From NCBI RefSeq assembly GCF_039555335.1, contig NW_027305503.1, forward strand, positions 82,501-146,500: a stretch of 64,000 nucleotides of DNA. The letters are read 5' to 3'. The stretch is from Amphiura filiformis. Taxonomy: Eukaryota; Echinodermata; Ophiuroidea; Amphilepidida; Amphiuridae. The notes beneath the pieces were generated by a model that saw only the letters and a list, made by a program, of their open reading frames with translations, was not told the DNA's origin and did no database searches. Made by a program: the position numbers and the translations under genes. This document shows, piece after piece, positions 1-64,000 of the stretch. Each line of letters starts with the position of its first letter. Positions within the stretch are counted from its first letter, which is position 1.

Positions 1-587
1 ACCCTTAATCCAAGGTTATGAATATGAAATGAGGGCTAGCTGTTTACATTGTCTGTTTGCATTGCAATGGACCTGTGATTTTGCACAATGGATCTTGTTA
101 TTGCATGCTAAAAATATCCCATGTTGTCTAAATGGAAGAATGTTTTATAAATGTGCCCTAAAATCACACCCACAATCATACCCCTAATCTAACCATCGCA
201 ATAACCCTATAAATCCTATATGTACCTCTAACGTATAGCCGTCCCTAATTCTAAACCCTAACCTAATTTTGAAGTCGACGCGTACGTCTAGAATAGCGTC
301 GAAAACGAGACGACCGAGACGCGTCCAGCAAAAACCACGAAACGCGTATAAATCCCATCGTTCCGCTTCCGCGCCGCCGTGCGCACGTCGGTAGACGACG
401 ACGTCGTCGTCGTCGTCGTCGTCGTAAACTCTAACTCTATGTCCGAACCCCAACACAAAATACAAAAATATTTTTAAAAAATCATCAAATTTTTTTTTTG
501 CATTTGCAATTCCTATTCCTATTTTTTTTTTAACTTTTAACTTAAAAATGAACTTTTCCAGGTCCACTTTGAGAAAAAAATCATGTT
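1..587. other. gene-free start of window with a GTC/GAC microsatellite
   Basis: No gene is recognised. The stretch has many CCCTAA/CCTAACC-like words between 160 and 270, and a pure triplet run of about 30 bases (cgt/gtc register) near 394-424. A minus-strand frame across it reads as a run of aspartates and is low-complexity translation, not a gene. T- and A-runs follow from 470 to 545. Confidence 0.5.
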
Positions 588-619
588 TTAATTGTCTATT
601 GTGTTAGAACGTTTATCAG

Positions 620-746
620 CAAGTTTAGAACAAAGGGTTTTTTGAATGTTATTAAAACTATTAATGCCCTTGACCCTCACATAACATTTAACCCGACATT
701 TAACGTTTTCTGTAATATATTTGTGTTTGCTGGGCAGTAATCGAAA
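620..746. repeat. fragment of the CCCAGCAAACAC MITE family
   Basis: The stretch reads like 61,150-61,260: both carry a 'gaatgttattaaaac' block, then 'aacccgacatttaa', 'cgttttctgtaa' and 'tttgtgtttgctggg/tgtgcagtaa'. It is one end of the element seen almost complete at 60,705-61,392. Only one end is present here, so this is a truncated copy. Confidence 0.6.
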
Positions 747-775
747 TAGGCATATTAGATTATCTATTTTCATTT

Positions 776-2228
776 TGCTTTAGAAAGTAAACAGGGTATT
801 ATTTATATGATAATGGAGTTTGTTTCTTGTTATTCGAATAATATACACCAAGACTTCCTAGGCATCCAACACCAAGCTCTGTTTAGATTATTTAGACAAA
901 TAGCATACACGTGTGAACATAGGCCTATACTCATTTTCCAATAGCCCGCAAAACTCAAATATCGCTAATCTGGACTGAATGCTTAGAGCATTATAGATAC
1001 AGCCAGTCGTATTTGCATATCAATACCGAGGAAAGTAGTTTGATGAAAGAAGATAATCTTCTCTGGTTCGATAAATCCCAAGGTGAATCAATGGGTGTTT
1101 CCTATTACCTTTAGATTATTTGTCTCAGCATAGCGCCATCATGATTGCAATTGCGTTTACACGTAGTCTTGGTTCAGACTCTATGCGGTTATCACGAACA
1201 TACTAGGAACGACGAGCGTTAGGACCGTCACAAACTGGCTGTGTAGGAGGCTAGTTTGGATGTGAACGGGACTATGACGTTCTACCGCAAAATGCAGAAA
1301 TCCGTAATCCGTATGGCGTTTGCAGTGAACGCCTCTCCGCAATCTCTCTAGTAAAGAAAAAAGGGCGGAAATAAACAAATAATGTTAAAAAATTGTGAAA
1401 CAAGTGGAAATATTCATAAAAATGTTGCGCTTTTAGGTTATGGCTATGTACAAATACAGTATATAGGCAAAATTGATTTTTGGCTAACAATTTTACGAAC
1501 ATGCGATTTTCACTGAATTTTCTCCAAAATATAAAAGGATTTCAGTCATTTCAATCTAACTGACAAATAAAAAGTCAGTAGCTCTTGGAATAATTTTACA
1601 AAAGCGAAATGAAAATTATGGATTTTAATGTAGGAACCAATGGTTGGCCTCGCCAAACCCCTCCCAATGCTCATTTTTTAAGGCGGGTTTTACCCCCGGG
1701 TAAGGTGATGGGATAAAAATTGTATCGCTAAAATTAGCGCAAAGGATGGATCTACGATTTATAGCTTAGGTTGTTTGGGCGTGAAGACGCACCTTTTTTA
1801 AATGACAGTTCTTAGGGGGTGGTACAATCCACCCCGTCGTATTTCTAGGGTTAACATAACTCATTAACAGCAATAAATTAAGCAAGTCTGCAAAGTATAC
1901 GATTTGTAGAATGAACTTTTGCAAAACATCAAGGTGTTAATTTTTAATAATATATTTATCTAGATAATGCCAATAGATTTTTAGGTTGCTTCGACCAACA
2001 ATACCTCGTCTACCCTTAATACAGGAAATTTGCCAGGGAAGTCAACAATTGCATTTATATTTCCATGGTTAAGGCCAATAATATGTCACGTCATTCCTCT
2101 TGTCAGTTTCATTTGTCTAAATTCTGGAGGGTAAGCACCGCTAGGTCATGATCCTTTCCTTCCTGTCTCCCATAAAATAGTGATTGAATTGAGTTTACCA
2201 ATCTATGATCGTTGTCAAGTGTAAACAT
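776..2228. other. gene-free stretch, nothing recognised
   Basis: AT-rich sequence without a supported gene or repeat. An open stretch on the plus strand at about 945-1086 ends at a GTGAAT donor-like site, but its phase does not fit the downstream sialyltransferase exon. It is not called. Confidence 0.4.
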
Positions 2229-2762
2229 CCCGGGGGGGCACTCCCTATCTGAAATGGCAGGGATGTGCCTCGGCCATGTTAAAAGTAGGGGGCATTCAGG
2301 TCAAATGTACAATTACAAAAATATGGGGTCATTCAGTACACAACCTGAATAAAAATGGGGTCATTCGGTATGAAACTTTGAAAAAGGATGGTCATTGGGG
2401 TAACAAAAAGTAAAATGGGAGTCATTGAGTACAGGATTGCCAAAAGAGTATCATTAAGTACACATAAATAAGTGCCAAACTGCGTAAAAACAACTTGGCC
2501 ACCTTGGAAATGTGAAAAATCTCATTATTTCTGGAGGAGAACACAAATACCACCTAAATTTGGGAATTAAAAGGGGGTCATTGGGTATAGCAGGAAATAG
2601 AAAAGGGGGTCATTGAGTACATGAATTTTTTTTAAGGTGGTCATTGTGTAATAGCTAGGACCATAACACAAAAAAGGGGGTCATTGGGTACAAGCCGGTT
2701 TGAAAAAGGGGTCATTCCCGAGGCACATGATGCGCATCCACTATGGAAGTGCCCCCCCCGGG
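2229..2762. mobile_element. 534-bp non-autonomous DNA transposon with inner minisatellite
   Basis: The left end begins CCCGGGGGGGCACT and the right end is its inverse, with one extra G in the G-run. A second inverted block, ATGTGCCTCGG, lies just inside each end, so the terminal inverted repeat spans about 45 bp with mismatches. The heptamer TAAACAT flanks both sides (2222-2228 and 2763-2769) and is the likely target duplication. The interior is an irregular minisatellite of units of about 25-30 bp, each containing GGGGTCATT followed by GGGTACA or a variant, all in one orientation. No coding capacity. The superfamily is not certain; a 7-8 bp duplication would fit hAT-like or P-like elements. 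Confidence 0.75.
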
Positions 2763-3055
2763 TAAACATATTCATAGATCTTCAGAAGAAGCAGGATGAC
2801 CATATAATATTCTCAACTATACAGATTGGTGAAAATGCATCAACGTCAAACCATGTCATAATCCGACACAGCAACGGTAGTAAACATGCTGTAATATCGT
2901 GTGTTTTTTTCTTAACTTTCATAGATTGTTCCTGGCAAAGGAAACCAAAACTGTCTTTTATGATGAAATAATGTTAACACAAAAACATCGTAAAAAGAAT
3001 GACAAATCTGGAGGCATAGGCTACCCCAAGGTAAGGGTCGTAATTGAAATAAACA

Positions 3056-3912
3056 CTATACAGTTAGCATCCTGGACAACCGATTCTTTTGTTATGCAAG
3101 GCTCACTCAGTCATTTAATGAGGCAATACAAACGATCGAATTTGGTGTTGAAATGAGCTAAATTTTTAGTTACACCTTTTCGATGTAAAATTAATTTTCT
3201 CGGCCAAATGAAAAGCAATCATTTTCATTTTTTCAGTAAATGTCAGGAAAAATTGTAGTGCTTGATACTGTATTTTTCTAGTCTAGTGTTAAACTTTAGT
3301 GAAATTTAGTCATTTAGTGTAAGATTTTCGATTTTGATAGGCTTAAACTCTGCCCGCGAGCCTTTTTTTGGATCAACCTTTTAGCTTTTCAAAGTAAGAT
3401 AGTTCGCTAATGAAGGATTTTTCCCAACTTTCTAACGCACATCACCGTGAGTACTGACTTTAACATTTTCGGAGCATGAAGGGAAAAAGGGTAAAACAAA
3501 AACGGAAATTCTGACAAAACTACAACATATAGACCCACACGATGTGCCTTACAGGGGTGGGAAATATCTTTCTTTAGCAAACTATATTAGTTTGAGACGC
3601 TAAAACATGAATTCCGTAAAAAGCTCGCGGGCGAATTCAAGGCCTATAAAAATCAAAAATATCACACTAAAAGACAAAATTTGATGCTTAATTTTAACAC
3701 CAGGATTTAAAAAAAAATGTATATCCAAGCACCAAGTTTTTAACTGACATTACTGAAGCAAAAAAATTATTGCTTTATATTTGACCGAGAAAATTAATTT
3801 CATAGCAAAAAGGTGTATCTCTGAATTGTGCTGATTTCAACATGTATCGATCGACTTTTAGCGCGACTAAGCATTTCTAAAGAATCGGTTGTCCAGGTGG
3901 CTGACTGTATAG
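3056..3912. mobile_element. 860-bp palindromic (foldback) element
   Basis: Two arms of about 390 bp are imperfect inverse copies, separated by a loop of about 85 bp near 3450-3535. Paired landmarks include CTGGACAACCGATTCTTT (left near 3070, inverse near 3890), AAATTAATTTTCTCGG (left near 3188, inverse near 3790) and GCCCGCGAGC (left near 3352, inverse near 3625). Pairing fades outside about 3056 and 3912. No target duplication was found. The short open frames here are shadows. It lies upstream of the sialyltransferase exons, probably in an intron. Confidence 0.75.
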
Positions 3913-4157
3913 ATAACTATGGTAAATCTTAGCAATAAGCTACATTCCTTTCCGGTCAAAACTATTGAATATTAAACTGAATAATGAAGAAGGAGGCGGC
4001 CTATATGCTTCACCCTAGCAGGGCGTAAGACAATGCGAAACACAAATCAATATATGCGAGGATCGGAAATAAACGATGCAAGCTCGAGAAATTATAATTT
4101 AAATGGCGTGATTGGGGCTCGAGCAAACTGGCATATGAAAATATTGAGAGAGAAAAG

Positions 4158-4232
4158 ATCAGGACTCAGCGGGAATTGAACCCCGGTCGCTGGATTACCG
4201 GTCCAGAGCTTTACCACTGTGCTACCTGAGTT
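4158..4232 (-). tRNA. tRNA-like sequence (tRNA pseudogene or SINE head), anticodon loop GGT
   Basis: Read on the minus strand, an A-box-like TAGCACAGTGG, a five-pair anticodon stem CTGGA/TCCAG around loop CCGGTAA, and a B-box-like GGTTCAATTCC are in order. The outer arms AACTCAG and CTGAGTC can pair as an acceptor stem. The anticodon position would read GGT (Thr). Position 33 is C rather than the near-universal T, the T-stem has mismatches and the stem lengths are off by one. A working tRNA is therefore unlikely; a SINE head or decayed pseudogene is more likely. A 13-base piece of the same D-arm, AGTGGTAAAGCTC, recurs on the plus strand near 4270. Confidence 0.5.
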
Positions 4233-4427
4233 CACAGTCGGTACTCGGGCAATCTCAACTTAAGTTCAGAGTGGTAAAGCTCCGGGTTGTGTTCTTTCAG
4301 TCTGGCGCCGAAAAGTCTAGATGTTTTGCCTATACAGAACTTGTCATAGTTAAGATAACGTATTTCATTAATGCAGTCTGACGTTTGCGTATAATTTTTT
4401 TTTTTAAATTTCTACACCTTGTTGTAG

Positions 4428-5836
4428 AAAAACTTATTTCCAAAGCCACCTTACAAATCATGCAGTGTTGTCGGCAGTAGCGGAATACTATTAGGATCAA
4501 AATGTGGTAGACTAATTGATGACAAGGACTTCGTTATAAGGTACAAAGTTTTTCTTAATGTTAATTTTTACCCATCTTTCTCTCCTCTTCTCTCCTTTTC
4601 CGTTCCCTCATCTCATTCTCATTACCTTCCTTTCTCTTTCATTCCCCGCTGTACTGAAATATTTTGTTCTTTTCATTCGATTATCGTAGATTCAATTTGG
4701 CTACACTAGCAGGATTTGAAAAAGATGTTGGCACCAAAACTAACATGACAACAATGAATCCAACACTACTGCGAAAGTAAGCTTTCTTTACGACAACGTT
4801 CCACTACACTTTCTCTACCCTTTTTGACGTATAACGTTTCTGGATTTGACGGAAGATTTTTAGGTTAAATTAGATAATAACGGTGTTACCGGTTTACCAA
4901 TATGATCGATTAATCTGATCTTTCAAGTTGAGATTGTTTTTACTGTATTTTGCTTCTGGTGGAAATAGCCAGGTTGTGATTGTACCGACAAATAAAAAAA
5001 ATATAAAAAAACATGATTTCACCGACGTCTGTTTACCCCTACCTCCAATCATACCATACAGTAGCTTTCAGTACGTATACCGTACCGGCTGAAATTTTAC
5101 AAGTTTACTAATGACATGAATTCAAATTGATATTTAAGATGTACCATTTTGGTATTTCGTCCGCCCTCACGTGTAAGGTCAAGCATCTTTGCTCAAATAG
5201 AACGGACTTAGTTCTAGATTGGCACTATCAGTGCTTTTGTTACAAAAACATACAGGGATACACCCAGGGGGTGATGATGTAACCCCCCCCCCTGAGACAC
5301 ACTATCAAACTGTTGACTAAGTATTAACGCTTTGAGCATTCTTATGTTTCGCATATTTCTCAAATAGGTACTACGGTGGTTTGAAGAGTGAGTCTGATCG
5401 TATCAAGTTTGTGCAATCGAAGCTCGTTGGCCAAGACGGTCTTATATGGTCACCGCCGCAAGACTTAAACAGACCCATGGACGCCATCAAACTGCTCAAT
5501 AATTCAAAATTAACACTAATTAGAGCAAATATACTTCAATACCACCGTCTTGGCAAATTTTGGAGAAGATACGGAATTAGTCATCTTCTGACTACTGGGT
5601 TTTACTTCGTAAACTGTGCCCTGGATTTATGCTCAGAGCTCCACCTGTTTGGGTTCTGGCCTTTTGATACATCATTGGGTGGTCGAACTATTCCAGATCA
5701 TTATTATGACGACGTTCAACTATCAAAATCACGACACAATGCCTCCTATGAACTAAGGCTATTGCTGGCTATGCATCAATTAGGAATGTTAAAATTCCAT
5801 ATTGACGATTGCTCAGAGGAGGATCCTAAATATTAA
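4428..5836 (+). CDS. alpha-2,8-sialyltransferase (ST8Sia-like), C-terminal catalytic exons
   Basis: Three exons in consistent phase give the last 222 residues of a GT29 sialyltransferase. Exon 4428-4540 follows a pyrimidine-rich acceptor and holds the first half of sialylmotif L (KPPYKSCSVVGSSGILLGSK, then CGRLIDDKDFVIR). Exon 4690-4776 finishes motif L (EKDVGTKTNMTTMNP). Exon 5368-5836 holds motif S (LTTGFYFVNCALDLC, then GFWPF), motif III HYYD and motif VS HNASYE with its His and Glu, ending in TAA. HYYD and the spacing fit the ST8Sia group, which moves sialic acid from CMP-sialic acid to sialylated glycans in the Golgi lumen. The stem and membrane anchor of a protein of usually about 350 residues are encoded upstream and were not found. 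Both introns use GT/AG. Motif L has SSG where vertebrate enzymes have NGG or NSG. Confidence 0.88.
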
Positions 5837-5965
5837 TTGTTTTGAACTTTTGTGTGACAATATGTTTTCCGCACTTGCTGTTTTTATTTTATATAGAACA
5901 AACACGTAAAGTGGAAACCACTATAATAGTAAATAATAGAAAAGATACACACATACATATCTTTA

Positions 5966-6200
5966 TGTGATGCAATCAAGCGACATCAGTCGGAACTCGG
6001 AAAAATTAAATTTTCTTATAGGATAGTAAAAAATCATTTACAGAGTTGGAATTTTCAGAAAACTCCATTTAAATTGACCAACCAGTTCCAAAGATATGAA
6101 CAATTAATGAGATTTCAAAAGGAAATAGTTCCTTTGTTAGGATAATAATCTCAAAATCAATATATCCGAGTTCCGACTGATTTTGCTTGATCGCATTACA
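5966..6200. mobile_element. 235-bp MITE with TA target duplication
   Basis: Inverted ends of about 35 bp: the left starts TGTGATGCAATCAAGCGACA and contains CAGTCGGAACTCGG; the right carries the inverse CCGAGTTCCGACTG and ends GATCGCATTACA. TA lies on both sides (5964-5965 and 6201-6202), as in Tc1/mariner-type elements. It sits just downstream of the sialyltransferase stop codon. No coding capacity. Confidence 0.7.
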
Positions 6201-6202
6201 TA

Positions 6203-6540
6203 TAATTATGAAGAACTTATAGTCCACCCACTTTAAAAATTGAGATTTTGATGAAAATGGGCAGTGAGTAACTAGGGCTATCCTGCAATGTGTGTGTTTT
6301 TTCCCAAAATGAGTTAAATCCCGATATAATTAACACACAAAACAGACTTTTTCCAAAACGTGTTAAGTCCAACCCAGGCTGGTAGTCTGTTAAGTACACG
6401 GGCACTGCCTTCATAAATTGTGATAATGGGATAAAACAGGTGGATATTTCTGGTCATCACTTATTGTCAGTGAAATGATGTTTATTCAATTCTAAGAAAT
6501 GCAATACATCACTGCAATAACTAAGTTTTGAAAACAAAAT
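6203..6540. other. gene-free stretch, nothing recognised
   Basis: Unique-looking AT-rich sequence between the MITE and the Helitron-like array. A 65-codon minus-strand frame has no recognisable features. Confidence 0.35.
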
Positions 6541-8709
6541 AGACTAGACTTAGCTGTGGTCTAAGACCACGAACACAGCCGTGGTGTGACCCCTTAATGA
6601 CCTTTGACCCCAAAATCTCAGAACACTCCATAGACATTGGCTAATCTCAATGCACGTGTGCACGTGGCATCACTCTGTTATGTTATTTATGCCAGAAGAG
6701 GCATTTAGAAGGTATTTCGTTTTATACCGGAAGTGACCCTTTAATGACCTTTGACCCCAAATCTGTGTACACCCCGTAGACACTGGGTAATGGCAATGCA
6801 TGTGTGCAAGTGGCGTCACTGTCCTACGTAATTTGTGGGAGAAGATGCATTTTAAAGGTATTTCGTTTTATACCGGAAGTGACCCCTTAATGTCCTTTGA
6901 CCTCAAATAAAAAAATACCACATATACACTAGGTAACCACAATTCATGTGTGAATATACCGTTACTGTCCTATGTTTTTTTTAGCTAATAAAATTTTTTG
7001 AAGGTATTTCGTTTTATACCGGAAGTGACCCCTTAATGACCTTTGACCCCAAATCTGTGTACACCCTGTAGACACTGGGTAATTACAATGCATGTGTGCA
7101 AGTGGCGTCACTGTCCTACGTAATTTGTGGGAGAAGATGCATTTTAAAGTATTTCGTTTTATACCGGAAGTGACCCCTTATTGACCTTTGACCCAAAATT
7201 TAAAAAAATACCACATATACGCTAGATAACCACAATTCATGTGTGAACATACCGTTACTGTCCTATGTTTTGTTTAGCTAATAAAATTTTTTGAAGGTAT
7301 TTCGTTTTATACCGGAAGTGACCCTTTAATGACCTTTGACCCCAAATCTGTGTACACCACATAGTTACTGGGTAGTAACAATGCATGTGTGCTAGTGGCG
7401 TTGCTGTCCTACATAAGTTGTGGGAGAAGATGCATTTTTAGTTGAAATCATGTTTTTGACCCCTATGACCCCTGCGTGACATTTGACCCCACGAGTTTCA
7501 TGTGACATGTAGGGGCACGGTCAATGATCATTGTGACCAAGATAGGTCAAAATCGATGTAAGCATGTGAGTGCTAGAGCAAATGTAATGGTTGACAGAAA
7601 GAAGAAGAAGAAGAAACTAGACTTAGCTGTGGTCTAAGACCACGAACACAGCCGTGTTGTGACCTCTTAATGACCTTTGACCCCAAAATATATGAAAACC
7701 CCATAGGCATTGGCTAATGTCAATGTATGCGTGCACGTGGGATTATTTTGCCATGTTATTTGTGGCAGAAGGGGCATTTTGAAAGTTTTTCGTCTCAGAC
7801 CGGAAGTGGCCCCTTAATGACCTTTGACCCCAAATCTGTGTACACCCCATAAACACTGGGTAATAACAATGCATGTGTGTAAGTGGCATCACTGTCCTGA
7901 GTAATTTGTGGGAGAAGATGCATTTTAAAGGTATTTCGTTTTATACCGGAAATGACCCCTTAATGACCTTTGACCCCAAATAAAAAAATATCATATATAC
8001 ATTGGTTAAACACAATTCATGTGTGAATATACCATTACTCTCCTATGTTTTTCTTAGCTAATAGAAATTTTTTCAGGTATTTCGTTTTATACCGGAAGTG
8101 ATCCCTTAATGACCTTTGACCCCAAATCTGTGGACACCCCATAGACACTGGGTAATAATAATGCATGTGTGCAAGTGGCGTCTCTGTCCTACATAATTTG
8201 TGGAAGAAGATGCATTTTAAAGGTATTTCTTTTTATACCGGAAGTGACCCCTTAATGAGCTTTGACCCCAAATAAAAAAATACCACGTATACATTGGGTG
8301 ACTGCAGATCATATGTGAACATACCGTTACTGTCCCATGTTTTACTGAGCTAATAAAAATGTGTGAAGGTTTTTCGTTTTATACCGGAAGTGACCCCTTA
8401 ATGACCTTTGACCCCAAATCTGTGTACACCATATAGACACTGGTTAATGACAATGCATGTGTGCAAGTGGTGTCACTGTCGTACGTAATCTGTAGGAGAA
8501 GATGCATTTTTAGTTGAAATCACGTTTTTGACCCCTATGACCCATGCGTGACCTTTGACCCCACAAGTTTCATGTGACGTGTAGGGGCACGTTCAATGAT
8601 CATTGTGACCAAGTTAAGTCAAAATCGATGTAAGCATGTGAGTGCTAGAGCAAATGTAATGGTTGACAGAAGAAAGAAAGAAAGAAAGAAAGAACCTGTA
8701 AGAAAAAAG

Positions 8710-8739
8710 ACACAGCCGTGACTAACGTCACGGCTGTGT
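8710..8739. repeat. perfect terminal hairpin of the Helitron-like element
   Basis: Arms ACACAGCCGTGAC and GTCACGGCTGTGT pair perfectly over 13 bp around loop TAAC. Identical copies lie at 11,055-11,084 and 12,100-12,129, and a copy with one extra base at 12,150-12,180. Each is preceded by CCTGTAAGAAAAAAG. It marks the 3' end of units in the array. Confidence 0.75.
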
Positions 8740-11086
8740 AAGAAGAAGAAGAAGAAATTAGCTGTGGTCTAAGACCACGAACACAGCCGTGTTGTGACCC
8801 CTTAATGACCTTTGACCCCAAAATATATGAAAACCTCATAGACATTGGCTAATGTCAATGTATGTGTGCACGTGGCATCACTTTGCCATGTAATTTGTGG
8901 CAGAAGGGGCATTTTGAAGGTTTTATGTCTCAGACCGGAAGTGACCCCTTAATGACCTTTTACCCCAAATAAAAAAATACCACGTATACACTGAGGAACA
9001 TCAATTTATGTGTGAATGTACCGTCTCTGTGCTATATTTTTCTTGGCTGGTAAAACTTTTTGAAGTTATTTCGTTTTATACCGGAAGCGACCCTTAATAA
9101 CCTTTGACCCCAAATCTGTGTACACCCCATAGACACTGGGTAATAACAATGCATGTGTGTAAGTGGCATCACTGTCCTACGTGATTTGTGGGAGAAGATG
9201 CATTTTAAAGGTATTTCGTTTTATACCGGAAATGACCCCTTAATGACCGTTGACCCCAAATAAAAAATACCATATATACATTGAGTAAACACAATTCATG
9301 TGTGAACATACCATCACTCTCCTAAGATTTTCTTAGCTAATAAAATTTTTGAAGATATTTCGATTTATACCGGAAGTGACCCCTTAATGACCTTTGACCC
9401 CAAATCTGTGTACACCCCATAGACACTAGATAATAACAATGCATGTGTGCAAGTGGCGTCACTGTCCTACATAGTCTGTGGAAGAAGATGCATTTTAAAG
9501 GTATTTCGTTTCATACCGGAAGTGACCCCTTAATGAGATTTGACCTCAAATAAAAAAATACCACATATACATTGGGTGACTGAAGATCATATGCGAACAT
9601 ACCGTTACTGTCCCATGTTTTACTTAGCTAATAAAATTTTTTAAAGGTATTTCGTTTTATACCGGAAGTGACCCCTTAATGACCTTTGACCCCAAATATG
9701 TGTACACCACATAGACACTGGGTAATAACAATTCATGTGTGCAAGTGGCGTCGCTGTCATACGTAAGTCGTGGGAGAAGATGCATTTTTAGTTGAAATCA
9801 CGTTTTTTGACCCCTTTGACCTCTGCATGACCTTTGACCCCACAAGTTTCATGTGACATGTAGGGGCACGGTCAATGATCATTGTGACCAAGTTAGGTCA
9901 AAATCGATGTAAGCGTTTGAGTGCTAGAGCAAATGTAATGGTTGACAGAAAGAAGAAAGAAAGAACTAGACTTAGCTGTGGTCTAAGACCACGAACACAG
10001 CCGTGTTGTGACCCCTTGATGACCTTTGACCCTAAAATATATGAAAACCCCATAGACATTGGCTAATGTCAATGTATGTGTGCATGTGGCATAACTTTGC
10101 CATGTTTTTTTTTTTCTGTAGGGGCATTTTGAAGGTTTTTGTCTCAGACCGGAAGTGACCCCTTAATGACCTTTGACCCCAAATCTGTGTACGCCCCATA
10201 GACACTTGGTAATAACAATGCATGTGTGCAAGTGGCATCACTGTCCAACGTAATGGGGAGAAGATGCATTTTAAAGATATTTCGTTTCATACCGGAAATG
10301 ACCCCTTAATGACCTTTGACCCCAAATGAAAAAATACCATATATACATTGGGTAAACACAATTCATGTGTGAACATACCATCACTCTCCTATGTTTTTCT
10401 TAGCTAATGAAATTTTTTTGAAGATATTTCAATTTATACCGGAAGTGACCCCTTAATGACCTTTGACCTCAAATCTGTGTACACCACATTGACACTAGGT
10501 AATAACAATGCATGTGTGCAAGTGGCGTTAATGTCCTACGTAATTTGTGGGAGAAGATGCATTTTAAAGGTATTTCGATTTATACCGGAAGTGGCCCCTT
10601 AATGACCTTTGACCCCAAATTAAAAAATACCACATATACATTGAGTAACTGCAACTCATATGTGAACATACCGTTACTGTCCTATGTTTTCCTTAGCTAA
10701 TAAAAATATTTGAAGGTATTTCGTTTTAAACCGGAAGTGACCCCTTAATGACCTTTGACCCCAAATCTGTGTACACCCTATAGACACTGGGTAATTACAA
10801 TGCATGTGTACAAGTGGCGTCACTGTCCTATGTAATTTGTAGGAGAAGATGCATTTTGAGTTGAAATCACGTTTTTGACCCCTATGACCCCTGCGTGACC
10901 TTTGATCCCACGAGTTTCATGTGACATGTAGGGGCACGGCCAATGATCATTGTGACCAAGTTAGGTCAAAATCGATGTAAGCATGTGAGTGCTAGAGCAA
11001 ATGTAATGGTTGACAGAAAGAAGAAGAAAGAAAGAAGAACCTGTAAGAAAAAAGACACAGCCGTGACTAACGTCACGGCTGTGTAA

Positions 11087-12075
11087 CTAGATCTGGTTAC
11101 AGATCTGGACCTAGCCGGGGCCGGAAATGCCAGTCTTAAAGTTTATGGACATCTCACACCATTAATGGTGCATCACTGTAGCATGATGGGGCTTTATCCG
11201 TCTTCCATAGGCTGAGATACAGCTACTTTTCCGTAATTTTAAACATTTTTTGCAAATTTGACGTTTTGACCTCCTTAATGACCTTTGACCCCAATATAAA
11301 AAAAAAACCTCATATTTACCACGAAAATGCATTGTTACAGTTTAAATTTAAAAATCTACTATGCTTAGTTATGGAGATAAAAATTCGTAAACTTATTTAG
11401 CTTAAAACCGGAAATGACGTCTAAATGACCTTTGACCAAAAAAATAAAGATACTGTGCATACATCGGTAACACTAATGCATATATGAAGTTTATGTCACT
11501 CTGGTCTGGTTACGTTTTAGATAAAAAAAAAAAATGAACATATTTGATGATTTTTGGTTTTTGACCGGAAGCGACCCCTTAATGACCTTTGACCCCGAAA
11601 CTGTAGACACCTTAAAGACCCGGGTTGGTAACAATGCATGTGTGCTAATGACAACACTCTGCTATGTAATTTGTAAAAACAGTGATTTTTGAATATTTTT
11701 AGATTTCAAACCGGAAATGACCCCTTAATGATCTTTGACCCCTTATCTGTGAACACCCTATAGACACTGGATATAGCCGATGCATATGTGCAAGTGACAT
11801 CATCGTACTATGTAATTTGTGGAAGAAGAAGCATTTTGAAGATATTTGGTTTTATACCGGAAATGACCCTTAATGACCTTTGACCCCAAATTTGTTAACA
11901 CCCTATAGACACTGGATATAGCCGATGCATATGTGCAAGTGACGTCAATGTAGGATGTAACATGTAAGAGAAGAAGCATTTTGAAATTTGTTGCCAGAAG
12001 AAGAAGAAAGAAGAAGAAAGAAGAAAGATCCGATAGCATCACAAGACCTAGCCGGTGTCCCGGCTAGCTAAGAAA
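11087..12075 (+). mobile_element. variant Helitron-like element with different terminal hairpins
   Basis: It is embedded in the array and keeps the monomer plan (TGACCTTTGACCCC about every 145 bp, microsatellite near the end), but monomers are diverged and the ends differ. The 5' block is CTAGATCTGGTTACAGATCT followed by GGACCTAGCCGG, and the 3' hairpin is ACCTAGCCGG/CCGGCTAG. It is followed by two tail fragments (12,071-12,185) of the main family. It appears to be a sister family that shares the replication plan but not the terminal sequence. Confidence 0.6.
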
Positions 12076-13823
12076 GAAGAAGAACCTGTAAGAAAAAAGA
12101 CACAGCCGTGACTAACGTCACGGCTGTGTAAGAACCTGTAAGAAAAAAGACACAGCCGTGACTAACGTCAACGGCTGTGTAAAAACCACCATCAATATTA
12201 ATTACAAACTAGACTTAGCTGTGGTCTAAGACCACAAACACAGCCGTGTTGTGACCCCTTAATCACCTTTGACCCCAAAATATATGAAAACTCCATAGAC
12301 ATTGGCTAATGTCAATGCACGTGTCCACGTGGCATCACTTTGCTATGCTTTTTGTGGCAGAAGGGGCATTTTGAAGGTATATCGTTTTATACCGGAAGTG
12401 ACCCCTTACTGCCCTTTGACCCCAAATGTGTGTACACCATAAAGACACTGTGTTATAACAATGCATGTGTGCAAGTGGCGTCACTGTCCTACGTAATTTG
12501 TGTAAGAAGAAGCATTTTAAATGTATTTCGTTTTATACCGGAAGTGACCCCCTTAATGACCTTTGACCCCAAATAAAATAATACCACATATAAACTGGGT
12601 AACCATAATCCATGTGTGAACATACCGTTACTGTGCTACGTTTTTCTTAGCTAATCGAAAATTTTAAAGGTATTTCGTTTTATACCGGAAGTGACACCTT
12701 AATGACCTTTGACGCTAAGTCTGTGTACACCCCATAGACACTGGGTAATAACATTGCATGTGTGCAAATGGCGTCACTGTCCTACATAATCTGTGAAAGA
12801 AGATGCATTTTAAAGGTATTTCGTTTTATACCGGAAGTGACCCCTTAATGACATTTGACCCCAAATAAAAATACCACATACACATTGGGTGACTGCAAAT
12901 CATATGTGAACATACCGTTACTGTCCCATGTTTTACTTAGGTAATAAAAAGTTTTGAAGGTTTTTCGTTTTATACCAGAAGTGACCCTTTAATGACCTTT
13001 GACCCCATATATGTGTACACCACATAGACGCTGGGTAATAACAATGCATGTGTGCAAGTGACGTCGCTGTCCTGAGTAAGTTGTGGGAGAAGATACATTT
13101 TAAGTTGAAATCATGTTTTTGACCCCTATGACCCCTGCATGACCTTTGACCCCACGAGTTTCATGTGACATGTAGGGGCACGGTCAGTGATCGTTGTGAC
13201 CAAGCTAGTTCAAAATTGATGCAAGCATGTGCGTGCTAGAGCAAATGTAAAGGTTGACAGAAGAAAGAAAGAAAGAAAGAAAGAACCTGGAAGAAAAAGA
13301 CACACCAGACTTAGCTGTGGTCTAAGACCAAGAACACAGCCGTGTTGTGACCCCTTAATGACCTTTGACCACAAAATATATGAAAACCCCATAGACATTG
13401 GCTAATGTCAATGTATGCGTGCACGTGGCATTACTTTGCCAAGTTATTTGTGGCAGAAAGGGCATTTTGAAGGTTTTTCGTCTCAGACCGGAAGTGACCC
13501 TTAATGACCTTTGACCCCAAATCTGTGTACACCCCATAGACACTGGGTAATAACAATGCATGTGTGTAATTGGCATCACTGTCCTACGTAATTTGTGGGA
13601 GAAGATGCATTTTATAGGTATTTCATTTTATACCGGAAATGACCCCTAATGACCTTTGACCCCAAATAAAAAAATACCATATATACATTGGGTAAATACA
13701 ATTCATGTGTGAACATACCACCACTCTCCTATGTTTTTCTTAGCTAATAAATTTTTTTGAAGATATTTCGATTTATACCGGAAGTGGCCCCTAAATGACC
13801 TTATTATAACTGCGGCAGGTCCC

Positions 13824-15079
13824 GGACAGAACCTGAATCCAGTCAGAAGCTATCTCATTGGGCGATGAAAATATAATACGAAAAACATAGAAATATCCAA
13901 AACTATGGAACAATTTAGAGTCTCATTTTTGGTATAACAATATTGATTAATCGAAACAACTTTGTGAGAGATCAGTGTTATTGGCTTTTAATGTGGCGTT
14001 CTGAAAAGTAAGCGTGCTAACTAGGAATTAAACAAAATATTAATTCCATACAGCTTAAAACACATAGCAAAGACTTGCAATTAATGGAGTTCACATAATT
14101 TTCTTTCAGACTTGAAAGCAAGTATACTTCATATGTACCTGCACTTGGTACTATATTTTATGATAATGATGATTTTACTAGAAGTCTCTTTTGCCTGCTC
14201 TTTGGAGCCTTGCAAATGTATTAAGTTATGCTACTCTGCGCATAACATATTCTCAAACGAAACCCACTCATATCGGCAATTAGCTATACTTTGTTCCAAT
14301 ATCATGATTATCTACCAAAATTGGAACAAGCTAAATCCGTTGCTACTAAACATACAGCTAGCAAGACGTGATTTGCAAGCTGTATGCAAGCTTATATACA
14401 AATTCACGTTTCTGGAGTTACACTCCGTCATCAGTTGCGCTGCGAAGGTCTAGAATGGTTCTAAAACTGACCCATGTTTAGATTTTGAACATAAATTCGA
14501 TGTGTCGAATTATGTATCGGTTAGCTTTTACTAAAGCTCTCACGAATTACTACAGCGCCATGACAATGTCATCTTGCGCCGTAATATTGAATAATTCCAG
14601 ACACTCTATAGGCTTACTACTTTACTTATTGATAGCAGTACAACCTATACTAGTAACATGCTACTTAGTTGAAGAATGTCTATAGTTGAATTATATCGTT
14701 TTTCTTATATAATATAGGCCTATATGGTATATCATATAAAAGCATACAAGAAAGCATAGATTCCGAACTTGGATCTATGCAAATTTCAACACAGTATCCA
14801 TTTTGGTCTTTCGTGTGATGATTGCTAAAAATGACCTTCCTGTCCTTAGGCACGAATATCCATTTCGGATCTCTCGTGTTAGGACAATAACATGAAAACA
14901 AAATTAATGAAGTCATGTTAGCATGATATTAAAGCTCAAGGTTGAACTTAAAAGCACATTCTAGTATATACTAACTCCAGCTCTACAGGTACAGAGCTGC
15001 TGTATCATCAACGCCGAATGTGCAGTGCAACTTTATCAAGTGTGGTTTTCATGGCCGGTCTTGTAAACAAGCCAGCCAA
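13824..15079. repeat. duplicated segment, copy 1; carries the empty insertion site of the giant element
   Basis: From GGACAGAACCTG at 13,824 to 15,030 it matches 35,617-36,959 almost base for base, with a few substitutions and short indels and one block of about 120 bp present only in the other copy (near 35,727-35,848). It continues without a break through CTTTATCA (15,031-15,038) into 'agtgtggttttcatggcc', which ends near 15,079 and matches 59,196-59,236. In the other copy this point is split by 22.2 kb. Frames of 113 and 66 codons are shared by both copies, but nothing is recognised in them, and the longer one starts with TTG. What the segment was originally is unknown. Confidence 0.85.
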
Positions 15080-15668
15080 TCATAGTGAAGACCACAACTT
15101 ACACGTTATTATAACTCACGTGCGGTTCCATTCAGGTTATCCTTTTAGCATTGTATATAGTAACAATGGTATTCCTGAATGGACAAAAACAGCCGCCCAC
15201 TTGAGTAGGCATAATGCTTGGCTATGTTATGACATGATTAAAAGACAGTCTCGCCTTTATAGTCATCCGTGGGAATTTTTTCTGTCTGAAAAAATATTGA
15301 CTTTTTATAAATTAACTTTATCATAAAATTCTGTGATAAAATTCCGCTCCAATGCAATTTCTTGTCTTTGCAATTGTCTTTTCTAGTTTTTTAGGAAAAA
15401 CAGTCATCACGATAATTTATACTAATTAGGTACGATGACTGCCACCTGACGATGTTAACTAGTAAAATACGCCAAATCTAGGCGTAATAAAAATGGCGGA
15501 GATGAAACTTGCCATATTGGAAATAAACACCCTTTCCTTGTGTGTCAATTCCAAAATTCAAATTACATAATAATTTATATAATTTTTTATAAACGCTTCT
15601 GCCAACTATTATTCGACGCATGCCCCAGAGATTTTGATCATATAAAATGAAGTAAAACTATGCCAAGT
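15080..15668. other. gene-free stretch, nothing recognised
   Basis: AT-rich sequence without homology seen elsewhere in the window. Two short dyads, GCCAAATCTAGGC near 15,469 and GCCAAGTCTAGGC near 15,662, are near-identical; the second abuts the LINE tail. Confidence 0.35.
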
Positions 15669-15673
15669 CTAGG

Positions 15674-18470
15674 CATAACATAACATAACATAACATAACA
15701 TAACAGAAAACTTTTGGTGCGCTGTTCCTTATGACAAGCTCGTAGCGCTTACAAAGTAAAAATAAAAACATCTTAAAGTACACAAACAAAAGCCTAAAAA
15801 TAAATAATGTTATAGAGTACAAACCTTAAATTTACATAATACAAGGCATAAAATAACACAGGTCAACTAAGGAAATCAACGGAAACATATCATGGAAAAA
15901 GATACGTCTTAATCGACTTTTTAAAACTCGCGATAGAAGAGGATTGTCTTATAGTGATGGGAAGTTTATTCCATTCCCGTGAAGCACATAGAGTAAATGT
16001 CCTGTCGCCTGCTCTAAGGTGAGCCTTGGGGTAATCCAAACGAAGAAAATCATTGACGGATCTGAGATTACGGGTTGGATGATAAATATGGAGACAAGTG
16101 TTCAGATAATCTGGTGCTAAGTGGTTTAGAGTCTTGTAGACGTAGAGAAGCAGTTTGTAAATAATACGCTGTTGGACAGGAAGCCAATGAAGAGCAGATA
16201 ACAGTGGTTGCGAATCGTGCTTGCGAGGTACATTAAAAACAAGTCGAGCTGCCCAGTTTTGAAGACGTTGAAGACGAAGGACATGTTTATGTGGAATTGA
16301 AGACAAGAGACCATTACAGTAATCCAAACGGGGCAAAACAAGTGAGCGAGCAGCATGATTACAAGTATCTTCATCAATATATTTTCGTATTCTAGTCAAA
16401 TTACGTAGATGAAATGTAGTTGTCTTGCATAAATTAGTGATGTGCGTTGTCATAGACATATTTGTATCAAAAAATGAACCAAGATTACGAACTGACTTGG
16501 ATGGCAAGATGGTTGAATCTCCAATTTTGAGTGAAACATTGTTGATAAAGCGTGAGTTATGAGGAGACGATGCAATGAAAAATTCAGTTTTATCATTGTT
16601 GAGTTGTAATTTGTTTTGGATCATCCAAGTTTTGATTTGATAAATACAGTTTTGAAGTTTTGCGATAGCTTTGTTTAATTCACCAGGTATCTTAGGATTA
16701 CAGGAGACATAGAGTTGGGTGTCATCAGCGTAGACATGGTAGGACACGTCGTGTTTACGAGCGATATCGCCGACAGGTAATGTGTATATTGTGTAGCCAA
16801 TAGGCCCAACAATTGAACCTTGTGGTAGTCCAAATGTTGCAATTACTGGTTGTGAAAGTTCACCTGCTACATTAACACGAATGGACCATCCAGTGAGGTA
16901 GGACTCAAACCATTTGAGAGCAACACCTTTGACACCGAGGCGATTTGAAAGACGTGAAAGTAATATTCCATGATCGATGGTGTCAAAGGCGGCAGAAAGG
17001 TCGAGAAGCACCAATAATACAACTTGGTTCGAATCCAACGCAAACATGATGTCATTTTTTACCTTTATCAAAGCAGATTCTGTGCAAGAATGTGATCTGT
17101 AGGCTGATTGGAAGGATCAGCAAGGTTGTACAAGTTCATATGATCGGTTAATCGTGAACATGCTATCTTTTCAATAATTTTTCCAATGAATGTCAAGTTG
17201 GCAACAGGCCGGTAGTTCTTAAGGACATTCCTGTTGAGTGATGGCTTCTTCAACAGTGGTTTGATTATAGCATGTCTTGCTGCATTAGGAAAAGTACCAG
17301 TGGAAAGCGATGAGTTTATAATGTTGGTGATCAGAGTAAGAAGATGTCCGTTGCTCAATAGTTCTTTTAAAAACCATGTTGGAATTGGGTCAAGTCTGCT
17401 AGTTTTGCTAGGAGATTTGCCAATAAACATTCTAACTTCCTCTTCGGTGGCAGGTCTGAGCGTTGAAAGTGTATGAAAATCGGAATGATTATCAGCAAAA
17501 GTCACATGATTAATTGTAGTACTTGTAGTAGTAACATTACTATCCAGATTTGAGCGGATTTTCACAATTTTGGAGACGAAGAAATTTGAAAATTGATTGC
17601 TAAGAAGACTTGGTGAATCGTGAATAGGTAGTACATGTGAAGTTTTGTTCAGATAGTGTATTGATTGTACGAAAAGCATCCTTGGTTGTACACATACTTA
17701 ATTTATCCTTGAAATATTTCTGCTTAGCAATATCAGTTAAGTACTTAACATAGTTTTTAGCCTTAGTATATTCTTGTCGATCTGCAGATAGTTGTGATTT
17801 TCTCCATTTTCTTTCAGCTTGGCGTTTTACTTGACGAGCATTGTGTATATCCTGATTATAATATGGCATTCTGTGTTTGACACGGCGAGTTTTGGTGACA
17901 GATGGTGCGTGCTTGTCAAGAAGAGACATTGTTCCATTATTGTAAAATTCCAGAAGATCATTTGTATCATGATTCTTTGAATCAGGACAACTAAGAAATT
18001 CAGTTAAATCATCCTCAAAAAGAGTTCTATCAATATTTTTGTAGTCTCTGGTAGAAGATTTGATATAAATTGGAGGTGGCTTAGGTGTATCAATTATCAG
18101 ATTAATTCCACGATGATCAGACAGTTTGGAGTATTGAGTAGAAATACAATCATCAATAATTGGATCCAAGTAATGATCAGACAATAAAGTGTCATCAGTA
18201 GTACAATTCTTAATAATTGGATCATTAGATTGAGTGAAGACTAAATCAATAGTATGACCAGACTTGTGAGTGGGTCCATGAACATGTTGAATAAAATCAG
18301 CAGAGTCTGTCATGGTGATAAATCGACTAACATCAGATTTGTCTGGTTTATCCCAGTGTACATTAAAATCACCTAATAATATCACATGTCCTGAAAGAGA
18401 AGTCATTTCGTTAACAAAATCATCAAATTCATCAAGAAATGCGAGGATAAGACTCCGCAAATTAGGAAAG
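15674..18470 (-). mobile_element. 5'-truncated LINE of the CR1/L2 group, copy 1
   Basis: The transcribed strand is minus. The 3' end is an ATAAC pentanucleotide run at about 15,674-15,705 (TTATG/GTTAT in sense). Inside it lies a 3' UTR of about 190 bp with GTAAGCGCT, a stem-loop and GCGC, also seen in the second LINE at the window end. Coding sequence for the C-terminal half of an endonuclease, reverse transcriptase and C-terminal region follows. The 5' end is lost near 18,460-18,496, within the endonuclease domain, as usual for target-primed insertions. No flanking duplication was identified. Confidence 0.85.
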
Positions 18471-18496
18471 TAAACACACTTTTGATATGTTTTCAT
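15890..18496 (-). pseudogene. LINE ORF2 remnant: endonuclease (partial) and reverse transcriptase, two frame breaks
   Basis: Three consecutive minus-strand frames form one protein. 18,496-17,650 carries endonuclease motifs GDFNVHWD and SDH plus the linker. 17,679-17,100 carries the RT start (PSKTSRLDPIPTWFLK, NYRPVANLTFIGKIIEKIA). 17,071-15,890 carries the RT core with LLDLSAAFDTIDH, the FGLPQGSIVGP loop and catalytic YADD, and the C-terminal LQNWAARLVF...LHWLPVQQRI region ending in KTYLFP. The breaks lie near 17,650 and near 17,100; at the second the intact relative (62,365-64,000) has one more base, GGTAAGG instead of GGAAGG. The endonuclease N-terminus is missing. This copy cannot encode a full protein. 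The domain layout and C-terminal motif match CR1/L2-type LINEs. Confidence 0.85.
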
Positions 18497-19545
18497 GGAA
18501 CATATAAAATTTGGCTTGCGTGTTTATTCCAAACATATAAACAATGAAAACTGCCCATGAGATAGTCCAACTTTCAACGAGGGATTGACTATCCACAATC
18601 CTATAGGATCGTGTGTCAATACTACCTGTCCCCCCTGGCAAACCCTCACAGAATGGCTGCGTACCACGAAGAGATACCGCTACAAACCGGGGGTGGAAAC
18701 AAACAAAATTATAACTGCGGCAGGTCCTGGACACACGGCATCTTTCGGCAAGAAAAAAGATTGCCCATGCCCATGATATCGCGGTCCATGCGGTACGCAA
18801 ATAAACGGTTACCGCCCATCCCTAATACATTGAAAGCCCACGTAACTGCACGTAATGTAGCCCGAAATGGAAATTTTTTTCATTCTTCCTAGAAGAAGAT
18901 TTAACCAAGAGGTTGTAATGATATAGCTTAATTATAATATTTAAAGTGTTTATTTCACATTTTTTAATGAATCGTCCCGGGGCCAAAAAAAGTGAAATGT
19001 ATTTCATTCGAGCAAAATACACCATGTTTATAGGTGGTTTATTGTTTACTCTTAATCAGCTGTTGTTGATTTCACACCCCATTCAGCGTAATTGGGTGTA
19101 ATATTGCGATAAATTGGGCGTTAATATTCATCGACGACTTTCGCGTACGTAACAGTAAACGTATGTGGGTGCATTATGTTCTACATTGGGCGGAAAAAGT
19201 GGACGCTCGGGTGTATTCAGAGTCAGACTTCAGACGCACGTGTGATGTTGTTTATACGTTTTTCTTCATCAAATCCCAATTGATTCCGTAAGTAAATCAC
19301 ACAATTCGTAATATATATAGGCTTTTATTGTCTCATAGTTTAACCATATTACTTTTTGAACGATCGTGGAGTGCACCAGGCCGGTTATAACGCTTGGAAA
19401 AGTGGGACATGTTTATAACTTGTTGACTTGTCCGGAAAGCTTATAATTTTTTTCTATGTCAGTGCAGTATCAGTATTGCAGCATAGCCAGCTGATCAATA
19501 TTGCAAAACAATCACGGTAAGCTTTACATGATGCAAATTACAATG
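18497..19545. other. gene-free stretch
   Basis: No gene is recognised. A 26-base piece at 18,708-18,733 (attataactgcggcaggtcc, then tggaca) matches 13,803-13,828 with one mismatch, exactly where the duplicated segment copy 1 begins. The rest (18,740-19,545) shows no known motif. Confidence 0.4.
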
Positions 19546-19792
19546 CGCAGGGCTGTCAACTTTTTGGAATTGCTTGGCGTGAGACAAGCGGCGTACCAGG
19601 ATTTGCCGACTCCAATGGGGGGTTAGGAGCAACAAATTATTCATGACGATGCGTGAGATTTTGCTCATTTTCCAGCTTTTAGCGTGAGATTTACTACCTA
19701 AGCGTGAGATTATACTACCTTGGCGTGAGAAAGTGACCCAGTGCGTGCAGCGTGAGACTCACGGCCAATGCGTGAGAGTGCAGCCCTGAATC
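19546..19792. mobile_element. MITE-like end unit CAGGGCTG...CAGCCCTG
   Basis: A 247-bp unit bounded by CAGGGCTG and its inverse CAGCCCTG, with several GCGTGAGA words inside. A partial inverse copy lies at 24,265-24,425 and a left-end fragment at 38,128-38,180. It is either the outer end of the foldback element or a separate MITE that became part of both arms. Confidence 0.5.
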
Positions 19793-22546
19793 ATAATGCG
19801 TACATCAGATGTGCATGTGGGAAATACAGGAATAAGATTATGAGGATGGAGCAGAATTTATGAATAGCCATTTCATGATTTACAGAAATTACACGTGTTT
19901 ACTGTCATGACTGTCTTTGTCGATCAACCTCGACCCCTGTAAACGTAAAGTCCTCCCGAGTCCTGTACGCCGGCCTGTATATAGGGGTAATACATTTTAA
20001 TACATATTTTCTTCATTATCTACATGTATTATCATGTTCGGATGCATGATGATGTAAGAATTGATTGAAAGATGTTAAGAGGAACTATCTGTTATTTTTG
20101 AGAATAAAGTTGCCACGGTCAAAAATAGATTTTCTTTATACTTTCATATTTGATGGACCTTGACCTCAAACTAACACACATGGGATAAATTTCGGAAAAA
20201 TATCCCCGTTGCCATGGTAACAGGCAAATTTCAATTTTAGGCTTATTTTCACAATTTTTGCATTTTTCAGCAGTCAAATTGTCAAGTTTTGAAACCAGTG
20301 TTACTAATATACACAATATATATATAATTTTTTCTTTATAAGGTATGAATAGGTCAAACCTTAGATGCCGCATTAGAAGTATAAAAATATATAATTGAAA
20401 TAGGGGTGTTTTTCAATTTTTTCAAAGTATGAAAATATACCAACTTTGTATAGCTCATAAACCATATGGTAGTGCTCCGATTTCAACATCGACCACAACA
20501 TGTTGAGATGATACATTGGTCTTATGAAAAAGTTACATTTGAGCTTGGGGAAAACACATCTGTATATACAGTGTTGCCAGACATTTTCCTATTTTTCGAA
20601 ATTCAACACAAATCTCACCTTAAGTTAAATGATGTGAAAATGAAACATCATCCTTTCAAGGAACATTTATTAGAAAGAGAGTTTTTATTCATATAAAATT
20701 TGATCAGGTATAATGGTCAGTGTTGTTCTAAACCACATGGGTGTTGCCATAATTGGGGTTTAATTGTGATTTGCGGATATTTTCAACTTTTTACAAGTCA
20801 TAAAAATACCAAAATGCATTATTTCTATAATAAAGAACGAAACATCGACCTCGTCATGTTGAAATGATATATTGGCCTTATGAAAAAGTTATTTTGATCT
20901 GGGGCGGGGTAAGACATCAGTTTATACATTGTTGCCAGATAAACCACATGGGTGTTGCCATAATTGGGGTTTAATTGTGAGGTGTGGATATTTTCAACTT
21001 TTTACAAGTCATAAAAATACCAAAATGCATTTCTATAATAAAGAAAGAAACATCGACCTCGTCATGTTGAGATGATAAATTGGCCTTATGAAAAAGTTAT
21101 TTTGATCGGGGGGGGGGGGGGGTAAAACATTAGTTTATACAGTGTTGCCAGATATTTTCCTATTTTTTCAAAATTCAACACAAGTCTCGCCCTAAGTTAA
21201 AAGATATGAAAATGAAACTTCACCTTCACATATCTTTTTAGAAAGAAAGTTAATTTCATATTCAATTTGATCATCTGGGATGGTCAGTGTTATTCTAAGC
21301 TATATGGGTGTTGCCATTGCTGACGTTTAATATGACAATTTAGATATTTCCAGCTTTTTACAAGTCTTAAAAATAGTACACATCCTTAAAATTATTGTGG
21401 AATGAACACAATATTAAGATTAAAAATTAACCTAAGAACACTTAGTATGTGAATTTAAATTTTAAATTTGAGTTCGGAATATATTTCCTTCTATACAGTA
21501 TTGCCAGATATTATCACATGTATTCAAAATTCAACGTATGTCTCACTTTAGGATTTATATTGTTTAAATCGCTGCCATGAATAAACCACATGGATGATGC
21601 CACTATAAATGGAGTTAATAGTGAAATGTGGATACATTTTCAATTTTAAAATGACACCTTATTAAAGTTATAGCTATAGTATTCCAATTTTTCCCCAAAA
21701 AACACCCAAAAAGCACACAAATTTGTCCTAATTTGGCGCTTTTATGGGGACCTTAATGCGCCCAATTTGGCGTATTGTCTCCACTGAAAACCCACCAATC
21801 GACATACTAAAATTGCTAAGGTACCCCCAACACCGTGGCACATCCCCGTATACCTTTAACCAGGGAGAACCTTCTCCGGGGTCATGTCATAGGTATACTG
21901 TGCCCAGTAGTCATCTTTTTCTACTTGAAACGGATATTTCCTAAAACTTTTATCAACATTTGGTGATTTTTTATTTTGCTTTAACCCTGCAAGTATCTGC
22001 AAAAGTGTTCATTTAAATCTCCTTCAGTCTTGAAAGCTTAATTTTAGTTAGCTGCTTCCTTTTTACAAACTCATACAAATTCATGTCATCAATGAGCAGG
22101 GGATGCTTGAATGACAGAGAATTAGTAACAATATCATGCAACATTTAATGGTCATTTTTTCTTCAGCATGACTTTAAATGTCATACTTTCGACTCTCCTG
22201 CGATCTCCTCTCGGGAAAAGTAACTGGACATTAATTTGTCTGGCCGTGAAAAGGTTCTGTGCATTACTGTCTTTGACTATTCTCATATTTCGAGACATTT
22301 GCTGGATCTAGTTTTGTTGCCCATTTTTTCCCATATCTTTTTTGCAAGTATAGTTGGGATGTGTGCTTTAATAATATGGGGTAGGCGTAAGTTAAACATT
22401 ATCTTACTCTTATAATCTTTTTGTAATGTAATAAAATTAATTTATTTTAGCCTAGCTAGTATGTGTAGGCCTATATTGGTAAAAAATATTATGGCTATTA
22501 TGTATATTTTAAAGTATACATGTTTAATGTTTTCTGTGTTGTATTT

Positions 22547-23147
22547 TAAGGGGTTGGTCACCCACCTTTGCACAGTATTTTTTATCAGACATACCAAATT
22601 GCATTTTGAATACGAGGAATATCCTTCTGATATCAAATAATTTTGATTTTTTTTTAATTCGCGATACAATAAAAATTTTAGGGTAAATTATGTATATTGA
22701 TTTATTTTTTATTTTTTGACATATTACAGTCCTCAAAGTTAACTTAATAAATCTAATGATGTGTACTTAAAGTGTATGTAGCTGGGATGAAAAGCCGACC
22801 ACTAATCAATTAATTAATGTTAATTGAAAAATTTGACCTTTCATAGTGAAGATATAGATTTTTTCCCAAGACCTACATTATTAGGTGTTTTGGTGAAAAA
22901 AATCTATATCTTCAATATGAACGGTCAAATTTTCATATGATAGATGGCTTTTCATTCCAGCTAAATACACTTTAAGTACATATCACGAGATTTATACAAT
23001 TTACTTTTTAGAGCTGTTAAATTTCAAAAATATCAATTTTTAATCATTTGCCATAAAATTGGTATTATATCGCAAATGTCAATATATATCTGATGTGCTC
23101 TCAGGTCCACAAAAAATATGTGAAAACCTCGCTATTTGAACCCTTAA
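22547..23147. mobile_element. 600-bp hairpin MITE nested near the centre of the foldback
   Basis: The ends are TTAAGGGGTT and the inverse of CTTAAGGGTT. Inside, GTGTACTTAAAGTGTATGTAGC (left, 22,758) pairs with its inverse near 22,965-22,985, and AAGATATAGATTTTTT pairs with AAAAAATCTATATCTT around a loop at about 22,875-22,895. No coding capacity. Confidence 0.6.
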
Positions 23148-24430
23148 GACTTAATAAATATTTGAAAAAAATTGAAAATATCCACATCTCACTATTAAAC
23201 CCTAATTATGGCAACACCCATGTGGTTTGGAACAACACTGACCATTTATACAACTGATCAAATTTAATATGAAAGTAAATTTCTTTCTCATAAACTTTCA
23301 TTTTCAACTTAAGGTGAGACTAGTGCTGAATTTGGAAAAATAGGAAAATATCTGGCAACACTATATAAACAGATGTTTTTCCCCAAGCTCAAATGTAAAT
23401 TTTTTAATAAGACCGATGTATCATCTCAACATGATGAGGTCGATGCTTCATTTTCACATCTTTATTTTAGGAATGCATGCCATTGTATTTTGGTATTTTT
23501 AAGACTGGAAAATAGCTGAAAAAGCTGAAAAATATTCATATCTTACAATTAAACCCCGATTTTGGCAACACCCGTGTGGCTTGGAACAACACTGACCTAA
23601 TAACTGATCAAATTTGATATGAAATTAACTTTCTTTGTAAAGAATGTTCCTTGAAAGCGTGAAGTTTCAATTTCACATCATTTAACTTAAGGTGCGACTT
23701 GTGTTGAATTTCGAAAAAATAGGAAAATGTCTGGCAACACTGTATAAACAGATGTTTTTTCCCCAAGCTCAAATGTAAATTTTTCATAAGACAAATGTAT
23801 CATCTCAACATGCTGTGGTCGATGCTGAAATCGGAGCACTACCATATGGTTTATGAGCTATACAAAGTTGGTATATTTTCATACTTTGAAAAAATTGAAA
23901 ACCACCCCTTTTTCAAATAAATGGTATAACCCACCCTGACATCTGGTGATTATTTTTATACTTTCAATGCGGCATCTAAGGTTTGACCTATTCATACCTT
24001 ATAAAGAAAACAGTATATATATAGTATGTATATTAGTAACACTGGCTTCAAAACTTGACAAATTGACAGCTGAAAAATGCAAAAATTGTGAAAATAGGCC
24101 TAAAATGAAAATTTGGCTGTTACCATGGCAACAGGGATATTTTTCCTAAATTTATTTCATGTGTGTTTGTTTCAGGTCAAGGTGCATCAAAGATGAAAGT
24201 TTAAAGGAAATCCATTTTTTGACCGTGGCAAACATTTTTAAAAATCCTCCAAAATAACAGATAATGCCTCTTAAGACGCTGCACTCATGAGTCACGTCAT
24301 TGGGTCACTTTCTCACGGTCTCACGCCAAGGTAGTATAATCTCACGCCTAGGTAGTAAATCTCACGCAAAAAGCTGGAAAATGAGTAAAATCTCACGCAT
24401 TGTCAAAATAATTTGTTGTCCCTTCACAGT

Positions 24431-27165
24431 GTCATGCTTCTGCGATTTCAGCTATATTTCGAATGTAATGGTCTCTAGCCTCGAATGTTATCAGTGAGCA
24501 AATTTGTGGCTAGAGTAGACTTTTTGAGCAAGCCACGCCCTGTATGGAAGTCGATTGACAGTGACGGGAAAATTGTTGTTTAATGAGGGGGGGGGAGAGC
24601 TCTCTGATACAAAGATGCCCAGCTCGGCATGGAAGTCGAAGGGGCCTATGGGGATTTTATGGAGTTGGCGTACAGTTCCCTGTAGTTGCCAGGGTATCCG
24701 AGACCCGGTCGTACAATTAGTAGCCCCATTGATGTTGATGAGGTACATTGTATGTGTATTCATAACCTCATTAATATATGCGAAACCTGTGATCCAATCA
24801 AAAGAAATTGATTGCCTGACCGCGCACTAATTGCGAGGTCATTAATAACTCATGTAACGGATGTAAACAGCACACAGCATTCTACGTTAACATCAGTTTG
24901 TGTTCTTTATTTTATACATGCGGCATAAAAAACCCTGTACAATAAACAAAACAAATTGAATACAAGTTTAAGTCTACATGTCGAGCAAAGTTGTAGTGAT
25001 ACAAAACAAATACTAAACAAACTTAACAATACACATGCATACAAAATGTATATAATTCATTATACAGTAAGGATAAACCTTAAGCTTACAAAACGCACAA
25101 AAAAATACTAATAAACGACATATCGGTTTAGAATATAAAAAAAAGAATATAATGAACGTTATGTAACTCGATAACCAATTTACATAAATCAACAATAATA
25201 TGTTCAATATTCTAAATCAAACGATAATCATTGGATTACAACATGAACTTAAATTATAATCAAATAATTGTAACATTCTGACAAACAAGCAATTATTGAT
25301 ATTAATTAACATGATATTTCCAAATTCATACAATACAAAGCCTACCAATTATCACTATCACAATTGTCTTCAGTTTTATATAGATGTAGACCTAGTAGGA
25401 ATACAGAAAATATCGATCGCCGAATCGGTTAATACACTATTCTAAATACAAGCATTTAACGTTTTTATTTACACGAAATCAAATACAACACAATATAGCA
25501 CAATCGGAACATTAGCTTACTCATCGTCAATGAATCTTTATCATCTGTTTATGATAAATTACAAAAAGGATTCTTTCTGAAAATACCTTAATTTAAACGG
25601 AAACGGAATAATTAACTACATTTGAATTCAGCAAATGATAAGCAACAATATTGGCTATAAATACAAGTACGGATTGTATAAGAAACTTGTAGGCCTAATT
25701 GGATTTTAATATACATAATCATAATAAATGAACATGTTTTGATGACAAATTAAAATACTACTATTTACTTCTACTGGCACCATACCTTGCACATTGAACT
25801 TCATTCATCAAACAAAACTATCAATATGACCAATTGGGTGTAAAGCCTAATGAACCTATTATCCTTTAATATGCTATCATACAATCAATCACAGTCTATT
25901 TTAATACATAATTCCACTTGGGTGCATTAGTATTATTATTTACAAACATCACAAAAACCTCAATTAAGATTCAATATTATCTCAATCTTAAATCACAGCT
26001 ATCTATCTCAAATAACTTAAAACTATACCATGATGATACAAAAACAGATCAAGTTAAACTGGTTAAATAAATTATTTAACAATACATTCTCTTTATAGGC
26101 CTTTCTCTTACTCAGCACTGAATGTTTAGGGTTTGATAAAGAATCTTAACATCCTAAAACAAATCTACTGAAATGCCTAACAAAAATAATACAATAAAAA
26201 TAAGTTGTTATATTATTTTACATTTCTATTTTTACTTTCCAAAATAATGATGAGTAAAGTCACTTGGTTTCTGCCTATATGAACTACAGGTAGCATTATG
26301 CATGTTATATGCAAATCCTATGAAAAGAGTTGGCCAATGTTTGCACAAGAATGACCAAATTCTAAAGGCTAAAAATTCCTAAATCTTGACATAATAGACC
26401 TATTATGCTAATTTATCTTACTCAAAAGATCTACTGGTTTGGGTGTATATTGGGCTACGGTTGGTTGGTTTCAGGCCCAATTCAGTATTTGGGAACATAA
26501 TAATGATGGTAAACAACTGGATTAACATGCTTGATCGAACAACTTACATAACAATAATACACCTAATTTGGCATGATTTGGGTGACAAATCTGGAACTAC
26601 TATTGCCAGCTCCTCAATAATACCACACCTAGATTCTATGTTTACTTCCTTGTTAAAATCACTAAATAATATACAGATAGGGCTAGCCTATCTTTTATTA
26701 TAAAAAACTTTCATAACTTTAACTTTGGTAAGTTACAAAACACTTGCAAACATACTTTAGGCCTATCTTTACGAAGCACTAGGCCAAGTTCATACACAAT
26801 TAACATACACAATTAATCAACGGAAGATCATGTGGAAACACATAGTTTGATCATAACTCAAAAACAATACAATACCATTGTTATTCCAAAACAATGCATC
26901 TGATGATTTAGATTAATTTTGCAATTAGAATTCAAAATCATCATCTTTAACTTACAAACCGTGCGCGCACACTTTTTCACTATAAATCTTACAATCTGAT
27001 ACTAACAGATTTCAACATGACTCAGCACCAAGTTTTAGATTATAACACAAATAGTGGTAATAATAACCAAACTTTAACTGATTTACTCTAAACCATGAAT
27101 CAAACAGTGCTATTTCACTTGATCAACTTTCTTAATGAAAAACAATATAATTAAAGGAAATGTTA
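24431..27165. other. gene-free, strongly AT-rich stretch
   Basis: No gene or repeat structure is recognised. A G-run of nine lies near 24,586. From 24,900 to 27,165 the sequence is AT-rich and unique-looking. If the donor-like site at 27,166-27,171 is real, this would be intron of a minus-strand transcript. Confidence 0.35.
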
Positions 27166-27171
27166 ACTTAC

Positions 27172-27560
27172 CCTGGCCAGATACTTTATATGGTAAACTT
27201 TTTCACTTCTTGACTCCTCTGAGGTGAGATGGTGACTGCCCAGGGTTGAACGAACACAAAGCAGAAGTACATTGACATGCAAATTAGGCTAAGGAACAAA
27301 GTTTTCCAAGCAAGGATGCCAAATGAGGGGGCTATTTAAGGCCTAATAAATGTGACAAAACCACATGTCACACTCACAACGACTCCTGACGCGCTACAAT
27401 GACTTCTGCGCGCGCGTGCATGTATAAAGCTATGCGTTATTGCAACGCACGCGCCTACGCGATGCCGCCACGTTTCTGTGATTGGTAGCTCTTGTTGTCG
27501 GCGCGAATGTTAAAATCGCCTGGTCGATTTTTTTTGTAGGTTAGGTTACAACAATAATTA
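27172..27560 (-). promoter_or_regulatory. CpG-rich patch and candidate noncoding first exon (minus)
   Basis: CpG and GCGC words cluster at 27,380-27,500 in otherwise AT-rich DNA. On the minus strand a strong donor, GCCAGG followed by GTAAGT, lies with its exon edge at 27,172. The stretch between has no long frame. This fits a promoter with an untranslated first exon, but no downstream exon was found. It is an inference. Confidence 0.3.
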
Positions 27561-27653
27561 AAACTGGTTATATTTTAACAACGTTTTATGGCATAAAATA
27601 ACATAAAATGCTATTTTGATTTGTTCAAATTATTAAATACGACGGTAATGAAT

Positions 27654-27839
27654 GACAATAATAACTTTGCACCATCTATTTTGAGTTCATTGTGTGTGTG
27701 AAATTGTCGGGTTTTGTTTTGGGCCTTGGTATTTTTCCTCGGGAGCTGCCGCTCCCTCGGAAAAATACCTCAGCCCAAAACAAAACCCTCCGATTTCACA
27801 CAATGACCTCAAAATAGATGGTGCGCAGTTATTATTGTC
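27654..27839. mobile_element. 186-bp near-perfect hairpin MITE
   Basis: The two halves are inverse copies over about 90 bp each with few mismatches. The left starts GACAATAATAACTTTGCACC and the right ends GTGCGCAGTTATTATTGTC. The centre is AGCTGCCGCT. Blocks TCTATTTTGAG and GGGTTTTGTTTTGGGC pair exactly. No coding capacity. Confidence 0.8.
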
Positions 27840-28092
27840 TAATTAATTTATACCAACAAAGAGTACAGTTTTTGCAGTTAATTTACCGTAACTATGTTCC
27901 ATTTGCCACATTGTTATTTTCAGGTGTCATCCAATAATGGAAAGTTGTAGTTGCCATTATACCAGAATAGGCCTACTGCAAATTGATGGAGTGTGATTAC
28001 TACGTTTATGACTAAGTATGGGTATGTAAATGCAAGTTTATAATTAACAATGTGTTGCAATCTAAAAAACAATATAAATTCTAGACAAAAAA

Positions 28093-28200
28093 AAACCCTG
28101 TTCTACTGGGCCAACGGTCCCATGAGATTTTTTGGGTAAGAAATATAAAAATCCTGACAGACCATCCCTACAAAAAGTCCTTCCGCAGTAGAGCAGGGTT
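28093..28200. mobile_element. short MITE, AACCCTGTTCTA family
   Basis: The left end AACCCTGTTCTACTG is matched by an inverse right end with one mismatch. Related ends occur at 42,349-42,559, 45,734-45,985 and, partial, at 41,700 and 57,640. Confidence 0.6.
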
Positions 28201-28278
28201 TGTTGATGTTGTCGTCTAGAATTATTGTTTTAAAATAGTTTGCAACACTTTATTGTAAACATGAAAAAAAAAATGGTG

Positions 28279-28645
28279 ACTAAGGCATGCATTTTCGAGT
28301 TATTTTGTATCTGGGTACCCTACACATTTTTCGGGCAGGTAATCAGGTACCTGAAATTGCATAATTGTGTCCCTGGACCTAGAGCTAAATGTTAGGATCA
28401 TTCATGACTGACTGACCCCCCCGCAAAAAAAAAAAAAATCTACCACAACATTGTTTTTGTCAACCATGAATGATCGTCATATTAACTATTTAGCATCTAG
28501 GTCCAGGGACACTTCAAAACCAAGAAAATAAATAACATAAATAATTAAAAAAAACAAAAAAAACCATGATGCTGACTCTCTTACCTGGGTAGTGAAATCT
28601 TGGTTGGGTACCCGAAAACCGGACCGAAAAAAATGCATGTCTTAG
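28279..28645. mobile_element. MITE with a second MITE nested inside
   Basis: Outer inverted ends: CTAAGGCATGCATTTT (left) and the inverse of CTAAGACATGCATTTTT (right), with a GGGTACC block paired further in. The inner element at 28,367-28,512 has GTGTCCCTGGACCTAGA ends, inverted, and an ATCATTCATG/CATGAATGAT pair. A C-run and A-run lie in the inner loop. This is a clear order of insertion: outer first, inner second. Confidence 0.7.
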
Positions 28646-29337
28646 CGGTGCCTCAACAATGGCAAGATGGGCCAGGAACATGAGCCTGGATCTTGTCAGG
28701 GACTTCAACATGGGGCCAGGACTTTGCAGGGATTCACCATTCAAAGAGTTCATCCTGTGGACAGCGACTAAGTCACTTGGGAAACTTCACCGTGGGCCGG
28801 GATTTAGTCGGGGACTTACCATTCGATAAAATGCCCTGCCCTGTGTAGAAGCTGGCAGGGTCTTGTGTTGGATTTGTAACACTGTCCATGTCCCTGTGTT
28901 GCCCAGGGGACAGTGCAGTGTTACAATAGAGAAGGTGCATTATACAAAGTAGATGGGGGAATATTAATAGAAGCATTAATGAAACTTCCATTGCATTGGT
29001 TAGATATGTTTGGGTTCTTACAGTAGGGCCTATCGGTTTACAAGAAATTAACTAATTTCCATTTTTATCCTTTTCATTTACACATGATGCAGGTGTCCAG
29101 AATTTGATATTGATTCAGCATGAGTGTGGCTCGACATCGCTGTATTCCTGACGCCATCGGGTACCGATCTGCTTTGTTACCAAAATGGGACTTGTTTGGT
29201 CTTTTAACAATACGAGCACAGTTAATTACAATCATGGATGTACATGTACCATTATATGCAGGATCCATTCAACCAACTACATGTACTTGTGTATCAAACA
29301 CAGAGCCATGTACACACAAATTCCATATGCTGGGCCA
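28646..29337. other. gene-free stretch, nothing recognised
   Basis: Moderate GC. Two stretches, near 28,665-28,750 and 28,790-28,860, share words such as GGGCC, GGGACTT and ACCATTC. No coding region is supported. Confidence 0.3.
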
Positions 29338-29495
29338 TTTTTACATCATCGTTGGGCAGGAAAAACCTCCTATGTGTCATTGGCCCCTGAACATGTTTAA
29401 AGCAAAACCTCCTATGTAACCTCTTGCGGTTTTGTTTTACACATGTTCAAGGGCCACACGTACATAGGTTTTTCCTGCCAGTGACGATATGTAAT
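29338..29495. mobile_element. 158-bp hairpin MITE
   Basis: Left arm TTACATCATCGTTGGGCAGG, then AAAAACCTCCTATGTG and GGCCCCTGAACATG. The right arm carries the inverse blocks in mirrored order and ends GTGACGATATGTAA. A few mismatches; the loop is near 29,405-29,435. Confidence 0.7.
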
Positions 29496-30160
29496 TATGT
29501 AAACATTATAAAAAATAAGCGCCCACCCAAATTTAATGACTTTCTTACGCTCCCTGGGTTGTTAATGGAATGAATATGGTAGGAGAAAATTGTTCACAGT
29601 TGACAGATATGGTGGATTGTTGAAAATTGTAAAATATTCCTGTTTCAAAGGAAAAATATTATAAACTATTAAAATTCAGTAACAAGTTAGACAATCTGTC
29701 TTCAGTTCCAGTTACATCGTACTTTGTGTCGTTCACCCACACGGTCTTTGTATACGATGTATACTGCCTCTACATGTGTGTATTGACACTGTCAGCTATG
29801 GGGGACTCTTTTGCGAAATTCAGCAACCATACATGTAGCACCTACAGGAACAGAAGAATGGATGAGAAGACAACAAACCAATTTTATTTGAGAACATTAT
29901 GGAGAAATAATGTCATATGCAAGTATACCCCAGTATGCTTGAAAAATGAATGTGCAGCAATTTACAATGCATGTATTATTGTACAATGCACTTTGAATTT
30001 AGTAAAGGGGGAAATGAACATACCAACATATATACATATGTACACATAATAATTATACACATACATGTGAACATATTGAGCTAAATCCTTGCTCCACAAA
30101 TTCATTTAGATGGATCAAAGAAATACTGATACAACTTGTGTCAAAGTTTTTTCAGGAAAG
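29496..30160. other. gene-free stretch, nothing recognised
   Basis: AT-rich. A 107-codon plus-strand frame at 29,726-30,049 has no recognisable domain and no coding signal beyond being open. Confidence 0.3.
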
Positions 30161-30239
30161 CCCATGCTTTAAGGTAACCCACCACATGGGTAGCATCATG
30201 TGACTAAATTGTGCCAGCTGTGTTTTCAGGAATTTTTTA

Positions 30240-33200
30240 AAATTCATTTTATTGAGCCACAATCAATGATAAAATTGGAAAACAAACAAATTGTGTATTT
30301 GTATCTTTAATTCTTAAGTGATTATAGCGATAAAATTGAAATTGAGAATTTGATTTCAATGTTCCGTGCCTTTTACGCAAAGCTTTACGAGGCCTAAAAT
30401 CTTGATAAATTCCTTCATTTCAATGTGCTGTAGCTTTATCGGAATATTAAAATGGAGAATTTTATCAAGATTTTAGGCCTCGTAAAGCTTTACAAAAGGC
30501 CTAAAATCTCGCTTAAATTGAAATTGAAAAGTTTTAATTGATTTTAATGTCCCGTAGCTTTTACCCAAAGCTTACGATGCCTAAAATCTTGAACAAATGC
30601 TTGATTTCAATGTGCCGTAGATTTTACGGAACATGGACAATTTTATCAAGATTTTAGGCCTCGATTTATTAGGCCTAATCTCTCGATAAAATTGAAATTG
30701 AGAATTTTAGTTGATTCCAATGTTTTTAAGCAAAGCTTTACGAGCCTTGAAGCTCAATAAAATCCTTGATTTTGATGTGCCGTAGCTTTAATTGAACAGT
30801 AAAATCAAGAATTTTATCGAGATTTTAGGCCTCTTAAAGTTTTATTAGACCTAAAATCGTGATAAAATTGAAATTGAGAATTTTAATTGATTCCAATATT
30901 CCGTAGCTTTTACGCAAAGCTGTACGAGGCCTAAAAGCTCAATAAAATCCTTGATTTCAATGTGCCGTAGCTTTAATTGAACAGTAAAATCAAGAATTTT
31001 ATCGAGATTTTAGGCCTCTTAAAGTTTTATTAGACCTAAAATCGTGATAAAATTGAAATTGAGAATTTTCAATTGATTCCAATGTTCCGTAGCTTTTACG
31101 CAAAGATTTACGAGGCATAAAATCTCGATAAAATCCTTGATTTCAATGTGCCGTAGCTTTAGCGGAATATTAAAATGGAGAATATTATCAAGATTTTAGG
31201 CCTCGTAAAGGTTTACAAAAGGCCTAAAATCTCGATAAAATTGAAATTGAGAGTTTTAATTGATTCCAATATTCCGTAGCTTTTACGCAAAGCTTTACGA
31301 GGCCTAAAAGATCGATAAAATCCTTGATTTCAATGTGCCGGAGCTTTTACGGAACAGTAAAATCAAGAATTTTATCGAGATTTTAAACCTCTTAAAGTTT
31401 TATTAGACCTAAAATTGTGATAAAATTGAAATTGAGAATTTTAATTGATTCCAATGTTCCCTAAGCTTTTACGCAAAGCTTTACGAGGCATAAAATCTAG
31501 ATAAAATCCTTGATTTCAATGTGCCGTAGCTTTTACGGAACAGTAAAATCAAGAATTTTATCGAGATTTTAGGCCTCTTAAAGTTTTATTAGACCTAAAA
31601 TCGTGATAAAATTGAAATTGAGAATTTTAATTGATTCCAATGTTCCGTAGCTTTTACGCAAAGCTTTACGAGGCATAAAATCTCGATAAAATCCTTGATT
31701 TCAATGTGCCGTAGCTTTTACGGAATAGTAAAATCAAGAATTTTATCGAGATTTTAGGCCTTTATTAGACCTAAAATCGTGATAAAATTGAAATTGAGAA
31801 TTTCAATTGATTCCAATATTCCGTAGCTTTTACGCAAAGCTGTACGAGGCCTAAAAGCTCAATAAAATCCTTGATTTCAATGTGCCGTAGCTTTAATTGA
31901 ACAGTAAAATCAAGAATTTTATCGAGATTTTAGGCCTCTTAAAGTTTTATTAGACTTAAAATTGTGATAAAATTGAAATTGAGAATTTTAATTGATTCCA
32001 ATGTTCCCTAACTTTTACGCAAAGCTTTACGAGGCATAAAATCTCGATAAAATCCTTGATTTCAATGTGCCGTAGCTTTTACGGAACAGTAAAATCAAGA
32101 ATTTTATCGAGATTTTAGGCCTCTTAAAGTTTTATTAGACCTAAAATCGTGATAAAATTGAAATTGAGAATTTTAATTGATTCCAATGTTCCGTAGCTTT
32201 TACGCAAAGCTTTACGAGGCATAAAATCTCGATAAAATCCTTGATTTCAATGTGCCGTAGCTTTTACGGAATAGTAAAATCAAGAATTTTATCGAGATTT
32301 TAGGCCTTTATTAGACCTAAAATCGTGATAAAATTGAAATTGAGAATTTTAGTTGATTCCAATGTTCCGTAGCTTTTACGCAAAGCTTTACGAGGCATAA
32401 AATCTTGATAAAATCCTTGATTTCAATGTGCCGTAGCTTTTATGGAACAGTAAAATCAAGAATTTTATCGAGATTTTAGGCCTCTTAAAGTTTTATTAGA
32501 CCTAAAATCGTGATAAAATTGAAATTGAGAATTTTAATTGATTCCAATGTTCCGGAGCTTTTACGCAAAGCTTTACGAGGCATAAAATCTCGATAAAATC
32601 CTTGATTTCAATGTGCCGTAGCTTTTACGGAATAGTAAAATCAAGAATTTTATCGAGATTTTAGGCCTTTATTAGACCTAAAATCGTGATAAAATTGAAA
32701 TTGAGAATTTTAGTTGATTCCAATGTTCCGTAGCTTTTACGCAAAGCTTTACGAGCGTTAAAGCTCAATAAAATCCTTGATTTTGATGTGCCGTAGCTTT
32801 AATTGAACAGTAAAATCAAGAATTTTATCGAGATTTTAGGCCTCTTAAAGTTTTATTAGACCTAAAATCGTGATAAAATTGAAATTGAGAATTTTAATTG
32901 ATTCCAATGTTCCGTAACTTTTACGCAAAGCTTTACGAGGCATAAAATCTCGATAAAATCCTTGATTTCAATGTGACGTAGCTTTTACGGAACAGTAAAA
33001 TCAAGAATTTTATCGAGATTTTAGGCCTCTTTAAAGTTTTATTAGACCTAAACTCGTGATAAAATTGAAATTGAGAATTTTAGTTGATTCCAATGTTCCG
33101 TAGCTTTTACGCAAAGCTTTACGAGGCATAAAATCTTGATAAAATCCTTGATTTTGATGTGCCGTAGCTTTTATGGAACAGTAAAATCAAGAATTTTATC

Positions 33201-34700
33201 GAGATTTTAGGCCTCTTAAAGTTTTATTAGACCTAAAATCGTGATAAAATTGAAATTGAGAATTTTAATTGATTCCAATGTTCCGGAGCTTTTACGCAAA
33301 GCTTTACGAGGCATAAAATCTCGATAAAATCCTTGATTTCAATGTGCCGTAGCTTTTACGGAATAGTAAAATCAAGAATTTTATCGAGATTTTAGGCCTT
33401 TATTAGACCTAAAATCGTGATAAAATTGAAATTGAGAATTTTAGTTGATTCCAATGTTCCGTAGCTTTTACGCAAAGCTTTACGAGCGTTAAAGCTCAAT
33501 AAAATCCTTGATTTTGATGTGCCGTAGCTTTAATTGAACAGTAAAATCAAGAATTTTATCGAGATTTTAGGCCTCTTAAAGTTTTATTAGACCTAAAATC
33601 GTGATAAAATTGAAATTGAGAATTTTAATTGATTCCAATGTTCCCTAACTTTTACGCAAAGCTTTACGAGGCATAAAATCTCGATAAAATCCTTGATTTC
33701 AATGTGACGTAGCTTTTACGGAACAGTAAAATCAAGAATTTTATCGAGATTTTAGGCCTCTTTAAAGTTTTATTAGACCTAAACTCGTGATAAAATTGAA
33801 ATTGAGAATTTTAGTTGATTCCAATGTTCCGTAGCTTTTACGCAAAGCTTTACGAGCGTTAAAGCTCAATAAAATCCTTGATTTTGATGTGCCGTAGCTT
33901 TAATTGAACAGTAAAATCAAGAATTTTATCGAGATTTTAGGCCTCTTAAAGTTTTATTAGACCTAAAATCGTGATAAAATTGAAATTGAGAATTTTAATT
34001 GATTCCAATGTTCCGTAACTTTTACGCAAAGCTTTACGAGGCATAAAATCTCGATAAAATCCTTGATTTCAATGTGACGTAGCTTTTACGGAACAGTAAA
34101 ATCAAGAATTTTATCGAGATTTTAGGCCTCTTTAAAGTTTTATTAGACCTAAACTCGTGATAAAATTGAAATTGAGAATTTTGATTGATTCCAATGTTCC
34201 ATAGCTTTTACGCAAAGCTTTACGAGGCATAAAATCTCGATAAAATCCTTGATTTCAATGTGCCGTAGCTTTTACGGAACAGTAAAATCAAAAATTTTAT
34301 CGAGATTTTGGGCCGTTTAAAGTTTTATTAGACCTAAAATCGTGATAAAATTGATATTGAGAATTTTAATTGATTCCAATGTTCCGTAGCTTTTACGCAA
34401 AGCTTTACGAGGCATAAAATCTCGATAAAATCCTTGATTTCAATGTGCCGTAGCTTTTACGCAAATTACAAGTCCTAAAATCTCAATAAAATTTTCCATT
34501 TCAATGTTATGTTTATGGAACATTGAAATAAAGTTTTACAAGGCCAAAAATCTCGATGAAATTCTTGATTTCAATGTTTCGTAGCGTTTAGTTTTACGTA
34601 ACATTAAAATCATGAATTTTATCGAGATTTTAGGCCCGTAAAGTTTTATGAGGCCTAAAATCTCAATAAAATTTCGACTTTCAATGTTCCGTAGCTTTTT
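30240..34700. repeat. satellite array, monomer about 185 bp with internal dyad
   Basis: About 23 monomers in tandem. Each contains TTTTATCGAGATTTTAGGCC, then GTGATAAAATTGAAATTGAG, then TTCCGTAGCTTTTACGC, then GAGGCATAAAATCTCGAT. The block TAAAATCTCGATAAAATCCT and a later AGAATTTTATCGAGATTTTA in the same monomer are inverse copies, so each monomer can fold. Monomers differ by a short indel (CCTCTTAAAGTTTTATTAG versus CCTTTATTAG). Groups of two to four recur as larger near-identical units, clearest at 32,690-33,080, 33,410-33,800 and 33,800-34,140. Edge monomers (before 30,700 and after 34,450) are more diverged, as expected for a satellite homogenised at its centre. Confidence 0.9.
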
Positions 34701-35616
34701 ACGATACAGCCCAACAGTTTAATATTCACATCGAAAAGCAAATAGCTACCCAGCATTTCCACTGTATATATTAAGCTTACCTACATGATGATGCTACAGT
34801 CAATGTAGGCTAGTGTATAAAGCACTATATTTAAGATTTAACAAAACAAAAAAACTCAAAAATGTTACAAACGTGTTTATATCACTAATATTTGTGAAAT
34901 AGTATGGCTATTCTGACACAAAAACCTAACCGGTTTCATCAATCAGACGTGTTTGTATGCACTGTGGTGGTCTTTACACTGCGCCGTAACTCGCGGCTGC
35001 GGTGACATGCATAACACGCGCTGTACGTAGATATGCGAACTGCCCCGTGCTATAATGGCGATTTCATCCGTAAATACTGTACAAACCATGCTAAATTTAT
35101 TCATCTTGAAGTTCTGTCCCAGGCGCACTTTTAATATTATCGGAAAGTGTGTAGTGTTTTCTTCCATTTCCATACCACAAATTCATATTTCTTTGTTGTT
35201 TTTTCTTTAAATTGATGAAATTCTGTACACTATTCTCGGTAAATTGAAAATGTTAATATTGTGCGCGCTATCGGCGGAAAACACGTCTGCCGCGGTATGA
35301 TTTCAACGTACAATTAATAATTTGTTTAACTCTTAATATTTATTATGTAGCAATTTTACAGCAAAATAAAGTTATTACTACATGAAAATTGAAGCGTTAG
35401 GTAATTATTTATTTTATTCTTTGAGTTTGATGCATTTTTCCATCTGCAATTTTGTGCTTTCGTTCGTCTTTGCTTGCGCTGCGGGGAAGCCTTTTTTTAC
35501 GGCATTGTGTGACGTCACAGTAGTGCTTTCGCGAAATCCCTTACTGGAGGAAACAATTCACTCACCAATAAATCCAAATACTTTATTATCGAAAATGCGT
35601 GTATTGGCGATGCCGT
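34701..35616. other. gene-free stretch
   Basis: A locally CpG-rich patch lies at 34,980-35,060, and a TGACGTCA (CRE-type) octamer near 35,511. Small frames on both strands carry no recognisable protein. No exon is supported. Confidence 0.35.
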
Positions 35617-36959
35617 GGACAGAACCTGAATCCAGTCAGAAGCTATCTCATTGGGCGATGAAAATATAATACGAAAAACATAGAAATATCCAACACTATG
35701 GAACAATTTAGAGTCTCATTTTTGTAAGGAATTTCTATCTGAAATCCCTCAGGTAATTCTGGCTAGAAATACCCGAAATATCGAATCATGCTGTAAACAT
35801 CTAAACATGTTAAACACCATCTGATCTCTTCACTCTACCGTGCACATGGTATAACAATATTGATTAATCGAAACAACTTTGTGAGAGATCAGTGTTACAT
35901 GTCTTATTGGCTTTTAATGTGGCGTTCTGAAAAGTAAGCGTGCTAACTAGGAATTAAACAAAATATTAATTCCATACAGCTTAAAACACATAGCAAAGAC
36001 TTGCAATTAATGGAGTTCACATAATTTTCTTTCAGACTTGAAAGCAAGTATACTTCATATGTACCTGCACTTGGTACTATATTTTATGATAATGATGATT
36101 TTACTAGAAGTCTCTTTTGCCTGCTCTTTGGAGCCTTGCAAATGTATTAAGTTATGCTACTCTGCGCATAACATATTCTCAAACGAAACCCACTCATATC
36201 GGCAATTAGCTATACTTTGTTCCAATATCATGATTATCTACCAAAATTGGAACAAGCTAAATCCGTTGCTACTAAACATACAGCTAGCAAGACGTGATTT
36301 GCAAGCTGTATGCAAGCTTATATACAAATTCACGTTTCTGGAGTTACACTCCGTCATCAGTTGCGCTGCGAAGGTCTAGAATGGTTCTAAAACTGACCCA
36401 TGTTTAGATTTTGAACATAAATTCGATGTGTCGAATTATGTATCGGTTAGCTTTTACTAAAGCTCTCACGAATTACTACAGCGCCATGACAATGTCATCT
36501 TGCGCCGTAATATTGAATAATTCCAGACACTCTATAGGCTTACTACTTTACTTATTCATAGCAGTACAACCTATACTAGTAACATGCTACTTAGTTGAAG
36601 AATGTCTATAGTTGAATTATATCGTTTTTCTTATATAATATAGGCCTATATGGTATATCATATAAAAGCATACAAGAAAGCATAGATTCCGAACTTGGAT
36701 CTATGCAAATTTCAGCACGAGTATCAATTTTTGGTCTTTCGTGTGATGATTGCTAAAAAATGACCTTCCTGTCCTTAGGCACGAATATCCATTTCGGATC
36801 TCTCGTGTTAGGACAATAACATGAAAACAAAATTAATGAAGTCATGTTAGCATGATATTAAAGCTCAAGGTTGAACTTAAAAGCACATTCTAGTATATAC
36901 TAACTCCAGCTCTACAGGTACAGAGCTGCTGTATCATCAACGCCGAATGTGCAGTGCAA
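35617..36959. repeat. duplicated segment, copy 2; left flank of the giant element
   Basis: Near-identical to 13,824-15,030. It differs by an extra block of about 120 bp after CTCATTTTTG and by small indels (for example around 36,715-36,760). It ends at the target duplication of the giant P-like element (36,960-36,968), and its homology resumes at 59,196-59,236 on the other side. Low divergence points to a recent duplication; one of the two copies then received the insertion. Confidence 0.85.
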
Positions 36960-36966
36960 CTTTTAT

Positions 36967-37048
36967 CATAGACTGTAGAGAAGGGACCCACGTCTGTATC
37001 AAATATCAAAGTATCCGACCGCTTGCCAGTGTAGCCACGATGGTTGCG
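36967..37048. repeat. left terminus of the giant element
   Basis: CATAG, an 11-base stretch without a match at the other end, GGGACCCAC, then 43 bases and the 14-mer CCACGATGGTTGCG. A terminal repeat plus a separate subterminal inverted repeat recalls the 31-bp ends and 11-bp inner repeats of the Drosophila P element, which are transposase contact regions there. Confidence 0.7.
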
Positions 37049-37509
37049 CTGCACCTGTTGCGCTGACAGATACGAGATTATCCTAAATTTAGCCCAATGA
37101 CGACATTTACAATTTCGACCAATCAGCGATCGAGAAACAGACACACCTCCGCAGTCCAAAACTTCCGGGTTTGCTCGGTCCCGTGTTATCCAATGGCTCA
37201 AACAAGCTCCCCTTCATTGATTTGCTACGGGAATTTGCTCTGATTGAAAATCACGAAAGCCATCTAAACTTCAAGAGAAATATTTTTGCTGGCTTCTAAA
37301 AAAACTCCCATCAAATTCGGTTGGAGCGTTTAGAATAGATAGCGTCGGGAATCAGACCCAAAAGTAAACAAATCGAATGAATTGCACACACGTGAATCGA
37401 AAACAAAGGGCCATTTCATGATTTCTTTCGGATAATTCAGCGTGTAGATCATAGTTTTGAATCAGTTTGTAACATTTTCTGAAGATAATAGGCATTTTAT
37501 TTCTCAAAA
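37049..37509. promoter_or_regulatory. probable 5' region of the transposase gene
   Basis: About 460 bp between the left terminus and the first ATG. It contains GCGC- and CpG-containing words and a CCAAT near 37,190, but no clear TATA box. Placement suggests the transposase promoter. No element-specific motif was recognised. Confidence 0.35.
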
Positions 37510-40500
37510 ATGCCGCCGTTTCGGCCTTCTGAGGCATTTGATTATAGTTTTGGCCATGCAAGTTTGTGGTATCTTTTCACAATCGCGTTGTTCATCGCAG
37601 GCACTTTGGCTAACATTTGCATCGGTGGTAACTTGCGAGTGAATTGTGCCAATAAATTGCACGAATCGTGGACAGGTAAAGCACCAGATGAATATTTAAG
37701 CTTTGTACATCCAACTCCAAGAAAGGCGATAAAGGACTTGTTTGAAATACGAAAGGGAAAGAATCCAAAGTTCTGTGTGGAATGTGTACAGCATGCAGAG
37801 AATCAGTTAAAACAGGTAAGCTTAAATTCGTCCATCCATCCGAATATTGATTAATTGCAAAGTTCTTTATCTGTATAGCGTTTGCTCTTGCTTATTTCAG
37901 TGTATATATAAATATATGTGATGTAATGTTCTGGTAATTTTTTATAATTTAACATCTTAATTCTAATAAATACGGCTGTCAAGAAAATTGCAATCTTGCC
38001 AATATCAGTACCAGGGCAACTGGGCTGGCAATATTCATGTATGGCCAGGAAGTAATAATATTACTTTAAATACGTTATTAATAGAATAGACCCTGCATTG
38101 CGAATTGCCGCAACATACGTATACGCAGGGCTGTCAACTTTTTGGAAATGCTTGGTGCGAGACAGAGGCGTACCAGGATTTGTCGGGCTGGTGGAATTTC
38201 AGTGAAAATAAATCCAAATTTATCTCATGAAAACACACACACACACCCACACAAAATTGAAAAACAAAACAAATCATGCTGGTTTCTCTTCATCTATCTG
38301 TGATTTTACATGCATACAGCATGATAAGGTTTTCAAAACAAGACAATAATCGCCAAAATGCAAAAGTCGTGATCGGTCGGGCTGGTGGAATTAATGGGGT
38401 TTTTTCCCATCGCCTAAGAAGCATAATTTTGATACAACCATGTTTTCATATCTTTACAACAGAATCATCCACTGCTGCAAGAAGGAGATGTTGATACTCC
38501 AGGACCATCACAAATGCCACCACTATCTATGGCAGGAACTGTTGAAGATGAAGCTCCAATGGTACATATATCTGAGGAAGCACAGGACTTGAATCAAAGT
38601 GATAGATCATCTGCTGAAGGTAAAAGTGCTTGAAGGGAAACACTTTTTGTGCAACTTATTAATTTCATCTGTCAAACTTGACCACTCACGCAGGAACCGG
38701 TGCAATTACCGACATTGTACTCGTAGTATAACTTATTATGGATTCCCATTGAGAAAACATATTTATTTGAAAAAAACAAACAAATTTGTTCCTGAAATTT
38801 CAGTCAAAATCAATCCACTTTATTTTCATAAAAAAAAAATCTTGGGCTGTGGTTCTCAAGCCTAAGATCATGCTTAGACAGTGGCATAGCCAGGTTTTCA
38901 GATCGGGGGAGGGGTGAGCACAAACTTGCTAATGTACCAACGGGATTTTTTATGCCGAATTGTTGACCCCAATTTTTTTACCCAGTGCGCTCAAGAATCT
39001 GAAAAGTGTGTTTGTTTTTTTGGTGGGGGGAGGGGTTGTGTTCCTCGGACCTAGATTTTCACAAGTTTTATTAACACACGTCTATAGATATATACTAAAC
39101 TAAGGATGTAAACGGCCATTTTATTAGTGGGGGGGGAACATGTATTTTGCTTCTTCAAACTACATGCACATGCAGTTCACAAAAAATTATTGAACCTAAA
39201 TTTCTTTTGGCAAGCTCCACAAATCTTGCCAAATGTTTCCAGAATTTTTTTTTTTTTTTTTTTTAATCACAAAAAATTCTGCATTTCTTTTTTTTTTCTA
39301 ATCGGGCGATTTTACAAATGCGCAATTGAGACAAACTTTTTTTTTGCCTTACTGACAGCTTAAGATTAACCAATGGCCATGATGGGGGAGGCATATACCC
39401 TTACATTTAAATATGATCTGAAAAATTTAAAATAAAAACAACAACTTGGAATTCCTTGAATTGTGATTTCCATGCTACATTTTTGATTCATGGAAACAGT
39501 GTTCTTTTTAAGTTATCTAACAATTGGTTTTCTGTACAGGATCCAGCTACTCTCTGTGGTACCACACATATTCACCATTTACAACCACCACTGCTAATGG
39601 CGAAACCTCTCCATACATGTCTCGGTGCCATCAGAAACTTGTGTCTTCTTATGATCAGCATGTTCACAATCCTAAACCATCTGTTATTATGCCCTCTCCA
39701 CCTTGTGGTTGGTTTTCACGTCCACTCGAAGACGGATGCATGTTTTTATGGATGGAACAATTTAATCCCCAAAAGGACCCAGATGTTGTAAAGTCTGTTA
39801 TAATTAGGGAAAACGGAAGCTGGACTGTCAGAATTATGGGCGTAGAAGTACAGTCAGAACTTAAAAACTTTGCAACGTCAGTCGATTCACAAACTGCACC
39901 AAAATTGATCGAAACGGTGCATTCTCTCCATGTGTGCGTAGGGTACCCAAATATTGACTATCATAAATTTGTGAAAGATGGCAGGGTTGGTAATGATTGG
40001 ATCCAGCATAATCATACGGTTATGGTAGACGGAACTGTGTACAACTCGACTTTGCGATCAGCAAACTGCAAGATGTTAGTGCATCAACAAGGAAGCAGAT
40101 GCCAGGTTTGTGTACAGATCAGCAACAGGTTGCGTGCCCGTGACTCGGCAGCAAGCAAGCAAGCAAGCACAGATAGACTGTCATCAAGCAGTAGTGTCAA
40201 GTTCGGAAGTTTGAAAGTACAGGAACTGCAGCAAAGGTGCCAAAGTCTGGCCAGGGCAAAGAAGAATTTGCAAACCAGGATAAGGCGCGTACAGGCCAGG
40301 GTGGACAGAATTGTCCAAAGTGATGGAGTTGATATTGGCTCGTCCACATCCAATGCTTTGCACCAAGTTATGGTGCAAAACAACGACAAAATGGCCGAAA
40401 TGCTTAATGACCATCAGCCTGACTCTTTCGGTAAGCTGTTTTGGAATCAGCAGAGGCAAGCTGCTGAACTAAGAAACCAGAAAGGGATGAGATGGCACCC

Positions 40501-43500
40501 AATGGTGATAAAATGGTGTTTGCACCTCTGGTTTGCCTCAAAAAAGGCATTTAACATTATCAAATCATCAGGCGTTATCAAATTGCCATCAGATACCACC
40601 CTCAGAGACTATGTGCATTGGACAAAGCCCACAAGTGGTTTGACAGCAGCAGCAATCAAGCAACTCAAAAGAGAAATGAATTTTGAAGAAAGGCTGCCAT
40701 ATCAGAAATTCGTAGTTCTCGTCCATGACGAAATGAAAATTAGATCCGACTTGGTGTACCAAAAGTCAACTGGACGCCTGGTCGGTTTCACAGACTTAGG
40801 GGACTTCAACAATCAACTCCGGGACATAGAAAGTGTGCTTAAGAAAGAGACAAAACCAGAAGCAGCCATAGCCAATCAAATGTTTGTGCTGATGGTCCGC
40901 GGATTATTTTGGAACTTTACATTTCCCAACAAGCAGCACAACTGCCGATGAAATTTTTTCTATTTGTTGGGAAGCAATCGAGGCACTGGAAATGGCTGGC
41001 ATCAAGGTGGTAGCAATAACATCAGATGGGGCAGGGACTAATAGAAAGTTCTATGACATGAACAGCGCCCACAACAGCACCACTTCAACTCCAGCATTTG
41101 AAACTTTAAATCCGTACGCGGAGGACCATACCAGAAAGGTTTTCCTGCTCACTGATCTACCACATCTTGTGAAATGTGTGCGCAACTCGTGGTCACATTC
41201 TTTTGCACATAACAGGACACGCATGTTATGGGTAGGTATAGTAAAACCGTTTTAACCCATTTAGGGACCAATCGTTATTTACGGCAGGGGGGAATGGGTC
41301 TTTTGGCAAAAATATATTTAAAATTTAACAATCCCCCTCCTGGTTCAACTAAAATTTCAGGTTCCCCCTCCAGACCACAAACATTTTTTGTGTTCCCCCT
41401 AAATTTACCCATTCCCCCGCCATAAATAACGATCGCTCCCTTAGCAGGATGTCATTAAATCAAGTTCATATCACAATAAAAATTATGCATGATGATGTAT
41501 TTGTGTTAAGAATTGTATTTTCAAATAACATGTTTATTGTAATTTCACCTGACAGAGTGTCTGTGCTTCTTTCACTTGTCCACGAATATTGAAGGATTTA
41601 ATTTCTAATTTTACAAACTTGATTTCTGTTCATGCTTATGAAAAATATAATAAATATTGAAACAAATTTGTGAGGATCAATGTTTCTATATTGGCTAGAA
41701 TAACAGTGACAAAAATAATCCTTTGTTCTACTGGGCTGTATGAAATTAAAATTTTCGAGAAAATATGTTGCGGATAAAATTTGAGATTTTTTTACAGATT
41801 TTGCCATAAACTATCTATAAAAAATTGTTAATCCTTAGAACTTTTTTCGGAGCGATTACCGAATAGGGTGCATCTCATGGCAGTCTTGTAACAAGACTGC
41901 CATACCCCAACCCTAAACTCTGTAAACGAGGACTGGACTCAAGTTGCACCATATTCGGCAATTGTACCTTTTTTCTACACCTAAACCCTGTATGACTGCA
42001 TGAAATCATAATGAATGAATATTTAATTTCAGAATGGTAGCAATATATCATGGACACACCTGGAGCAGCTATACAAAGAAAATGTGAACATGAATGGTCT
42101 GTACCTGAACAAAAAACTGAAACATGAACATGTTGCACTGAACTCATTCAGCAGAATGAAAGTGTCTTTGGCTGCTCAGGTAAGGAACAAAATGTTATTG
42201 TGAATATGCAAAAATTTATTTTTAAGAAGAATTTATTTCTTGTACATGCATACAACATGATGTCATCAGCTTTTATGAGGAGTTTTGAGCATTAAACTAA
42301 ATTGTTTTGTGTGTACAAATTCTCTGTTTTAGCATGAATAGGCGACTAAAAACCCCTGTTCTATGGGCGTACGGACCTTTCAAGTAGGGTTGGTTGGTCT
42401 GGCTAAAATTACCCTAAAATTTCACCAAAATCTGAAGAAAAAAAATCAGAAGATTTTTTTGCAAACCTATTTTCTAAACTCTTTCAGTTTCAGTGGCTCC
42501 AAAACTGCTAATTGCTGGGTTCTCCAAAACAGTCGGTCAGGCCCGTAGAACCGGTTTTTTTTCCTTTTCTTAGTTTGTTTCATTTTTTTATGCATAACAG
42601 GTCCTGAGTAGCTCAGTAGCAAATGCCATTGAGCTGTATCAACCTTCCTCTACTGCAACAGTGGAATTTGTCCGTATATTTGACAAATTTTTTGACCTCC
42701 TGAATGTCAGAAGTAGACGTGAATGGTATGTCAAAAGAAAAGACAATCTGATGCCCTATGAGTCGGTAGAAGATGAACGCTTGAAGGTATGAATGCAATT
42801 TTAATATTACTGAATACTGTGAAAGTGGTTATTTTTGTGCTTTGCAGATTTTGAGCCACTTGTTTATAAATTCACACATTTTTATTTTTGTGGCAGCAAC
42901 ACTGAACATGAATTATCGTAGCGTGTTAATAACCACTTTTACAGTATACATTACTAGCAATCACCAATTGAAATTTATATCTTGAATAAACTATGGATGG
43001 AAGATCCAGGGATGACCTCAACAAGCGGTCATGTGTTGAGAAGGCTCCTAAAACGAGGGCGATTCATTGAGACTGGGACAAATTTTGCACAATTTTGTAT
43101 CAAAAATGAATCCTAAATTGAAAACAATGACCTTTTGTGAATTTTAAAAGAAAACACAAAACAATCCTTGTGGGGATGAGGATATTTGTACATAACTGAT
43201 GGTGTGTGAGTGTACATGCACTACATTTGTATTTCTACCATACAATGTAGGATGTGGGGTGTGTTTCTGTCCAAAATTTTTGCAGTTATGTACACATCTT
43301 TTGAATTTCTTTTCAGTGGCTAGAAAGGGACTTCATAGGCTACCTGGATGAGTGGAAGCAAAAAGTTCAAGCCCGAACCGGGCTATCAAAAACAGAACAG
43401 AACAAGATGATGATAACACAGGAAACCCAAATAGGGTTGTACAGAACAGGTAAACCTAACAATTGTGCCATAACATATTGTGGGTGTGGTTTCATTCAAA

Positions 43501-44274
43501 GGATTAAATTATTCATCGCATAAGTAGTGATGTAACCATAGACAGTATACGATGTAATAGAATTACTTTACTTCCCATAGCAATAAAATGGGTTTACACC
43601 ATTGGTGTAATGAATTTCGTTGGTTTTATCACAGGCAGTTCATTAAAAGTTTTGAATCTGTCACGCTAAAATAAACTTTTATATGCTGAAGTATCATCAA
43701 ATTCCAGAAGAAAAAAAAAAAAAAAATTATGGCCCTAGATCTGAGTTTCCTGCTAAATCCAGTAAAGTTACATCTGTGAACCTTGCACTAATTTTAATTT
43801 GAAATGCACTGGCAAATGAACTTAAAGTCAGGCAGCTTAACAAAATGATGCGGACAGCCCGGATAAAAGTTCCAAATTTGACGCTGTTGTCAGGGCTGTC
43901 CACATGTCTCAAAAAATTGTTGCTACCCTACCTGACTATTACAAATCCCAACTACTTTCTCTTGTCTTTCTACAGCACGCGGGTTTGTAGGAGTTGCAAG
44001 ATTCCTTCTGCAGCAGCCAGGTGTTCAGTTTCTGCTGAGTGAAAGATTTAACCAAGACCCTTTGGAAAGCTGCTTTGGCAACCAAAGGCAAATGCGTGGA
44101 GGTAATGAAGCACCAAACGCAGCAAGGTTTGACGAGCTGATGAATACCCAGCGGTTGAGGAGTTCCCAAAACATCAAGAATATGGGTGGTAACACTAAAC
44201 AAGAAACTGTGAAACTTTCCATTGACAACACAATTCTACCAAAGAGAACCAGAAAAAATGTTAAAAAACGTTGA
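37510..44274 (+). CDS. P-element/THAP9-like transposase, seven exons
   Basis: Exons: 37,510-37,815; 38,463-38,619; 39,540-41,231; 42,033-42,179; 42,601-42,786; 43,317-43,449; 43,976-44,274. All borders are GT/AG and phases agree; the product would be about 970 residues. After an N-terminus of about 150 residues, a basic coiled coil (LQQRCQSLARAKKNLQTRIR) lies near 380-420. The RNase H-like core has KGMRWHPMVIKWCLHLWF, a first acidic residue in VHDEMKI (near 550), a second in ITSDGAGTNRKF (near 650), then DLPHLVKCVRN. The last exon has FNQDPLESCFGNQR, whose Glu fits the third acidic position. The order matches P and THAP9 transposases. No THAP zinc finger is visible; exon 1 has only a CVEC pair, so the DNA-binding domain is unclear. 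One break: a TTTT at 40,907-40,910 has one T too many for the frame. The start ATG is the first in frame but an upstream exon is possible. Confidence 0.85.
38126..38180. repeat. fragment of the CAGGGCTG element in transposase intron 1
   Basis: CGCAGGGCTGTCAACTTTTT and the following 35 bases match 19,544-19,600 (left end of the 4.9-kb foldback), with small differences. Confidence 0.6.
38876..39010. repeat. repeat end fragment in transposase intron 2
   Basis: AGTGGCATAGCCAGGTTTTC followed by G-rich sequence resembles, in inverse orientation, the GCTGGCTACGCCCCTG end at about 59,810-59,825. Probably a truncated repeat of a common GGCGTAGCCAG-ended family. Confidence 0.4.
41264..41440. mobile_element. 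177-bp MITE in transposase intron 3, TTA target site
   Basis: The left end is GGGACCAATCGTTATTTACG with a following CGGCAGGGGGGAATGGG. The right end is its inverse with few mismatches, ending GATCGCTCCC. TTA is present on both sides (41,261-41,263 and 41,441-41,443). It is related by its GGGACC ends and TTA duplication to the elements at 52,701-52,980 and 59,259-60,530, which suggests a PIF/Harbinger-type source. Confidence 0.75.
42349..42559. mobile_element. MITE of the AACCCTGTTCTA family in transposase intron 4
   Basis: Left end AAAACCCCTGTTCTATGGGC, and a right end containing GCCCGTAGAACCGGTTTTTT as an imperfect inverse. An inner GGTCTGGC/GTCGGTCAGGC pair supports the same fold. It ends about 40 bp before the exon 5 acceptor. 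Confidence 0.6.
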
Positions 44275-46080
44275 TCTTCCTCCACTTCCCATTCAGCTAT
44301 ACAGAACATTATGGATGGAAGATGTTTGCAAAATGCTGCAAATTTATGGAGCTGTAGAGTAATTAAGTACTTAGTAATTAGTAGATGTCCAGTAAAGACT
44401 GAATAGAGAGACACAGAAAATGTAATGTTTAATTTCTGAACTGATGCTTTATTCCTGATAAAAAGCATGTTTGTCCATACACTGACTTATACAAGGTACA
44501 TGTACATGTTACTTAAAAAAAGTGTACATTAATAAGGCTCAAATACTCTGTAAACAAAGAATGTATACCTAGAGTTCTACAACCAGTAAAGTTGTTTTGT
44601 TTTCAAGATTTGAGAAACGACAGGATACGTACATTTTGTCTGAACTTTTTGCTGTGGCAAACAAGAGGGAATTTTAGTACTTGTCCATGTTTGCATAAAT
44701 AGTACTGTAGGCAGTATTGCGTACTTGTCTTCTGCTGATTTTGTGCGCTTTAAAGACAAACATAAATGTGTGTTTTTAGACATCAATCATTTAGATTTTT
44801 TGCCGGAACTACAATGTATACTGTGAGGATCTGTGGGTCCAATAAGTGACAATTTGGCTAAAAACACTTGAGTTGCCCTTACCGGACTGACCTGAATGAT
44901 GGACAATTTTTGGCCGCTCTTTTTGTTGTGGATGAAACTTTAATATCCACTCAGCATAGAAAATACAACCAGCAATAATAATGTGTTTTCCTCTCTTTTG
45001 ACATGTTAAAAAAACATATACCTCTCATTGAAGGTTTAAAATGGTTGAGTTTGCATAGGAAGAGAGAGAGAGAGAGAGAACAAACATATATAGGGCAACA
45101 CAATTATTTTTGCCTTGGTAATTAATGGTAGAATACTCACAGCATTACAGCATTGAAGGCCAATAAGTATCTTGAATTCACAACATTTTGTGATGAAATT
45201 TATTAAAAATAGCCCAAGCTATGCAAGGCCTACATTGTACATGTTGTATATGAATTGCATTATTAATCTAACCTTCATTATGTGCCTATGTACAGATACA
45301 GAAAAGTAAATATGAATCTTAAAAACCGACTCATGAGAAAGATTCTTCATCCAAATAAACTTGGTAAGATATGATACGCAAATGTATGTGTATTGCACGC
45401 AATAATATACATGTACAGGTATATCAAGATGCAAGTTGAATGATACAATAAGTGTTTTATAGTCTATGATACCAGTGTACATCCATGCACCAAGTTTCCT
45501 GTACATGAAGATAACACTGATAATTAGTTCTTATTTACTGGAAACTGTAATTACGACAAATAACCGTTGTTGTAAACATAAAACTGTGACAAAATTTTGA
45601 CATTATATTGTTAACTTGAAAGAAATAGATTATATGTATTTCCAAAATGTAAACAATAAAAGGTGACAAACCTTTTTCATTGGTATTTAATGATTTGGGA
45701 CATTTTAAATATTCTTTTCACAAAAGGTGAGAAAAAAAAAAAAAAGCTCTTGTTCTATGGGCGCCGTGAATTGTCAAGGATTTTGAAGGCCTGTTTTTTT
45801 TTCATTTTCTGGAGACTCTAAATGATCCTAAAGATCACTGTGCAAACAAATATTGAAAATGTTTTGAATTTTTTAAAACAAAAAATCTGGTCAAAATCAA
45901 TCAACTTCGGCCAAGAGTCTGCCAAAAAATACCTAAAAAGTAAAATCTGGGTCGATCGGTTGGGCGCATAGAACTTATTGTTGTTTTTTCTGTCACCTTA
46001 AAAGAGCTAGATATGTTTGATTTAAATTTCGTAAATGTTTTTACTGCGTATAGTACAGGAGCAGCAACCTCAAAAAAATG
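44275..46080. other. interval between transposase stop and inner palindrome
   Basis: No gene. A GA microsatellite lies near 45,061-45,079. A MITE of the AACCCTGTTCTA family occupies about 45,734-45,985 (GCTCTTGTTCTATGGGCG and inverse GGGCGCATAGAACTT). The rest is AT-rich and unique. Confidence 0.4.
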
Positions 46081-46239
46081 ACTTCGTTCACCCTCCACTA
46101 CATACAAGGTTTGACACCATAGGTAGTTAGTATGGACCCTCTAGATCACTGCTAGGTAGGTAGTGGACTCAAATTGTGGTATCACTTTTTTTTTACAGAT
46201 CATTTTATGTGTGGACGTATAATCGCATAAAATCACCAA

Positions 46240-49200
46240 AAATAGGACAAAATTAAGGGGTAGGGGAGATATAAATTCTCATAACTCAACTTTTACTCAT
46301 AATAATGAATTTATTTTGGTATGAATATGTAGCTAATTGATTGTTCTAACTGCCTAGTATTATTTGAAAGCAAACCTAGGTTTCATTTGATCATGATTGG
46401 AAGTGGCCAGTCCATACACCAGTGAAAAATCAGATTTTTCACAACAATGCGCAGGGTGGGTGTTTTTGTGACATTGGCTTCAAATTTTACTATTGTGCCA
46501 ATTTCTATTTTCAAAATTAATTAAGTTTCCTTTTTTTAATTTTGTTTTTAATATCAAGCATATCTAGGCAAACTTTGATGTTCTGGTTCAAATATTTATG
46601 TATGTGCATGTTTGCTTGCATGTTGGTTTGTGTTGTGTGGGTTTGGGGTAGGTGTGTGTGGGGGGGGGGGGGAGGTGTGGTGGGTGCGGGGTGTGTATAG
46701 GGTTCAGGGTTGGGGTGTTTTACATGTTTTAATATGTCACTCGGCTGAACTATATAAGTTCTATTAACAAAATTTGTTTGTTAAGTTGCCATTCATGTAA
46801 TATTTTGAATATTTATATGTGTGGGTGTGAGATCAACCGCTGTTTGTCAGAAAAATAGACTGAAAATGTAAAAAAAATAGTTACTTTTCCACATGTAGCA
46901 GCGTGTGTAACAATATTAAGGGGTAGGGGAAATATAAACTCAACTTCAACTCATGATAAGGAATTCATTTTCGAATTAATATGTAGCTAATTGATTGTTC
47001 AAACGTGTTAGTATTATTTTAAAGCAAAGCAAACATTAATTGTCAGGTGGATAGCCATAAAATGTGAGAAAAGGTTACTTTTCTATGTATAACCATGTCA
47101 AATATGGCATTATTAAGGGGTAGGGGAAATAAAAACCACCATAACTCAACCTTTACTCATAATAATGAATTCATTTTGGTATCAACATGTAGCTAATTGA
47201 TTGTTCTAACTTTCCAGTATTATTTTTAACAGAAAAACCACAAGATAGACATAAAATATGATAAAAATGTTAATTTTCCAATGTGTAACAGCGTAAAATT
47301 TGACAATATTAAAGGTTAGGGGACATACAAACCAACGTAACTCGACATTTATTCATTATAATTCATTCATTTTGGCATTTATATATAGCTATTTGGTTGT
47401 TGTAATCTTTTAAAGCAAAATAACCATTAATTGTTAGCTGGAAAGACATAAAATGTTAAAAAATGTCAATTTTTCAGGTGTAGTACCGTAAAATATGACA
47501 ATATTAAGGTGTAGGGGATATTCAAATCACCAAAACTCAAGTTTTACTGATGAAAATGAATTCATTTTGGTAACAATATGTAGTTAATTGTTAGTTCTAA
47601 CTTTCTAGTATTATTTAAAAGCAATTAAACCATTAGTTGTGAGGTAGATAGACATAAAATGTACGAACATGTTAATATTCAATGTCTAACAGCGTAAAAT
47701 ATGACAATATTAAGGGGTAAGGGGACATACAAATCACCAAAACACAGATTTCACTGACGAAAATGAATTCCATTTTGGTATCAATATGTAGCTATTTGAT
47801 TGTTCTCATTTTCTGGCATTATTTTAAAAACAATTAAACCATTAGTTATCAGGTAGTTAAACATACAATATGAGAAAAATGTTAATATTCAATGTCTAAC
47901 AGCGTAAAATATGACAATATTAAGGGGTAGGGGACATACAAACACCAAAACTCAAGTTTTACTGATGAAAATGAATTCATTTTGGTATCAATATGTAGCT
48001 ATTTGATAGTTCTAACCTTCTAGTATTATTTTAAAAGCAATTAAGCCATTAGTTGTCCGGTAGATAGACATAAAATGTATGAAAATGTTAATATTCAATG
48101 TCTAACAGCGTAACATATGACAATATTAAGGGGTAAGGGGACATACAAATCACCCAAACTCAAGTTTTACTGATGAAAATGAATTCATTTTGGTATCAAT
48201 ATGTAGCTATTTGATAGTTCTAACCTTCTAGTATTATTTTAAAAGCAATTAAGCCATTAGTTGTCCGGTAGATAGACATAAAATGTATGAAAATGTTAAT
48301 ATTCAATGTCTAACAGCGTAACATATGACAATATTAAGGGTAAGGGACATACAAATCACCCAAACTCAAGTTTTACTGATGAAAATGAATTCATTTTGGT
48401 ATCAATATGTAGCTATTTGATAGTTCTAACCTTCTAGTATTATTTTAAAAGCAATTAAGCCATTTATTGTCCGGTAGATAGACATAAAATGTATGAAAAT
48501 GTTAATATTCAATGTCTAACAGCGTAAAATATGACAATATTAAGGGGTAAGGGGACATACAAATCACCAAAACACAGGTTTCACTGACGAAAATGAATTC
48601 CATTTTGGTATCAATATGTAGCTATTTGATTGTTCTCATTTTCTGGCATTATTTTAAAAACAATTAAACCATTAGTTATCAGGTAGTTAAACATACAATA
48701 TGAGAAAAATGTTAATATTCAATGTCTAACAGCGTAAAATATGACAATATTAAGGTGTAGGGGACATACAAATCACCAAAACTCAAGTTTTACTGATGAA
48801 AATGAATTCATTTTGGTATCAATATGTAGCTATTTGATAGTTCTAACCTTCTAGTATTATTTTAAAAGCAATTAAGCCATTAGTTGTCCGGTAGATAGAC
48901 ATAAAATGTATGAAAATGTTAATATTCAATGTCTAACAGCGTAACATATGACAATATTAAGAGGTAAGGGGACATACAAATCACCCAAACTCAAGTTTTA
49001 CTGATGAAAATGAATTCATTTTGGTATCAATATGTAGCTATTTGATAGTTCTAACCTTCTAGTATTATTTTAAAAGCAATTAAGCCATTAGTTGTCCGGT
49101 AGATAGACATAAAATGTATGAAAATGTTAATATTCAATGTCTAACAGCGTAACATATGACAATATTAAGGGGTAAGGGACATAAATCACCCAAACTCAAG

Positions 49201-52200
49201 TTTTACTGATGAAAATGAATTCATTTTGGTATCAATATGTAGCTATTTGATAGTTCTAACCTTCTAGTATTATTTTAAAAGCAATTAAGCCATTTATTGT
49301 CCGGTAGATAGACATAAAATGTATGAAAATGTTAATATTCAATGTCTAACAGCGTAAAATATGACAATATTAAGTGTGATGAGGACATACAAATCACCAA
49401 AACACAGGTTTCACTGACGAAAATGAATTCCATTTTGGTATCAATATGTAGCTATTTGATTGTTCTCATTTTCTGGCATTATTTTAAAAACAATTAAACC
49501 ATTAGTTATCAGGTAGTTAAACATACAATATGAGAAAAATGTTAATATTCAATGTCTAACAGCGTAAAATATGACAATATTAAGGTGTAGGGGACATACA
49601 AATCACCAAAACTCAAGTTTTACTGATGAAAATGAATTCATTTTGGTATCAATATGTAGCTATTTGATAGTTCTAACCTTCTAGTATTATTTTAAAAGCA
49701 ATTAAGCCATTAGTTGTCCGGTAGATAGACATAAAATGTATGAAAATGTTAATATTCAATGTCTAACAGCGTAACATATGACAATATTAAGAGGTAAGGG
49801 GACATACAAATCACCCAAACTCAAGTTTTACTGATGAAAATGAATTCATTTTGGTATCAATATGTAGCTATTTGATAGTTCTAACCTTCTAGTATTATTT
49901 TAAAAGCAATTAAGCCATTAGTTGTCCGGTAGATAGACATAAAATGTATGAAAATGTTAATATTCAATGTCTAACAGCGTAACATATGACAATATTAAGG
50001 GGTAAGGGGACATACAAATCACCCAAACTCAAGTTTTACTGATGAAAATGAATTCATTTTGGTATCAATATGTAGCTATTTGATAGTTCTAACCTTCTAG
50101 TATTATTTTAAAAGCAATTAAGCCATTTATTGTCCGGTAGATAGACATAAAATGTATGAAAATGTTAATCTTTAATGTCTAACAGCGTAACATATGACAA
50201 TATTAAGGGTAAGGGACATACAAATCACCCAAACTCAAGTTTTACTGATGAAAATGAATTCATTTTGGTATCAATATGTAGCTATTTGATAGTTCTAACC
50301 TTCTAGTATTATTTTAAAAGCAATTAAGCCATTAGTTGTCCGGTAGATAGACATAAAATGTATGAAAATGTTAATATTCAATGTCTAACAGCGTAACATA
50401 TGACAATATTAAGGGTAAGGGACATACAAATCACCCAAACTCAAGTTTTACTGATGAAAATGAATTCATTTTGGTATCAATATGTAGCTATTTGATAGTT
50501 CTAACCTTCTAGTATTATTTTAAAAGCAATTAAGCCATTTATTGTCCGGTAGATAGACATAAAATGTATGAAAATGTTAATATTCAATGTCTAACAGCGT
50601 AAAATATGACAATATTAAGGGGTAAGGGGACATACAAATCACCAAAACACAGGTTTCACTGACGAAAATGAATTCCATTTTGGTATCAATATGTAGCTAT
50701 TTGATTGTTCTCATTTTCTGGCATTATTTTAAAAACAATTAAACCATTAGTTATCAGGTAGTTAAACATACAATATGAGAAAAATGTTAATATTCAATGT
50801 CTAACAGCGTAAAATATGACAATATTAAGGTGTAGGGGACATACAAATCACCAAAACTCAAGTTTTACTGATGAAAATGAATTCATTTTGGTATCAATAT
50901 GTAGCTATTTGATAGTTCTAACCTTCTAGTATTATTTTAAAAGCAATTAAGCCATTAGTTGTCCGGTAGATAGACATAAAATGTATGAAAATGTTAATAT
51001 TCAATGTCTAACAGCGTAACATATGACAATATTAAGAGGTAAGGGGACATACAAATCACCCAAACTCAAGTTTTACTGATGAAAATGAATTCATTTTGGT
51101 ATCAATATGTAGCTATTTGATAGTTCTAACCTTCTAGTATTATTTTAAAAGCAATTAAGCCATTAGTTGTCCGGTAGATAGACATAAAATGTATGAAAAT
51201 GTTAATATTCAATGTCTAACAGCGTAACATATGACAATATTAAGGGTAAGGGACATACAAATCACCCAAACTCAAGTTTTACTGATGAAAATGAATTCAT
51301 TTTGGTATCAATATGTAGCTATTTGATAGTTCTAACCTTCTAGTATTATTTTAAAAGCAATTAAGCCATTTATTGTCCGGTAGATAGACATAAAATGTAT
51401 GAAAATGTTAATATTCAATGTCTAACAGCGTAACATATGACAATATTAAGGGGTAAGGGGACATACAAATCACCCAAACTCAAGTTTTACTGATGAAAAT
51501 GAATTCATTTTGGTATCAATATGTAGCTATTTGATAGTTCTAACCTTCTAGTATTATTTTAAAAGCAATTAAGCCATTAGTTGTCCGGTAGATAGACATA
51601 AAATGTATGAAAATGTTAATATTCAATGTCTAACAGCGTAAAATATGACAATATTATGGGGTAATGGGAAATACAAATCAACCAAACTCAAGTTTTACTG
51701 ATGAAAATGAATTCATTTTGGTATCAATATGTAGCTATTTGATAGTTCTAACCTTCTAGTATTATTTTAAAAGCAATTAAGCCATTAGTTGTCCGGTAGA
51801 TAGACATAAAATGTATGAAAATGTTAATATTCAATGTCCAACAGCGTAAAATATGACAATATTAAGGGGTAAGGGGACATACAAATCACCAAAACACAGG
51901 TTTCACTGACGAAAATGAATTCCATTTTGGCATCAATATGTAGCTATTTGATAGTTCTAACTTTCTAGTATTATTTTAAAAGCAACTTAAAATTCATTAG
52001 TTGTCAGGTAGATAGACATAAAATGAAAATGTTAATATTCAATGTCTAACAGAGTAAAATATGACAATATTAAGGGAAAGGGACATACAAATCACCAAAA
52101 CACAAGTTTCACTGACGAAAATGAATTCCATTTTGGCATCAATATGTAGCTATTTGATTGTTCTCATTTTCTGGCATTATTTTAAAAGCAATTAAGTTTC
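46240..52200 (+). repeat. left array, 206-bp monomer with higher-order period
   Basis: A variant monomer (CACAGGTTTCACTGACG, ATTGTTCTCATTTTCTGGCA, TTATCAGGTAGTTAAACATA) recurs near 47,740, 48,570, 49,410, 50,650 and 51,900. Spacings are thus about four or six monomers, with blocks between it near-identical. Monomers nearest the outer end (46,240-47,500) are the most diverged. This fits repeated unequal exchange inside the arm. Confidence 0.8.
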
Positions 52201-52700
52201 CCACGAGGGGTTGAAGGTCATAATGGGGCCAATACTAAAAAATTATCCTATCATGTTGTAATGTTGTAATCTCAAATTGTTCCTCTCATCGCTAAGAATT
52301 AAAAAAAAGACAATTGTCATAGTTCTACGAAGCTTAGTTCAGGGGTTATAACGTCGAATATATCAATATCATAAATAAAGGTCAAATTTTTAAAATGGTC
52401 CAATTGCACCAATTAACGTAAGAAACCTCAATCGTATACTACATTCAAATTTTGGTGCAACGATTTGTATTCCTGTGTTCCCCTTCACAGTTAATGCAGC
52501 CAAAGTTGAGTTATGGTAATATTTCCCCTACCCTTAATATTATCATATTTGACACTGTTACACATGGAAGTTTTTTCTCACATTTCCTTTGTATCTACAT
52601 TACAACTAATGATACCAGAACGTTCGATGAATTCATTATCAAGAGTAAAAGTTGAGTTATGGGAGTTTATATTTCCCCTACCTTGATATTGTCATATTTA

Positions 52701-52980
52701 GGGACCGTTCACAAACACTTGTAAGGGGGGCCTGATGCAAAAAGGGGAGGGGTCTGAAAATTTTGACCCTCCTAGGGGGGGCCTGAAAAAAATGATCATA
52801 AATTTTCCTGGAAAAATTGAGTTTATATGATTTTCTATGGGGTTGACCCATAATTTTCATGTCAAAAGGGGCCCTACAATTTTTAAGGTCTGTAAAGGGG
52901 GGGGGGGCTCGAAAGAATATTTTGCGATGAAATTTTTTTTTGCATCAGGCCCTCCCTTACAAGTGTTTGTGAACGGTCTA
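52701..52980. mobile_element. 280-bp MITE inserted in the right array, TTA target site
   Basis: The ends are GGGACCGTTCACAAACACTT (left), followed by GTAAGGGGGGCC, and the inverse ACAAGTGTTTGTGAACGGTC (right). TTA lies on both sides. Neighbouring array units read GTCATATTTACGCTG without a break, which gives the empty site and confirms the borders. It is related to the elements at 41,264 and 59,259. Confidence 0.85.
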
Positions 52981-55267
52981 TTACGCTGCTAGATATAGAA
53001 AATGACTTCTTCTGACAGTTTCTGTGTATCTACCTGACAACTAATGATCGCTTTGTTTATAGAAAGTTAGAACAGCCAATCAGATACATTTTGATACCAA
53101 GATGAATTCATTTTCATGAGTAAAAGTTGAGTTATGGCAGTTTACATTTCCCCTACCCCATAATATTGTCATATTTACGCTGTTAGACATAGAATATTTA
53201 CCCTTTCCTCACAGTTACTGTGTATCTACCTGACAACTAATGATCGCTTTGCTTTGAAATAATACTAGAAAGTTAGAACAATCACTTAAATACATTTTGA
53301 TACCAAGATGAATTCATTTTCATGAGTAAAAGTTGAGTTGTGGCAGTTTATATTTCCCCGACCCCTTAATATTGTCATATTTATTTATGCTGTTAGACAT
53401 AGAATAGTTACCTTTTCCTCACAAATACTGTGTATCTACCTGACAACTAATGATCGCTTTGCTTTGAAATAATACTAGAAAGTTAGAACAATCACTTAAA
53501 TACATTTTGATACCAAGATGAATTCATTTTCATGAGTAAAAGTTGAGTTGTGGCAGTTTATATTTCCCCTACCCCTTAATATTGTCATATTTATTTATGC
53601 TGTTAGACATAGAATAGTTACCTTTTCTTCACAAATACTGTGTATCTACCTGACAAATAATGGTCGCTTTGCTTTAAAATAATACTAGAAAGTTAGAACA
53701 GTCACTTAGATACATTTTGATACCAAGATGAATTCATTTTCATGAGTAAAAGTTGAGTTATGGCAGTTATAAATTTCCCTTACCCCCTTAATATTGTCAT
53801 TTTACGCTGTTAGACATAGAAAATTTACCTTTTCCTCACAGTTTCTGTATATCTGCCTGACAAATAATGGTCGCTTTGCTTTAAGATAATACTAGAAAGC
53901 TAGACCAATAACTTGGATATATTTTGATACCAAGATGAATTCATTTTCATGAGTAAAAGTTGAGTTATGACAGTTTACATTTCCCTACCCCGTAATATTG
54001 TCATCTTCACGCTGTTAGACATAGAAAAGTTACCTTTTCCTCACAGTTTCTGTATATCTGTCTGACAACTAATGGTTGCTTTGCTTTAAAATGATACTAG
54101 AAAGTTAGAACAATCACTTAGATACATTTTGATACCAAGATGAATTCATTTTCATGAGTAAAAGTTGAGTTATGGCAGTTTATATTTCCCCTACCCCTAA
54201 TATTGTCATATTTACGCTGTTAGACATAGAAAACGTACCCTTTTCTCACAGTTTCTGTGTATCTACCTGACAACTAATGGTCGCTTTGCTTTAAAATAAT
54301 ACAAACAAGTTAGAACAATCAATTAGATATACATATTAAATTGAATTGAATAGAATTAATACCAAGATGAAGTCAATATCATGAGTAAAATATTGAGTTC
54401 TGATGATTTATTTTCCCTTACCCCTTAATATTTTTCTATGTTATGCTGATATACGAGGGAAATCAACATCAGTTTTTGTTGGGTTTTTGGGGTTTTTTTA
54501 AAAATTTTTTTGTCTTTTTCCCAGTGGTTACTCACGTCCTACACATAAATATTCACATCAATGGAAACTTAACGGATTTTGTAAATGGAAGTTGGTGCAG
54601 TGAAGTGACATATTAAGACATGTACACACACATTCATCCCTCACCCCACACATACCCTATGTACACCCAGCTCCCCCCCACACACACACACACCTCGTCC
54701 CACAGACACCCCAACGAACTCATACATATTATAATGATTGGAATTGTTACAATAATGTTTCCCTTGATATGCTTAACATTAAAAACAAAATTAAACATTA
54801 AAATTTAAATTAAAAAATTAAAAATGGAAACTGAATCAATTTTGAAAATATAAAGTGGTATAGTTGTGAGATTTGAGGCCAATGTCAAACTTTACACATA
54901 TGGTTTAAAAAATCAGATTACCACTCATTTATGGACTATATACTTCCAAATATCCTCAAATGAAACCTGTTTTTGTTTAAAAATAATACTAGAAAGTTAG
55001 GAAAATCATTTAGCTACATATTGATACCAAAATGAATTCAAAATCAAGAGTAAAAGTTGAGTTATGGGAATTTATATCTCCCCTACCCCTTAATTTTGTC
55101 CTATTTTTGGTGATTTTATGCGATTATACGTCCATACATAAAATGACCTGTAAAAAAAAAGTGATACCACAATTTGAGTCCACTACCTACCTAGCAGTGA
55201 TCTAGAGGGTCCATACTAACTACCTATGGTGTCAAACCTTGTATGTAGTGGAGGGTGAACCAAGTCC

Positions 55268-58200
55268 TTATTTAGGCCCCCTGTGGGATCTTGCTCCTGG
55301 ACTAGTAGTATCTGTGCTTGCAGCAGCTGTACCCCTCTTCAAACCTGTACGGAGTCCCCGTGATCCTTTGGTTGATTTTTTTGATAACATCTTGTAACGC
55401 TCAAGAATCACCCTGGCAAAGGAAAATCCTCTAATTTGTATATAAAAGTCAACAATGCACTGGAGGAGCACTAGTGCATCCTGCTCTGAGGTTATGTGCC
55501 CACTGGACATCTTATCCCAGAATTCCAGTAATTTGGTGTCTGACAGTGCAGCATGCACACAAAATTCCCTAATGTCAGTGCCACGTAGCTTATCGACTGA
55601 TCCGGGTAAGTTGTTGCGGACATTAGTTTCCAACTGTCGGAAAAAAGAGGTATGTTAAGTCGTTCACAATTTTTAGTCCACCTCTTGTTTGCGATGTAAC
55701 CCACTCTTTGGTATAGCTGAGCCGTGTTTCTTTATTACTACCCTTGGTCATGTTGTCAATCACCTGCTGCATCTGCGCCTTTCCTGATGACATGTGGGCA
55801 ATTTTATTTGGAAGGGCCTTCGCCATATACCCAGAGGTATATCGTAGGGCATTCTCCTCTATTGCATCAAATTTGCGAATTGTGGCTGGTTGGTCCTGGG
55901 GTGGAATTTGTTCATGCCTTAGGGTAAGGTTCTGAAAGAGCATTCTTCCAAACATCTGAAGAAAAAAAATTGGGGGATTAGCGATGCCACAAAGTTGGTC
56001 ACATAAGTTGCTTATTGCCTGGCGAAATACGGGAGTGTTTCTGAAACTGTGAAAGCTTTGCTGCATAGCCTGACGCCTCTGCGAGCCCAAACTCAATCGC
56101 TCACTAGCTCTGATAGATGGCCACAAGAGTGTAAGAATTGCTGTAAATTGTGTCCAGAGCGTTACCCCATATGTCCGTTCTCGTAGAGCTGCTCTGCATA
56201 CACTTGTAACATGCTTAACAGCAGGAGCATGCTCAAATGTCTCCTCGTTCACCATTTCGTTGCTATCCATTTGTGTGATAACTTCGGAGAGAATCTCCTC
56301 TGATGCACTTGTTGCTTTCTCCAGCGTGAAAGACGTTTTAGGCCTTGGTATGGCTGTGGACAATTAAATAACAGAAAGTTTTATTAATGTGTGTCTTAGT
56401 GAAATTGTACATGGTTCTGTTCTCCAAGCCATTATGGTCAGTTAGTTTACTGAATGACAAATCATTGTCATTTACACAACCAAAAAACAAACAAATGTAA
56501 TATTTAGCATAAAATTAAGTGCAGCTGTGTTCAAGTTACATTAATTTTCAAGACACGCATTTGTAAAATCGCGAGATTTGAAAAAAAAAAAAAAAAATGC
56601 AGAAATTTTGTTTATTTCAAGAAAAATTCTACCAAAATCAGACTTTTTTTTCAAAATACCATAAGTCGGGAATAAAAAAACCCGCATTTCGCATTTGTTT
56701 TCAAACCACTCGTGAGCTTTGAGACTAACCTTTTTTTGTTTGGACTAATTTAGAACATTTAATTTCTTTCCATGCTATTTCATTCCAAAACATTCCAAAA
56801 GAGCAAAAAAAAAGTTGTTCTTAAAAGACAGGACGTGCACATTTTCCCACAAGAAATTGGTTGGGAAGTTGCCGAGAAAAGTAAATTTTTCAATATGTTT
56901 GCAATGAGTACTGGGGTACGGTACCTCTTAAAAGAGTGTTTGTATTTTCTTCTACAACAAACCTTTTTGTCCAGGTTCGATAGTAAAGTCTGATGTACAA
57001 ATGTATAAAGTTTGAATACCGGTAATTGAATAAAAATGTAGAATTATTTGCACAAGAAATGTTCTTCTTTGAATTATTGTCGTCTCAATTTAAAATTTTG
57101 TATTTAAAATCAATACATGGGAGAATTTGTAGCAGAAAACCTTTAGTTTACACCACCAACAAATCACAGGAAGCTTAAAACAGTTTTTGATTTTTTTCCC
57201 CCAAAATATTTCAGTCAAAACTAATAAAAAAAAAGAAGGTTTTTAATTCGGAACTGGCTAAAAAAAAGAAAAGGGAAAACAAAACACCTGTTTTACCAAG
57301 TACCATAGGACCTGCCCCCCCCCCTCAATTTCTGGGGTTTGTTAAATTTTTTTTTTTAAAGATTTTTTCAACAAATTTTAAACTTTTTGAATACCGGTAC
57401 TTAAAGAGAACTTTAAATAAATAAGTTGATTAGAGAACATGGATCATTTCCAAGACTTTTTGTAGTATTCTAGGGGGTCAATACCTAAAAGAAGAAAAAA
57501 AAGCACTGTTGGAAATTTACATTGAAAAAAAATTCCTCCCTCCATCAATTCATGAAAATCCTCTGGACAAGAACCAAAACATTAATTTTATACGGCCTAT
57601 GTAGTAGATGTGTTTTGCCATAGATTATAAAAAAACCCAGTTTTACCATGGTTTTACGGGCTGATAAGACTTTCAAGTAGAGTCGGTCGGTCAGGATTTT
57701 TTTCTTTCTTGTGATTAAGATATCACCGAAAGATTTAAAAATTTGGCAAAAATTAGATGAAAAAATGAAAAAAATGTCAGTCAAATCAATTTTGGCCCCC
57801 CCAAAAGAAAATAATGTCCTACCTTTCTTTCGTGGTGTACGTTTTGTTGCTGTAGCTGATGTGGTAGTGGGCAAAGATTCTGGACCTGAAGCTGTCGAAC
57901 CAGTGGCTGCACTGGAAGAACTAGCCTCATCACTCTCATCCTCTGTTACAAAGAAAGAAAACAAATGTAGGCCATATTTTAATACTTTGCAGCAGGTAAA
58001 AAGTGTCACAATCATGTACATGTATGCATAACTCTTTATTAGCATGATTTCGTATCTCACCTTCGCATCTCGCCTGTGTACAGTCATGACAGTGCATATC
58101 TTGTCCTCGCATCTGATTTGAACTTTTTTTGTGCAAATATTCTCAAACAAAACATTTCAGTCCAAACCATTATAAACTAAAGGACCTTGATGAGGAAAAC

Positions 58201-58897
58201 CAGATCAAATTATGTGGCAAGATTGATCTGGTAGTGGTAGACCACTGACTCGCATTTAATGGGAGTAGAGAAACCAAATAATATAAATCTGCATTTTGAT
58301 GCTATTGTTTATTGCAAGGGCGAGATACAAACTAGACTAACAAACACGAGATCAGCCAAGACCGAAAAGTACTAATAAAACTTCATACATACTGCAGTCA
58401 TACAAACAAATAAATTATGGAAATATGCAGGCATTCAATAATTTCATCGCTCATGATCAGGCTAGGAAATGAATTTGAAATTGGAAAAAAGAATTTTTAA
58501 CTAGCCTGGCCGGCAAGTGGCATGCATCATGCATGCATAAAATGGGGATTTTTTTTGGATTTTGTTTAAATGTGTTTGTCGGATCATGCCAACGCGAAAT
58601 ACAAAAACGTGCACCGATCGGATAATAATTAAGTCTACTATTCACCGGATATTATGTGTAGAAATTAAAAGTAATACATTTATCAAAAGATAAATGCAAC
58701 CACATTTCGACTCCGCGCATTCCCGGTCGATGTGGCCGTGTTAAATGAGAAACAAGTTTCCGAATTCGTAGGGTTTGTTGATAATTCACCGCGATACATT
58801 TCGAAACAAAATGATGAAACTTACCGATATCATCAAAAACGGCCGCTAGTTGTAGCTCATCAAATTCACGAAAGTCTGCATATTCCTCCGATTCCAT
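55268..58897 (-). CDS. unrecognised second gene of the giant element, three exons
   Basis: Minus-strand exons 58,897-58,825, 57,942-57,823 and 56,353-55,268 join in matching phase with GT/AG borders and would give about 425 residues. Exon 1 is short and acidic (MESEEYADFREFDELQLAAV). Exon 2 is Ser/Thr/Ala-rich and ends in a basic KRTPRKK, a possible nuclear signal. Exon 3 is helical and carries ENALRYTSGYMAKALPNKI, EWVTSQTRGGLKIVNDLTYL and a C-terminal VDFYIQIRGFSFARVILERY. The pattern of a GY motif followed by W...RGGL...Y.LF is one I associate with uncharacterised invertebrate proteins, but I cannot name a function. One break: an A6 run at 55,641-55,646 has one base too many for the frame. 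The stop codon lies three bases from the edge of the palindrome. It could be an accessory protein of transposition or a captured host gene. Confidence 0.7.
56364..57822. other. intron 2 of the minus-strand gene
   Basis: AT-rich, with A/T homopolymers and a fragment of the AACCCTGTTCTA MITE family near 57,640-57,720 (CTTTCAAGTAGAGTCGGTCG). No additional exon was recognised. Confidence 0.4.
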
Positions 58898-59136
58898 TTT
58901 ATAGATAACTTATAGTTACAAAATGAAATAAATGGAAATCTACTACGATGAATACACGAAAAATGTTGAACATTCGGCGAAAGTGAACAGTCATGGAAAT
59001 AAACAAACACCGCGGTGCATGCTGGGAAAAAGTTCCAACCGCGCACGCGCAGGAGTGGAGACCTGCCGATTGCCAGAGAAAGGTCGATGCCCAGAGGCCT
59101 AATCCCGTTGCGTAACTCTAATCCTACTTTTACGAT
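58898..59136 (-). promoter_or_regulatory. probable promoter of the minus-strand gene
   Basis: CpG-rich patch at 59,010-59,100 (GCGCACGCGC) just upstream of the minus-strand ATG and inside the right terminus. On the minus strand TTTCCCAGCATGC resembles a ZNF143/Staf-type promoter site. No TATA box is evident. Inferred from position and composition only. Confidence 0.35.
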
Positions 59137-59186
59137 CGCAACCATCGTGGGATCAAAAGATGCCGCTTGGATGTGGGTCCCCTATG
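59137..59186. repeat. right terminus of the giant element
   Basis: The 14-mer CGCAACCATCGTGG at 59,137-59,150 is the exact inverse of the left subterminal repeat. GTGGGTCCC at 59,173-59,181 is the inverse of GGGACCCAC. CTATG closes the element. Spacing between the two blocks is 22 bases here against 43 on the left, so the ends are not symmetric. Confidence 0.7.
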
Positions 59187-59258
59187 CTTTTATCAAGTGT
59201 GGTTTTCATGGCCGGTCTTGTAAACAAGCCAGCCAAAAACGTTTTTTAAAATAATTTA

Positions 59259-60530
59259 GGGACCGTTCATTATTTCCACCGGAGGGGGGGCCGGGAGAAT
59301 ACATGGGGGTCAGATGGTTTTGGTCAGGCAAAAGGGGGGTCAGATGGTTTTGAGTTATTGAAAGGGGGGTCAGATGGTTTTGCACCTCAAAAATCCTGGA
59401 GCTTCCGGGGGCTTCGCCCCCTGGACCCCCATCTGGAACATTGCCCCTGGACCCCTGACCATTAGATTTGCGCTTTGTGTGTCGGCCGACACTTTGGTCC
59501 TAGTGCGGCAAAGGAAAAGAAAAGGTCTACCAAAATTCAGCCCAATCATGGGCCAAAATAGTGTAAATACAAAATTTGTGCGTGCTATTCGCGCACATTG
59601 TAAAGATAAAGCCATTTCTATCCTGATAATGGCCGAAAATAGTGTGAAATACCAAATTTTCTGCGCGCAACGCGCGCACATCGTCCCAATAAAGCCTGTT
59701 TTGAAGCTCGAAGACATACAGTCTGTATGTATTGCATGATGCAACTAATTTTTTTCGTCTGTGCCCCCCGAAATTTTTTATTTTGCCCTCCCCTGACCAA
59801 AAAAAAAAGCTGGCTACGCCCCTGTCTACCTGGTTGAAGGTACTTGGTACTTGGTAGTGCTTCCTCCTGAACATTTCAAAGAAGAGTTTTAACTGAAGGT
59901 ATATGAGGATGTGCCATGATTTTGGGGTCCTTTTCAGTGATAATGGTATATTGATGGGCGGCTATTCAGTAGAGACCAATATTTGAGGAAAAGTGCCCAA
60001 TTACTGCAATTAGGGTAAATTTAGGTGCTTTTTGTGAACAATTGATAGCCGGGTGGCAAAAACAGCAAGAAGTAAAGGCATAATTATTCAGCCTAGTATG
60101 TGGCAGTGACGTAATGCGTTGAGGCAGCTGATCCGACATGCGCGCATCTATTGCGCATCATTAGGCCTACATGACTTTTTGTGCATACGGCAGCACTTTT
60201 AAGCGTCCACTAGCTACTGTGCCTAATGAAATGCACACTGAAATCACTGCCCGGGAATCACTGCTACATGGTGAAAAATGGTACAGAGAAAGTCAGCAAT
60301 CAAAGGTCTGCGTGGCACATCCCTGTAAACCAAAAATACGACCCCACTACTCCACAGCAATAGGCCTACCCTTTCTTTTTTTGCTTGTGGGGGGGGCATA
60401 TGATTTTCATGTAGCTCGGAGGGGGGGTCGTATGGTTTTTATTATCGGAGAAGGGGGGTCATCTAGTTTTCGGCAGTGACTTTCTGTTTGTCCCGCCCCC
60501 CCCCCTCCGGTAGAAATAATGAACGGTCCC
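59259..60530. mobile_element. 1.27-kb non-autonomous element with TTA target duplication
   Basis: Inverted ends of about 32 bp start GGGACCGTTCATTATTTC and contain CCGGAGGGGGG; the right end is the inverse and closes GAACGGTCCC. TTA flanks both sides (59,256-59,258 and 60,531-60,533), as in PIF/Harbinger elements. The interior has a minisatellite with AGGGGGGTCAGATGGTTTTG near the left and GGGGGGTCATCTAG variants near the right. A repeat end GCTGGCTACGCCCCTG near 59,810 suggests a nested insertion. Open frames here are mutually antisense and not credible genes. It lies 60 bp outside the giant element. Confidence 0.75.
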
Positions 60531-60598
60531 TTAAACATTCAAGATGCCTTTTTCCCTTTAAAGAAATGTTTGAACATATTCTTTTTACCTACACAAAC

Positions 60599-61472
60599 TA
60601 CCGTTAAGATTCGCCTAAATGGTGCACATGCCAATAGGGTAAATTTCACGTAAATTAAATCCCTCTTTTGAAAATCTCAACAAGAATTAAGTGTCCGTGG
60701 CCTTCCCAGCAAACACAAAAACGTTTTTGAAACGTTTTAAATAAGTTATATTTTAGGTTTTGGTTTAGGTAAAAACGTTTTAATAACATTAAAATGTCAG
60801 GTTATATAAAGGTCATGAAATCGTTTTAAAACGTTTTGTATGAAAACACACTAGAACAAATTTTTAAAATGTTTTCGAAATGTCATTGAAAACTATTTTT
60901 GCAAACATTTTTGGCCAAATATTTTGTCAACACTTAAATAACATTATGTTAAAATATTTGCACCTAGCAAACACAGAAATGTTCTTAAAATGTTTTTTTT
61001 TACAAATCGTTTTAATAACATTTAAATGTCGAGTTATATAAACGTCGTAAAAACATTTTAAAAACGTTATTGTAAATATTTTTGGAAAACATTTTTTGCA
61101 AAATATTTTTTCAACCCCAAAATAACATTCTGTTTAGAATGATTTGTATCAAGTTTTCAAAAATGTTTTTGGAATGTTATTAAAACGTTTTTATACCCTT
61201 TATATAACCCGACATTTAAATGTTTTCTGTAAAACATTTGTGTTTTTTGCTGTGCAGTAAATTACCGACAAATGTTATTTAATGTTATGAAAACATTTTA
61301 TACCATTAATGTACCCTTTATATAACCCGACATTTAAACGTTTTCTGACAACCTTTTGCGAATGATGTCAAAAACGTTTTGTGTTTGCTGGGTTATTTAC
61401 TGGTGGGATTTAAAGGGAGTTTATGCCAAAAATGCCAGTTTTGTCAAATCCAATAGGCGAATCTTTACGGTG
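60599..61472. mobile_element. MITE split by a second MITE (60,705-61,392)
   Basis: Outer ends: ACCGTTAAGATTCGCCTA on the left and the inverse of ACCGTAAAGATTCGCCTA on the right. The inner element has exact 15-base ends CCCAGCAAACACAAA, inverted as TTTGTGTTTGCTGGG with small differences further in, and is full of AAAACGTTTT and CCCGACATTTAAA blocks. The inner family also has a fragment at 620-746. No coding capacity. Confidence 0.7.
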
Positions 61473-62204
61473 TAATTTTTATACCGCTTATTTTACAACC
61501 ATCTAGATGCATTTTATGATGCAAATGGAGTCTTATATTAAAACAAGAAATGTCTTTAAAAAAGACACCGCAGTGATTAAAAGGAAACATGCTGGATTTG
61601 CCTCGGTTCCGGAGCCACTGATTTAAAGGTAACATGTTTTAAAGGCCCATTCGGCGATTTGCTCATTTGGACGATCGTATCGTGAGTCATCAAAATTCAG
61701 ATTTTGGTACCTTTGCATTGTCATAGATGTGCTAATATAGTAATTCAGCTGAAAGCCATGTATTTAAGACAAAATAAAACATGATTTGAATGGGCCCACA
61801 TTTTTTTTCGTTTCAAAAATACCTAATGACTATTTTATTACTTATCCTTCACTTTTAGATAATTTATAAACAATTTAATTTCTTTGCACTTTCGCTGGGA
61901 TTACTGAAAGCACTTAACTCATTAAGAGAATTATAGAATAAATAATCTTTGATTGAAAACAACATATCTGAGACGAATAGTTATATTCGTCTCCGTTTAA
62001 TGCTTTTGTCACTGCAGGTTTGTCTTCAATGTTATTAATGTTGTTAATTAATATTAATTGAAAGGTCAGCACAGCATTAACACTCAATGCCTAACAAAAC
62101 TGAGATTTTGTATGAATTGAGTTAGATGCTGTAGGCCTATTTGACTTCACTTTGGTATATTCATATAAAGACAAGTAATTGAAATAACAGGTTGCTAGTT
62201 TTGT
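61473..62204. other. gene-free stretch with small dyads
   Basis: GGCCCATTC near 61,643 and its inverse GAATGGGCC near 61,788 bound a possible 156-bp MITE. A perfect 10-bp hairpin, GAGACGAATA/TATTCGTCTC with loop GTTA, lies at 61,970-61,993. No gene is recognised. Confidence 0.4.
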
Positions 62205-64000
62205 AATACAATACAATACAATACAATACAAAGAGCATTTGCGCCATTTCCATAAGGCTCAGAGCGCTTACAAAATACCTTAATACCTTAATACTACAAC
62301 TTAAAACTACATTTTGAAGGTGCATCTTAAAAATAATACAAATTACAATATCAATAAGAACATGTTATGGGAACAAATAAGTTTTAAGCGCTTTTTTGAA
62401 TGCATTTGTTGATGAAGATTGTCTAATATAGACAGGTAGCTTATTCCACTCTTTTGATGCAAAAACTGTAAAAGTTCTATCACCAGCTAAGACTCTAGTC
62501 ATGGGATAGTCAAGACGAAGATAATCATCGCAAGATCGGAGTTGTCTCTTTGGAACATACAATGATAAGCAATTTGACAAATATGTTGGTCCTTGGTTGT
62601 GAAGACATTTATATACAAGCAAAAGTAATTTGAAAATGATCCTTTGGCGTATTGGAAGCCAATGAAGTGATTTCAAAAGTGGACCCGCTGAGTGTTTTCG
62701 GTCGACTTCAAATACAAGACGTGCTGCCCAGTTTTGAAGACGTTGTAGACGAATAATATGAGTAGATGGTGATGAGGAGAGAAGGCCATTACAATAGTCA
62801 AGACGAGAAAGTATCAATGAACGTGTGGCATGATGACATGTAGGTTGGTCAATATATTTCCTAATTCTAGCGATGTTTCGAAGATGAAAGATAACAGATT
62901 TGCTAAGATTTGTAATATGAGAAGACATAGTCATGTGAGTATCGAAAAAAGCACCCAGATTCCTAATGGTCTTTGCAGATTCGATGCGTTCATTTCCAAT
63001 AGATAAAGTTACATTAGGTGGCAAATGTTTGTTATAATAATATGGTGATGCAGCTATAAAGAATTCTGTTTTACTATCATTTAACGACAGTTTGTTTGCA
63101 GTCATCCAGTTTTTTATATCTAATATACAATTTTGAAGTCGAATTATTGCACTGTCAAGATCGCCCGGCACTTTGGGATTAAATGATACATATAACTGTG
63201 TATCATCGGCATAAACATGATGAGAAACATTATGATAATTTGCAATGTCACCAACTGGAAGGGTGTACACAGTGTATCCAACAGGTCCAACTACAGAGCC
63301 CTGTGGCAAACCAAACTGCGAGATAATTGGCTCTGAGAGTTGACCTGCTATATCCACTTGGGTAGACCAATCAGCAAGATATGAACGAAACCAGTTTAGT
63401 GCGGGTCCTTTGACACAAATTCGTTGAGAAAGACGAGAAATTAAGATGTTATGATCAATTGTGTCAAAGGCAGCTGACAAGTCCAATAATACAAGAAGAA
63501 CAGCTCTGTTAGCATCAATTGAAAACATAATGTCATTTTTTACTTTTATAAGTGCTGATTCAGTGCTGTGCAGTGGTCTGTATGCTGATTGGTAAGGATC
63601 AGCAAGGTGGTTTAAATCCATATGTTCTGTAAGACGTGAGCATGCTATTTTTTCAATTAATTTGCCAACAAAAGTTATGTTGGCAACAGGTCTGTAGTTT
63701 GTGAGAACATTTTGATCCAGAGTTGGCTTTTTAAGGAGCGGCCTTATAATTGCAGAATGAGCTCCTTTTGGAAAAACTCCGGTAGAAAGAGAGACATTAA
63801 CAATATCAGTTAGCACTGGAAGAAGTTGAGGTAGATTCTTGTCTTTGAGGTACCATGTTGGGATGGGATCCAACCGACTAGTTTTGCTTGGTGATGACAT
63901 GATTATTTTCAATATTTCTTCATCAGTAGTTGGCCTAAACACTTCAAGTGGTGGAATATTTTCACAAGAAGAGTCACAAAAGCGATCAGGAACAGTAACA
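62205..64000 (-). mobile_element. LINE of the CR1/L2 group, copy 2, runs off the window
   Basis: The 3' end is an ATACA pentanucleotide run at about 62,205-62,231 (TGTAT in sense). A 3' UTR of about 130 bp with GTAAGCGCTCTGAGCCTTAT and a GCGC stem follows, and then the reverse-transcriptase coding region. It belongs to the same family as the copy at 15,674-18,470 but has a different tail unit. The 5' part lies beyond the window. Confidence 0.9.
62365..64000 (-). CDS. LINE reverse transcriptase (ORF2), open to the window edge
   Basis: The frame is open without a stop from 62,365 to the window end, giving at least 525 residues from an internal ATG at 63,942 and continuing upstream (…IPPLEVFRPTTDEEI). 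RT motifs in order: PSKTSRLDPIPTWYLK, NYRPVANITFVGKLIEKIA, DPYQSAYRPLHSTESALI, VLLVLLDLSAAFDTIDH (first catalytic Asp), FGLPQGSVVGPVGY and HHVYADDTQLYV (catalytic Asp pair). The C-terminal LQNWAARLVFEV...LHWLPIRQRIIFKLLL region and the ending KTYLFP match copy 1. The enzyme copies LINE RNA at nicked target DNA. The endonuclease domain would lie past the window. Intactness suggests a young copy. Confidence 0.9.
   Translation of the reverse strand, partial: VTVPDRFCDSSCENIPPLEVFRPTTDEEILKIIMSSPSKTSRLDPIPTWYLKDKNLPQLLPVLTDIVNVSLSTGVFPKGAHSAIIRPLLKKPTLDQNVLTNYRPVANITFVGKLIEKIACSRLTEHMDLNHLADPYQSAYRPLHSTESALIKVKNDIMFSIDANRAVLLVLLDLSAAFDTIDHNILISRLSQRICVKGPALNWFRSYLADWSTQVDIAGQLSEPIISQFGLPQGSVVGPVGYTVYTLPVGDIANYHNVSHHVYADDTQLYVSFNPKVPGDLDSAIIRLQNCILDIKNWMTANKLSLNDSKTEFFIAASPYYYNKHLPPNVTLSIGNERIESAKTIRNLGAFFDTHMTMSSHITNLSKSVIFHLRNIARIRKYIDQPTCHHATRSLILSRLDYCNGLLSSSPSTHIIRLQRLQNWAARLVFEVDRKHSAGPLLKSLHWLPIRQRIIFKLLLLVYKCLHNQGPTYLSNCLSLYVPKRQLRSCDDYLRLDYPMTRVLAGDRTFTVFASKEWNKLPVYIRQSSSTNAFKKALKTYLFP

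Follow-up and report, generated by a model that had tools for sequence, protein, structure and literature searches.

A 22-kb P-superfamily insertion carrying two convergent genes in Amphiura filiformis

P elements serve as a model for GTP-dependent transposition and, to our knowledge, are described with one transposase gene; the Drosophila P transposase is 751 residues long. Outside this superfamily, mudrB exemplifies an accessory gene that accompanies its transposase. Zebrafish Pdre2 opens with CATACC, carries subterminal inverted repeats of 12 bp and produces 8-bp target-site duplications (TSDs) (PMC10983969); the foldback-like P-superfamily element Galileo has TSDs of mostly 7 bp (PMC4168063) and a transposase with a THAP domain (PMC3688188). 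RAG-like transposons comprise adjacent convergent RAG1L and RAG2L genes between terminal inverted repeats (TIRs), with 5-bp TSDs (PMC7204232).

Within the window—the 64-kb stretch of A. filiformis DNA analysed here—positions 36,967-59,186 (22,220 bp) form one P-superfamily unit, bounded by the following features.

13,824-15,079, plus strand: empty site in the same window, the uninterrupted paralog of the interrupted repeat
36,960-36,966, unstranded: probable left target-site duplication, CTTTTAT (without fixed ends, the two flanks have 9 bp in common, CTTTTATCA)
36,967-36,994, plus strand: left terminal repeat, consisting of CATAG, 11 extra nt and GGGACCCACGTC
37,035-37,048, plus strand: subterminal 14-mer CCACGATGGTTGCG, 68 bp from the left end
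59,137-59,150, minus strand: subterminal 14-mer CCACGATGGTTGCG, inverted, 36 bp from the right end
59,170-59,186, minus strand: right terminal repeat, CATAGGGGACCCACATC
59,187-59,193, unstranded: probable right target-site duplication, CTTTTAT

Both edges of the element were fixed independently by the uninterrupted paralog. The left flank (35,847-36,968) aligned to 13,930-15,038 in 1,122 columns at 98.6% identity. On the right, 59,189-59,236 agreed with 15,032-15,079 at 48/48 positions. Since the paralog is continuous across the insertion point, the 22,220 bp represent one insertion into the repeat. Without assuming exact ends, the flank common to both sides measures 9 bp (CTTTTATCA); given the termini CATAG…CTATG, with GGGACCCAC at each, this one insertion would have duplicated the 7-bp target CTTTTAT, and the paralog is shorter by one T. 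The preliminary description of a single 22-kb P-superfamily insertion with two convergent genes and a shared flank of 7-9 bp was supported by the empty site, the ends and the protein domains described below.

Inspecting the ends revealed CA-starting TIRs together with subterminal inverted repeats, a feature of the P superfamily. GGGACCCACRTC occurs at 36,983-36,994 (+) and 59,170-59,181 (-), and the inverted 14-mer CCACGATGGTTGCG, reported before, was recovered at both of its sites; allowing up to one substitution, each sequence was confined to its two end sites in the 64 kb. As a control, 2,972 pairs of 100-bp stretches were drawn at random; 14 of these share an inverted exact match of at least 14 nt, and all 14 sit within satellite arrays or the palindrome. 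The earlier claim of matched short termini holds for CATAG at both ends, but the match is imperfect, the left terminus carrying 11 extra nt after CATAG.

The gene nearest the left end reads inward on the plus strand.

37,510-44,274, plus strand: gene 1, P-superfamily transposase, 7 predicted exons, ~973 aa
37,510-37,815; 38,463-38,619; 39,540-41,231; 42,033-42,179, plus strand: predicted exons 1-4 of gene 1
42,601-42,786; 43,317-43,449; 43,976-44,274, plus strand: predicted exons 5-7 of gene 1
39,272-39,322, plus strand: intron motif in gene 1 containing CGATTTTACAAATGCG, ~220 bp upstream of exon 3

Gene 1 harbors a single frame break near 40,920, and its exons 1-2 were placed solely by open frame and splice consensus. 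The RNase H-like DDE domain that it encodes is of the P/THAP9 type, with a GTP-binding insertion. Pfam returned PF21787 (E=5e-21), PF21788 (E=4e-20) and PF21789 (E=8e-5), the last scoring 23.0 bits in the full prediction, just below the curated cut-off of 24, and 26.4 with the exon alone. A profile of the main exon and two relatives matched the P transposase 6p5a (E=9e-13). The catalytic D, D, DxxH and E and the GTP-site Asp were present by alignment, with D551, D651, D694xxH, D800 and E905 equivalent to D230, D303, D339, D444 and E531 of DmTNP when aligned via the thrips relative P0006. Of the P/THAP9-like transposase initially proposed, the catalytic core therefore stands; neither a THAP domain nor a long C-terminal domain was found in gene 1. 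PF05485 was unlisted at E≤5 in the 973-residue prediction, and the pattern C-x2-4-C-x35-53-C-x2-H, which an exon-split THAP would escape, was absent from the element in all six frames. Past the catalytic Glu, gene 1 continues for only 68 residues, as does P0006, with no long C-terminal domain downstream of this residue in either protein.

A second multi-exon gene in opposite orientation near the other end, also part of the preliminary description, was confirmed on the minus strand.

55,268-58,897, minus strand: gene 2, conserved family, 3 exons, ~425 aa
58,897-58,825; 57,942-57,823; 56,353-55,268, minus strand: exons of gene 2
56,556-56,609, minus strand: CGATTTTACAAATGCG-type intron motif, sense to gene 2, ~200 bp upstream of gene 2 exon 3

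The start codon of gene 2 lies 289 bp inside the right element end, in mirror orientation to gene 1, and its exon model is identical to the NCBI protein P0001 until a single frame break (~55,641-55,645). Sequence comparison places gene 2 in a conserved family: five relatives with 37-44% identity covered the same exon, the only named member being an ‘uncharacterized protein’. In P0003 and P0008, the frame enters from an intron-like stretch at the exon boundary between A and IPRP, so that the intron, by eye, looks conserved. The intron motifs of the two genes are 85% identical over 54 columns. Gene 2 had no accepted domain match in Pfam or NCBIfam, returned only weak, unrelated matches among PDB sequences (best E=0.12) and showed no similarity to the gene 1 main exon in a profile comparison; viral and prokaryotic genome contigs contained no gene 2 relatives, and viral contigs no transposase relatives. 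A Chou-Fasman helix leaning of gene 2 was dropped, as the control—the GTP-binding domain of P0006, alpha-helical in the literature—came out strand-leaning.

Between the 3′ ends of both genes lies the inner palindrome noted earlier (~46,080-55,266), with unequal arms that end in 208-210-bp satellite arrays. Small nested repeats with inverted ends also occur inside the element.

46,080-52,196, plus strand: palindrome left arm, a ~225-bp edge 97% identical to the other arm, then more arm and array
46,936-52,196: 208-bp satellite array of the left arm
52,981-55,266, minus strand: palindrome right arm, a 210-bp array (52,981-54,329) and edge

We favour, with moderate confidence, the reading that this is a decayed copy of a two-gene cut-and-paste P-superfamily transposon in A. 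filiformis, enlarged by a secondary palindrome. The gene 1 product, with its DDE domain and GTP-binding insertion, would bind the subterminal 14-mers, bring the CATAG ends together, cut the element out and integrate it, creating a duplication of 7 bp (at most 9 bp). From the opposite end, gene 2 is transcribed toward gene 1; it would contribute a conserved component acting with the transposase, and the palindromic satellite between the two 3′ ends, along with the small nested repeats, would have increased the element's size. We infer that gene 2 regularly accompanies gene 1 and aids transposition.

Several observations argue for this two-gene transposon: the empty-site paralog, the 9-bp flank, matching ends and 14-mers unique to the ends within the window; the P domains of gene 1 (PF21787, PF21788, PF21789) with their aligned catalytic residues; and the start of gene 2 just inside the right end, its five relatives and seemingly conserved intron. 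An exact inverted 12-mer enclosing gene 2 on its own was not found (58,898-59,136 vs 44,275-55,600), and each gene shows a single frame break, which would suit joint decay within one element. The end design is common to P relatives, as in Pdre2 (PMC10983969) and Galileo (PMC4168063). Against it stand the single copy seen, within the 64-kb window, the lack of a detected THAP domain in gene 1, and size, published autonomous Anopheles P elements measuring 4.2-7.5 kb (PMC1562414). Moreover, the record of P0001 lists one sequence on a single contig, and gene 2 could therefore be single-copy.

As to what gene 2 does, a tenable reading, to which we give something short of even weight, is that it may encode an accessory or regulatory protein—for end pairing, targeting or repression—unrelated to the P C-terminal domain, in the way that mudrB or RAG2-like genes relate to their transposases. 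The lack of an accepted Pfam or NCBIfam match is consistent with such a role, as is the convergent two-gene layout, which resembles that of RAG-like transposons (PMC7204232).

The palindrome could also be an integral, functional part of the element, making it a foldback P element like Galileo with no later insertion, which we consider possible but doubtful. In favour, the right arm begins 1 nt past the gene 2 stop codon (55,268-55,270), no exact direct repeat of at least 6 bp was found at the palindrome edges, and Galileo, itself of the P superfamily, also has foldback-like long inverted repeats (PMC4168063). These repeats are, however, terminal in Galileo and internal here. Arm identity reaches 97% in the outer 225 columns (218/225) but 72-89% per 75-column window inside, a pattern suited to a mobile unit whose ends are conserved. 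The window also contains a second foldback (~19,625-24,423), which shows no similarity to the inner palindrome. For this gradient and the dissimilar second foldback, a nested or secondary origin is no worse an explanation than the integral ‘foldback core’ first suggested, and we infer a nested or secondary foldback satellite.

Alternatively, the transposase might be divided, with gene 1 as a catalytic subunit that lost, or never had, its THAP and C-terminal domains, and gene 2 providing the C-terminal DNA-contacting domain in trans, a reading we regard as rather unlikely. The Drosophila C-terminal domain has a disordered linker and packs on another subunit; it touches both transposon and target DNA and terminates in a stretch rich in basic residues (PMC7776569). 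The 68 residues after the catalytic Glu in gene 1 and P0006 compare with ~220 after E531 in the Drosophila P transposase, and each of the five gene 2 proteins with an observed C-terminus has a basic tail (net +5 to +9 from GFS[FY]AR onward in four relatives; +11 over the last 60 residues of the window protein). Residues 118-150 of P0002, holding ENALRYTAGYIVRKMPSK, weakly match Pfam Tnp_P_element_C (PF12596; E=0.12), a domain unlisted for gene 1 and P0006. Yet this match is below the cut-off and the third of three weak P0002 matches. It was seen in one of six family proteins (window gene 2, P0002, P0003, P0004, P0007, P0008) and in 0/2 window ORF pieces, and was absent from the family consensus and from a cut P0002 piece without the match's first 11 residues. 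Gene 2 matched no PDB P transposase chain, the chain matched by gene 1 comprising 569 residues only, and its profile found nothing in the gene 1 main exon. That the locus represents a whole P branch of this kind—a catalytic protein devoid of THAP and C-terminal domains, whose partner, a convergent gene from a family not yet described, provides DNA-clamping in trans, in a two-subunit, RAG1/RAG2-like layout—seems unlikely.

Somewhat improbable, too, is that gene 2 stems from another mobile element or the host and was trapped by nesting or capture. The small nested repeats suggest insertions into the element, and P0001 is confined to one contig. Against capture, the gene 2 start lies 289 bp from the right end and the gene mirrors gene 1 in orientation, the 12-mer search flanking it came up empty, decay is alike in both genes, and its family is conserved, with the sole named member ‘uncharacterized’. 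An artefact of unrelated ends, chance flank duplication or misassembly is very improbable: satellite arrays are difficult to assemble and the published Amphiura assembly derives from nanopore reads, but both edges are pinned by the paralog, and each end has its counterpart in the other.

Under the favoured two-gene transposon, gene 2 may act as a helper or may represent a part split off from the transposase. An exact-word search of open-licence papers, covering partly titles and abstract starts, found no P-superfamily element with a second protein, and none by exact wording on a P transposase with a missing THAP domain.

Compared with zebrafish Pdre2/THAP9, the element shares a P catalytic core, CATA-starting ends, subterminal inverted repeats and a short duplication (8 bp in Pdre2), but it is 22 kb long and has a second convergent gene, and gene 1 showed neither a THAP domain nor a long C-terminus; it departs from the single-gene element of a few kb typical of P elements and THAP9 in having two genes over 22,220 bp. 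Drosophila Galileo is similar in its P transposase and long inverted repeats, and its mostly 7-bp duplications compare with a probable 7 bp here, yet its inverted repeats are the termini whereas those of the element are internal, and its transposase has a THAP domain. The closest named relative of gene 1, the Frankliniella fusca ‘Transposable element P transposase’ P0006 (30% identity, 66% of query), a predicted protein only, resembles it in having no THAP listed by Pfam at E≤10 and 68 residues past the catalytic Glu. RAG-like transposons (RAGL/ProtoRAG) also pair a catalytic and a partner gene convergently between TIRs, but belong to the Transib/RAG1 catalytic family and produce 5-bp duplications, and gene 2 is without an accepted Pfam or NCBIfam match. 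If true, a P-type transposase without THAP and C-terminal domains but with a conserved partner would open the question of whether transposase domains can be divided into subunits, and would constitute another convergent two-gene recombinase beside RAG1/RAG2.

A repeat at 35,617-36,968 is near-identical to a second copy at 13,824-15,079 (98.6% over the 1,122 columns of its main piece and 99.1% over the 108 columns of a second piece), and this relative runs past the insertion point without interruption, with 48 of 48 bases equal to those at 59,189-59,236. The intervening 22,220 bp (36,967-59,186) therefore constitute one insertion, both edges of which are set independently of the terminal repeats. 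Nine bases, CTTTTATCA, are present at both flanks, and the relative reads CTTTATCA. With CATAG as the element's start and CTATG as its end, the target duplication is 7 bp, in keeping with the shared flank of 7-9 bp in the preliminary description.

Both ends carry CATAG and then GGGACCCAC, immediately at the right and with 11 extra bases between at the left. Farther in, 68 bp from the left end and 36 bp from the right, lies an exact inverted 14-mer. The matched termini and subterminal 14-mer noted earlier were thus recovered at both ends and, within the window, the 14-mer and GGGACCCACRTC are confined to these two places (up to one substitution allowed). Among random pairs of 100-bp stretches, 14 of 2,972 contained an inverted match at least as long, every one of them inside satellite arrays or the palindrome. 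Since the Drosophila transposase is described as binding 10-bp sites internal to the ends (PMC7776569), the 14-mers are obvious candidates for transposase binding sites. The insertion comprises the following parts:

37,510-44,274, plus strand: gene 1, a predicted P-superfamily transposase
About 46,080-55,266: inner palindrome
58,897-55,268, minus strand: gene 2

For gene 1, open frames and splice consensus predicted seven exons. Direct comparison in translation with the relatives P0005 and P0006 (the latter a 'Transposable element P transposase' of the thrips Frankliniella fusca) supported exon 3 and the last exon in part; exons 1 and 2 received no backing from it. Pfam matches comprised the P-type RNase H halves, the C-terminal one marginally below the cut-off in the full prediction, and the GTP-binding insertion; a profile built from its main exon and two relatives matched the Drosophila P transposase in the PDB, and catalytic and GTP-site residues align. 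Neither Pfam nor a scan of all six frames of the element for C2CH returned a THAP domain, and no more than 68 residues lie beyond the catalytic Glu, the same count as in P0006. Of the P/THAP9-like transposase originally proposed, the P-type core with its GTP-binding insertion stands; two usual domains, THAP and C-terminal, were not found in gene 1. A C-x10-C-x2-C knuckle and a further upstream Cys, common to gene 1, P0005 and P0006 (invariant columns; pattern recognized by eye), may represent a different DNA-binding finger.

The second multi-exon gene in opposite orientation proved to be a member of a conserved family. Gene 2, in three exons, encodes a protein of about 425 residues whose beginning is acidic (14 of residues 1-32) and whose end is basic. 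Its spliced model is identical to the Amphiura filiformis protein P0001 as far as the frame break at 55,641-55,645; this agreement makes that brittle star, an echinoderm, the most likely source of the window, which its spliced genes mark as eukaryotic. A search for inverted repeats around gene 2 found none of 12 exactly matching bases between the stretches 58,898-59,136 and 44,275-55,600. Searches returned five other relatives (37-44% identity), all aligning to the main exon on either side of this break. In two of them, P0003 and P0008, extra N-terminal residues ahead of the boundary between A and IPRP resemble, by eye, a read-through intron, suggesting that the intron position is probably conserved. 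No Pfam or NCBIfam match was accepted for gene 2. A sub-threshold match to Tnp_P_element_C (PF12596; E=0.12) appeared in one of six family proteins scanned, ranking third of that relative's three weak matches; the two better-scoring families are not known to have a tie to transposons. This match was absent from the family consensus and from a cut piece of the matching relative, though the piece was short of 11 of the 33 matched residues. Against 24,736 families, the proteins and ORF pieces of gene 2 gave eight weak matches in total; a P-transposase family is unlikely to be among these eight by chance, an argument made after the fact.

A motif at 39,272-39,322 (plus) and 56,556-56,609 (minus), 85% identical over 54 columns, lies within an intron of each gene, sense to it and about 200-220 bp ahead of the main exon. 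Even with up to two substitutions tolerated, its exact 16-mer is confined to these two sites within the window, raising the question of whether it is a cis-element common to both genes or a small genomic repeat.

Between the 3' ends of the two genes, starting 1 nt past the gene 2 stop codon, lies a 9.2-kb palindrome. Its edges are 97% identical (218 of the 225 outermost columns) and its inner arm 72-89% per 75-column window; arrays of about 208-bp units run in one direction at 46,936-52,196 and in the opposite at 52,981-54,329. No exact direct repeat of at least 6 bp was found at the edges. A second, dissimilar palindrome occupies about 19,625-24,423, implying that foldbacks are not peculiar to the element. 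The palindrome is thus present as first described. Its identity gradient and this unrelated example are no less compatible with a nested or secondary origin than with an integral foldback core, and our preferred reading is a foldback satellite, either nested or expanded secondarily, rather than an essential core. The second palindrome has 21-bp repeats near both edges; no target duplication was seen there by eye.

This copy looks inactive as judged from its sequence, each gene showing a single break in its reading frame; sequencing error is a possible source of the breaks, given the nanopore reads of the published assembly. For the A. filiformis genome, a recent repeat burst with DNA transposons predominating is reported (PMC11310086). 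Small nested repeats, their inverted ends judged by eye (computed for 52,703-52,978), are located in introns of gene 1 or in the stretch separating the two genes:

41,261 and 52,698: nested repeat TTAGGGACC
42,359 and 45,753: nested repeat TTCTATGGGCG

The remainder of the window contains:

4,161-4,233, minus strand: tRNA-Thr (GGT) (ARAGORN; Rfam, as tRNA)
5,336-5,836, plus strand: family 29 glycosyltransferase exon (sialyltransferase-like; Pfam E=3e-16), probably a host gene
6,543-13,802: satellite array, about 146-bp units
15,890-18,523, minus strand: remnant of a LINE-like retrotransposon, including reverse transcriptase (RVT_1 E=2e-21)
30,329-34,461: satellite array, about 185-bp units
59,255-60,535: small element bounded by inverted ends of 37 bp (94.6%; GGGACCGTTCA...), immediately right of the insertion

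The start motif of the small element, GGGACCGTTCA, recurs at 52,701 within the transposon, and weaker DNA similarity to the LINE-like remnant is seen at 62,710-62,889 and 63,407-63,699. Each copy of the 1.1-kb repeat (13,824-15,079 and 35,617-36,968) lies shortly after a satellite array.

The element is one insertion with P-type ends, a P-type catalytic core and a second conserved gene. This confirms the observation of a P-superfamily transposon with two genes and lends partial support to its interpretation. The gene 1 product, with GTP, would carry out cut-and-paste of the element, and the gene 2 product may act as its partner. In the boldest version, gene 2 would stand in for the C-terminal domain that gene 1 lacks. 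The Drosophila domain is described as having a flexible linker, resting on another subunit and contacting both DNAs, and as ending with a stretch rich in basic residues (PMC7776569); given this linker, these contacts and this basic end, such a domain could turn into a separate subunit. The 22-kb element belongs to the P superfamily and, pending copies, is new by gene content. Its target duplication would be 7 bp if the ends are CATAG and CTATG; 8 bp are described for P elements (PMC7776569), and mostly 7 bp for Galileo, also of the P superfamily (PMC4168063).
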